Below, in pieces: positions 1-48,084 of a stretch of 48,084 bases of DNA (position 1 is the stretch's first letter; every line of letters starts with the position of its first letter). The notes under the pieces are model-generated. The model did no database searches. It saw only the letters and a list, made by a program, of their open reading frames with translations, and was not told the DNA's origin. The translations under genes and the position numbers were made by a program. Origin of the DNA: an uncultured Gammaproteobacteria bacterium (GTDB lineage Bacteria > Pseudomonadota > Gammaproteobacteria > SZUA-140); contig CALZHD010000010.1 of assembly GCA_945787155.1 (NCBI GenBank), forward strand, positions 1 through 48,084, in the 5' to 3' direction.

Positions 1-475
1 TGCCGCTGGTGGCGAGATAGAGACCACTGCCTTCGCCTCGTCTGACGACTTTGGTGTCACCGGTGACGATGCTGACGCCGCATGCCCGTGCAGCTGCGGT
101 CATGCTGATGACGATGCGCTCCAGCTGGGCGATCTCCAGCCCCTCTTCGATGAAGGCGTTGAGGCTGAGATAGTGCGGAGTCGCACCTGAGACCGCGAGG
201 TCATTGACGGTGCCGTGTACTGCCAGTGAGCCGATGTCACCGCCGGGAAACTCCAGTGGTTCGACGGTGAAGCCGTCGGTGCTAAAGAGTAGTTGGCCAT
301 CAGAGTGTGGCTGTGGCAATAGTGGCTGTGGAAAGCGCAACGTGGCGGCATCACAATCGATGTCGAGTGCGCTATTGTCGAGATGGCGTGCAAAGACCTC
401 TGTGATCAATGCGCGCATACGGCGGCCACCGTTACCATGGGCGAGGGTGATGTGCTTGTCGCGCCCGAGACTCAT
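1..475 (-). CDS. hypE: HypE, hydrogenase maturation dehydratase (3' partial)
   Basis: HypE takes the carbamoyl group from HypF on its C-terminal cysteine and dehydrates it with ATP to thiocyanate, the CN donor for the NiFe hydrogenase cofactor. About 158 N-terminal residues are visible. They include HGNGGRR near residue 13, STDGF, the GGDIGSLAVHGTVNDLA stretch and VTGDTKVV, all typical of the PurM/AIR-synthase-like N-terminal half. The C-terminal PRIC cysteine region lies beyond the left edge. The start ATG (473-475) overlaps the hypF stop as ATGA, which implies translational coupling. It is the last visible gene of the hyp operon. Confidence 0.93.
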   Translation of the reverse strand, partial: MSLGRDKHITLAHGNGGRRMRALITEVFARHLDNSALDIDCDAATLRFPQPLLPQPHSDGQLLFSTDGFTVEPLEFPGGDIGSLAVHGTVNDLAVSGATPHYLSLNAFIEEGLEIAQLERIVISMTAAARACGVSIVTGDTKVVRRGEGSGLYLATSG

Positions 476-2698
476 CGTGGTGCCGCTGCCTCGATGATCT
501 GTCCATAACAGAGGGCGGCATCGTTACAGGGGAGTTGCTGGGGCAGGTAGACCTCAAATCCTGCCATCTCGAGTAAATGCATTGCCTGTTCTGTCAGCAG
601 TCGATTTTGAAACACGCCGCCGCTGAGTCCAACGGTAAACGCCCCATGCCGGCGGCGTAGTTGCACCGCCTGATCACAGAGGGTGTGAGCGAGCGTGCTG
701 TGGAAGTACCGCGCGCGTTGCGCAACACTTTTTTGCTGGTCCCTGAGAGGGGTTAACAGTGGTTGCCAGTCGCTCACCAGCTGCGGCCGCCTGTAATAAC
801 ATGGCTGCCTGACCGTCAAAGGTGGCGTGATCGATCAAACCGAGGAGGGATGCGGCGCCATCAAAGAGGCGGCCAATCGAGCTGGTTTGGGGCGCGTTGA
901 TGCCTTTTTGCCACGCATGATAGAGCAGTGCAGCCTGTGGATGGACATCCCACTGTTCGCCAGCCTGCCAGCAGAGCGCGGCAGCGCAGCGCCACGGTTC
1001 ACGTGCCGCGCGTTCGCCGCCGGGCAGCAGGAATGGGCGCAAGGTGGCCACACGTTGCCATTGGCCAGGCCTGCCGAGGAGTGCCTCGCCGCCCCATAGT
1101 GTGTCATCTGTCCCCAGCCCTGCCCCGTCCCAGGTGAAGATGAGGCTGTTGCCCTGGAGGTTGTATTCGCCGCCGAGCGCAGAGGCGTGAGCGTGGTGGT
1201 GGTAGACCTGCGTTAGTTTGAGGCCGCATGTGTTGGCCCAGCGATGACTATAATAATTTGGGTGCGCATCACAGACAACATCTTCAGCGATAACATGGTA
1301 GTGGCTTTGCAGCGACTCAATGGTCTGTTTGAACAGTTCAGCCGTGCGCGGTGACTTCAGTTCACCAATGTGCGGTGAGATCACAATACGCTCATCCCAT
1401 GCGAGGGCGATGATATTTTTCATCTGTCCACCGACGGCGAGCAGTGGTCTATCGACGGTGAAAGGCAGTGAAAGTTCCAGTGGCGCATGGCCACGCCCAG
1501 GGCGCACTGGACGAGGCCGCTGTTTAATCACCTGAAAGAGACTGTCATCGGCGGTGTGAGTGATTGACCTGTTGTGATGAAGGAATGCGTCAGCGATATC
1601 ACTCAATCGTGTCTCGGCCTCATCGGCCTCGGTTAATACAGGTTCACCACTGATGTTGGCCGAGGTTGCGATGAGCGGCTTGTCAAAATCGCTCAGAATT
1701 AAATGATGCAGCGGACTATAGGGCAGTAGTGCGCCGATGTGATTCAGGCCCGCTGCAATCAGTGATGAAAGTGAGGTCTCAGCGCGCTTTTGACACAGTA
1801 CGATGGGATGGCTTCGATCGCAGAGGAGTGCTGCGGCGACTTCATCGACGATCAGTTCATGCCGTGCAGCATCCAGGTTGCTGAACATCACCGCCAGTGG
1901 TTTGTCGGGGCGTCCCTTGCGCGCGCGTAACCTTGCGATGGCGCCATCATTATCAGCCGCGCATAACAGGTGATAGCCACCGATCCCTTTAACCGCGACG
2001 ATCTTGCCCGCCAGTAGTGCCGCGTGGGTCTGTTGCAGGACTGCACGATTATCGCTGTATTGGTTTTCTTTTTCAACGAAGGTGAGTTGTGGTCCGCACT
2101 CAGCACAGGCGATTGCCTCTGCATGGAAACGACGATCGTTGGGATCGTTGTATTCTTTTTCACAGCGGGCGCAGGGTGGGAACTCATTCATATTGGTGTT
2201 GATGCGGTCATACGGTAGCTGCGTAATCGCGGTGTAGCGCGGGCCGCATTGAGTACAGCTGATAAATGGATAGCGATAACGGCGGTTGTGTGGGTCGTTG
2301 AGTTCATCGAGACAGTGCTGGCAGCAGTCAAGGTCGAGTGGCAGGTGGATATTGGTGTGCTCATTCTGGGAGCTGTCGATGATGGAAAAGCCACTGAATG
2401 ACGTGGCGGGTAATTCAATGGTTTGTCGATGAATGATCTGTGGCGAAGCGGTTGTTGGGGCAGTGTCGATTAACAGGCGTAAAAAAAGTTCGATTGTATC
2501 TGATTGTCCACTAGCTAAAATTTCAACCTCCCCACGCTGATTGCGCACCCAGCCATCGATGCCAAGTTGTGTTGCAATACGATAGACATGGGGACGAAAG
2601 CCAACCCCTTGCACACCCCCTGCGAGACGCAGGTGGATCGTCTGGATCGGGGCCTTATTAGCCTCGATTTTTGCATCGCTTGCGGTGAGTGCGGCCAT
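472..2698 (-). CDS. hypF: HypF carbamoyltransferase, frameshifted near 3' end
   Basis: HypF makes carbamoyl-AMP from carbamoyl phosphate and transfers the carbamoyl group to HypE. In order the protein has an acylphosphatase domain (GGVQGVGFRPHVYRIA, about residues 27-42), two CxxC...CxxC zinc motifs, a YrdC-like domain (KGIGGYHLLCAA) and a Kae1-like carbamoyltransferase domain (VYHHHAHASA, WDGAGLGTDDTLWGGEALLG). The first frame stays homologous up to MLLQAAA and then runs out of frame to a stop at 674. The natural C-terminus (LVSDWQPLL..., GLSGGVFQNRLL) continues in another frame from about 795 down to 472. A one-base indel around 775-800 therefore breaks the gene, or the base call is wrong. 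It lies 7 nt after hypD and overlaps hypE by 4 nt. Confidence 0.9.
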
Positions 2699-2705
2699 CG
2701 ATCAA

Positions 2706-3830
2706 TTATGCCTGAATGGATCGTTTTTGTTTTACCGCTGACTGTTTGTGTAGACCATTGGCCCACCAGATGCGGCAGGCCCCTTCGTCAGAGACCATGC
2801 AGGGACCGATGGGGGTGGCGGGGGTGCAGGCAGTGCCGTAGAGGCGACATCGGTTGGGATAGCATTTGCCGAGCACCACCTGCGCGCAGTCGCAGCCGGG
2901 AGGCATCTCACGTTCGTGGTTGCGCTCGGCCGCGTACTGCGCAAAGTGGGTGTGGGCATCGTGGGCCTGATAGGTTTCATTGAGCGCGTAACCGGACGCT
3001 GGGATCATACCGATGCCACGCCACGGGCTATCGATGATATCGAGTGTTGCATTTATCAACCGCTGCGCGGTGCGATTACCCTGTGGTTTAACGATCGCTG
3101 GGTAACAGTTATCGAGACGTGCCTCGCCATCGAGTAACTGCGTAATCACTGAGTAGATGGCGGCGAGCAGTGTCTCTGCATCAAAGCCTGCCACGGCAAG
3201 CGGTAATTGATGTTGCTCGGCAACAAAGCGCCACTCATCGCTGCCCATCACGGCACTGACATGGCCGGGTGCAATCAACGCGTTAAAACCGGGTGTATCA
3301 CTATCCAGGAGTTGTGCGACAGCAGGCCAGGTACGGCGTGCGGCGAGTAGCAATAACAGGTTGTCCGGAATGCCTTCGGCAATGAGTGCGGCCGTGGGGG
3401 CGGTGGTGGTCTCAAATCCCGCCATAAAAAAGACGACCCTCTGTTGTGGGTGTTGCAGCGCCAGCGCGCGCGCCTCAATCGGTGAGGCGATTGGGCGGAT
3501 GTTGGCACCCAGTGCGCTGGCCTGTTCTAGTGATCGCGGTGCATCTTTGGCGGCGTTGATTGGCACGCGCAACATGTCGCCAAAAGTAGCGACGATCACC
3601 GCTTCATTGAGTGCGATCTGTATCGCAAGTTCAATCGCCTCTTCGGGACAGATACAGACTGGGCAGCCGGGGCCGGGGATGAGTTCGATATTTTCTGGTA
3701 GCAGTGTACGCAGTCCTGCCTGATTCAACGCCCGCTCGTGGCCACCGCAGACGTTCATGATCTTGATCGTGTCAGGAATGGTGAGGGCGTTGATTTTATC
3801 GAGCCATTGCTTTGCGTGGGTAGTGGACAT
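2706..3830 (-). CDS. hypD: HypD, Fe-S scaffold protein for Fe(CN)2CO
   Basis: HypD is the [4Fe-4S] protein that, with HypC, holds the Fe(CN)2CO unit during hydrogenase cofactor assembly in the cytoplasm. At 374 residues it has the usual family length. Diagnostic stretches are MNVCGGHE (about residue 25), PGPGCPVCICP (about 53), FGDMLRVP, FMAGFETTT, APGHVSAVMG and a C-terminal cysteine-rich segment (PPGCDCAQVVLGKCYPNRC) that matches the Fe-S ligand region. The ATG is 3 nt past the hypB stop, so it is read within the hyp operon. Confidence 0.95.
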   Translation of the reverse strand: MSTTHAKQWLDKINALTIPDTIKIMNVCGGHERALNQAGLRTLLPENIELIPGPGCPVCICPEEAIELAIQIALNEAVIVATFGDMLRVPINAAKDAPRSLEQASALGANIRPIASPIEARALALQHPQQRVVFFMAGFETTTAPTAALIAEGIPDNLLLLLAARRTWPAVAQLLDSDTPGFNALIAPGHVSAVMGSDEWRFVAEQHQLPLAVAGFDAETLLAAIYSVITQLLDGEARLDNCYPAIVKPQGNRTAQRLINATLDIIDSPWRGIGMIPASGYALNETYQAHDAHTHFAQYAAERNHEREMPPGCDCAQVVLGKCYPNRCRLYGTACTPATPIGPCMVSDEGACRIWWANGLHKQSAVKQKRSIQA

Positions 3831-3833
3831 GGT

Positions 3834-4589
3834 TCAGCGGCTTGTCCATTGGTGTGAGCAAGCATCTTTTAACCACGCGCACCAGGCGTCGATGCCTCTG
3901 CCATTTTTGGATGAAAGCTGCATCACAGGCGTGTCACCCGCAACTGCTGCCAAATAGCGCCTTGCTTGCTGTGGGTCGAAATCATCGAGCAGCGGTAGCA
4001 GGTCACATTTGGTGATCAACATCAGATCCGCAGCGCGAAAGATCACCGGATATTTGGCTGGTTTGTCATCGCCTTCAGGGGTCGACAACAGGGTGACGTT
4101 CTGGTGCTGGCCGAGATCAAAGCTGGCGGGGCAGACGAGGTTGCCGACGTTTTCGATAAAGAGCAGATCAACCTGATCGAGGTCTAGCTGTTGCAGCGCA
4201 TGGCTGACCATCGCCGCATCGAGATGGCAGGCGCTGCCGGTGGTGATCTGGATCGCGGTCACCCCTTTGGTGCGAAGTCGGGCGGCATCGTTTTCCGTTT
4301 CGAGATCGCCTTCAATCACGGCGAGACGGTACTGCCCCTTGAGTTCGTCGATCGTGCGTTCCAGCAGTGAGGTCTTGCCGGCACCGGGTGACGACATCAG
4401 GTTGATCGCGGTGATGTTGTGTTGCTCGAGTAGTGCACGATTACGGCTGGCCTGTTGGCCGTTCTGCAGTAATAGCTGGCTGTGAACCTGCACGAGAAGT
4501 GGGTCGCTATGTGGGGCGTGCACGATATTTTCGTCACCACTGCCAATGGTGTGTTGTCTATTGTCGTTACAGCCGCAGTCAGTGCACAT
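3834..4589 (-). CDS. hypB: HypB, nickel-inserting GTPase
   Basis: HypB is a GTPase that works with HypA to deliver nickel to the hydrogenase large subunit. I chose the ATG at 4589 instead of an upstream in-frame ATG at 4619. It is preceded by GGAGGA at 5-nt spacing, and it gives the family N-terminus MCTDCGCN with the CxxCGC metal-binding motif. The 251-residue product has the P-loop SSPGAGKTS (about residues 66-74), VEGD/IEGDLET, NVGNLVCPASFDLG and a TKCDLLP guanine-specificity motif in place of the canonical NKxD. The N-terminus lacks the long histidine-rich stretch of some HypB proteins. The start overlaps hypA by 11 nt. Confidence 0.95.
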   Translation of the reverse strand: MCTDCGCNDNRQHTIGSGDENIVHAPHSDPLLVQVHSQLLLQNGQQASRNRALLEQHNITAINLMSSPGAGKTSLLERTIDELKGQYRLAVIEGDLETENDAARLRTKGVTAIQITTGSACHLDAAMVSHALQQLDLDQVDLLFIENVGNLVCPASFDLGQHQNVTLLSTPEGDDKPAKYPVIFRAADLMLITKCDLLPLLDDFDPQQARRYLAAVAGDTPVMQLSSKNGRGIDAWCAWLKDACSHQWTSR

Positions 4590-4956
4590 AACGTTCCTCC
4601 GTGCCGCTTTGTTGGCCAAGGATGACGCTATCTAACGTCATCTCATCACCGCTGAGGAGTTGTGTCGTTGTGCTATTGCAGTGAGGGCAGGTGAGTTGAT
4701 TGATATTTACTACGTCACTTTTTTTCTCACAATCATTACAAAAAATGGTAGCGGGTACCGATGTGATTTCCAGTGTGGCATGTTGTGCCGCAGTGCCGTG
4801 AGAAACAAGGGGAAAGGCGCGGCGTAGTAGTTCACTATCAATGCCTGCGAGCGGTCCGATTTTGAGTCGAATGACCTTGATATCATCGGCAAGGTGTTCC
4901 TCGGCAATTTGGTTGATCTGTCGTAACAGTGCGCGGCAGACAGAGAGTTCATGCAT
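4579..4956 (-). CDS. hypA: HypA, nickel metallochaperone
   Basis: HypA binds nickel at the N-terminal MHE motif and zinc at two CxxC motifs, and hands Ni to HypB and the hydrogenase large subunit. I set the start at the ATG giving MHELSVCRALL (4956); the frame extends farther upstream, but only this start gives the invariant MHE. The zinc ligands CNDC and CPHC are visible at about residues 74-95. At 125 residues it is slightly longer than the usual 113-118, with a short extra tail ending in TEERYVH. It overlaps hypC upstream by 8 nt and hypB downstream by 11 nt. Confidence 0.95.
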   Translation of the reverse strand: MHELSVCRALLRQINQIAEEHLADDIKVIRLKIGPLAGIDSELLRRAFPLVSHGTAAQHATLEITSVPATIFCNDCEKKSDVVNINQLTCPHCNSTTTQLLSGDEMTLDSVILGQQSGTEERYVH

Positions 4957-5191
4957 TGTCGTGATCTGCGGGTAGTGTCTGCAATGCGTTGTCTGTCGCC
5001 CATGCGAGTTGTGCGTGTGTGGCATCCACCTTCTGAATTGCGTAGCCGACATGCACCATCACAAAGTCGCCGACTGCAATCGGATCGTCCTGTAGCATAA
5101 AGCAGTTGATCTCACGTTCAATACCGCGGCTGATACATCGAGCGACGTGGCCATTAATCTCGGTGATTTTCATTGGAATGGCGAGGCACAT
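4949..5191 (-). CDS. hypC: HypC, hydrogenase assembly chaperone
   Basis: HypC/HupF-family chaperone that pairs with HypD and carries the Fe(CN)2CO precursor to the large subunit. The 80-residue protein begins MCLAIPMKI; Cys2 is the essential ligand after Met removal. The GDFVMVHVGYAIQKVD segment is typical of the beta-barrel. It is the first gene of the visible hyp operon; no strong Shine-Dalgarno lies just upstream of the ATG (AAGGA is about 25 nt away). The hydrogenase structural genes are not in the window and presumably lie to the left of hypE or elsewhere. Confidence 0.95.
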   Translation of the reverse strand: MCLAIPMKITEINGHVARCISRGIEREINCFMLQDDPIAVGDFVMVHVGYAIQKVDATHAQLAWATDNALQTLPADHDNA

Positions 5192-5239
5192 AGCGATGAA
5201 TAATTCTGAGCTGATCCTTGTGGAGAGTGATAAGTCTGA

Positions 5240-5245
5240 ACTATA
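5240..5245 (-). promoter_or_regulatory. candidate extended -10 promoter for the hyp operon
   Basis: On the minus strand the motif TGCTATAGT fits an extended -10 (TGnTATAAT) about 50 nt upstream of hypC. A TTGATC half-site, which would also fit half an FNR box, sits about 24 nt farther upstream, too far for a standard -35. No sigma-54 -24/-12 motif was seen. This is inference from motif matching only. Confidence 0.3.
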
Positions 5246-5327
5246 GCATGGTGTGGTTTACGTATATATGATCAAGGCCGTTGAGGAGGCAAGGAGATGG
5301 GGGTCGATGGCTTCAAATAATTGATTT

Positions 5328-5359
5328 AGTGCTCACCCTGTGAAAATGGGGTGAGCGCT
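5328..5359 (-). terminator. hairpin after the aldolase/dehydrogenase gene
   Basis: GCTCACCC (5331-5338) pairs with GGGTGAGC (5349-5356), and the stem extends to 11 bp with one G-T wobble around a 10-nt loop. It sits between the aldolase stop (5392) and hypC. The minus-strand sequence after it lacks a real T tract, so it may be a weak terminator or an mRNA 3'-end stabiliser. Confidence 0.4.
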
Positions 5360-5391
5360 GTTACTGCATTATCCCTGCTGGTTAGATTTGA

Positions 5392-7377
5392 TCAGATAAC
5401 GCGGTCGTTTCCGCCGTCAAGTGGGACATTAGCGCCGGTGATCTTGGAAAATAGCGTGTCACACATCTCAGCGGTCAGTGCGGCGACATCGCTCGAGTGG
5501 ATCTCCACTTTGAGCAGGTTTTTCTTTTTATACGCTTCGATGCTCATGCCGTAATGTTGGGCGCGTGATGCCAGTACTTCATCGCTCCAGATGGCAGTAT
5601 CAAAGACAGCATCGGGATGAATGCTATTGATACGGATGTTGTCCTCACTCCATTCGAGGGCCGCGACACGTGCTAATTGACCCAGTGCGGTCTTGGAGGC
5701 GGAGTAAGCCGCAGCGCCAGGGCCGGGGGCCGCGATGTTTTTTGAGCCGATCACAACAACACGGCCACCACGGTAGGCGCGTTTTAATAGTGGATGACAC
5801 TGTCGCATGATTCTAAGATTGGCATCGAGATTGAGTGACATCACGCTTGACCACACGTCATCGCTCAGTGAGTCAATGCGGTTGCCGGGTGGGAACATGC
5901 CAGCATTGAGTACCAGCATGTCTATTCCACCAAAACGACTGACGCCACTATTAATGGCAGTTTCAAGTTGATCAACCGATGTGATATCGCATGTGAGCCC
6001 GATGTAATTGGCGCTGTTGTATAGATCGACAATTTCATTGTTAATGTCGATGGCTATGACCGCTGCACCTTTATTCAGAAATGACTCGACACACGCTTTA
6101 CCGATACCTGACGCTGCGCCGGTGATCAACACAACCTCACCGGAAAAGGGCGGTGCTGTGCCTGATTTTTTAAGCTTGGCCTGCTCAAGACTCCAGTACT
6201 CAACATCAAAAATATCACTTGCAGGTAGCGCCCGGTAGCCGCCCAGTTGTTCGGCGCGCAAGATGATGTCAATGGTGTGGCGATAGATGTCTGCGACGAT
6301 ATCGCTCTCTTTACCACTGCGGCCGAGCGTACAGAGGCCAAGTTCGGGATCGATGATCACTCGTGGGCAGGTGTCGAGAATTTTCTTGGCTTCTTTGGTA
6401 TTGGCGGTCTGCGTTTCAAAATATGCAGTATAGGCTTCAGTATAAGCGTTTATGTCTCTGCCTAATAACGGTAAACGCTTGGTGCGAATGACGTGATCCG
6501 GGGTTGCGGGGCCGGACTGGCTGATTTTATCGAGATCGCTGCGTTGTGAGAATGCGCGTGATTTTTCTTCATTGTGGGTAGATAGCAGCAGGGGGAATCC
6601 TGCAGTCTGAGAGGCTTTTTGTCGTAATTCAGACAGGGCACCACGGTTGGTCGTTGTTGGCGATGCCGGTTTTAGGTCAATGTGCCAGGCATTGTTGCGA
6701 TGAAGATATTCCGTGGCGCGTGAAACGAGATCAATCATGCGATCATATGAGCATTTCGCGGTATCACCAAACGAGAAGACACCGTGATTCAGAAGGATCA
6801 TGCCAATGGTCTTCTCTGTTGCTTCTTCTTTGAAGCGTTCAGCGCATACGCGTGCCAGATCAAAACCCGGCATGACATACGGGATAATGACCACATCGTC
6901 ACCATAAATTTCTCGAATACGCGCTTCGCCGTCTTGTGTATTAGTGATCGAGACAACGGCATCTGCATGGGTATGGTCAACAAATTTATGTGGAATAGTG
7001 GCGTGCAGAATGGCCTCGACAGATGGGGTTGGCGCGCTTGCCAGTGTCATGTGTGTGCGTAGTTCGTTGACCATGTCGATATCGGAAAGGTGCTCTAGCG
7101 CAGCTAGCTTGATCAAGTGTTGCAGGCGGACGGGTGAGAAGCCCGCTGCCTCAATGGTCTCAAGGTCCCAGCCGCTGCCTTTTACATAGAGGATCTCTTC
7201 ACGCTCACCCGTGATGGTTGTCTCTTCGATCTTTACGGAGGTGTTGCCGCCGCCGTGTAATACCAGGGTTTTATCCTGTCCCAGTAGTCGTGAACTGTAG
7301 ACGCGAAGAGAAAGGTCATCTGATAGCTGAGCTGCGGTTGCTTCGTCCCAGCGATTGGTGATTTTTGTGGTGTCCAT
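5392..7377 (-). CDS. Bifunctional class II aldolase / short-chain dehydrogenase
   Basis: A 661-residue fusion of the rhamnulose-1-phosphate aldolase/alcohol dehydrogenase type. The N-terminal half (about 1-390) is a class II aldolase fold with HGGGNTSVK (about 40-48), the zinc-ligand pair HTHAD (about 137-141) and a later HGVFSFGDT. The C-terminal half (about 425-661) is a Rossmann short-chain dehydrogenase with TGAASGIGKA, LNAGMFPPG, and the catalytic YSASK. Such fusions cleave a sugar phosphate and oxidise the aldehyde product to an acid. No rhamnose kinase, isomerase or regulator is nearby, so the true substrate is open. The gene stands alone between the hyp operon and tRNA-Arg. Confidence 0.88.
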   Translation of the reverse strand: MDTTKITNRWDEATAAQLSDDLSLRVYSSRLLGQDKTLVLHGGGNTSVKIEETTITGEREEILYVKGSGWDLETIEAAGFSPVRLQHLIKLAALEHLSDIDMVNELRTHMTLASAPTPSVEAILHATIPHKFVDHTHADAVVSITNTQDGEARIREIYGDDVVIIPYVMPGFDLARVCAERFKEEATEKTIGMILLNHGVFSFGDTAKCSYDRMIDLVSRATEYLHRNNAWHIDLKPASPTTTNRGALSELRQKASQTAGFPLLLSTHNEEKSRAFSQRSDLDKISQSGPATPDHVIRTKRLPLLGRDINAYTEAYTAYFETQTANTKEAKKILDTCPRVIIDPELGLCTLGRSGKESDIVADIYRHTIDIILRAEQLGGYRALPASDIFDVEYWSLEQAKLKKSGTAPPFSGEVVLITGAASGIGKACVESFLNKGAAVIAIDINNEIVDLYNSANYIGLTCDITSVDQLETAINSGVSRFGGIDMLVLNAGMFPPGNRIDSLSDDVWSSVMSLNLDANLRIMRQCHPLLKRAYRGGRVVVIGSKNIAAPGPGAAAYSASKTALGQLARVAALEWSEDNIRINSIHPDAVFDTAIWSDEVLASRAQHYGMSIEAYKKKNLLKVEIHSSDVAALTAEMCDTLFSKITGANVPLDGGNDRVI

Positions 7378-7774
7378 TGTAAAGGTTGGTCCTGCGCTAT
7401 GAATAAAGTGGTTTTTTTATAACAGCATGATTTCCATGAGAAAACGTTAGTATCCGTCATTTGTGGGGAATTATACGGCAAAATCATGGTGTTATCTCTA
7501 ATGTGGTGAAAATATATGCTGATATGATTTGTGCGGTAAAGGCGCTGAACACATTGACAGAAAATGGATCGAACACTTGTTCAAACATGGAACGTTTGCA
7601 GAGATGTTGTAATGAAAGGGGTTGGTGGAAATGGCTGTGCTACAGGATTGAACAGGTGAGTCAATATATGAAGCATTTCGTTCAAGCACGCAGGGAATGG
7701 AACTGAGGCAGAAACTATTGACGGCATGATCGCCAGAAAAAGAACACATGCATCAATAATAAGGAATAGTCAGT
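7378..7774. other. intergenic region upstream of the aldolase gene
   Basis: About 400 bases between the aldolase ATG and tRNA-Arg. Short open frames exist on both strands, but none has a ribosome site or a recognisable protein. It presumably holds the aldolase promoter; I see no clear operator or repeat. Confidence 0.5.
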
Positions 7775-7851
7775 TGGCGCCCCGAACACGATTCGAACGT
7801 GTGACCTTCCCCTTAGGAGGGGGATGCTCTATCCAGCTGAGCTATCGGGGC
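7775..7851 (-). tRNA. tRNA-Arg (anticodon CCU)
   Basis: A full cloverleaf reads on the minus strand. The acceptor stem GCCCCGA (7845-7851) pairs with TCGGGGC (7779-7785), the discriminator is G, and CCA is encoded (7775-7777). The D arm has AGCTCAGCTGGATAGAGC. The anticodon loop CTCCTAA sits on a TCCCC/GGGGA stem and gives CCU, reading AGG codons. The T loop is TTCGAAT. The 77-nt length includes CCA. Confidence 0.97.
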
Positions 7852-8884
7852 AAATAAATACAGAAAACAACAGTGCAATATTATAACGACTTTTCGTCGT
7901 ACCGCATAATCTGACTACAAGCGCGTGATTCACCATCTCATGATGGTTGGTTTATCGGATGTATTACGACACATATACTGGTCTTTGGAGCGCTAGAGGA
8001 CGCGGAAAATGAAGCGTCTCGCCTCGACACTGAGACGGGTGAGATGCCAGCATCAAATATCACAAGCTGGTTCAGGGTAGCGATAAAGAATGTTTCGATT
8101 GTGTCGCTACTTCGCTAAAAATTATTTGGCGTCCATGCCAATAATTCACTCACTTACGCGACAGCTAATTCCTTTTGCCCCGACCGCCCTGCCGCTAGCG
8201 CTCACAACTACGAAAGGGCAGACGGCGTGGCCTATCGGCGACTAGCGGCCCTCGCTTCGCTCTCCATGGCCGCCAGCGTTCGTGAGCCCCTCGAAAAAAA
8301 TGAATGAAAATATATCTCTGATCGCTGCCAGTCGCGCCATGCTATAACAATGAAAATGGCGAGGTTTATGGCTACGAGTGAATAGTATGGGCAAATCAGT
8401 TATACGTCCGGCGGGGAAGATCGATTGAACGACAATAGGTGATGGGGTTATTTGTAGTATGTACTTACGCTTGAAGCGCGACTACCGGCAAGATGTATGT
8501 GCCTTTTGGTACCTTTGATAACCACCTGGTATCGGACCCGTTGACTCTGCAACTCGGTGAGGCCAATGAAACTGTGATTTAATATTTTTGACCTGAACAC
8601 TTATCGTAAACACATGGCAACATCTCTTCACTGTAGTCTTCAATGTTAGTGCGGTAGTGCTCGAAGCAGTGATTGACTGGCAAATTCGGTGCTTTAGTCC
8701 CAGTCTCCGTTTCATCGATACTTAAGGAACCTCGGATTAATTCATCAACGGATGCTATGAGTCCAAAATATCCAACTGCTGCGTGGCTAAGCTTGGCAAT
8801 TTTTCCGCCCAGAATTGATCAGAGATTGCTGAATTAATATAGCAAAAATGAGTATTGCCAATATGTTGTTCCCTGACTATTGAG
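7852..8884. other. gene-poor region with one structured repeat and a possible coding relic
   Basis: About 1 kb between tRNA-Arg and the POT gene. It contains repeat copy A (8200-8287) and a minus-strand stretch open for 80 codons (8579-8818) without a normal start. That stretch ends in CVYDKCSGQKY and could be a decayed gene; I do not recognise it. The remainder shows no convincing gene. Confidence 0.45.
8200..8287. repeat. structured dispersed repeat, copy A
   Basis: About 88 nt related to a second copy at 38564-38649. The outer stem pairs GCTCACAAC (8200-8208) with the segment 8278-8287, leaving one bulged base. The inner stem pairs GCGGCC (8245-8250) with GGCCGC (8268-8273) around a 17-nt loop containing CGCTTCGCTC. 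The intervening core ACGAAAGGGCAGACGGCG is identical in both copies. The inner stem differs from copy B by three compensatory pair changes, pointing to selection on a folded RNA or single-stranded DNA. No named family was recognised; orientation is unknown. Confidence 0.75.
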
Positions 8885-10246
8885 CTAGCCATGAATATCC
8901 CCCGCAGGTATAGCTTGCTTACCTTGAAGATAACTCTTCTCTTTATAAAACCTCACCACCAACAGAAAGAGCAGCGCGGTCACTAGCATTAAAATAGTAA
9001 AGAACCAGAAATAATCGGCACCTGCTAATTTACTGCTGCCATCGGGATTTTGAATGAAAAAATTCACCGCGCTGGTAAAGAGATTCCCCAGTGAAATAGA
9101 GATCATAAAAAACGCCATGATGAATGACTTCATCTTGCGCGGTGCCTGGGTGTAGGAGAACTCGAGGCAGGTGATCGAGACCATCACCTCTGCGCTGGTA
9201 AGCCCCACATAGGCGAGCAGTTGCCAGCCGATATGGGGTGTTAGTCCTGCGTCGATCTGCACCTGTACCCATGATGGAATGGTAAATGCCAGCGCACCTA
9301 GAAAGAGGCCGATGGCGATCTTGCGCAGTGGGGTTAAGCGAAAAACACGTTCGAGCGCGGGATAAATCAGATAGGCGAAGAGTGGGATCAACAACATCAC
9401 CAGCAGTGGATTAGCTGCCTGGATCTGCGATGGTAGCAGCTCCACGCCGAAGATCACCCGGTCCATCTGCTGTGCCTGAAACACCCACGAAGAACCGGTC
9501 TGATCGAACAGTGCCCAGAACACCGCGATGAAGAGATAGATGATGCAGAGCTTGCCCAGCGCACGCAGCCCTTCGCCGCTAAACGCCTCCTTCGCAAAGG
9601 AGATACCCGCGGGCGGTACGTGGACAAATTTATGGCGTCCCATCCAGAACACAGCGGTGGCGGTGAGCATCAGCACTCCCGGCACACCAAATGCCAGCGA
9701 GGCGCCGTAGTGTTGCAACATCCACGGTGTCGCCAGCATTGAGATAAATGCGCCGAGGTTGATCGAAAAATAGAACCAGCCAAAGGTGCGTGACAGCAAG
9801 TGGTTGTTGCGCTGGCTGAACTGGTCACCCATATGGGCCGAGACACATGGTTTAATCCCACCGGCACCGAGCGCGATGAGGCCGAGGCCGATCATCAAAC
9901 CGATGCGCGTATCGTCAAGCGCCAGCGCAAAGTGGCCTGCGCAGTAGACCAGTGATAGCAGGATGATGGTGCGGAATTTACCGAGGAAGACATCGGAGAG
10001 TAACGCACCCAGGATGGGGGTGAGATAGACCGCTGAGACAAAGAGATGGAACCAGCCTTTGGCCTCGTCTTCGCTCATCACCGCAGAAACACCGTCACTA
10101 TTCACCAGATATTGGGTCATAAAGACCACCAAAATGGCGCGCATGCCGTAAAAGCTAAAGCGTTCGGCGGCTTCGTTACCGATGATGTAGGGGATCCCGC
10201 GAGGTAGTTCTGTTGAAGTGACCGGCTCGCTGCGGTAGTGACTCAT
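8885..10246 (-). CDS. POT/PTR-family proton-dependent oligopeptide transporter
   Basis: Inner-membrane proton symporter for di- and tripeptides. The 453-residue protein has the family hallmark near the N-terminus, GNEAAERFSFYGMRA (ExxERFxYYG-type, about residues 23-37), the second signature around FGWFYFSINLGAFIS, and about 12 hydrophobic segments ending in LVTALLFLLVVRFY. Its length is at the short end for POT proteins. It is divergent from speB with a 143-bp shared upstream region. Some POT members carry other substrates, and specificity cannot be read from sequence. Confidence 0.9.
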   Translation of the reverse strand: MSHYRSEPVTSTELPRGIPYIIGNEAAERFSFYGMRAILVVFMTQYLVNSDGVSAVMSEDEAKGWFHLFVSAVYLTPILGALLSDVFLGKFRTIILLSLVYCAGHFALALDDTRIGLMIGLGLIALGAGGIKPCVSAHMGDQFSQRNNHLLSRTFGWFYFSINLGAFISMLATPWMLQHYGASLAFGVPGVLMLTATAVFWMGRHKFVHVPPAGISFAKEAFSGEGLRALGKLCIIYLFIAVFWALFDQTGSSWVFQAQQMDRVIFGVELLPSQIQAANPLLVMLLIPLFAYLIYPALERVFRLTPLRKIAIGLFLGALAFTIPSWVQVQIDAGLTPHIGWQLLAYVGLTSAEVMVSITCLEFSYTQAPRKMKSFIMAFFMISISLGNLFTSAVNFFIQNPDGSSKLAGADYFWFFTILMLVTALLFLLVVRFYKEKSYLQGKQAIPAGDIHG

Positions 10247-10389
10247 AGAATTTTCTCTCCTTGGGAGATCCCTATTCTGTCATTTTCCGATGACGAGTGA
10301 CAATCTTGCTGTGTGCTCGTTTTGAATAATGAATTCTTTAAATCGTGGGCAGGGTAATTTCGGCGCATTGTTAATGCGAAAATAACAAA

Positions 10390-10412
10390 ATGATGGCAAA
10401 ATCCGCCATCAT
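10390..10412. promoter_or_regulatory. palindrome overlapping the speB start region
   Basis: ATGATGGC (10390-10397) and GCCATCAT (10405-10412) form a perfect 8-bp stem with a 7-nt loop. It spans all the upstream ATG candidates of speB, the third of which (10411) lies on the 3' arm. Folded in mRNA it would hide the start; as DNA it could be an operator. Confidence 0.4.
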
Positions 10413-11346
10413 GAAAAATCAGATGCAATTCCTGTCTCTCCCCAGTGCCCCCTTAACTGAAACGGATGTAGTGATCCTGCCGGTACCGCACGAGCAGACC
10501 GTGACCTATAAGCCCGGTACCGCGAACGGACCGCAGGCGATCCTGGCGGCCAGTGAGCAGTTGGAGTTCTATGAAGAGGATATGGGGTGGTGTCCACTGG
10601 AATATATGAAGCTGGCGGTGGTGCCTGCAATTACCTCCAATGCGGATGAAACCGATGAGATGTTTCACAACAGGCTGTTTGAGACCACCCAGCAACTCTC
10701 CCATGAACTCCCTGACGAAGCGCTGTTGATTGCCCTCGGCGGTGAGCACTCGATTACCCCTGATATGCTCTTTGCCCGCATACCACATGGTGGCACAGTG
10801 GTGCATATCGATGCCCATGCCGACCTGCGCCCCAGTTATCACGGCTCTATCTATAACCACGCCTGTCCGATGCTTCGGATCAGGAAGCGGGGCTATCAAT
10901 TGATCCAAATTGGAATCCGCTCGTTAAATGCAGATGAGGCAACTAGAATAGCTACGGATGATGGCATCACGGCCTGGTTTGATCGCGCGCTACAGCAGCC
11001 CGCTGTCTGGCAGCAGCTGCTGGATCAGCTGGCCGCGCTCACTGGCCCGGTGTGGCTCAGCATCGACATGGACGGCTTCGACCCAGCACTGATCGCGGGG
11101 GTTGGCACACCGCAACCGGGTGGGCTCTCGTGGCATCAGGGACTGGATATAGTACAGACGCTGACCAACAATCGCGCCATCGATCTTCGCAATATTGATA
11201 TCGTTGAGCTCGCCCCTGAGCCATCCCGTGTCTCCGAGATGATGACCGCCAAGCTGGTACAGAAGTGTTTCTCCTACTGGGGTAAGGCCAACGGCTACCA
11301 CCAGCGTGCGCCACAGGGATCGCAGTCTGGGGTCGACGATGAGTGA
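10390..11346 (+). CDS. speB: Agmatinase (agmatine ureohydrolase)
   Basis: Hydrolyses agmatine to putrescine and urea. The ureohydrolase manganese-binding motifs are all present: GGEHS (about residue 117), DAHAD (about 140) and SIDMDGFDP (about 223). EQLEFYEEDM and NGPQAIL also fit the agmatinase branch. The start is uncertain: ATGs at 10390, 10393, 10411 and 10423 are in frame and none has a good Shine-Dalgarno. 10411 (MKNQMQF) would give a more usual N-terminus. The end overlaps speA by 8 nt, so the decarboxylase and the hydrolase are co-expressed. Confidence 0.92.
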   Translation: MMAKSAIMKNQMQFLSLPSAPLTETDVVILPVPHEQTVTYKPGTANGPQAILAASEQLEFYEEDMGWCPLEYMKLAVVPAITSNADETDEMFHNRLFETTQQLSHELPDEALLIALGGEHSITPDMLFARIPHGGTVVHIDAHADLRPSYHGSIYNHACPMLRIRKRGYQLIQIGIRSLNADEATRIATDDGITAWFDRALQQPAVWQQLLDQLAALTGPVWLSIDMDGFDPALIAGVGTPQPGGLSWHQGLDIVQTLTNNRAIDLRNIDIVELAPEPSRVSEMMTAKLVQKCFSYWGKANGYHQRAPQGSQSGVDDE

Positions 11347-13261
11347 TAAAAAGTGGCATGTCAGCGATGCTGCCAGACTTTATCAGCTGCCGGGCTGGAG
11401 TGGTGGTTTCTTCAATATCAATGAAGCGGGCAACATTGAAGCTGTTAATAACGGTAACAGCATCGATCTGAAAGCGTTGTGTGATGAGCTGGCTGCACAG
11501 GGGTTACATCCACCGCTGCTGCTGCGCTTCTCTGATCTGCTCAAGCGACGCATGAAGCAGATCTATAAACGTTTTACTATCGCCCGTGAAGAGTCGCAAT
11601 ACGACGGTAAGTATTACGGTGTCTATCCCATCAAGGTGAATCAGCAACGTCAGGTGGTCGAGGAGATTGTCGAGTACGGTGCCGCCTTTAACTGGGGGCT
11701 GGAGGCCGGTTCGAAACCGGAGCTGCATGCGACCCTCGCAATGCTGGAAGATGTTGAAGGATTGATCATCTGTAACGGTTATAAAGATCAGGAGTTCATT
11801 GAACTGGCACTGATGGGGCTGAAGATGGGCAAGCGGGTTTTCATTGTGGTCGAGAAACCTAACGAGCTGGAGCTGATCCTCAATACTGCGGAACGACTCC
11901 AGGTTCAGCCGCTGATCGGTCTGCGCTGTCGTCTTGCCGCCACCAGTAAAGGGCAATGGGATAGCTCGGGTGGCGACATGTCGAAGTTCGGCCTCTCCGC
12001 ATCGGAACTGCTCAGTGCTATCAATAAGCTTAAACAGGCCAATCGACTTGATTGCCTGCGCCTGTTGCACTTTCACATCGGTAGTCAGGTGCCAGATATT
12101 CAGAGCATCAAAGATGCGATGCAGGAGGCGGCGCGCTATTTTGTTGAGACACGCCAGCTCGGTGCGCCGATCGATTTTATCGATGTCGGTGGTGGCCTCG
12201 GTGTTAACTACGAAGGGAGCGTTCCAGGAAATCTCAGCGCCGTCAACTACACCCTGCAGGAGTACGCCAACGCCATCGTCTGGACGATGCAGCAGGTCTG
12301 CAATGAAGAGGGGTTGAGTCACCCCAATATCATCTCGGAGTCGGGCCGTGCGCTGGTGGCACACCACGCGGTGCTGATCGTTGATGTGCTGGGTGTCACC
12401 AAACGGACCGAAGAGACCCCGCCGCAAGCGCCAGCCGCCGATAGTCCGTTACAGCTGCGCCAGCTATGGGAGACGCTCAACGAGCTGGGGCAGATACCAT
12501 CGCGTGAAATACTGCACGATGCCATTTCGCTGCGTGAGGATATGAATAAATTGTTCAACCTGGGCCACGCCTCGCTTGCTGATCGTGCGCTGACGGACGA
12601 CATCTACTGGCGTCTGGTCAACAGCATCATGCGGCGCCTGGATGCGAAAGAGGTCGAACGGTTGATGCCAGAATTGAAGCGCCAAATGGCCGACCGCTAT
12701 TTCTGCAACTTCTCGGTGTTCCAGTCACTGCCGGATGCCTGGGCGATCAATCAGGTATTCCCGGTGATGCCGATCCATCGATTGAACGAAGAACCGACAC
12801 AGCAAGCCATTCTGGTCGACATCACCTGCGACTCTGACGGTACCCTGCAGAATTTCCCACTAGAGAACGGTAATTCAAAAACCCTGCCACTGCACCCGGA
12901 GCACCCCGGCGAACGGTATCTGCTCGGCATATTCCTGACCGGTGCCTATCAGGAGATTCTCGGCGATCTGCACAATCTGTTTGGCGACACCCATGCGGTT
13001 CATATTCGTATGGATGGCGATAAATACGAGTTGGAACAGGTGGTCGAGGGGGAGACGGTTGCTGAAGTGCTGGACTATGTGCAGTTCCACGAGACGGTGC
13101 TGATTGACCGCATGCGGCGTCAGGTGCAGGAGGCACGCCGTGAAGGTCGACTGAGTGCGCGGGAAGCCAACGCCTTTCTGCGTTTCTACCAGGAGGGGTT
13201 GAAGGGCTACACCTACCTTGAAGAAGATACACCGACGATTGCGTTTAGAGCGGAAGAGTGA
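11339..13261 (+). CDS. speA: Biosynthetic arginine decarboxylase
   Basis: PLP-dependent decarboxylase turning arginine into agmatine, the substrate of the preceding agmatinase. I chose the ATG at 11339 (MSDKKWHVSDA), within the end of speB, instead of an earlier in-frame ATG at 11306. The product is 640 residues, the usual SpeA length. Key features are the PLP lysine in GVYPIKVNQQ (K99), GLEAGSKPEL, the HFHIGSQ motif, DVGGGLGVNY, SESGRALVAHHA and the C-terminal VHIRMDGDKYELEQVVEGETV. Together with speB it forms a two-gene putrescine unit. Confidence 0.96.
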   Translation: MSDKKWHVSDAARLYQLPGWSGGFFNINEAGNIEAVNNGNSIDLKALCDELAAQGLHPPLLLRFSDLLKRRMKQIYKRFTIAREESQYDGKYYGVYPIKVNQQRQVVEEIVEYGAAFNWGLEAGSKPELHATLAMLEDVEGLIICNGYKDQEFIELALMGLKMGKRVFIVVEKPNELELILNTAERLQVQPLIGLRCRLAATSKGQWDSSGGDMSKFGLSASELLSAINKLKQANRLDCLRLLHFHIGSQVPDIQSIKDAMQEAARYFVETRQLGAPIDFIDVGGGLGVNYEGSVPGNLSAVNYTLQEYANAIVWTMQQVCNEEGLSHPNIISESGRALVAHHAVLIVDVLGVTKRTEETPPQAPAADSPLQLRQLWETLNELGQIPSREILHDAISLREDMNKLFNLGHASLADRALTDDIYWRLVNSIMRRLDAKEVERLMPELKRQMADRYFCNFSVFQSLPDAWAINQVFPVMPIHRLNEEPTQQAILVDITCDSDGTLQNFPLENGNSKTLPLHPEHPGERYLLGIFLTGAYQEILGDLHNLFGDTHAVHIRMDGDKYELEQVVEGETVAEVLDYVQFHETVLIDRMRRQVQEARREGRLSAREANAFLRFYQEGLKGYTYLEEDTPTIAFRAEE

Positions 13262-13282
13262 TGTGCGGAGTCGTTACGGCAT

Positions 13283-14416
13283 TTATGAGAGACGCGCTTC
13301 GTAATCCTGATAACCGAACCTGCGTACCACCTCTATACGCCCATCTTCATGCTGGATTGCAATCGATGGGTGATTCACGCCGTTGAACATGGAGGTCTTG
13401 ACCATCGTGTAGTGGATCATATCTTCAAAGATAATACGCTCACCGATAGTCAGTGGCTGGTCAAAAGAGTAGTCTCCGATCACATCGCCGGCGAGACAGG
13501 TTAATCCCCCCAGTCGGTAGGTGTGTGGCTTTTCACCGGGTGGCGCGCCGTCGCGTACCTCGGCGCGGTAGGGCATCTCCAGCACATCGGGCATGTGGGC
13601 GGTGGCCGAGGTATCTAACAGGGCGATTTGCAGGCCGCCACGCATCATTAAATCGATCACGGTGGTGATCAATGTGCCGCTGCGCCAGGCGATGGCTGAA
13701 CCGGGCTCCAGCACTACTTCTAGTCTCGGGTGGCGCTGACGGAACGCCTTCAATACGCGAATCAGGCGTTCAACATCGTAACCCGCTCGCGTCATCAGAT
13801 GACCGCCGCCAAGGTTGAGCCACTTCAGCTGTGGTAGTAGATGGCCGAAGCGCTGCTCGACCGCTTCAATCAGTCGTTCAGTGGCATCCGCGCCGCATTC
13901 ACAGAGTGCATGTACATGCAGCCCTTCGATCCCCTGCGGCAGGCCCTCGGCTAGTTCGTACGCTGGAATACCGAGGCGTGACTGCTCACTGCAGGGGTTG
14001 TAGAGGTCGGTCTCAACCTCATCAATGCCCGGATTGACCCGCAGGCCACAGGAGATAGCGGTGGCCTGTGCCTGCGCACGGAAACGCTGCCACTGGCTGA
14101 GTGAGTTGAAGGAGATGCGCTCCGCAAGTGTCAGTAATTCAGGAAACTCTGCATCGGTATAGGCCGGGGCGTAGAGATGGATATGCCCACCAAAGTGTTC
14201 TCGTGCCAGCCGTGCCTCGTTGTAGGAGCTGGCCGAGCAGCCGGAGAGGTAGTCACGCACGATCGGAAAGGTCGACCACATTGCAAAGCCCTTCAGTGCC
14301 AGGATGATGGTGCAGTCCGACTCGCGCTGAACGTGGTTGATAAGCTCCAGATTTTTCTTGAGCTTGGCGACCTCTAGCAGAAAACAGGGGGATGGAATTT
14401 GTGTCGCGTCAGTCAT
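13283..14416 (-). CDS. nspC: Carboxynorspermidine/carboxyspermidine decarboxylase
   Basis: PLP enzyme of the alanine-racemase-fold decarboxylases that makes spermidine or norspermidine from the carboxy form. The ATG at 14416 (MTDATQIPSP, 377 residues) was chosen because upstream residues overlap the neighbour's 3' end. Visible motifs are the PLP lysine in LALKGFAMWS (K42), HALCECG, LNLGGGHLMTR, LEPGSAIAW and GDVIGDYSF. It lies 13 nt after the dehydrogenase gene. A truncated duplicate of its 5' end is present at about 23.3-23.6 kb. With no speD/speE in view, this route may supply the cell's spermidine. Confidence 0.94.
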   Translation of the reverse strand: MTDATQIPSPCFLLEVAKLKKNLELINHVQRESDCTIILALKGFAMWSTFPIVRDYLSGCSASSYNEARLAREHFGGHIHLYAPAYTDAEFPELLTLAERISFNSLSQWQRFRAQAQATAISCGLRVNPGIDEVETDLYNPCSEQSRLGIPAYELAEGLPQGIEGLHVHALCECGADATERLIEAVEQRFGHLLPQLKWLNLGGGHLMTRAGYDVERLIRVLKAFRQRHPRLEVVLEPGSAIAWRSGTLITTVIDLMMRGGLQIALLDTSATAHMPDVLEMPYRAEVRDGAPPGEKPHTYRLGGLTCLAGDVIGDYSFDQPLTIGERIIFEDMIHYTMVKTSMFNGVNHPSIAIQHEDGRIEVVRRFGYQDYEARLS

Positions 14417-14429
14417 GATTCGCGTTGCT

Positions 14430-15653
14430 TTAAATGACCAATAGCCGGTCAATCGGTAGTGCATCGACATCGATGTCACACTCAACGTCGTTCCACGGCA
14501 GGCCGTAGCGGTTGAGGTCATCCATAAAAGGATCCGGATCGAACTGCTCCATGTTCCACACACCGGCCTCTTTCCACTTGCCTTGAAGCATCATCTTGGC
14601 GCCGATCATCGCCGGGACGCCGGTGGTGTAGGAGACGCCCTGTGCACCGGTCTCTTTATAGCAGCTTTCGTGGTCGCAGATGTTGTAGATATAACGCGAT
14701 ACTGGCTTGCCATCCTTTTCCCCTTTGATGATGCAACCGATGTTGGTCTTGCCTTTGGTGCGCGGACCGAGTGTTGCCGGGTCGGGCAGCAGTGCCTTGA
14801 GAAATTGCAGCGGTACGATCTGTTGCCCCTGAAATTCGATCGGTTCGATACTGTCGAGACCGATGTTCTGGAACACTTCCAGATGTTTCAGGTAGCTATC
14901 ACCAAAGGTCATCCAGAAACGCATCCGTTTGATGCCGGGGATGTGTTTAGCCAGTGATTCCATCTCTTCATGGTAGAGCAGAAACATCTTGCGCGGGCCG
15001 ATCTCGGGAAAATCAAACACGCGCGAGATCTCCATTGGCTGAGTCTCAATCCACGCGCCATTCTCAAAGTAGCGACCATTGGCAGTCACTTCACGGATAT
15101 TGATCTCGGGATTGAAGTTGGTGGCAAACGCATAGCCGTGATCACCCGCATTGCAGTCGAGAATGTCGACCGTATCGATGCGATCAAAGTGATGTTTCAA
15201 TGCATAGGCGGTGAAGACATTGGTGACCCCCGGATCAAAACCGGAACCGAGCAGCGCCGTGATGCCTGCCGCCTTGAAGCGATCCTGATAAGCCCACTGC
15301 CATTTGTATTCGAACTTCGCTTCATCCAGCGGTTCATAGTTGGCGGTGTCGAGATAGTCGATACCGGTCTCGAGGCAGGCATCCATAATAGTCAGATCCT
15401 GGTAGGGCAGCGCCACATTGATCACCATTTTTGGTCCGATTTGACGGATGAGTTCAACCAGCTGTGGCACATTGTCGGCATCCACCTGTGCCGTTTTGAT
15501 ACGGTCGCCACCGATCTCTGTGGCGATCTGTTCGCATTTGGAAAGCGTACGGCTGGCGAGCCAGATATCACTAAAGACCTCTGGCAACTGCGCACATTTA
15601 TGGGTAACCACGCGGCCAACGCCACCGGCACCAATGATCAACACTCTACTCAT
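14430..15653 (-). CDS. Carboxynorspermidine/carboxyspermidine dehydrogenase
   Basis: Saccharopine-dehydrogenase-family enzyme. It reductively condenses aspartate semialdehyde with putrescine or diaminopropane, using NADPH, to give carboxy(nor)spermidine. The 407-residue protein has the N-terminal Rossmann motif LIIGAGGVGRV (about residues 5-15), ASRTLSKCEQIA, GFDPGVTNVFTAYA, ILDCNAGDHGYAFATNF and a C-terminal segment with GVSYTTGVPAMIGA. It is the first gene of the pair with nspC and converges on speB-speA. Family members also include lysine dehydrogenases; the nspC partner fixes the call. Confidence 0.92.
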   Translation of the reverse strand: MSRVLIIGAGGVGRVVTHKCAQLPEVFSDIWLASRTLSKCEQIATEIGGDRIKTAQVDADNVPQLVELIRQIGPKMVINVALPYQDLTIMDACLETGIDYLDTANYEPLDEAKFEYKWQWAYQDRFKAAGITALLGSGFDPGVTNVFTAYALKHHFDRIDTVDILDCNAGDHGYAFATNFNPEINIREVTANGRYFENGAWIETQPMEISRVFDFPEIGPRKMFLLYHEEMESLAKHIPGIKRMRFWMTFGDSYLKHLEVFQNIGLDSIEPIEFQGQQIVPLQFLKALLPDPATLGPRTKGKTNIGCIIKGEKDGKPVSRYIYNICDHESCYKETGAQGVSYTTGVPAMIGAKMMLQGKWKEAGVWNMEQFDPDPFMDDLNRYGLPWNDVECDIDVDALPIDRLLVI

Positions 15654-15905
15654 AACAAGACCCTAAACAGGTATTGGGGGATTTGAGCGGCGATTTTAGA
15701 CTCTGTAATAGGGATATGTCATCAATTTTTTACCCCTAGTGATCATAATTAAAACGCCCCAACTGCTGGAGATCGATACTGTACGGTCAATCTTCATCAC
15801 CTTCAACGGAGTGGTTAAGTGAAGCATTGTATCGGTGCCGCCATTTAAAGTTAATGTGTAAATGGTCGCAATATCGGTTATAGCCAAATCTCCGTGGAGA
15901 ATGTT

Positions 15906-17828
15906 ATGGAGCGTCAATCGAATTTCGCATTTTCCGTTTTAATTGTCAGGGTTAAAACATTTCTTTTTATTTTTGTCTGCTTGATGGGCAGCATGTCTGG
16001 TGCGGCGGCGTCCGGGCCTGATAAGACTGCCAGCGTTACGTCGATTGATTGGCAGGAGTGGCGAGCCGAGACCTTCGCTGAGGCGAAACGGCTTGATAAA
16101 CCTCTGTTTCTATACATGAGCGCCGTATGGTGCATGAATTGCCATATCCTGGAAGAAAAAGTCTTAGGCAACCAGGAGATCGCGGATTATATCAACAAAA
16201 ATTTTATAGCCATGCGCGTCGACGCTGATGAGCGTCCCGATGTGGCAGAACGTTACGTTACCCGCGGCTTACCGACCTTTTCCTTTCTGATGCCCGATGG
16301 CAAGGTTATCGTGCAAGGAAATAACATTCCCCTCAGCGTGTTTCGCAAAAACATGAAGAAAGTGATTAGCCTCTACGATAATAAGCGCGACAAGATTTTT
16401 AAAGCTATCGCCAAGCGTGAAGGCCGAGAAACTCAATACACGCCGTCTTCCAGCGAAAGACTTACGCGCACCCTTGCGGACGATGTTGAAAAGTTGTTAG
16501 CGGCTGAGTTCGACGCCGAGTTTGGTGGTTTCGGTGATGGCGCCAAGTTTCCTCTTCCTTATAATTTGGAATTTTTGCTGCTTAAGCATTACTTGACGGG
16601 AGAGCGGCGCTATCTGGAGATGGTTGTTAGATCGCTGTCGAGCATGGGTAATGGGTTGATGGATACTGAGGAGGGCGGTTTTTACCGTTACTCTGTATCA
16701 CGTGACTGGAAAAGCCCTCATTACGAGAAGATGCTGGACACGAATGCCAGGCTGCTCACCATCATGCTAGATACTTATGCATTGACTAAAAATACTGAAA
16801 TTATGGCGTCCATCGCCACCACGATGGTATTTCTTGAGGGAATGCTATTTGATGTCAAACGTGGCGTCTATTACAGCAGTCAGGATGCCGAAGACGGTAG
16901 CTATTACCGCTTAAATCTAAGCGATCGTAAAAAACGCCAGCCACCCTATGTGGATAAGCGTGTCTTCACATCCACAAATGGAAAAATGGCGCTTGCCTTA
17001 ATAAAGGCAGCGGCTGTTTTTAACCAGATTAAAGGTGACTGGCGCAAAGATTCCGGTGCTGTAAATCATCCTGATTACATGAGTAGAGCGGTAGGGGTGT
17101 TCGATTACCTGGCGGGTGAGCTACGTGGCGGTGATGGCCTGATGTTGCATATGCATGGTATCAGTGAGCCTATCCTGGAAGATCAGATTGTTATGGCCTC
17201 ACTTGCTATCAATCTTTATGAAGTTACCGGTGACAGAAAATATCTTGATTTTGGGGTGTCGATAGCGGAGCTCACCATCGCATCGTTCTGGGATGTAGAG
17301 AAACTAGGGTTTTATTCTTTTCTCCCCAGGAAAGCTGTTTCCGCTTACCGACCCTCTTTAAAATCGATGGAATACAACGCATGGGCTGTTGATCTGTTTT
17401 GGAAGCTTTATTATCTGACCAAAAATGATGCCTACAAACAAATCGCAGGGGATATTTTTCGTGCATTTCCCGAAGCAGAGTCCGGAGTAGATATGATTAC
17501 CTCGGAAGCATTGCCCAAGTTTGCGGCAGTGCTGGAGAAATATTTGAGCCACCCTTTAGAAGCTAAGCTGATGATTGGTTCTGCGGAGAAAACGCCAGCT
17601 AACCTTCTGTCGCCTATTATGAGCGCTTACAGTCCCATGCGTATTGTCAAAATATTTAGCCCAGATAAAAACAAAGCCGAGATCGAGATGCTTGGCTATC
17701 CCATTAAGGCAGAAAACATGGCATATCTTTGCGTAAAGGAGATCTGTGTGGCGGCAGACGAGACTAAACTTAGTCAGGCGATGAAAACCATTGATGGCCT
17801 TTTCAAGAGGTCATCAATAATAGAGTAG
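15906..17828 (+). CDS. Secreted YyaL/DUF255-type thioredoxin-fold protein
   Basis: A 640-residue protein with an N-terminal signal sequence (hydrophobic VKTFLFIFVCLMGSM, then GAAASG). A thioredoxin-like DUF255 domain follows, with WCMNCH as the redox CxxC (about residues 76-81) and the cis-proline loop RGLPTFSF. The remainder looks like an (alpha/alpha)6-barrel of the N-acylglucosamine-epimerase type (GGFGDGAKFPLP, EEGGFYRYSV, HYEKMLDTNA, YSSQDAEDG). The function of the family is unsettled. I chose ATG 15906 over GTG 15894 because GTGGAGA just upstream is a good ribosome site. Export to the periplasm is inferred from the signal. Confidence 0.85.
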   Translation: MERQSNFAFSVLIVRVKTFLFIFVCLMGSMSGAAASGPDKTASVTSIDWQEWRAETFAEAKRLDKPLFLYMSAVWCMNCHILEEKVLGNQEIADYINKNFIAMRVDADERPDVAERYVTRGLPTFSFLMPDGKVIVQGNNIPLSVFRKNMKKVISLYDNKRDKIFKAIAKREGRETQYTPSSSERLTRTLADDVEKLLAAEFDAEFGGFGDGAKFPLPYNLEFLLLKHYLTGERRYLEMVVRSLSSMGNGLMDTEEGGFYRYSVSRDWKSPHYEKMLDTNARLLTIMLDTYALTKNTEIMASIATTMVFLEGMLFDVKRGVYYSSQDAEDGSYYRLNLSDRKKRQPPYVDKRVFTSTNGKMALALIKAAAVFNQIKGDWRKDSGAVNHPDYMSRAVGVFDYLAGELRGGDGLMLHMHGISEPILEDQIVMASLAINLYEVTGDRKYLDFGVSIAELTIASFWDVEKLGFYSFLPRKAVSAYRPSLKSMEYNAWAVDLFWKLYYLTKNDAYKQIAGDIFRAFPEAESGVDMITSEALPKFAAVLEKYLSHPLEAKLMIGSAEKTPANLLSPIMSAYSPMRIVKIFSPDKNKAEIEMLGYPIKAENMAYLCVKEICVAADETKLSQAMKTIDGLFKRSSIIE

Positions 17829-18213
17829 TTAACCTGCCGCCTATAGCTATAAACGTCAGTACTCTCAAGTAATTTTCCTATTGTCGATTTTTTATTCGCT
17901 AACTTGACAACTTTCCCCTGAGGCAAAACATCTGCACTGTGGCTTTTTCTTATTTCCGTAATCACTGTAACTCAATGAGTTGCTCGGCTGAAGCCAATGC
18001 AATTTCTTTAAGTGGAGGTCATTTTATCTTTCCACTACACCGTCCAGCAGGGGGGCGGTAAATCATAAAACAATAGTTGACTCTTTGGTCAAACTATTGT
18101 TTTATGTAGGTTATTATGATAGTCGTGTATTGTTATTGTAATGAATACAGTGTGATATAAGGAACGATCGGATATCTGACCTAAATAGATTAATCTTAAA
18201 TGGAGAAAACACA
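17829..18213. other. intergenic region upstream of the porin gene
   Basis: About 385 bases. It contains the long palindrome at 18064-18106 and presumably the porin promoter just downstream. No open frame here has a believable start or product. Confidence 0.5.
18064..18106. promoter_or_regulatory. long AT-rich palindrome upstream of porin
   Basis: CATAAAACAATAGTTGAC (18064-18081) and GTCAAACTATTGTTTTATG (18088-18106) are reverse complements over 18 bp with one bulged base and a 6-nt loop. It ends 108 bases before the porin ATG. It could be an operator, a bidirectional terminator for the gene upstream, or an RNA hairpin; the sequence alone does not decide. Confidence 0.6.
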
Positions 18214-19263
18214 ATGAAAAAAAGACTGGTAATGACATTAATTCCAGTTGTTGGTGCAATGGCCGCCCCGGCAGCAATGGCTGCTAGCCTGAATATTTAT
18301 GGTGTAGCTCACGGCTCTCTGGATGCCAGTGATGACGGCGTTAACAGTGACACCTATATTGCCAGCAACTCATCACGTCTTGGTTTCAGTGGTGACCACG
18401 ATATGGGCAATGGCCTAACCGCAATCTACCAGTTTGAGACAGGGGTAGATTTGACTGGAGCAGGCACAAACGATGGTAATGGTGGCTCTGTTCATTCAAC
18501 CGGGCAAGTGCTTACTGGTGCCCGCGATGCGTTTGTCGGTGCATCTGGTGGTTTTGGCACAGTTAAGCTTGGCCGTGTGGGCGGCTTGAATCAGTGGCTG
18601 TATGACATTAATTACTTTGCTGATCAAGTAGGCGATCTGGGTAACATCTGGGGAGCGAGCGGCGTGCCTGGACGTGTTAGTAGCTCAATCTCATATAGCA
18701 GCCCTGATATCTCTGGCTTTAATGGTACGCTGATCTACGCGCCAGAAGAGGGTGTAACCAATATGGACAATACCATCCTCAAGATCAACTACGCGATGGA
18801 TGCCCTTAAGGTGGGCCTCGGTCATGCCACTGTTGGCACTGGCACCAGCAATGATCAATCGGCACTTGCCCTAACTGGTAGCTACGATTTTGGTAGTTTT
18901 GATGTGATTTTGGGCTTCCAAAGTGATGGCGACATGGGGGGCGTGGTAGGTGCAGACGCAGACAGCATCACCTTTGGTGCAAGAGCAGATGTGGGCGCTG
19001 GTGCTGTTAAGCTTCAGGTAACAACCATAGACCCTGAAGGGAACAATAACGATGCAACTCAATTTGCCATCGGATATGATCACCCTGTCAGCGATGCTGC
19101 CACGTTAAACGTAGCCTATGCATCGACCGATAATGATTCAGGCGCTATGTATGGGGCCAATAATTATGGTCATGGCGACAGTATTGGAGCAGCTGCAGCA
19201 GGGCAGGATCCAAGCTCTTTCTCCATCGGCTTCGTGTACGCGTTTAATGCTTCAGTTAAATAG
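18214..19263 (+). CDS. Gram-negative general porin
   Basis: A 349-residue outer-membrane beta-barrel of the gammaproteobacterial porin superfamily. It has a clear signal peptide cleaved after APAAMA, mature start ASLNIYGVAHGSLD, then SNSSRLGFSGDHDMGNGLTAIYQFE, TGARDAFVGASGGFGTVKLGR and alternating beta-strand pattern to the C-terminal SFSIGFVYAFN. The last residues are ASVK, not the usual terminal aromatic, so four residues follow the expected barrel end. TGGAGA 7 nt before the ATG is a good ribosome site. It is a single gene, with an upstream palindrome and a downstream terminator. Confidence 0.93.
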   Translation: MKKRLVMTLIPVVGAMAAPAAMAASLNIYGVAHGSLDASDDGVNSDTYIASNSSRLGFSGDHDMGNGLTAIYQFETGVDLTGAGTNDGNGGSVHSTGQVLTGARDAFVGASGGFGTVKLGRVGGLNQWLYDINYFADQVGDLGNIWGASGVPGRVSSSISYSSPDISGFNGTLIYAPEEGVTNMDNTILKINYAMDALKVGLGHATVGTGTSNDQSALALTGSYDFGSFDVILGFQSDGDMGGVVGADADSITFGARADVGAGAVKLQVTTIDPEGNNNDATQFAIGYDHPVSDAATLNVAYASTDNDSGAMYGANNYGHGDSIGAAAAGQDPSSFSIGFVYAFNASVK

Positions 19264-19309
19264 GCTGTAAACAAAAAATTACTAATTCTTAAAATATTTC
19301 CTAACATTT

Positions 19310-19342
19310 GCCGCAAGCCAGTTCTGGCTTGCGGCTTTTTTA
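19310..19342 (+). terminator. rho-independent terminator of the porin gene
   Basis: GCCGCAAGCCA (19310-19320) pairs perfectly with TGGCTTGCGGC (19325-19335) around a GTTC loop and is followed directly by TTTTTTTA. It lies 47 bases past the porin stop. Confidence 0.95.
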
Positions 19343-19421
19343 TTGCCCCAATCCGCTAGTCAAAACTATGTAATTTAGTGTAAGGCTGTAGCTGTTACAC
19401 CGTTATGCCAGGGTACGCTTT

Positions 19422-19608
19422 ATGAAAGAACACAGACGACACGGACATGCAGTAGGTATATTAGTGGTTCATCTGGTTTGGATTACAAAATATTGGTATC
19501 TGGTGCAAAGGAGGTACTCAGAAGCGATGCCGAGGGTTGATCGCGCAGATCTGTGACGCAGTGGTTGCGCAGGTATTAAAGAGAGCGGTTAGCAAGGGTT
19601 ATATTTAA
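19422..19608 (+). pseudogene. IS200/IS605-family TnpA remnant
   Basis: A frame from ATG 19422 reads GHAVGILVVHLVWITKYWY, close to the N-terminal VWVTKYRY pattern of IS200-type Y1 transposases. It stops at 19554-19556. The homology continues in another frame as RCRGLIAQICDAVVAQVLKRAVSKGY and ends at TAA (19606-19608). The family continues VSPDHVHLL here, so the relic breaks off right at the HUH motif and cannot be active. No element ends were identified. Confidence 0.7.
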
Positions 19609-19997
19609 ATGTATAAAGTGATATTTATAGGAGAGATGCTGGGCAACTGGATGTGGTGCCTAACCAACAGGAAATATAATAGATGAAATGCTTCAAGAAT
19701 ATTTGGGGCGTCATGGAGATCTATTGAATGCGGGTGCTGGAAATATAATTCTTGAATAAATATATGAGGGCTTTTAGTCCATAGGGGTTGAGTCCTGTTT
19801 GGCGCTGTAGTTTCACTGGCTGTGACAAGCATTTTTCGTCTTTTCAGTATACATTTCGAGATCAGGACTCTAAAAAACAGCGGCATTATTAAATGTGGCT
19901 AGACGAACTAGTGAGAGGGCGCAATAGCGTCTTCTCTCAGCTAATCAAGATTAGGTGAGGAATGGAAAGCTGAATGAAAAAAATCGGAGGTGCAATT

Positions 19998-21875
19998 TTA
20001 CACCTTGAAACGGCCCACCTGTAATTTCAGTTCGGATGCAAGGTTGGCAAGCTTTTCACTGTTGTCTGTGGTTTTAACCGCACCTTCAGCCGTTTTTTCA
20101 GAGAAATCTGTAATATCTGTTACGTCACGACTAATATTTTCAGCAACACTGCTTTGCTCTTCAACGGCACTGGCTATCTCTCGAATCATGTCTGACATTG
20201 AAGTGATCGCGCTAGCGATTTCCGTAAATGATTCATTCGCAACGCTTGCTTTTTCGACACTCAAAGTGGCTTGTTGATTACCCAATTCCATGACTTGTAC
20301 AGCATTGGATGCGCCAGTTTGCAGGCTCTCGATAATCGTATGAATCTCAATAGTAGACGTCTGCGTTCTCTGTGCAAGTGTTCGGACTTCATCTGCGACT
20401 ACGGCAAAGCCACGCCCCTGTTCACCAGCACGTGCAGCCTCGATAGCCGCATTCAAGGCAAGCAAATTTGTTTGCTCTGCAATGCCTTTAATAACATCAA
20501 GCACAGTTGCAACATTTGCACTGTCCTTCTCCAGTTGATCAATTACATTAGAGGCACTCTTGACCTGTTCGGCCAATTGATTGGTCGCCGTAATCGACTC
20601 CGCAATCACGGATGCCCCCTGTTGGGCGCTTAAGTCGACATTTTCAGTTGCACCTGCAACTGTTTCAGCATTAGTAGCGATTTCATGTGAAGAGGCTGCC
20701 ATCTCGTTAACGGCAGTCGCGACCGAGTCTATTCTTTTCCTTTGTTGTAAGATGGTACTACCTGTTTCATTGGCCACTACGGATAACTCATCCGAGGCAG
20801 CATGAAGTGGCGAGCTTGTAATGCCAATATCATGAACCAGGCTTTGAATCTTATCAATAAAGGTATTGAATTCTGTCGCTAGCTCGCCAATTTCATCGTT
20901 GGACTTGATTTCAATGCGCTGGGTCAAATCACCTTCCCCTTTGGCAATATTGGCAGCCATTATTTTCAAGCGATCGATCGGTTTAATGATGGATTGAGTG
21001 ACATAGAAGCCAACTGCACACGCGATGACAATAAAAATAAAGCCTAGCGTAATGAAAGTAATGCGGATAGAGGCGAGTTTTTCATTCATCTCGACTGCTG
21101 ACTGAGATATTATCAGGGTACCAACAGGCGTTTTATCTTTACCAAAGATAGGCGTGCCGACCAGCATATACGGAACACCATCAATGACTTCTTGTGCGTG
21201 ACTAAACTGCTCTTTCTTGGTTGCGGCATCAATAAATCCCATTTCAGTAGGGGCCGCTCCTGTGGTTGCGATTATTTTAGACTGCAGATCCACCAGGCTG
21301 GTCAAACCGCCCACTACTTTGCTTAACATCGCTTGATCAATAATATAACCGCCATGAATAAAACCGATAGACTTTTCTTTTCTAACCAACCTAGCAGCGG
21401 TATGGATCACAAATTGGCTAAAGTCTTCACTGTATTCGATGTCAGATAAGTGGTTGCCAACCGCTGCTGCCTGAACAATGTCATATTGGCGGATGTTCTT
21501 GCCTATCCTTTCTGAATCAGTGCTATAGGTGACCTTTCCCTTCTCGTCGCTTAATTCGATATAACTTAGCCCAAGCTCAGATACAGATGAATCCAATAAT
21601 GTTTTAATATCACCGGTCGTATCTAATGAATTGGCATAATAGGCGGCTTTCACCACATTCGCGTCAAGCGCGATGAACTTCACATAATTACGTGCCTGAT
21701 CGATTAAATCAGGAAATGACTGTGTTGCTGCCCGTTTGGACTCGCTTCGTCCTATTTTTTCGTAATCCTCGGTAATCGCATCTTTCATCGCGGATTGGCT
21801 AAGTGTAATCAATGCAATTATCGGCACCAGTACGATTAATAAAAAACCAGCAATGAGTTTATGTTTTATTTTCAT
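19998..21875 (-). CDS. Methyl-accepting chemotaxis protein (Cache-HAMP-MA)
   Basis: A 625-residue inner-membrane chemoreceptor. TM1 is about residues 8-28 ([19 protein letters not shown]). A periplasmic double-Cache-like sensor follows to about 275 ([19 protein letters not shown]). TM2 is about 278-298, then HAMP ([23 protein letters not shown]) and the signalling hairpin with the conserved tip [21 protein letters not shown] chose ATG 21875 over the in-frame TTG at 21881 because AAAGG precedes it. It is the second gene after a PhnD-like binding protein, suggesting that protein may be its ligand carrier. No CheB/CheR-binding pentapeptide is seen at the C-terminus (RFKV). Confidence 0.93.
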
Positions 21876-21932
21876 AGACAACCTTTAAATACTCAACATG
21901 CCAATAATAGCGCTTTAGTCTTTATTTAATTT

Positions 21933-21965
21933 ATTTGAGGTCGGCATTCCAGGCCGACCTCAAAT
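21933..21965 (-). promoter_or_regulatory. intercistronic hairpin between phnD-like and MCP genes
   Basis: ATTTGAGGTCGGC (21933-21945) and GCCGACCTCAAAT (21953-21965) form a perfect 13-bp stem with a 7-nt loop. It sits between the binding-protein stop and the chemoreceptor start. There is no T tract on the minus strand. It probably stabilises the upstream message or attenuates read-through, a common way to make more binding protein than receptor. Confidence 0.65.
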
Positions 21966-21992
21966 CTTGGTACGATCTAGCAGAGGTCAGAA

Positions 21993-22940
21993 TTAACCTT
22001 CATGGTCCATGAAGCCTGCATCCTGAGCCGCTTTTTCCATCATGCGGATATCGTCATAGTTGCTGTCGTCTGGTGTGGCAAAATGACTCACCAGAGCGCT
22101 GTCAAGAATGGCTTTACCTTCTGGGTCTTTGTGCATATTCAGAATAACTTTCTGGAATTTGTCACGGATCTCAGGATCAGCTTTTTTGCTGATAACAATG
22201 GGTGGTGAACCTGCGCCGCCTTTATGCAGATGTTCAATGATGCGAACATTATGGGCAGAAGGATCATTGATGGAACGGTCATAATCCAGTACCAGTGAAT
22301 CAACAGAACTCGCATCTACTGCGCCACTGGCGACCAGGCGAATTGATTCTTCATGGGCACCAGAGACCACTACTTTGCTGAAATGGTCTTCCCAGCTCTT
22401 TTTACCCATTTGTACCAGCTTGTAACGTGGCATGTTGTAACCAGAGTTGCTGCCTTGGTCGTTGTAGGCATAGGATTTACCTTTCAGGTCTTCCCATGTC
22501 TTTATTGGTGAATCTTTGTGAACGATGGTGTATGAGTAGTACTTACCGGGTACGTCTTCATAACCATTAGCGTCAGGCCAGGTGCCTTTTTTCAGGTTCA
22601 TGACTGGGATGGCCAGCAGGTCATACTTGCCTTCGGCAAACTTATGTACATACGGTAGGCCACAGACGAAGCCAATTTGGATGATGCCGTCATCCAGCAT
22701 CTCATCCGACTCTGAATAAGATAGACCGGAAACAACTTCTACGTCCCAACCCAGCTTTCCTTTTAGGTAAGTCGCCAACTTTTCATACACCGGCATCCCT
22801 TTGTCCGATACAAATGCTGCGGTGACAACCATTTTGACATCCTTGCTCGCCGCAACGGTGGCCGTGGATGTGACTGCAAGCGCGGCCGAAAGGCCAAGTG
22901 CCAGTGCAGTTTTGCTCATTGTTAGACGGTTCAATTGCAT
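21993..22940 (-). CDS. PhnD-like periplasmic substrate-binding protein
   Basis: A 315-residue phosphate/phosphite/phosphonate-type ABC binding protein of the PhnD family. It has a signal peptide (ALALGLSAALAVTSTATVAAS), then the fold typical of PhnD: KLATYLKGKLG, a GFVCGLPYVHKF segment, KDSPIKTWEDLKGKSYAYND and VASGAVDASSVDS. AAGGAGA lies 8 nt before the ATG. No permease or ATPase gene adjoins it; the next gene is a chemoreceptor. A signalling role is therefore more likely than transport. The ligand cannot be told from sequence. Confidence 0.88.
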   Translation of the reverse strand: MQLNRLTMSKTALALGLSAALAVTSTATVAASKDVKMVVTAAFVSDKGMPVYEKLATYLKGKLGWDVEVVSGLSYSESDEMLDDGIIQIGFVCGLPYVHKFAEGKYDLLAIPVMNLKKGTWPDANGYEDVPGKYYSYTIVHKDSPIKTWEDLKGKSYAYNDQGSNSGYNMPRYKLVQMGKKSWEDHFSKVVVSGAHEESIRLVASGAVDASSVDSLVLDYDRSINDPSAHNVRIIEHLHKGGAGSPPIVISKKADPEIRDKFQKVILNMHKDPEGKAILDSALVSHFATPDDSNYDDIRMMEKAAQDAGFMDHEG

Positions 22941-23299
22941 TCCGTTTTCTCCTTAAAGTCTGTTGATTAATCCTGGTTGCATCATGCGCCCTAGTTACTT
23001 AACGGTTGCAAATGGCTTAACTTTATTTTTATTATAAGTAAGGTAACTATTAAGCTCATTAATTGATCCTGAGAAAACTAAGGATTTTGACCGCTTCATC
23101 ATGGCAATGTCCTGACGATTGGCCAGGATCAGGCCCTGCCGAAGCCTCAGGAAAGGTAAGAAAGGCAATAAAGCGAAAAATCTATGAATCGTGTTGTGTC
23201 TCTTCAGGCAGAGGGCGATACATTTATGACAATCGATACAGGTGCCGCCGCCATCTGGTTATGATCTTTTGGTTTATTTGTATTCATGATCAATTACCG
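22941..23299. other. region upstream of phnD-like gene, with a cytochrome relic
   Basis: About 360 bases between the binding-protein gene and the nspC fragment. The part next to 22941 should hold the promoter. A short minus-strand relic of a multihaem cytochrome is at 23182-23263. Nothing else is recognisable. Confidence 0.45.
23182..23263 (-). pseudogene. 3' fragment resembling NapC/NirT-type cytochrome c
   Basis: One minus-strand frame reads GGGTCIDCHKCIA, with a CxxCH haem site followed by a lysine. A second frame then reads LPEETQHDS and stops. Together they match the CIDCHKGIAH-LPEE ending of NapC/NirT-type tetrahaem cytochromes with one frameshift. A stop codon lies just upstream, so only about 25 codons survive. 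The match is short, so the identification is tentative. Confidence 0.4.
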
Positions 23300-23585
23300 C
23301 TAACTAGGGGGCTGGAGTATATCGATGGACTGAAACTGGTTTTTGATCCGCCGTGCCTCATGATAGGAGCTGGCTGAACAGCCGGAGAGATAGTCACGTA
23401 CGATCGGAAAGGTAGACCATATCGCAAAGCCCTCCAGTGCCAGAATGATGGCGCAGCCCGACTCACACTGTACCCGTTCGTTCTGCACAAGTTTTGTCTT
23501 GAGTGCTGCAACCTCTAGCAGGAAACCGGGTGATGAGGCGACAGCCATGATTCGCACTGCTTTAAATGATAAATAGTCGGGCTAG
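23300..23585 (-). pseudogene. truncated duplicate of nspC 5' end
   Basis: The reading frame SPGFLLEVAALK...ILALEGFAIWSTF...SGCSASSYHEAR copies about the first 75 residues of NspC (13283-14416). The copy also covers the intergenic bases and the last codons of the upstream dehydrogenase gene; its end near 23585 matches around 14430-14440. It then runs into unrelated sequence (RIKNQFQSIDIL). The PLP lysine is replaced by glutamate (LALEGF for LALKGF), so the fragment cannot be an enzyme. Several silent differences show that the duplication is not recent. Confidence 0.88.
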
Positions 23586-23650
23586 TTAGCCAGCAGTCCA
23601 TTTACGGTGGTGAGTGATGGTCGAATGGCCTCGTCAGGGTTGAATGTGCT

Positions 23651-25627
23651 TCACGCCTCGCTCAGTTCAGGCTGCTTGATCGGTAACCAGAGGCGGAAGC
23701 GCGTACCTTTTCCCTCTTCACTTTCCACATCAATGCGTCCACGATGCTTTTCTATAATGCCAAAAGATACCGATAAGCCTAGGCCCATTCCTTTACCAAT
23801 TGGTTTGGTGGTAAAGAACGGGTCAAAGATCCGTTTCTGATCCTCCAGGGAGATTCCTTTTCCATTATCCTCGATTTCTATCCAGACCATATCATCGCTG
23901 CTTCCAGTACTGAGCGTAATGGTGCCTCTCTCCTCAATGGCGTGTCCCGCATTGACCAGCAAATTCATAATCACCTGATTAAGCTGGGATGGCATGCACT
24001 CTACCGCTGGTATGTCACCATACACTTTAATAATGTCGGCCTTGTATCTGAGTTCGTTGTTAACGATGTTCAGTGTGCTATCCAGCCCTTTATGGATGTC
24101 TACATGCTGCCATTCGGCCTGGTCGACATGGGAAAAATCCTTGAGATTCTGAACAATTTTTGTGACCCGGTCCAAACCCTCCTGAGACTCGCTCACCAGC
24201 TCAATCAGGTCTTCTTTCAAATACGGCACATCAATCTCTGCGGCGAGCGCAGCGACTGATTTAAATGCTTCTGGTGTTGAACTGCTATTGCAGGACTGTT
24301 CATAAACATCCAAAAGTCTAAGCAGGTCGTTAACATATTGTTGCAGGCTGCCAAGATTTGAGTTGACGAATCCTATCGGATTATTGATTTCATGGGCCAC
24401 GCCCGCCGCCAGCTGGCCAATGGACGCCATTTTTTCAGATTGCAGCAGCTGGCTCTGGGTTTGCTGCAGCTTGGCGATCAGGGTCTGCTGCTCTTCTTTT
24501 TCCCGCTTTAGTTCATCAGCGCTCTGTTCAAGGCGCTCATTAGCAGCGGCCAGTTCCTGAGTTCTGATTTTGACCGTCTCCTCGATCTCCCTGTTCCGGT
24601 TTTGCAATTCGCTGGAGCGTTTGGATATTATCCAGCTTAATCCGATCAGTAGTAGTGTCAGCAGGACCCCGGTAATCGCTGAAATGACAACAGGCATGTA
24701 ACGTGTATTTTCAAAGTGAATAACCTTCTTGATGCCGACGCTAAAATTGTGATTGCCGACCTGTAGTTCATAGTTTGAGTTAAATACCCTGAAAGATGTC
24801 TCTTCATGATCAGTGGTGTGATCGCTTTTCCAGGCAGCGAGTTCACCCCAATGCTTATTATTGATAGCATCGCGAGCTTTTAAAGACAGAGTATAATGTT
24901 GATCATCAGTGACGCCTTCAAAAAGTTTGTCGCTATCGATTCGTAGGCCAATGAGACCATTTACTGTTTGTTGTCTTTCGGTAAGGTTGTCCGGTGTTTT
25001 CTTACCAGTATATAGCGCAAAATAGGTCATGTAACTGGACTTTCCTTTAGCAGTATCCGGGGGGCTGGTGCTGGTAGCTGCAGAATCAATAGCGCTCTGA
25101 ATATAAGGTTTATGTGAGGCCATAGAGAAATAATCGAGTCCGATCTGTCGTGATGTGCGCGGTGAGAATGGTTCCAGGTAGAGTACCGGAAAGTAGCGCT
25201 GTTGCTGGTTAGCGAGAATAAGTTTTTCATCACGTTGTGTCGTAATGGCAAAGGTGATAAAGCCTTTCTCATGCATCGACGCCTCAAATGATGCTCTTTC
25301 CTGGTCGAGTATTAATGGCATGTAGTGGGTAGAGAGCAGGAAGTCATGTCGAGAGAGAATATCTTCGGATATAATTCTGAACTCGTCGGCTTCGACACTG
25401 GTAGAGGCATAAAACAGCGTGCGTATGCCGTGCGCCACCTCTTCCGTGGCATTTAGTTTCTGGAAAATGCTGTCTTTAATGAGTGTGACCTCGCCGTTGA
25501 AAATTTCCTTTTCATGGTGTATCACATTGTTGAAGGCAATGGTGATCAACGATCCAGTAAGGCCCAGGCCGACAATGAATGCCAGCGCATGTGTGGAAAT
25601 ATTGATTCGCCTAAAATCAGTCAGCAT
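23651..25627 (-). CDS. CHASE-domain sensor histidine kinase
   Basis: A 658-residue membrane kinase. TM1 is about residues 14-33, a periplasmic CHASE domain covers about 70-260 (RHDFLLSTHYMPL, YFPVLYLEPFSPR), and TM2 is about 308-330. A coiled coil (residues 335-395, glutamate and glutamine rich) leads to the HisKA-type box AAGVAHEINNPIGF with phospho-His at about 412. The ATPase domain has MNLLVNAGHAI, DNGKGIS and GMGLGLSVS. No receiver domain is attached and no response regulator adjoins it. The CHASE region is clearly related to that of the divergent GGDEF-EAL protein at 26530, so the two probably sense the same or similar ligands. Confidence 0.93.
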   Translation of the reverse strand: MLTDFRRINISTHALAFIVGLGLTGSLITIAFNNVIHHEKEIFNGEVTLIKDSIFQKLNATEEVAHGIRTLFYASTSVEADEFRIISEDILSRHDFLLSTHYMPLILDQERASFEASMHEKGFITFAITTQRDEKLILANQQQRYFPVLYLEPFSPRTSRQIGLDYFSMASHKPYIQSAIDSAATSTSPPDTAKGKSSYMTYFALYTGKKTPDNLTERQQTVNGLIGLRIDSDKLFEGVTDDQHYTLSLKARDAINNKHWGELAAWKSDHTTDHEETSFRVFNSNYELQVGNHNFSVGIKKVIHFENTRYMPVVISAITGVLLTLLLIGLSWIISKRSSELQNRNREIEETVKIRTQELAAANERLEQSADELKREKEEQQTLIAKLQQTQSQLLQSEKMASIGQLAAGVAHEINNPIGFVNSNLGSLQQYVNDLLRLLDVYEQSCNSSSTPEAFKSVAALAAEIDVPYLKEDLIELVSESQEGLDRVTKIVQNLKDFSHVDQAEWQHVDIHKGLDSTLNIVNNELRYKADIIKVYGDIPAVECMPSQLNQVIMNLLVNAGHAIEERGTITLSTGSSDDMVWIEIEDNGKGISLEDQKRIFDPFFTTKPIGKGMGLGLSVSFGIIEKHRGRIDVESEEGKGTRFRLWLPIKQPELSEA

Positions 25628-26529
25628 GATTATTGTTTTATGTTGAACGCTTTATGAATGATGTGTTTCGGTCATTCAACATCATTATTTCATTCATAGC
25701 GTTGATGACTGGAAGAGAGGTAAAGACACTGTTATGCCAATGTAGTCGACTGACATAAAATAAGCCCCCTCATTGTATGGTGCTAATGCTACTGCGCTTG
25801 TGATCGACAGTAGCAGTAGAGTCCTGATTAGCCCGTGCCAAAAGTATGCGACGTATTATCATGATGCCATCCTAAAATATATTAATAGAATGTTGGTCGG
25901 CGTTTATGCAGCTTAATGCTGCCGCCAAGATTCACATCCTGTGTCTCACAAGTATAATCATTATATTTACAAGGGTTATAAAGGTGTCTGTACATCTACT
26001 TGTATCGGGCATTCGGCGGTTACCTTTATTCGGGGTTTTCTTAAGGATCGTGAGGGGTAGGGTTAGCGTCATTGGCTGTTTGTAGCGATCAATAGTCCTT
26101 AGACCATTTCTAGAATAGACCAGTACAAGGCGTGACTTATTGCTGGCATTAGAAGGCTTATTAATTCGTGTTTCACAACACGCCATATAATTGTTTTAAG
26201 TCAAGCTTTTTCTGTGTGGCGCCGATAACTTGATAACCTCGCTTTAGACCTGGCAGCTCAGCTACGGGTGATGTAGCGGCTCTATGTATACGGCACGGTG
26301 ATTTATAAATGTTATTTATTCATTCAGTCATTTCATTCTCTAGAATGCTTGCGGTTATGCAGACCCTGGCTACGAATTACTCTTACGATTCGTCTTATTG
26401 CTTCGAGTATGAATGGAACGATATTATTCTTAATAGACGCTGGAAAATTTATGTTAACCAGCACCTGCTGCAACAATGTGGCATTGAATGTGCCCCTCAT
26501 ATAACCCGCAAAGCGATCAATGTGGAATA
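25628..26529. other. divergent intergenic region between two CHASE sensors
   Basis: About 900 bases separate the two divergent sensor genes. Open frames of 70-85 codons occur on both strands, including one ending at 26530 directly before the GGDEF-EAL ATG, but none has a ribosome site or recognisable product. Promoters for both genes must lie here. I see no strong palindrome or repeat. Confidence 0.45.
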
Positions 26530-29331
26530 ATGATGCGGACAAGAAGAGAAAAAAAAGCACTTCCACTGTTCACTATCGCGTTCATTGTAGGGATTTTTTC
26601 CACTACAAGCTTGGCCACTCTGGCCATTTTCAATCTTAAAAATCATGAAGAGGAGACTTATGCAAATGAAGTCGCTCTGGCAAGAGATCTCATCACTCAG
26701 CGGTTGAGCGGCGTTGATGAAGTTCTGCACAGTGTAAAAGCGCTGTTTGACGCATCTTCGCACGTTGATGCTAACGAGTTTCGAATTTTGTCAGAAAACG
26801 CTTTTGATAGGCATCAATACATTAACAGCTTTCTCTACATGCCGTTGGTGAGCGATAACGAGCGCGATGCATTTGAAAAAAAAATGCGGGATGAGGGGTA
26901 TTATACTTATGCCATTACTGAGAACAAGAATGGTCAACGGCAACTTTCTCCACCCAGGGAAAAATATTTTCCTATCATCTATATGGAGCCTTTTTCTCCC
27001 AAAAACGCGGCCAGCCTGGGATTTGATCTTCTATCTGAGACACAAAATGAAGCTTATATTATGCATGCGATCGATAGCAGCGAGAGCGTTATCCTCCCCA
27101 TAGATGCCCCTAATCACACGCAGCAACACATGCTTGTCAAGCCACTCTACGCCGGTAAGGATACGCCAAAAACAATTTCGGAGCGACGTCACACCATCAA
27201 CGGCATGATTGCATTATATATAGACAGTCAGAAAATAATTGATGGCATCTCTTTAGCTGAAAACATAAGTCTACGATTGGAAAATATTCCGCTGCTACAG
27301 TCACAGAACAATAAGCTCATGCTAGATCATAGGCAACCGCTCGAAGATTCAGACCGTCTGATACCTTTGATGGCACTTACTAATCAGAGTCAGTTCAACA
27401 TAGGTGCATTACAGTTTTCACTAATAATAGACAAACATATTGCCTGGAAGGAGACGCGCTACGAACAAGTGATCGCAGCCTTCCTTGTTGGCATTATTAT
27501 TACCGTCCTGTTATTACTGCTATCAAAAGCTATTAAGGACAGGGCTTCTGAGTTGCAACGTCGAAATCAGGAGATAAAAAACCTTGTGGATCAGCGCACA
27601 CGCGAGCTGGCACTTGAAAAAGATCGCGCTCATATCACGTTGGCCTCAATCGGTGATGGGGTAATTACTACCAATTCAGATGGAGAGGTAGATTACATAA
27701 ACCCTGCTGCAGAGATTATTACCGGCTGGGGTCGGACCGATGCAATACAAAAACCGATCGATGAAATCTTTGTTGTCATCAATGAAAAAACGAAAAAAAT
27801 ACAAGCCAATCCGGTTTACAAATGCCTGACTAGCAAAGAGGCGGTAATCCTGCCTGAGTATTCTGCCGTCATCAATCAGGAAAACAATCAGGCGCAGGCC
27901 GTTGAGGCCACGGTTGCACCTATCGTAGATGACAATAACAAGCTGGGCGGTACGGTACTGGTATTTCATGATGTCAGCGAGGCGCGCAAAATGTCGCAAC
28001 AAATGACATACCAGGCGACGCATGATGCATTGACGGGTTTGCCGAACCGGGTTCTTCTGATAGACAGGCTCAAACAGGCACTGAGCCGCGCACCCTGGAA
28101 CAAAAAATCAGTCGCCGTGCTTTTTCTCGATCTCGACCGTTTCAAAATAGTCAATGACACCCTCGGTCACGAGGCAGGTGACGAACTATTATGCCAGATT
28201 GCGGATCGAATGGAAAACTGTATTCGTGAGGGTGATACCATCAGTCGTCTGGGCGGAGATGAGTTTGTCATCGTGCTCACCGATCTGGCCGCAGAAGAAG
28301 ATATACCAGTGGTCGCGAAAAAATTTGTTGATGCACTCGCGCACCCTTTTTCGTTGAATGAACAGGAGTTTTTTATCAGCGCCAGCATCGGCATCAGCCT
28401 GTTTCCTGCTCATGGAGACGATCCATTTACCTTGATGAAAAACGCAGACATTGCGATGTATCAGGCCAAGAATTCTGGGCGTAATAATTTTCTGTTTTAT
28501 GATGCCGACATGAATTCAATTGATAGCAAGCGGCTCAGCCTTGAGACAGACTTGCGCCGCGCACTGGAAAGAGATGAACTTGAACTCTATTATCAACCGC
28601 AGATTGATATCAAAACCAGCACGATCATCGGCGCAGAGGCGTTGTTGCGCTGGAATCACAGCTCGCTGGGGCTGGTATCCCCGATGGACTTTATCCCTCT
28701 GGCAGAAGAGACGGGCTTGATTGTACCGATTGGACAATGGGTGATGGAGCAAGCCTGCCAGCAAGTTAACGCCTGGCACCATCAAGGACTCAAACCCATC
28801 CACATTGCGGTTAACATCGCTCATCGTCAATTCAACAGCGGTAGTCTGATGCTAGATGTCAAGCGAGCATTGAGCAAATCCGGGCTTGAGGCACGATACC
28901 TGGAACTCGAGCTGACAGAAGGCATTCTCGCAGAAAACTCTCACAGCGCCATCAATACCTTGAATGACCTGAAGAAGATGGGGATAAAACTCTCGATTGA
29001 TGATTTCGGCACAGGTTATTCTTCATTCGCTTACCTGAAACGATTTCCGCTAAATGCGCTCAAGGTGGACCGTTGTTTTGTTAAAGATATCACTCAAAAC
29101 AAGGATGATGCGGCAATCTGCTCTGCCATTATTGCCATGGCGCACAATCTCAATCTGCACGTAGTAGCCGAGGGGGTAGAAGACGAGGAACAACTGGCCT
29201 TTCTGAAACAGCACGATTGCGATTTTGTGCAGGGGTTCTATTATAGCCGTCCTGTGCCCGCGAAAAATTTTGCTGAAATGCTAGGTCAAGCGGGTGCTAT
29301 GCCTGATAGATCATTACAGTTGATCGATTGA
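26530..29331 (+). CDS. CHASE-PAS-GGDEF-EAL c-di-GMP enzyme
   Basis: A 933-residue membrane protein that can both make and break c-di-GMP. TM1 is about residues 12-35, CHASE about 60-245, TM2 about 308-330, and PAS about 360-475 (LASIGDGVITTNSDG). GGDEF covers about 490-650, with RLGGDEF at about 573 and an inhibitory-site RxxD (REGD) five residues before it. EAL covers about 665-915, with EALLRW, VNIAHRQF, ELELTEG, IDDFGTGYSS, LKVDR and AEGVED; all expected catalytic residues look present. I chose ATG 26530, although ATG 26533 is equally possible; no strong ribosome site is seen. It is divergent from the related CHASE kinase. Confidence 0.94.
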   Translation: MMRTRREKKALPLFTIAFIVGIFSTTSLATLAIFNLKNHEEETYANEVALARDLITQRLSGVDEVLHSVKALFDASSHVDANEFRILSENAFDRHQYINSFLYMPLVSDNERDAFEKKMRDEGYYTYAITENKNGQRQLSPPREKYFPIIYMEPFSPKNAASLGFDLLSETQNEAYIMHAIDSSESVILPIDAPNHTQQHMLVKPLYAGKDTPKTISERRHTINGMIALYIDSQKIIDGISLAENISLRLENIPLLQSQNNKLMLDHRQPLEDSDRLIPLMALTNQSQFNIGALQFSLIIDKHIAWKETRYEQVIAAFLVGIIITVLLLLLSKAIKDRASELQRRNQEIKNLVDQRTRELALEKDRAHITLASIGDGVITTNSDGEVDYINPAAEIITGWGRTDAIQKPIDEIFVVINEKTKKIQANPVYKCLTSKEAVILPEYSAVINQENNQAQAVEATVAPIVDDNNKLGGTVLVFHDVSEARKMSQQMTYQATHDALTGLPNRVLLIDRLKQALSRAPWNKKSVAVLFLDLDRFKIVNDTLGHEAGDELLCQIADRMENCIREGDTISRLGGDEFVIVLTDLAAEEDIPVVAKKFVDALAHPFSLNEQEFFISASIGISLFPAHGDDPFTLMKNADIAMYQAKNSGRNNFLFYDADMNSIDSKRLSLETDLRRALERDELELYYQPQIDIKTSTIIGAEALLRWNHSSLGLVSPMDFIPLAEETGLIVPIGQWVMEQACQQVNAWHHQGLKPIHIAVNIAHRQFNSGSLMLDVKRALSKSGLEARYLELELTEGILAENSHSAINTLNDLKKMGIKLSIDDFGTGYSSFAYLKRFPLNALKVDRCFVKDITQNKDDAAICSAIIAMAHNLNLHVVAEGVEDEEQLAFLKQHDCDFVQGFYYSRPVPAKNFAEMLGQAGAMPDRSLQLID

Positions 29332-29729
29332 TCCGTGCTCAGCGAAGATCGTCAAATTTTATTTTTTCGGGTCGATGAAAATCGATCGCTTCAGCATCAT
29401 TGATTGCCTATTGGCATCGACGCTGCTTATACTAGTGCTAGAATATAACAACACAAAGAGTGTGCTTATGGTTGGGCTTGGTAGGCTCTATTTTTCGGGA
29501 AGCTCACAACAGGTCATACAACGGAGTAATGGTTGCCAGGCGTGTTTTTTTTGGGTGCTTGATAATATCGTGTATCTAACAAAGCTTCCGGGCGTCATCA
29601 AGAGATACCGCCAGATGATGAGTCGTAATATCAAACTGAATGCTGTTCGAGTCAAAATAAAGGATCACCCTGGACAATGCGATGGGGGGAGATAATCACG
29701 ACGCTGATTATTTAACGATAAGCACTATT
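29332..29729. other. intergenic region upstream of the phosphorelay operon
   Basis: About 400 bases. One open frame (29375-29695) has no ribosome site or known relatives and I do not accept it. A purine-rich GGGGGGAG at 29684-29691 has no start codon at a suitable distance. Promoter position is not evident. Confidence 0.4.
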
Positions 29730-32426
29730 ATGAAAAAACCGGAAATACCCACCAACGAAGCGGTGCGTCACCAGTCCTTGTGCGAACTTGCAATACTCGA
29801 TACCGCTGCGGAGGCGCGTTTCGACCGCATCACGCGCGTTGCGCAGCGCCACTTCAACGTCCCTATCGCACTGGTCAGCCTGGTTGATTCGGAGCGACAG
29901 TGGTTCAAGTCACGCCAGGGGCTGGATGCCAGCGAGACGCCGCGAGATATTTCGTTCTGCGGTCATGCCATTCTGGCAGACGATATCTTTTACATCGCCA
30001 ATACCCTGGAGGATCCGCGCTTTGCCGATAACCCGTTGGTGATGGGTGGTCCTAAAATCCGCTTCTATGCAGGCGCTCCGCTGCATGCGCCGGATGGGCA
30101 GCGTATCGGTACGCTATGCATTATCGACGACAAGCCGCGGACATTTTCACAGGATGAGTTGACCGTCTTGCGTGACCTGGCGGATGCAGTCGAAGCCGAA
30201 CTGGAGCGCGGTCATCTCCTGTTGGCGGAAACGGCGCTGGCGGATAATGAAGCACGCATCCGTGCCATTGTAGATATGGTGCTCGATGGAATTATTACCA
30301 TCGATTCATACGGTAGGGTGCAGACCTTCAATCCGGCGGCGGAGAGGATTTTTGGCTATGTTGCGACTGAAGTGGTGGGGCATAATGTTAACATGCTGAT
30401 GCCGGCACCCTATGTCGAAGAGCATGATAGCTACCTGCAAAATTACCTGGCCACTGGCGACAAAAAGGTGATTGGTATCGGTCGGGAAGTGACCGGTCAG
30501 CGCAAGGACGGTTCGACTTTCCCGATGGAGCTGGCGGTGAGCGAGATGAAGGTGAATGGTGATCGTATGTTCACCGGCATTGTGCGTGATATTACTGAGC
30601 GTAAGCGCATCGAATCGAATCTACGTTCTAGTGAGAACCGTATGCGCGCCGTGATCGACACGGTAGTCGATGGCATCATTACGATTAAAGACACTGGGAT
30701 GATCCAGACTGCCAATCCCGCGACAGCGAGTATCTTTGGTTACGATATCGATGAAATGCTTGGTCACAACGTCAACATGCTGATGCCCGAACCTTACCAC
30801 AATGCCCATGACGGTTATCTGCATAATTATCTGACCACTGGCGATAAGAAAGTGATCGGCATTGGCCGTGAGGTTACCGGCCTGCGTAAGGACGGTTCGA
30901 CTTTTCCCATGGAGCTGGCGGTGAGCGAGATGGAAGTCAATGGCGAGCGCATGTTCACTGGCATTGTACGCGACATCACTGAGCGCAAGCGACTGGATCT
31001 GCTGAAGAGTGAGTTCGTCTCCACCGTCAGTCATGAGCTGCGCACACCGTTGACTTCTATCCGCGGTGCACTGGGGCTGGTGTTGGGCAAGTCTGCCGAA
31101 TCATTGCCAAACAGTGTGCGGCAGATGCTGAAGATGGCAGAGCGCAATAGCGAACGGCTGACGCTACTGATCAACGACATCCTTGACCTGGAGAAGATTG
31201 AGTCGGGACGACTCGAGTTCGAACTTGCCGAGCTGGATCTTGTAGCGCTGGCAAGACGGGCGGTGGAGGACAGCGAGGGCTATGCGCACCAGCACCAGGT
31301 GCAACTGTGTTTGCAGACGAATTTGACAACGGCGCCGGTGCGCGGCGACACGCATCGTCTGTTGCAGGTATTTGCCAATTTGATTTCCAATGCGGTGAAA
31401 TATTCTCCTCAAGATGGTACGGTAGAAATTTTAGTGACGTCCAATGATGGTGGTTTTCGCGTGGCGGTGTGCGACCATGGCCCAGGTATACCCGCCGCAT
31501 TTCGCAGTCGGATCTTCCAGCGCTTTGCTCAGGCCGATAGTTCGGATACCCGCGAGAAGGGAGGCACCGGTTTGGGACTCAGCATCTCTCAGGCGATTAT
31601 CGAACGCCACGAGGGCAGAATTGGTTACCAATCGGAAGAGGGAGAGGGAACGGTGTTTCATTTTGATCTTCCGGCTGTGGAAGCGGTCATCAAGGAGGGG
31701 GCTGGAAATGAGCGCTGTATCCGAGTGCTCATCTGCGAAGATAATGCCGACGTGGCCTCTATTCTGGCCGAGATGTTGAAGCCAGAGGGAATGGTCAGCG
31801 ATATCGCTGCCACCGCTGAGGCTGCCCGTACACTGCTGGCCAAACATGCTTACCGTTTGCTGCTGCTTGACCTGACGCTACCTGATGCCGACGGCCTGCA
31901 GTTTCTGCGCGAACTGCGCAGCGTTGCCGCTACCGTAGATCTGCCGGTGATCGTCGTTTCCGGTCGAGCCGAGGAGGGTCGCATTGCCTTTAATGGGGAT
32001 GCGATGGCCGTCGTTGACTGGCTGCAGAAACCGTTGGAACTTGAGCGTCTGAAAAGGGCGCTCCATGAGGTTCTACGACACAACTATCGACCGTGCATCC
32101 TGCATGTGGAGGATGATCCAGATATCATTCAGATCACACAGGTATTGCTGGAGGAGACGGCCGAACTTAGTCATGTCGCCACCGTGCGGGGCGCACGAGA
32201 GATGCTGGCTGCACAGAATTTCGATCTGGTTATTTTAGACCTCGGTCTGGCCGATGGCTCCGGGTTGGAGCTGCTCGATGAGCTCAAGGGGGGCTGTCCA
32301 GTGGTGATTTTCTCGGCTCAGATACCGGATCGAGAAATCACCGAACAGGTGACGGCTGCGCTTACTAAGTCGATGACCAGTAATGAGCAGTTGCTTGAAA
32401 CTATCAATAAAATTTTGCGAGGCTAG
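29730..32426 (+). CDS. GAF-PAS-PAS hybrid histidine kinase with two receivers; FixL-type PAS
   Basis: An 898-residue protein without membrane segments. GAF is about residues 20-165 (ISFCGHAIL, IRFYAGAPLHAP, GTLCIID). Two tandem PAS domains follow (about 172-295 and 300-422), then HisKA (STVSHELRTPL, His435), HATPase (LISNAVKYS, GTGLGLSIS) and two receivers (LLLLDLTLPD, LVILDLGLAD). Both PAS domains keep the FixL pattern HD.Y, then GIGREVTG 17 residues on: His232/Arg252 and His360/Arg380 align with the FixL haem ligand His200 and Arg220. They are near copies of each other. I used ATG 29730 (MKKPEIPTNE) over 29682. It is the first gene of a three-gene relay operon. Confidence 0.93.
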   Translation: MKKPEIPTNEAVRHQSLCELAILDTAAEARFDRITRVAQRHFNVPIALVSLVDSERQWFKSRQGLDASETPRDISFCGHAILADDIFYIANTLEDPRFADNPLVMGGPKIRFYAGAPLHAPDGQRIGTLCIIDDKPRTFSQDELTVLRDLADAVEAELERGHLLLAETALADNEARIRAIVDMVLDGIITIDSYGRVQTFNPAAERIFGYVATEVVGHNVNMLMPAPYVEEHDSYLQNYLATGDKKVIGIGREVTGQRKDGSTFPMELAVSEMKVNGDRMFTGIVRDITERKRIESNLRSSENRMRAVIDTVVDGIITIKDTGMIQTANPATASIFGYDIDEMLGHNVNMLMPEPYHNAHDGYLHNYLTTGDKKVIGIGREVTGLRKDGSTFPMELAVSEMEVNGERMFTGIVRDITERKRLDLLKSEFVSTVSHELRTPLTSIRGALGLVLGKSAESLPNSVRQMLKMAERNSERLTLLINDILDLEKIESGRLEFELAELDLVALARRAVEDSEGYAHQHQVQLCLQTNLTTAPVRGDTHRLLQVFANLISNAVKYSPQDGTVEILVTSNDGGFRVAVCDHGPGIPAAFRSRIFQRFAQADSSDTREKGGTGLGLSISQAIIERHEGRIGYQSEEGEGTVFHFDLPAVEAVIKEGAGNERCIRVLICEDNADVASILAEMLKPEGMVSDIAATAEAARTLLAKHAYRLLLLDLTLPDADGLQFLRELRSVAATVDLPVIVVSGRAEEGRIAFNGDAMAVVDWLQKPLELERLKRALHEVLRHNYRPCILHVEDDPDIIQITQVLLEETAELSHVATVRGAREMLAAQNFDLVILDLGLADGSGLELLDELKGGCPVVIFSAQIPDREITEQVTAALTKSMTSNEQLLETINKILRG

Positions 32427-32432
32427 CGAGTC

Positions 32433-32816
32433 ATGGATGAAAATTTACGGATCTTATATGTAGAAGACGATGCGGATATTCGGCTTGTCGCCGAGATGGC
32501 GCTAGAGGGTGAAGGCTTTGAGCTGGTGATCTGCGAGTCGGGCCAGGAGGCGCTTAACACGGCGGTAGATCAGAAGCCGGATGTGTTGTTACTCGATGTC
32601 ATGATGCCGGGCATGGATGGTCCGACCACGCTACAGAAACTGCGTGAGCTGCCTCACCTTGTGACGACGCCGGTCATTTTCATGACCGCCAAGGTGCAGT
32701 CTGAGGAGGTGGCGCAATACAAATCTATGGGGGCAATAGGCGTGATCAGCAAACCTTTTGATCCGATGACCCTGGCTGAACAGATTCGTAGCCTCGTGGA
32801 GCAGAAGCATGCCTGA
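32433..32816 (+). CDS. Single-domain response regulator (CheY-like)
   Basis: A stand-alone 127-residue receiver: acidic pair YVEDDAD (about residues 10-16), phospho-acceptor in [11 protein letters not shown] (Asp about 54), Thr/Ala switch in FMTAK and the conserved lysine in ISKPFDP. It lies 6 nt after the hybrid kinase and overlaps the next gene by 8 nt. It probably shuttles phosphate between the kinase and the HPt domain of the following diguanylate cyclase. Confidence 0.95.
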
Positions 32817-34470
32817 AGTGACATCAGACAAGACGGCAAAACTGCGCGAGTTGCAGAGGCGTTTCGGCGCGCAGTTGCCGCAGCGACTGGCGGATATCCA
32901 ACACCATTGGCAGGCGTGCCTGGTGGGGGACGATAACGAAGAGTTGTACCGCCTGGTGCACAGCCTGGCCGGGGCGGCGGGTACGTTCGGATTTCATCGC
33001 CTGGGTGAACAGGCGCGGGCGCTGGAACAGCTGTTATTACGGAATAAGGGGAGTATCAAGCGCTGCCCGGAATTACCGGTCATCGAAGATGTGATTGCAG
33101 ACCTGTTGCTGTTCACGGTGCAGCAGCCAGATCAGCTCGCATCGGCTGACTCAGAGGCGTCTTTTCAGGAAGCGACAGGTAAAGAAAGGGGCGAGTCACT
33201 GGTGTATCTGTTGGAAGACGATGTCAGCCAGGCGCGAGAAGCTGCCGTTCAGTTACAATATTTTGGTTATGAGATTAAGATTTTCCACAGAACCGCAGCT
33301 TTGAAAGCCGCCATGGCGCAGGAAGTGCCGGCTGCGTTGGTGGCGGATATCCATCTTTCTGAAGGCGACCAAGCAGGCCCTGATATTGTCGCCGAACTAC
33401 GTGACGGATTGACGCGTGATGTGCCGGTCATATTTGTGTCCGGGTCTGATAGCTGGCAGGACCGCCTGGCCGTCGTGCGCGCGGGTGGTCAGGCCTATCT
33501 CTCCAAACCGATTAACTTCAGCGTGCTGGTTGAGCAGTTAGATGTGGTCACTGGCAATAAGCAAGAGGCGCCTTATCGGATACTGGTGGTTGACGATACG
33601 CCGCTATTGGCGCAGCACTATGCCGCCGTGCTGGAGGCCGCTGGTATGCGCATCAAGACTGTTAATGACCCGGCGCAGCTACTGGATGTGCTGCTTATGT
33701 TTAGTCCGGATCTTATTCTGATGGATATTTTTATGCCAGGCTGCAGTGGAGTGGAGGCTGCCCAGGTGATTCGGCAGCAGTCGATTTATGCCAACCTGCC
33801 GATCGTCTATCTCTCTACGGAAACATCGCTGACTCAGCAACTGGCAGCACTACAGCTCGGCGGTGGCGACGACTTTTTACAGAAACCGATCAGCGACACC
33901 TATCTGACTGATGCGGTGCACATACGGGCTAAACGCTTCCGTGAGCTGAGCGCGCTGATGAATCAGGATGGGCTCACCGGCCTGCTTAACCACATCAACC
34001 TGAAACTCGCACTAGAGCGTGAAATTGCGCAGGCGCAGCGGCGATCCAGTGCGCTGAGCTTTGTGATGTTGGATATAGACCATTTCAAATCCGTTAACGA
34101 TAGTTATGGGCACCTCATCGGCGATCGTGTCATCAAGAGTCTGGCTCGCCTGCTCAGCCATCGGCTGCGCAAAGGCGATGTCGCAGCACGCTATGGCGGC
34201 GAAGAGTTCGCCCTCATTCTGCCGGATACCTCGCTCGAGCTTGCCCAGGGTTTGCTTGATGATCTGCGACGGCAGTTCTCTGAAATTTCCCATGCTCATG
34301 AGCACGGTGAATTCACCGTCACTTTCAGTGCTGGTATCGCGGCCTGCCCGCCACAGGCGGAAATGCAGGCCCTGATCGCCGCGGCGGATAGAGCCCTCTA
34401 CCAGGCGAAACATGCGGGACGCAATCAGGTGGTGCTTGATGATGATGGAACGTCAGTAAACACGTTATAA
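32809..34470 (+). CDS. HPt-REC-REC-GGDEF response regulator (diguanylate cyclase)
   Basis: A 553-residue cytoplasmic output protein. An HPt domain (about 5-105) has the phospho-His in [14 protein letters not shown] (about His46). Receiver 1 (about 128-245; [17 protein letters not shown]) and receiver 2 (about 258-375; [18 protein letters not shown]) precede a GGDEF domain (about 380-545) with RYGGEEF and an inhibitory-site RKGD five residues upstream. The layout is like PleD with an added HPt. c-di-GMP production should depend on the phosphorelay from the upstream hybrid kinase and free receiver. Confidence 0.95.
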
Positions 34471-34581
34471 ACAATGAGTATCTCGAACCCGGTAACCCTT
34501 TAGTTTTAGCTGGCGCAACTGCGTGCCGAACACTCGCACCTTGATATTCAGGCGTTTATTCGCCTGCTTGACAGGGAATGA

Positions 34582-36312
34582 CTAATGGACGACCGCTAAT
34601 CTGCGACGCCTGATCTGTCCTGCCATGTACAGGGCAAGGAGAAGGAACATCAGGTTCACTGCTCCACTACCGCCACTTGCAGCCGTTGCAGTGCTGGCGT
34701 TTGATGTACCCACGCCGCCGGGATCAACAATCACACCATTGGCCATGCCGTCTTCATCATTGGCACCACCATCCTCGATCTCAATCTGTACACACCAGTG
34801 TCCTGCGGTGAGACCCGGTAACCAGCGCGCATCACCGGGTAATGGGCACAGGCCTTGCTCGCCGCTGGTTGAATAAAGTTTGTTGTTGTTGTCTTCTACG
34901 AAAGTACTCCAGCCGTGCACCGCGGTGAACTTCCGATAGACTGGATTGGCCGGTATCGCGCTCCGTTGCGGGATAACGAAGCGGGCTGTCTGGCCAACAT
35001 TGGGCAGGTCGTGCACTTCAAAGTCAAAGATGCCGCCAGGCGTGGCGTAATCGGGGTCAGATTTCAGGGCATCAACGGCCTGAAAGTCTGCATCACTCAA
35101 CTGCATGCCACCTTTTTCACGCTGCAGGGCGTAGCGTCCCAGTGTCACGCGCATGCCCGCTTCAGTTCTACCAAGGTAACGACTATTGTTACCCGGCACC
35201 ACGGGTAAAATATTGCTTTGCGCAATGTTATCCAGGTAATCCGGGATACCATCAAAATCTGTATCGACCATCCCCTCCGCAGCATCGTTAATGCCGTCAT
35301 CGTCAGAATCTATGCTGCTTGAAAGTGTTGGCACGGTTTCAACCACATGGATCAATATATGTTGATAGCCGCTCAGCGGCACAGAGGCATTATCGTATAC
35401 CCTGGCTGATACCTGATAAACACCTGATGCTAACGCGGATGGGTCGAAGGTAAAGCTACCCTCATCAACATCCAGATCAACGAGGGAGGCCGGGGCCGTA
35501 CTCCATTCCAGGGTGAGGCTATCGCCTGAATTCGGATCGGTTGCGACGGCCTGAACCACAATATTACCGCCGGTTTTTGTGACTCTGGCAATATTTACGC
35601 CACCATTTTGTGTGACAGAGAGGCTCACATCGGGGGGCTCATTCACCGCAGGCGTTGCGCTGGCGACATCACCGTCACGCACCGCCCAGGCAAAAAATTT
35701 AAGATCATTGATACCGTCGTAACCCTGGTAGCCATCCTCAAAACACCAGACTGTGCCGTATACATTCGAATATCTCAATCCCAGCGCGTGGACCTGATCC
35801 CATTGAAAGTTGATAAATGTCGCGCCATCTGCGCTGGTGTTAATGGGAAACTGATCTACCGGTCTTGACCCACTACTCACCCAATTTTTGGTACCATCCA
35901 GGTTGTACAGCGAGGTGTTACCGAGAATTTCATACCACAGGTAGGCAAACTCGGAGTGACTGGTATCGACGTTGTAGCCACGATCTGTTGTGCCATTCAC
36001 ACTATACGATTTATTGAGTTGATCGCCGGGGATCTTAAATGCCGGCAGTCGCCAGTCATCATAGCCGCCAAATTCTAGCGCTGCCACCCATGCCTGGGCC
36101 TCGGTCCAGGTCATCATACCGTCTTCGTCACCCAGCGTACCGCTGGAGGCGGAAAACTGGGTGGCCGCATAATTGGCATCCTTTAGCCAGGTGATATTCT
36201 GGTCTGAATCATAAATCATGCCGTTACCGCGGTCATACAGGGCGGCGTGCGCGCTGGTAGAAAGCACCATGGTGAGTGCCGATACTGAAACGAGAGCGGA
36301 TTTTTTGTTCAT
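34582..36312 (-). CDS. Secreted DUF1566-type protein with GlyGly-CTERM-like tail
   Basis: A 576-residue exported protein. It has a signal peptide (VSALTMVLSTSAHA) and a DUF1566/Lcl-type domain (about 28-215; GNGMIYDSDQNITWL, MTWTEAQAWVAAL, GYDDWRLP). An Ig-like segment (about 225-330) follows, then thrombospondin-3-like calcium repeats (DSDDDGINDAAEG, DTDFDGIPDYLD). A domain like those placed before protein-sorting tags comes next (about 370-540). The C-terminus has GGSGAVNL, a hydrophobic helix and RRRR, fitting a GlyGly-CTERM signal for rhombosortase processing. No rhombosortase gene is in the window. It lies 103 nt after another secreted protein on the same strand. Function is unknown. Confidence 0.8.
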   Translation of the reverse strand: MNKKSALVSVSALTMVLSTSAHAALYDRGNGMIYDSDQNITWLKDANYAATQFSASSGTLGDEDGMMTWTEAQAWVAALEFGGYDDWRLPAFKIPGDQLNKSYSVNGTTDRGYNVDTSHSEFAYLWYEILGNTSLYNLDGTKNWVSSGSRPVDQFPINTSADGATFINFQWDQVHALGLRYSNVYGTVWCFEDGYQGYDGINDLKFFAWAVRDGDVASATPAVNEPPDVSLSVTQNGGVNIARVTKTGGNIVVQAVATDPNSGDSLTLEWSTAPASLVDLDVDEGSFTFDPSALASGVYQVSARVYDNASVPLSGYQHILIHVVETVPTLSSSIDSDDDGINDAAEGMVDTDFDGIPDYLDNIAQSNILPVVPGNNSRYLGRTEAGMRVTLGRYALQREKGGMQLSDADFQAVDALKSDPDYATPGGIFDFEVHDLPNVGQTARFVIPQRSAIPANPVYRKFTAVHGWSTFVEDNNNKLYSTSGEQGLCPLPGDARWLPGLTAGHWCVQIEIEDGGANDEDGMANGVIVDPGGVGTSNASTATAASGGSGAVNLMFLLLALYMAGQIRRRRLAVVH

Positions 36313-36415
36313 TTTTTCACCTGGTACTAATTAAATTCAACATTCGAAAGTCACTGACTGCATACCCATTGGAATTGATGGCAATCCGGCTCCATCATTC
36401 CAATCTCGTTCTAGC

Positions 36416-37546
36416 TTAATTTGGCATCGGTACCACAACACCACCCCCGTCACACCAGGGAGTGCCTCCACATGGGTTTTGCGTTGGGTCCATATAGCCG
36501 GACCAGTCGATCTCATCAAGCTCAAAACTGCCGCCATTGGAATAGACATAGGTCCCTTTGTCGTAAATGCGGCCGTTCCCCATATTCCATGTCGCAAAAT
36601 CAGCCACCACATCTCTAAAACGGATATTTGGGCGGTCATTGTCCCAGCCTTTTCCGCGGGTAAAGGTAAACTGGCCCGCATCTAACACCGCTTTGCCCGC
36701 CTGGACATCGGTAACGTAGTCGAAATCGCCAGTCGCATCTGCAGGGGTAGGATTGGTAGGTATTACATCCTTAAGCGTTAACTTATTGACAAACACATCG
36801 ATCGCATTGAAATTACTGCTTGCAGCAAGCGTGGTGCCAAAAGCGTCATAATTACCGTTGCTCATATCGGCCTTAAACTCCATCAATATATCCGCGGTGT
36901 TGATGACCTGGGTGATTTTAGGTTTTTCCATGGTGGCGGATTTTTCAAACTCCATCGACACTTCACCGTCGGATAAGACCATTTTCATCGCGCTGCCTTT
37001 TGGATTTTGATAACCGTTCGCCTGAAGATACTTGTTGTGGCCAAGCGGATTACAGGCGAATCCCATCAGTCCAAAGCAGTCCTGAGTGGTTCGATTAAAA
37101 CCTGTATCGAGATTCTCACTCGGTATAAAACCTGCTCCATCGCCTACAACAGTGGTGCTCTGGTTAAGCTCCGCAAGAAACTTCTGATCGGTTAGTGCGA
37201 AATCGGGGTTAGTGGGGCCAAACTTGGTAAAGTACTCGAGCGCGAAACCGTCGGCGGGGTTACCAACCACGTTGTGGAAATATTTTTCACCCGCAATCGT
37301 CACAATTTCCTGCACCCAGTCGGTAGGCGTGGCTGACTCACCGTCCGGCGTACCACTTGTATCCGTTTCGCAGTGTAAATCACCAAAGCCACCGCACAGC
37401 TGTCCGATTTCATTTGCTGTGTCGGGGTTGCTATTGATATTGGTAAAGCCGAATGTGAATTCGGCGTTCGCAGGTTGCATCCAGAAGAGCGTGGCCGTGC
37501 AGATCAAAACCCTTGAATACAACATGGTACTTGAATGTAAACCCAT
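36416..37546 (-). CDS. Secreted protein of unknown function
   Basis: I do not recognise this protein. From ATG 37546 (MGLHSST, GGATCGGTGG upstream) it has 376 residues; in-frame ATGs at 37567 and 37525 are also possible. A signal peptide ends at QPANA. The mature part begins EFTFGFTNIN, is rich in Asp, Asn, Gly and Thr, and has three cysteine pairs (LCGGFGDLHC, DCFGLMGFAC, PCGGTPWC) that could form disulfides. There is no transmembrane anchor or sorting tail. Co-orientation with the DUF1566 protein suggests a shared surface or extracellular role, which is inference. Confidence 0.7.
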   Translation of the reverse strand: MGLHSSTMLYSRVLICTATLFWMQPANAEFTFGFTNINSNPDTANEIGQLCGGFGDLHCETDTSGTPDGESATPTDWVQEIVTIAGEKYFHNVVGNPADGFALEYFTKFGPTNPDFALTDQKFLAELNQSTTVVGDGAGFIPSENLDTGFNRTTQDCFGLMGFACNPLGHNKYLQANGYQNPKGSAMKMVLSDGEVSMEFEKSATMEKPKITQVINTADILMEFKADMSNGNYDAFGTTLAASSNFNAIDVFVNKLTLKDVIPTNPTPADATGDFDYVTDVQAGKAVLDAGQFTFTRGKGWDNDRPNIRFRDVVADFATWNMGNGRIYDKGTYVYSNGGSFELDEIDWSGYMDPTQNPCGGTPWCDGGGVVVPMPN

Positions 37547-38091
37547 ATCCACCGATCCAAATAACAACTATAAGAAATGTTACTTTTATATGTCGGCAGT
37601 GTTGTGAAGTATTTGATATCAATTTCTACAAGCAGATCGCCTACGGTGGTGTCCATTGCTAACCTGTTGATTTGTCAGGCTCAGTCGGCTTGTAAAACAA
37701 TGGTGTGCTGATATTGGAAGAGTAAATTTTTATGTTAAAAATCAACGATCCTACTCTTTAGCTAATTTAACTGGTCAGCTGGCATCGATTTTGTCTGAAG
37801 AAGCAAAGAGTATCAGCCTGAAAAATATTGTAGGAAGTGGATGATTAATTAAATAGTGCAAGAAGCTCCGGCAGGGCGCGGGCGACTAGCAGCTGCTTTT
37901 TGCTGTGCAGAGAAGAAGGTGCAGCGATTGCATTTGTTAACGAATACATGCGACCTGTTGGCCAGGTGTTACGCAACAATATACAAACGAGATAAATTTT
38001 GCGTTTGCTTGTCCAGGATTAGAAATTTTCGATGCCAGGACAGCAGGGGTAAATGAGACAGCGCCTTTTACCTGGGATGAGCTGAAATTAA
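37547..38091. other. intergenic region with possible coding relic
   Basis: About 545 bases. From about 37672 to 37843 the plus strand is open and ends with a protein-like stretch, SLANLTGQLASILSEEAKSI, but there is no start codon or ribosome site, so it may be the end of a decayed gene. The remainder up to the tRNA-Leu fragment shows nothing I can identify. Confidence 0.35.
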
Positions 38092-38121
38092 TGGTGCCGA
38101 GGAGAGGACTTGAACCTCCGC
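38092..38121 (-). repeat. tRNA-Leu 3'-end fragment (possible attachment-site remnant)
   Basis: The minus strand reads GGAGG-TTCAAGT-CCTCT, then CCTCGGCACCA. These are the T arm, 3' acceptor strand, discriminator A and CCA of a tRNA-Leu. The remaining tRNA is absent; sequence turns AT-rich right after 38121. Such 3' fragments are the usual scar of an integrative element that used a tRNA gene as its target. Orientation would put the element at higher coordinates. No integrase was found. Confidence 0.7.
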
Positions 38122-38194
38122 AAAATCACATAAAATAACATTATAAACAAATAGTTATAAGTGCGGCTGCTTTTCGCGCTCCACTAACGCTCCA

Positions 38195-38412
38195 CAAAAG
38201 ACATAATCCTCTGAAACCCTTGCCAGCCGTAGTTGCAGAGGGACGTTAACTTAGACATCTTCCCCATTTTCGGTAATCGGCCGCATTATTTCCTCAATGT
38301 CTATTAGAGCTTGTGCAAAATCAAAGCTATAAGGGATTCTGGGGATTTTCCGTCCTAAAAAGACAAAATCCTCTGTAACCCCCGTCCGGCACGGCCTCCA
38401 GAGGAGTATTAA
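38195..38412. repeat. pair of imperfect ~50-bp direct repeats
   Basis: Copy 1 (38195-38249) and copy 2 (38357-38412) share AAAAGACA-AATCCTCTG-AACCC, then a variable middle and CAGAGG...TTAA. Each can fold with CCTCTG pairing to CAGAGG. The left arm of the 28-bp inverted repeat runs into copy 2. Confidence 0.6.
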
Positions 38413-38504
38413 ATTTTTATAGATTTTGTGTTTCTCAAGGTTTGCCAACCACAACTCAAAGAGTTACAGCTTAAATGTCTTTTTAGGACGGAAAATCCCC
38501 AGAA
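38337..38504. repeat. 28-bp perfect inverted repeat
   Basis: Arms at 38337-38364 and 38477-38504 are exact reverse complements and contain GGGGATTTTCCGTCCTAAAA. Outward the match continues for four more bases after one mismatch. The 112-bp interior has no gene. It could be the two ends of a very small non-autonomous element or a remnant of terminal inverted repeats. Confidence 0.8.
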
Positions 38505-38563
38505 CCCCTCAATGGCTCTACGCCCACTAAAGCCGCTCCTGCATTTCTTCGTCGTTCGCTTAC

Positions 38564-38649
38564 GCTCTCAACTACGAAAGGGCAGACGGCGTTGCCTATC
38601 GGGGACTAATCGCCTTCGCTTCGCTCCATGGCGATCAGCGGTTGTGGGC
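38564..38649. repeat. structured dispersed repeat, copy B
   Basis: Second copy of the element at 8200-8287. The outer stem pairs 38564-38572 with 38641-38649 (one mismatch, one wobble). The inner stem pairs ATCGCC (38609-38614) with GGCGAT (38630-38635) around a 15-nt loop containing CGCTTCGCTC. A flanking A-C mismatch followed by two pairs is kept in both copies. GCCCAC (38522-38527) can also pair with GTGGGC (38644-38649) as an alternative outer stem. Confidence 0.75.
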
Positions 38650-38656
38650 AATCAAT

Positions 38657-38950
38657 CTATCCTCTGCGTTTTTTATGACATGGCTTATTGTCATTGATGC
38701 GGAACAAGTTTAAGCGAGATAACTTTACGCTTCCAGGATGATAAAGATGGTGAGTTTGTGCTGAAATATTTTCAATAATTTCGCGCAAGCTGTTTCGCCC
38801 TGCCAACTGTGCCATAGCCATGGTCACAAATTGCGACCACCGTGATGCAGTGAAGAAAGAACGAACTGCATGATGTTGGTTAGCCAGCGTCATGAATTCA
38901 TACCAAAGCACTTCGTGGAGCAGGTTCTGTCCCGAGATAAATTTGCGCAA
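38657..38950 (-). pseudogene. IS4-family transposase N-terminal remnant
   Basis: The 97-codon frame contains ASRWSQFVTMAMAQLAGRNS, then LREIIENISAQTHHLYHPG and LSRLNLFRINDNKP. This is the DUF4372-type N-terminus of IS4-family transposases (RWSQFVAL.F.QL.GR.SLRDI). Homology stops at NDNKP, where the sequence joins repeat copy B; the DDE catalytic part is missing. No IS ends were identified. Confidence 0.8.
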
Positions 38951-39274
38951 TTACGCAAGTACAGTCTGATTGTGAGTTAAAGCTTAAATCTCCTGATATT
39001 GCTGTATTTTGTCATGCTTTCATTGTAATAATTCATTGATATTTAGGTTTTTTATAGCGCTGTTAACTGAGCACTATTTGATGCGATACTGGTTATCGTT
39101 TTGATGTAATGTAATGTAATGGATATAAATCATGGACGGACCCATTTTTTAACGAGTACGTGCGACAGATTGGTGTGAGTTTATCCTATTCATGTCGTTC
39201 GACGCTTATCGTGTGGAATAGTCTTGGTCGAGCATGAGTGGTGCTGCTTCTAAGGTCAGATATACGATAAGTTA

Positions 39275-42200
39275 ATGGGTCCAATGACTGATATGAAAGC
39301 ATCTGGTTGCGATATTCTGGTCATTGATGACGAAATATATTATCTGCAACTGCTGAATCAACTCCTTTCGAAAGAAGGTTATGTGGTCCGCACTGTGGAA
39401 AGCCCACGACTGGCCATTGACTCTGCCTTGGCTCAGATCCCGAGCCTGATACTGTTGGACGTAAGGATGCCTGATATAGATGGATTTGAGGTCTGTCGAC
39501 GCCTAAAGCGGGAAAAACGGACGCGAGACGTCCCGATTATCTTTATCTGCGCACTGCAAGACACGCAAGGCAGGATTCGGGCCTTTGAGGCCGGTGGAGT
39601 GGATTTTATCTCCAAGCCATTGCAGATGCCTGAAGTTATGGCAAGAGTGCGAACCCATCTGACCCTGCGCAACATGCAGTTGCACTTGAATGAGCTTGTT
39701 GCCGAGCGCACGACTGAATTGACTGTCAGCAATAAATTATTAGCGGCTGAAACCAGGGAAATGAGCCGGCAATGTAGCTTGAACTACGCTATCTTGAATT
39801 CACTTGACAGTCACCTTGCTGCCATCGACCAGGACGGTGAGATCATCGCTGTTAACAATAGCTGGAACGAATTTGGCACAGCGAATAACGCGCTCTCAGT
39901 AGAGAAGATTGCTATCGGTGTCAATTATCTCGACGCTATTCTGTCAGAAACGAGCGATGAGGTGCTGCGCGCCATCGAAGGAATCCGCTCCGTTCTGGAC
40001 GGCAGGTTGGCCAGGTTCGACATGGAATACCCCTGCCTTAGCCTGTCAGAGAAAAAATGGTTCTCCATAGCAGTGATGCCAATGAGAACTGAAGAAGGTG
40101 GCGCTGTGGTGACACACACTGATATCACTGAGCGCAAAAAAATGGAAGAAGTGCTCGCTAAAAGCGAAGCGCATTACCGCGCCCTGATTGATAATTCACT
40201 GGTTGGGGCCTTCAATATCAATCTCAGTGGTGAATTCCTTTATGTTAATGCTGCAATGGCGCAGATGTTTGATTTTGATAGCACTGAGCTTATGCTTGAA
40301 GAGGGCTCACTGTCACGCTGGATGGATCTGCAACAGCGAGAAAAAATGCTGGCTGAACTTCAGCAGCATAACAATGTGAGTACTCTTGAAGCAAACTTGA
40401 TCACCCATAGCGGTCGACACATCGATGTGCTGTTGTCTGCGAAGCTACTCGAAAATGTCATCTCCGGCATAGTGATGGATATCACAGCGACAAAGTTGGT
40501 AAAAAAAAAGCATTGCAAGAGTGTGAGCAACGGTTCCACGCCACTTTTGAGCTGGCGGCCGTCGGTATTGCCCACGTTTCGCCAGCGGGGGAAATTCTGC
40601 GTATCAACCAGAAGTACTGCGACATCATTGGCTATACGCAGCAGGACGCCCTGAAACTAAGATTCGAGGACGTCACCTATCCGGAAGACCTCAATACCGA
40701 CTTCGATTATTTTCGTCAGTTGCTGGTGGGAAACGGTAGCAGCTATAGCATTGAGAAGCGATACATTCGTAAAAATGGCGATTTGATCTGGGTTAATTTG
40801 ACGGTCACTCTGTTGCGCGATGAGTCAGCGCAGCCTAAATATTTCGTCGTTGCTGTAGAGGATATTACCGCGCGTAAAAATGCGGAAGAAGCACTTAAGG
40901 AATGCAATGAACGTTTCCAGATTGGGTTTGATAGCGCCAACATTGCAATTTGTCTGGTAGACATGGATGGCTGTTTTATAAAGGTCAATGAGCAGATGAG
41001 CGCAATGTATGGTTACAGCAAAGAAGCGCTTGAAACCATGGCCGTTAAAGACATCATTTATCCAGAGGATCTGGGGGTTAGCGCACCGTTTAACCAGCGA
41101 GTATTATCAGGCGAGATTAGCCATGAAAAGGTGAGTAAACGATATTTGCACAAAGATGGGCACACTGTTTGGGGAGAGGTTTCCAGTTCGGTAGTCAAAG
41201 ATACTCGGGGTGATCCATTATATGGTATGTATTATATAATAGACATCACTGAGCGTAATCAAGCTGAGATTAGGTTACAGAAGTGCGAAGAACTATACAA
41301 ATCAACCTTGAATGATTTGCTCGCAGGTGTGGTTGTCCATTCCGGCGATTCAAGTATTTTGCTAAATAATCCTGAAGCGAAAAATATTTTAGGGCTGACA
41401 CAAGAGCAATTGTATGGAAAGAAGGCGATTGATCCTGCATGGAACTTTGTGCATGAAGATTCAACTATTATGAATATTGAGGATTATCCTATAAGCAAAG
41501 TGATATCAACAAAGAAAGCACTCTATAATTATGTGCTCGGTATCAATAAGCCTGATAAAAACTCTATAACATGGGTGATTGTTAACGCGATTCCAGTATT
41601 AACCGATGATAATAGTGTGGATAAAGTGGTCATAAATTTTGTAGACATTTCCAATCGCAAACAGGTAGAAGAAAACAGGGATCAGCTAATGCATGATGTT
41701 ACTGAACGACTCAAAGAATCCAGATGTATATACACCATTGTGAATTCAATAAGAACCAGTGAGTCTCTTGATGAGCTATTTCACGATACGATGGTGGCGA
41801 TCCCACTGGGATGGCAATACCCAGATATTACCCGCTGCAAACTACGATACAACGATGATGAGTGGGTATCTGAACCCTTCGAAGAGACGGTCTGGAAGCA
41901 GTCGAGTGGTATTATTGTTGATAATAAAATCTGTGGCAGTATCGAGGTTTATTATATCGAGAAAATGCCGCTGCAGGATGAAGGTCCGTTCATCTCTCAT
42001 GAGCGCCATCTTCTCGACAGTATTGCACATACATTAAGTGAAGCGATCGAACGTAAGCTAGCAACGGAATTATTGAAAGACAGTGAAACCCGTTTAAGAA
42101 TGATATATGACTATGCGCCTATTATGATCTATGCTTTTGATGCTAAAGGTCGGTGTGTCATGTGGAATAAAGAGTGTGAAAGAGTATTTGGCTGGACCGC

Positions 42201-43131
42201 CGAGGAAGTGTTTTCTTATGAAACCCCCCTGGGGTTATTTTATCCCGATCCGGTCATTCAAAAGCAAATTGTCCAGAGTATGTTAAAGCCGGATAATACT
42301 CTAAGAGAGTGGTATCCAGTAAGCAAAAATGGTTTAAGGATAGCCTGTTTATGGGCTTGTTTTAAGTTGCCAGATGGAAATGTTATTAGTCTTGGACAAG
42401 ACATTACGAAACGCAAACAGGCGGAACAAAAACTCAATGAATACCAGCAAAGACTAAAATCACTGGCTGTTCAGCTCACCCTTGCCGAGGAACAGGAACG
42501 TCGGCGTATTGCGGCTGATCTACATGATAATGTTGGCCAGACGCTTGCATTGACGCGCCTGCAGCTGGTGACTGCACGTAAGGACGTGGTGAAGGATAGC
42601 AAACAAGATGTGCTATTCGACGATATTTCAAAATCCTTGTTAGAGGCGATACAGGATACGCGGCATCTGATTTTTGAATTGAGCTCACCTTCATTGAATG
42701 AATTTGGTCTGGGTGCTGCGATCAGAGAATGGATGGATGAAAATGTCGCAAAGAAGCATGGGCTTAAAGTCAATTTTTTCGACCATGCACAAGGCGTGTT
42801 GCTGGGCAAAGATCTTCGCGCCATACTGTTTCGGAATGTACGTGAACTGCTTACTAATGCGATCAAGCATGCACAGGCAAATTCCGTATCCGTCTGGCTG
42901 GAAAATAAGGCAGGCCAGTTGAGCATTTCGATTGAGGATGACGGTGTCGGTTTTGATCCTGAACAAACATTGCAAGGCGTTAATGCTACGGGAGGGTTCG
43001 GATTATTTAGTGTCCAGGAACGGATGAATGACCTTGGTGGAAAAATGGAAATTTTGTCGCAGCCGGGAAAAGGCTGTAGGATTGTTATGCGACTGTCTGT
43101 CAAGGATCAAAGCTCAGGAGAGGATGCGTGA
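39275..43131 (+). CDS. REC-multi-PAS hybrid kinase, split at an A9 run (frameshift)
   Basis: Two frames make one protein of about 1,285 residues. Frame 1 (39275-40654) has a receiver (LLDVRMPDIDG, FISKPLQ), a coiled coil and two PAS domains. Its homology ends at DITATKLVKKK. Frame 2 resumes at once as ALQECEQRFHATF (from 40510) with two PAS/PAC units, a third PAS-like unit, a GAF-like region, a last PAS (APIMIYAFDA), HisKA_3 (RRRIAADLHDNVGQTLA) and HATPase (LLTNAIKHA, DDGVGF). The joint is gta-aaa-aaa-aag, so A_AAA_AAG is in frame and a -1 slip restores the protein. It may be a mutation, sequencing error or real recoding. Start ATG 39275 or 39284. It overlaps the regulator gene by one base. 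Confidence 0.85.
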
Positions 43132-46100
43132 TGAATAAGATAAAAGTCTTGCTAGTTGATGATCATGCCGTGCTACGTAAGGGGATGGCTCTGCTTCTAG
43201 GGGCGGAAGATGACATAGTGATTGTCGGTGAGGCGGGTGACGGTGAGGAAGCCATCTTAAAAGCACGGGCACTGCAACCCGATGTGGTGGTGATGGATAT
43301 CACTATGCCGCAGCTAAACGGCATTGAGGCGACTCGGGAAATTGTCGCTGAATTGCCAAATAGCAAGGTTATTGCACTTTCTATTCACTCCGCCAGGCGC
43401 TTCGTCGATGATATGCTGGGTGCTGGGGCGGTTGGCTATCTGCTCAAAGAAAGTGTTCCGGAGGAGCTGTTGCAGGGGATCCATGCGGTCATGCGCGGAG
43501 ACATGTTCCTCAGTAGCGCAACCACCGACACGGTGATCTCGGCCTATCTTGAAGGAAAGTCCAATGAATATTCTGAGGACAGCCTGGCAACAGGCTCTGA
43601 GATTCTGCGCACCAAACTACAGTCACCCCCACTTACGTCGGACATAGTGCCACGCACACGCCTGGTCGAACTGCTTGAGGCCGGACGGAACAGGCCGTTG
43701 ACACTGGTCTCGGCACCCGCCGGTTACGGCAAGAGTATCTTGATTAGCAGCTGGCTGGAGGGCTGTGACTGGCCCAGCGTCTGGCTTTCGCTAGACGCGG
43801 ATGATAGCGATCTGCGTCAGTTTTTAAATTATTTCGTGGCTGCAGTTCAAGGTGAGTATTCGGCTATCTGTGAGCACACGCTGAGTCTTGCCAGGAGTCA
43901 AAATCTGCCGTCTCTGAGTACGTTAATAGCAAGCTTAAGTAACGAGCTGGAGGAGCTTGATCAACCTATGTTTGTGGTGCTTGATGACTATCACTCCATT
44001 GAAGTGAATTCCCCTGTTAACGACTTGATCCGCCAGCTGCTGGCGCGACCACCACTGCATCTACATCTGGTGATTATTAGCCGGCGTGATCCGTCGTTGT
44101 CGCTGGTCAACCTGCGTGCTCAGGGGCAGGTTTCTGAAATCCGCACGCAGGATCTGTGCTTTACTACGACGGAAACACGAGCGCTACTGGAAAAGATTGT
44201 GGTATTCAGCCCCAGTGAGGAGGCCCTGGTCAAATTGCAGGAGGAGGTAGAAGGGTGGGTGGTTGGCCTGCGTCTGGTCTCTATGGCGATGCGCTCAATC
44301 GATGATCTGGATAATTTTTTCAAAAACCTGCATGGTGGCGTCCAGCAAACGCTAGAGTATCTGTTCTATGAAGTGCTGGCCCGCCAATCAGCGCAAATGC
44401 AGGAGTGGTTGTTAAAGAGCGCGATACTGGATAGCTTCTGTCGGCCGCTGTGTGATGCAATCTGTGCTGCCGAACTCGGTACGGAGGCTGTTAATTTCAA
44501 CGCTGACAGATTTATCGCCGAGCTGTCCAGCAATAATCTCTTCGCCATTCCATTGGATACCCAAGGTGAGTGGTTTCGTTATCACCATTTGTTTCAGCAG
44601 TTGTTGCGGCAAGAGCTGCAACGGCGCATGACGCCGGTGGAGATTGCCGGGCTGCACTCCCGTGCCAGTGAGTGGTTTGAAAGCGAGGGTTTGATAGGAA
44701 AAAAAGCTACTTATCATGCGCTGATCGCAGGGAACAACGAACGAGCGGGACAGATTGTCGAACGAAACTGGCGCAGCATAATGAGTCAGGATAAATGGTA
44801 TGTCGTCGAGATGTGGTTGTCCCAGTTATCAGATTCTGTGGTGCAGGCGCGGCCACAATTGTTGCTGGCGCGAGCATCGATTTATTATCATCAGCTTGAT
44901 TACGCGGCGCTGCCAACGGTTTTAGATCAAATCGATGAACTTATGGGCGGTGATGCTGAAGCACACGAATTTACAGACGAAGTAAAAATGTTTCGCGGAT
45001 TTTGCGCGTTTTTCGAAAATGATGGCGCACGCGCCCTGGAGTACGTTGAACAAGCACTGGAGAAACATCCTGTAACAGGTTTCTGGTTGAGAGGTGATGC
45101 CGAGGTTCTATTCGGGCTGGCAGGTCAAATGGAAGATCAGAAGCAGCGGGTAATGAGCATCTTGATTACATGGCTCAATGATTCGGCGTCGCTTGATCCT
45201 TTGCGTGAAACTCGCCTGTTACTGGTCTTGACGTACATTCATTATATTGACGCTGATCTGGCTAGTGCTGAACAATACATTCCACGCCAGCGCGAAGTCG
45301 CCAGGGCGCACGGCCTGGAAAATGCACTGGCATGGTGTGACTATCTTGAGGGCCTCATTCATCTGCAACGTGGTGAGTTGGACGCTGCGATTCGACTGCT
45401 TGAGAAGGCAAGTCAGCGTAAGCATTTCCATTACGCGCGCGCGGCCGTTGGCACACTAGCTGCGCTAATCTTCTCGTACCAGATGTCCGGGCAGTCAGAG
45501 CAGGCTGAAGCAACGTTAAAATCACTTGATCAATTCATCGCGGCCGGTGACTCGCCTTTTGCTAGTATTGCCGCAGCCTGTCGGGCACGTTTGCGCTTGA
45601 TGCAGGGACAGTCGGGGGCAGCCTTTCACTGGTTGAAATTGAATCCTCTTCCACCTGTCGGAGTGATGCTTTTCTGGCTGGAAACCCCATGTCTCACCCG
45701 TTGTGAGATTCTAATGATGGAAGGAACGGTCAACAGCCTTAAGAAGGCGGAAGAACATCTACAAGAATACCTGGCGATGAATCAGGCCCATCACAACGCT
45801 TGTCAGCAGATTTCAATACTGGCATTGCTGGCGATGGTGCTGGCAAAGCAGGGGAAGACTACAGCTGCCCGGTCTGCCCTGGCAGAGGCACTGATGCTGG
45901 CTCGCCCCGGTGGTTTTATCTTCCCGTTTCTAGTGCTTGGTCAGCCGATGGCTGAGTTACTCAGGCAGTTGCCCAGGCAGAATGCCGATATAGCCTTCGT
46001 CAAACAAGTTTTGTCTGCTTTTGGCGAAGCTAAATTGAAGGCTGAAACCGTTGCAATTACCAGCGCCAAACCGGGTCAGGCAAGCCAGCTGTTGATTGAA

Positions 46101-46325
46101 CCTCTGACCAATCGTGAATTCGATATTATGGAACTGTTGACCCAACGACTGCAGAATAAAGAGATAGCTGCTCGACTGTTCATTTCGCCAGAAACAATTA
46201 AGAGCCACCTGAAACACTTGTATTCGAAGCTCGGCGTCAATAATCGACGCGAGGCAGCGCTTAAGGCCGCCGCGATTATATCAAGCAGTAAATTAACCAC
46301 AATCGATACAGCAGACGCTGATTAG
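43131..46325 (+). CDS. REC-MalT-like STAND ATPase-LuxR transcription regulator
   Basis: A 1,064-residue regulator combining a NarL-type receiver (about 1-125; VDDHAVLRKGM, VVMDITMPQLNG, YLLKES), a MalT/LAL-type STAND NTPase (about 160-480) and TPR-like repeats (about 500-950). The NTPase has P-loop SAPAGYGKS and LDDYHSI. A C-terminal LuxR HTH (about 985-1050; LTNREFDIMELL, NKEIAARLFISPETIKSHL) follows. Start ATG 43131 is served by GGAGAGG at 7-nt spacing and shares its A with the kinase TGA, so kinase and regulator are translationally coupled. Receiver-headed MalT proteins are less usual than plain MalT; DNA binding would need both phosphorylation and an inducer. Confidence 0.93.
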   Translation: MNKIKVLLVDDHAVLRKGMALLLGAEDDIVIVGEAGDGEEAILKARALQPDVVVMDITMPQLNGIEATREIVAELPNSKVIALSIHSARRFVDDMLGAGAVGYLLKESVPEELLQGIHAVMRGDMFLSSATTDTVISAYLEGKSNEYSEDSLATGSEILRTKLQSPPLTSDIVPRTRLVELLEAGRNRPLTLVSAPAGYGKSILISSWLEGCDWPSVWLSLDADDSDLRQFLNYFVAAVQGEYSAICEHTLSLARSQNLPSLSTLIASLSNELEELDQPMFVVLDDYHSIEVNSPVNDLIRQLLARPPLHLHLVIISRRDPSLSLVNLRAQGQVSEIRTQDLCFTTTETRALLEKIVVFSPSEEALVKLQEEVEGWVVGLRLVSMAMRSIDDLDNFFKNLHGGVQQTLEYLFYEVLARQSAQMQEWLLKSAILDSFCRPLCDAICAAELGTEAVNFNADRFIAELSSNNLFAIPLDTQGEWFRYHHLFQQLLRQELQRRMTPVEIAGLHSRASEWFESEGLIGKKATYHALIAGNNERAGQIVERNWRSIMSQDKWYVVEMWLSQLSDSVVQARPQLLLARASIYYHQLDYAALPTVLDQIDELMGGDAEAHEFTDEVKMFRGFCAFFENDGARALEYVEQALEKHPVTGFWLRGDAEVLFGLAGQMEDQKQRVMSILITWLNDSASLDPLRETRLLLVLTYIHYIDADLASAEQYIPRQREVARAHGLENALAWCDYLEGLIHLQRGELDAAIRLLEKASQRKHFHYARAAVGTLAALIFSYQMSGQSEQAEATLKSLDQFIAAGDSPFASIAAACRARLRLMQGQSGAAFHWLKLNPLPPVGVMLFWLETPCLTRCEILMMEGTVNSLKKAEEHLQEYLAMNQAHHNACQQISILALLAMVLAKQGKTTAARSALAEALMLARPGGFIFPFLVLGQPMAELLRQLPRQNADIAFVKQVLSAFGEAKLKAETVAITSAKPGQASQLLIEPLTNREFDIMELLTQRLQNKEIAARLFISPETIKSHLKHLYSKLGVNNRREAALKAAAIISSSKLTTIDTADAD

Positions 46326-46342
46326 AGATTATCTCCCCCATC

Positions 46343-46372
46343 CGCCCCCCATTTTGGGGGGCGAAAAATTTC
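46343..46372 (+). terminator. hairpin after the regulator gene
   Basis: CGCCCCCC (46343-46350) pairs perfectly with GGGGGGCG (46356-46363), loop ATTTT, followed by AAAAATTTCTAAA. The stem is strong, but the following tract is not a clean T run on either strand. It may be a weak terminator between the regulator and the 89-aa gene. Confidence 0.5.
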
Positions 46373-46447
46373 TAAAGAGTACCCATAATTACATACATAG
46401 GTATGTAAGCTGACACGTTTGTTATACCGTAATTTGAGGAATCTAAT

Positions 46448-46717
46448 ATGGTTACACAATATTTTTCAGTCCCAGGGTTTTACAGAATAGAGGTTCAGGG
46501 GCGCTTGCCATCGATTTGGAGTGATCGCTTTGGCGATATGCAGATATTTTCACCATCGCTAGGCTTGTGCAATAAGGTTACCTTCTTGCAAGGCAAGGTT
46601 ATCGATCAGGCGGAATTGACCGGTATCCTGAACAACCTCTATGAACTTCATTTGCCACTGCTGTCGGTTCAATATCTAGGTGGTGAGCAGCCCATCTTAG
46701 ATGCTGAAGTCAATTAA
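46448..46717 (+). CDS. Small protein of the kind found beside MalT-like regulators
   Basis: An 89-residue protein with a good ribosome site (TTGAGGAATCTAAT before ATG). The pattern YRIEVQGRLPSIWSDRF, KVTFLQGKVIDQAELTGIL and NNLYELHLPLLSVQ matches a widespread small family, often next to LuxR/MalT-type genes, with the form G.V.DQAAL.G.L..L..L.LPLL.V. The function is not known to me. It may be controlled by, or modulate, the preceding regulator. It has no signal peptide or membrane segment. Confidence 0.75.
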   Translation: MVTQYFSVPGFYRIEVQGRLPSIWSDRFGDMQIFSPSLGLCNKVTFLQGKVIDQAELTGILNNLYELHLPLLSVQYLGGEQPILDAEVN

Positions 46718-46790
46718 TAGCATCTTACGCAAAGCACGTTTATATCAGCTCGTCAGTGATGGTGTTATCAGTTTAAACTCCCCTATTTTT

Positions 46791-46829
46791 CCCCCGTTAC
46801 GGGGGATTCAGAAAGACGGTGGTTTTTTT
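46791..46829 (+). terminator. terminator-like element, copy 1
   Basis: CCCCC (46791-46795) and GGGGG (46801-46805) close a GTTAC loop, followed by a 17-nt spacer (...GAAAGACGGTGG) and T7 (46823-46829). The spacer and T tract resemble those at 47306-47355. The distance to the T run is longer than in a standard terminator. Confidence 0.5.
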
Positions 46830-47003
46830 AAAATGAACCATACATTGAGACGATACAGCCTGAGAGAGAAACCGTGCCCTATAAAATCAGCATACAAGTA
46901 GAGCAGATTATATCCGGGTAGAGGTTTCCGCTGTTGGAATGGCTGGCAGGGATAAAGATGCGAAAGGATTAGTGTGGCTGAGCCAGGAGAGAGAGTGTGC
47001 GGA

Positions 47004-47270
47004 ATGGCAGGGCAATCTCAAAAATTGATGGAATTATTAATGTTGTTTTTTGCTTTTGGAGCGACCTCAGTTGATGCGATGGAGTGTGGCGCGTATAAGA
47101 TTTATAATGGCCAGATTCCCGCTCAGACACGCGCTAAAATCCATAGAAAATGTGGTGCTCCTTATAGTACCTCCGAAAATATTCTGTATTACGAAAAAAA
47201 CAAGAAGAGATATCGATTGCATTTTAACGCCAATAGTCAACTGGCATCAATTGCTGAAGAACGTGATTAG
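47004..47270 (+). CDS. Small secreted DUF2845-like protein
   Basis: About 88 residues from ATG 47004, with GGAGAGAGAG upstream; a GTG at 46974 is in frame too. A short signal sequence (LMELLMLFFAFGATSVDA) is followed by a mature domain MECGAYKIYNGQ, AKIHRKCGAPYS and KKRYRLHFNANSQLASI. The CG...G and CG.P pattern is that of DUF2845 periplasmic proteins, with two conserved cysteines that may pair. Function unknown. Confidence 0.65.
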   Translation: MAGQSQKLMELLMLFFAFGATSVDAMECGAYKIYNGQIPAQTRAKIHRKCGAPYSTSENILYYEKNKKRYRLHFNANSQLASIAEERD

Positions 47271-47616
47271 CCCAGCATTTTATGCAATAAATCTATATCC
47301 TGCCACCTCCCGTTCTTCCGCAATTACGGGAGGAGAGAAAGACAGCAACTTTTTTAGTATTGAATATGGGCAGTGTGATCTGAACACATCAGGCTAAATA
47401 GTATAGCCAAGTCAATGTCGTAACGAGCACAGTAACAGTAACATGCTTTCCGATGACGAACAGATAGGATTTTATAGGAACATTAAGATGAAAACAGTCA
47501 GTATATTTATGCAAATATCAGCATTATTCAGGCGCATCATGTTGCCGACTGCTACATCCTGTCCAGCATCGAAGATGCTGGCCGATAAAAATACCGCTGT
47601 AAAGCTATTTAATCCG
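47271..47616. other. intergenic region with terminator-like hairpin
   Basis: About 345 bases containing the hairpin at 47306-47355. An in-frame ATG at 47488, preceded by AGGA, is an alternative start for the following lipoprotein gene; it would add 43 residues before the lipoprotein signal, which I consider less likely. Confidence 0.45.
47306..47355 (+). terminator. terminator-like element, copy 2
   Basis: CCTCCCGT (47306-47313) pairs with ACGGGAGG (47326-47333) around a 12-nt loop. A spacer with GAAAGACAGCAAC and T6 (47350-47355) follows. It has the same hairpin-GAAAGAC-T tract plan as 46791-46829 and lies 36 bases past the DUF2845-like gene. Confidence 0.5.
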
Positions 47617-48084
47617 ATGAGGCATGCTAAGGACTTGTTAAGTCTATATTGCATTTGTGTAATTACTGGCTGTACCTCTATTTATGAGGTGAGGTATGAC
47701 TACGATAAAGAAACTGATTTCATGGCTCTTAAGACCTTTAGCTGGATACAGGTACCAGAAAAATCAGGGATAGACAAGTTTGTTTTACAGCGTATTGATA
47801 ATGCAATCAAGTTTGAGCTTGAATCTAAAGGCTTGACGATGGCAACAAATACCCCGGATTTTTTAATCGCAAAACACGTCGGAAAAATGGATAAAGTGGA
47901 AGTCACAGACTGGGGGTACAATTATGGCCCCTATAGGAGATATAGAGGCTATGACAGATATGATGGTTATCGAGAGATTGATGCATATCAATACACAGAA
48001 GGATCGCTCATCCTGGATTTTGTGGATGCTAAATCAAAACAACTGATTTGGCGAGGATCAGTAAAAGCAGAAGTTCAAAATATT
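47617..48084 (+). CDS. DUF4136-like lipoprotein (3' partial at window edge)
   Basis: The frame is open to the end of the window (156 codons from ATG 47617). It begins MRHAKDLLSLYCICVITGC, a type II signal with lipobox ITGC. It continues YDYDKETDFMALKTFSWI, IDNAIKFELESKGLTM, PDFLIAKHV, a Tyr/Arg/Gly-rich insert (YNYGPYRRYRGYDRYDGY) and LILDFVDAKSKQLIWRGS. This order is typical of DUF4136 lipoproteins. The start is uncertain: TTG 47635 and ATG 47488 are in frame, and no start has an ideal ribosome site. The C-terminus is missing. Confidence 0.75.
   Translation, partial: MRHAKDLLSLYCICVITGCTSIYEVRYDYDKETDFMALKTFSWIQVPEKSGIDKFVLQRIDNAIKFELESKGLTMATNTPDFLIAKHVGKMDKVEVTDWGYNYGPYRRYRGYDRYDGYREIDAYQYTEGSLILDFVDAKSKQLIWRGSVKAEVQNI

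Follow-up and report, generated by a model that had tools for sequence, protein, structure and literature searches.

A tandem pair of FixL-type PAS domains in a hybrid histidine kinase predicted to control c-di-GMP through an HPt relay

In the window, the whole 48,084-nucleotide stretch of gammaproteobacterial DNA analysed here, we found a soluble hybrid sensor histidine kinase of 898 amino acids (29730..32426, forward strand) that carries two tandem PAS domains, both of which are unmistakably homologues of the haem PAS domain of FixL. We consider it reasonably likely that the two domains act as a tandem haem pair that regulates c-di-GMP through an HPt relay; the haem, the oxygen, the sign of the response and the route of the phosphate are the parts of this reading that we infer.

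The kinase and its PAS pair

The kinase has the layout GAF-PAS1-PAS2-HisKA-HATPase-REC-REC, and its start at 29730 is backed by an MK(K/E)PEIP start conserved in the homologous loci L040 and L033. All domains are on the forward strand and were assigned by Pfam. The GAF domain (residues 28-158, 29811..30203; PF01590, E 3e-20) is followed by PAS1 (residues 176-288, 30255..30593), with His232 at 30423-30425 and Arg252 at 30483-30485, and by PAS2 (residues ~304-416, 30639..30977), with His360 at 30807-30809 and Arg380 at 30867-30869. The HisKA dimerisation and phosphoacceptor domain, which contains HELRTP (residues 426-493, 31005..31208; PF00512), starts ~10 residues past PAS2, so that the kinase output directly follows a haem-type PAS domain as in FixL. 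The HATPase_c kinase domain (residues 539-649, 31344..31676; PF02518, E 1e-29) precedes a first C-terminal receiver (residues 666-778, 31725..32063; PF00072) and a second one (residues ~790-890, 32097..32399), which is a second PF00072 stretch with the signature LHVEDDPD...LDLGLADGSG...LTKS. The original prediction had overlooked the two receivers that make this kinase a hybrid.

FixL structures were the top phmmer matches for both PAS1 (E 2.5e-38) and PAS2 (E 7.2e-35), and both alignments are ungapped through the pocket. FixL His200 and Arg220 (B. japonicum numbering) correspond to His232 and Arg252 in PAS1 and to His360 and Arg380 in PAS2, with the same spacing of 20 residues in all cases. 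The hydrophobic distal pocket is also kept in both copies, together with its Arg (Val 215, Ile 216, Arg 220, Leu 236 and Val 238), where the Val at position 238 matches S. meliloti FixL. The main departure from FixL, shared by both copies, is Asn in place of Arg206, a residue that contacts a haem propionate in FixL, and Lys in place of His214. Asn and Lys are the commonest residues at these two positions among the FixL-type PAS domains that we collected, a set gathered by the His/Arg motif and thus invariant for His and Arg by construction. Within the host genome, the motif was absent from the six other PAS-like matches examined (L003-L008), and one further protein, L002, has it. The FixL top matches and the absence of the motif from those six PAS-like matches put the predicted tandem of FixL-type domains, with His and Arg at these positions, far beyond chance.

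An AlphaFold2 model of residues 166-429, calculated from 14 aligned proteins of the window and the loci, had a mean pLDDT of 81 and a pTM of 0.51, a modest value that leaves the mutual orientation of PAS1 and PAS2 weakly predicted and unreadable from the model. In each domain, the model places the histidine inside the F helix (His232 and His360, model residues 67 and 195, in helices 63-77 and 191-205) and the arginine on the G strand (Arg252 and Arg380, model residues 87 and 215, on strands 87-92 and 212-220). PAS2 (model residues 149-264) superposes without gaps on 1dp6 154-269 over 116 of 116 residues (Z 20.7, 1.4 Å), and PAS1 (18-124) on 1xj4 151-257 over 107 of 107 residues (Z 19.7, 1.6 Å). 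Consequently, each His falls on position 200 of FixL and each Arg on position 220, and the F-helix placement that the original prediction called for is borne out in silico. Over the full model length, Foldseek ranked 8js5/8js6, the FixL construct with two PAS domains, first.

Age, selection and copy number of the PAS units

At the DNA level, PAS1 and PAS2 form a single ungapped direct repeat of 296 nt with 76% identity and a spacing of 384 nt, or 128 codons. Across 126 codons, identity between the two copies is 72% at the protein level and 71% at the DNA level. At the 91 codons where both have the same amino acid, the same codon is used 41 times while 39.5 are expected from the codon usage of the gene. 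This agreement at chance level means that the DNA likeness adds nothing beyond the protein likeness and that the duplication is old; the description of the domains as close copies therefore holds for the protein and gains nothing from the DNA. A slight excess of codon matches (16 of 26) is confined to the last 28 codons of the pair. We rejected a recent duplication or strong gene conversion of the pair because synonymous agreement is at chance over its whole length. In the orthologue of G001, a genome of the same genus, the two PAS copies are 87% alike, compared with 86% (PAS1) and 88% (PAS2) to their orthologues in the window; this may hint at gene conversion in that genome, which the 60 codons concerned are too few to settle.

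Both domains are under purifying selection. Relative to the G001 orthologue, PAS1 has a dN/dS of 0.086 and PAS2 one of 0.087, values like those of the remaining kinase domains (0.04-0.14). Decay of one copy was considered and is ruled out by the value of ~0.09 in each.

We surveyed other genomes with a strict DNA pattern that required two complete His/Arg motifs at a distance of 123-133 codons, which makes the following counts lower bounds. Tandem FixL-type pairs occur in at least 5 of 369 gammaproteobacterial genomes and in at least 7 of 299 genomes of a phylum sample, the host genome included in both, and the reversed control pattern had no match in either survey. At every locus found by the pattern, the period is exactly 128 residues even though 123-133 was permitted. 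FixL-type pairs are also present in an alphaproteobacterial MAG (L081) and in Azospirillum (L113, period 130). Three FixL-type PAS domains, with His and Arg in all of them, are found in the kinase of L119 (4830-7721; G003, same genus), at spacings of 129 and 128, and in succession in the kinase of L127/L130 (L127 in G474), at spacings of 128-129 residues. The tandem pair is thus uncommon but recurrent. The singularity that the arrangement had seemed to have is lost in part, since tandem and triple FixL-type PAS domains recur in other proteobacteria and multi-haem Aer2 receptors are known (PMC13401364).

In the tree, the PAS copies within each of the genomes G003, G318 and G187 cluster in their own lineage, and G040, a sister of G187, has one copy, indicating that the doubling arose more than once; whether PAS1 and PAS2 of the window are sisters is left open by the tree. 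The orthologues L034 and L035 have one canonical FixL-type PAS domain immediately before HisKA. The L033 orthologue (4781-7108), which is 68% identical, has a single PAS domain with a shortened F-helix region, no His, and His in place of Arg. We tentatively propose, as a possibility well short of an even chance, that multi-haem sensors have evolved repeatedly by tandem copying of FixL-type PAS units at a constant period of 128 residues, and that the copy number (one to three) would tune their oxygen sensitivity or cooperativity, here driving c-di-GMP. A separate observation is an 868-aa open frame at L128 with two FixL-type PAS domains and a GGDEF motif, each by motif match only; it is possibly a direct two-haem diguanylate cyclase.

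The relay cassette and its neighbourhood

Downstream of the kinase gene, and few bases apart or overlapping, are genes for a free single-domain receiver (32433..32816, forward strand; PF00072, E 8e-27) and an HPt-REC-REC-GGDEF diguanylate cyclase (32809..34470, forward strand; Pfam, with PF00990 at E 1.5e-46). The cyclase has an intact RYGGEEF active site, an RKGD I-site of the RxxD product-inhibition type, and the HPt histidine. The kinase and the cyclase together contain four receivers in addition to the separate free one, and all parts of a predicted HPt phosphorelay are encoded together: a hybrid kinase with receiver, an HPt domain, and a terminal receiver with output. The kinase neighbours are the lone receiver and the HPt-REC-REC-GGDEF protein, with no adjacent FixJ-type (REC-LuxR) partner; a LuxR-type regulator lies ~11 kb downstream of the kinase, in another cluster.

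Homologues of the HPt-REC-REC-GGDEF protein adjoin homologous kinases in G001, L123, L033, L034 and L121, and more distant ones do so in L052, L079, L045, L065, L044 and L067. The retention of this cassette in other genomes supports a relay to c-di-GMP, and the kinase probably controls the adjoining c-di-GMP synthase. The sensory front ends differ between these kinases: that of L121, from another family, also has two FixL-type PAS domains, that of L034 has one, and those of L052, L079, L045, L044 and L067 have no His/Arg motif. What these cassettes share would thus be the relay, to which the haem PAS units would provide a variable input. In L033, the cassette is retained beside a PAS domain that lacks the His/Arg pair, indicating that the relay can run without haem. 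The L033 receiver is fused to the HPt-REC-REC-GGDEF protein.

The surroundings in the window contain further signalling genes. Directly upstream of the kinase are a CHASE-PAS-GGDEF-EAL protein (26488-29331, forward strand) and a divergent CHASE histidine kinase (23651-25627, reverse strand), a pair that makes for a dense c-di-GMP neighbourhood. Positions 43128-46325 encode a 1065-aa response regulator with a REC - MalT-like TPR - LuxR (GerE) layout, adjoined by a multi-PAS HisKA_3 kinase (40513-43131) and a REC-PAS protein (39275-40654). Two apparently secreted proteins on the reverse strand (34582-36312 and 36416-37567) had no Pfam match at E 1e-8. The host genome encodes ferrochelatase, and ccoN had no match in the draft genome, which is 95% complete, a result uninformative for microaerobic physiology.

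Mechanism, alternatives and comparison with known sensors

Haem binding in the FixL/DosP PAS cluster depends chiefly on the F-helix His (PMC10468136), and in microaerobic conditions FixL phosphorylates its partner (PMC7888657). By analogy, PAS1 and PAS2 would each hold one b-type haem through His232 and His360, and Arg252 and Arg380 on the G strands would stabilise bound oxygen. Oxygen binding may alter the pocket and, through the helices that link PAS1, PAS2 and HisKA, restrain autophosphorylation as in FixL, and low oxygen would release it. The HisKA histidine would then hand its phosphate to the receivers of the kinase itself, from where it would reach the HPt domain of the neighbouring gene and then the receivers of the GGDEF protein, whose phosphorylation would change c-di-GMP synthesis. 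The free receiver may act as a sink or as an output of its own. PAS2, which adjoins HisKA, is the likely direct switch, and PAS1 is probably a modulator. The sequence, the predicted structure and the retained HPt-REC-REC-GGDEF cassette fit the two-haem c-di-GMP sensor of the original prediction, while a close orthologue without the haem ligand, L033, weighs against it, as do Asn at position 206 and Lys at 214 in both copies, the motif-less kinases of several cassettes (L052, L045, L044 and L067) and the lack of a ccoN match.

The division of labour could go further, with PAS2 as the sole working haem sensor and PAS1, haem-bound or not, as a structural or tuning copy for dimerisation or as a linker. 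This is less probable than the two-haem reading yet the most serious of the alternatives, as L034 and L035 keep their single canonical unit right before HisKA and the PAS domain that precedes the haem PAS in FixL itself is haem-free. In addition, Vibrio vulnificus Aer2 has three haem-binding PAS domains with unequal signalling roles (PMC13401364). However, PAS1 has every pocket residue and is under a constraint equal to that of PAS2.

It is improbable, in our view, that the pair binds haem but senses NO, CO, haem availability or redox state instead of oxygen. Several diatomic ligands do bind to haem PAS domains, and DosP of E. coli is responsive to the redox state of its haem (PMC4263535), but both copies have the distal Arg by which FixL stabilises Fe(II)-O2. 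A still more remote reading, which we regard as very improbable, is that neither domain is haem-bound in vivo, the FixL motif being inherited and the pockets holding something else or nothing. The loss in the F-helix region that the L033 orthologue tolerates would suit it, as would the absence of the invariant His from 40% of the FixL PAS cluster (PMC10468136); set against this, both His/Arg pairs and both pockets of the window kinase are intact and under purifying selection. Two tandem haem PAS domains are our preferred reading.

Multi-haem PAS receptors (Aer2), hybrid FixL and haem oxygen sensors that act on c-di-GMP are already known. In the open-access literature that we searched, we found no described case of tandem FixL-type haem PAS domains, which is not proof of absence, nor their combination with a hybrid kinase and an HPt-linked cyclase. 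FixL, with one b-type haem (PMC8396549), is the textbook one-haem oxygen sensor, and the related kinases form a natural copy-number set, with zero canonical haem PAS units in L033, one in L034 and L035, two in the window, G001 and L121, and three in L119 and L127. This set would let one ask whether extra haems widen the range, provide cooperativity or are spare parts.

The haem PAS of FixL from Bradyrhizobium and Sinorhizobium (1dp6, 1d06, 8js5) is ~47-53% identical to the domains described here, with the same His/Arg pair and distal pocket, and in both kinases a PAS pair is followed by HisKA. In FixL, however, the single haem PAS follows a non-haem PAS and the partner is FixJ, whereas the window kinase has haem residues in both PAS domains, a GAF domain first, two receivers last and a cyclase partner. 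Hybrid FixL of Rhizobium (hFixL-FxkR) is likewise a FixL-type sensor whose kinase carries a receiver (PMC7888657; reference 54 in PMC4263535), but it signals to the transcription regulator FxkR, while the window kinase has two haem-type PAS domains and no adjacent DNA-binding regulator. Aer2 is also an oxygen sensor with more than one haem PAS domain, two in V. cholerae and three in V. vulnificus, with unequal signalling roles (PMC13401364); its PAS domains are a separate haem-PAS lineage unrelated to the FixL/DosP cluster (PMC10468136), and it signals through a chemoreceptor domain. DosP (EcDOS) and DosC (YddV) of E. coli tie haem oxygen sensing to c-di-GMP (PMC4263535), and the DosP PAS belongs to the PAS cluster of FixL (PMC10468136), but these proteins have one haem domain and their output within the same polypeptide, with no phosphorelay. 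If the proposed mechanism is true, oxygen control of c-di-GMP would extend from such single-protein sensors to an HPt phosphorelay.
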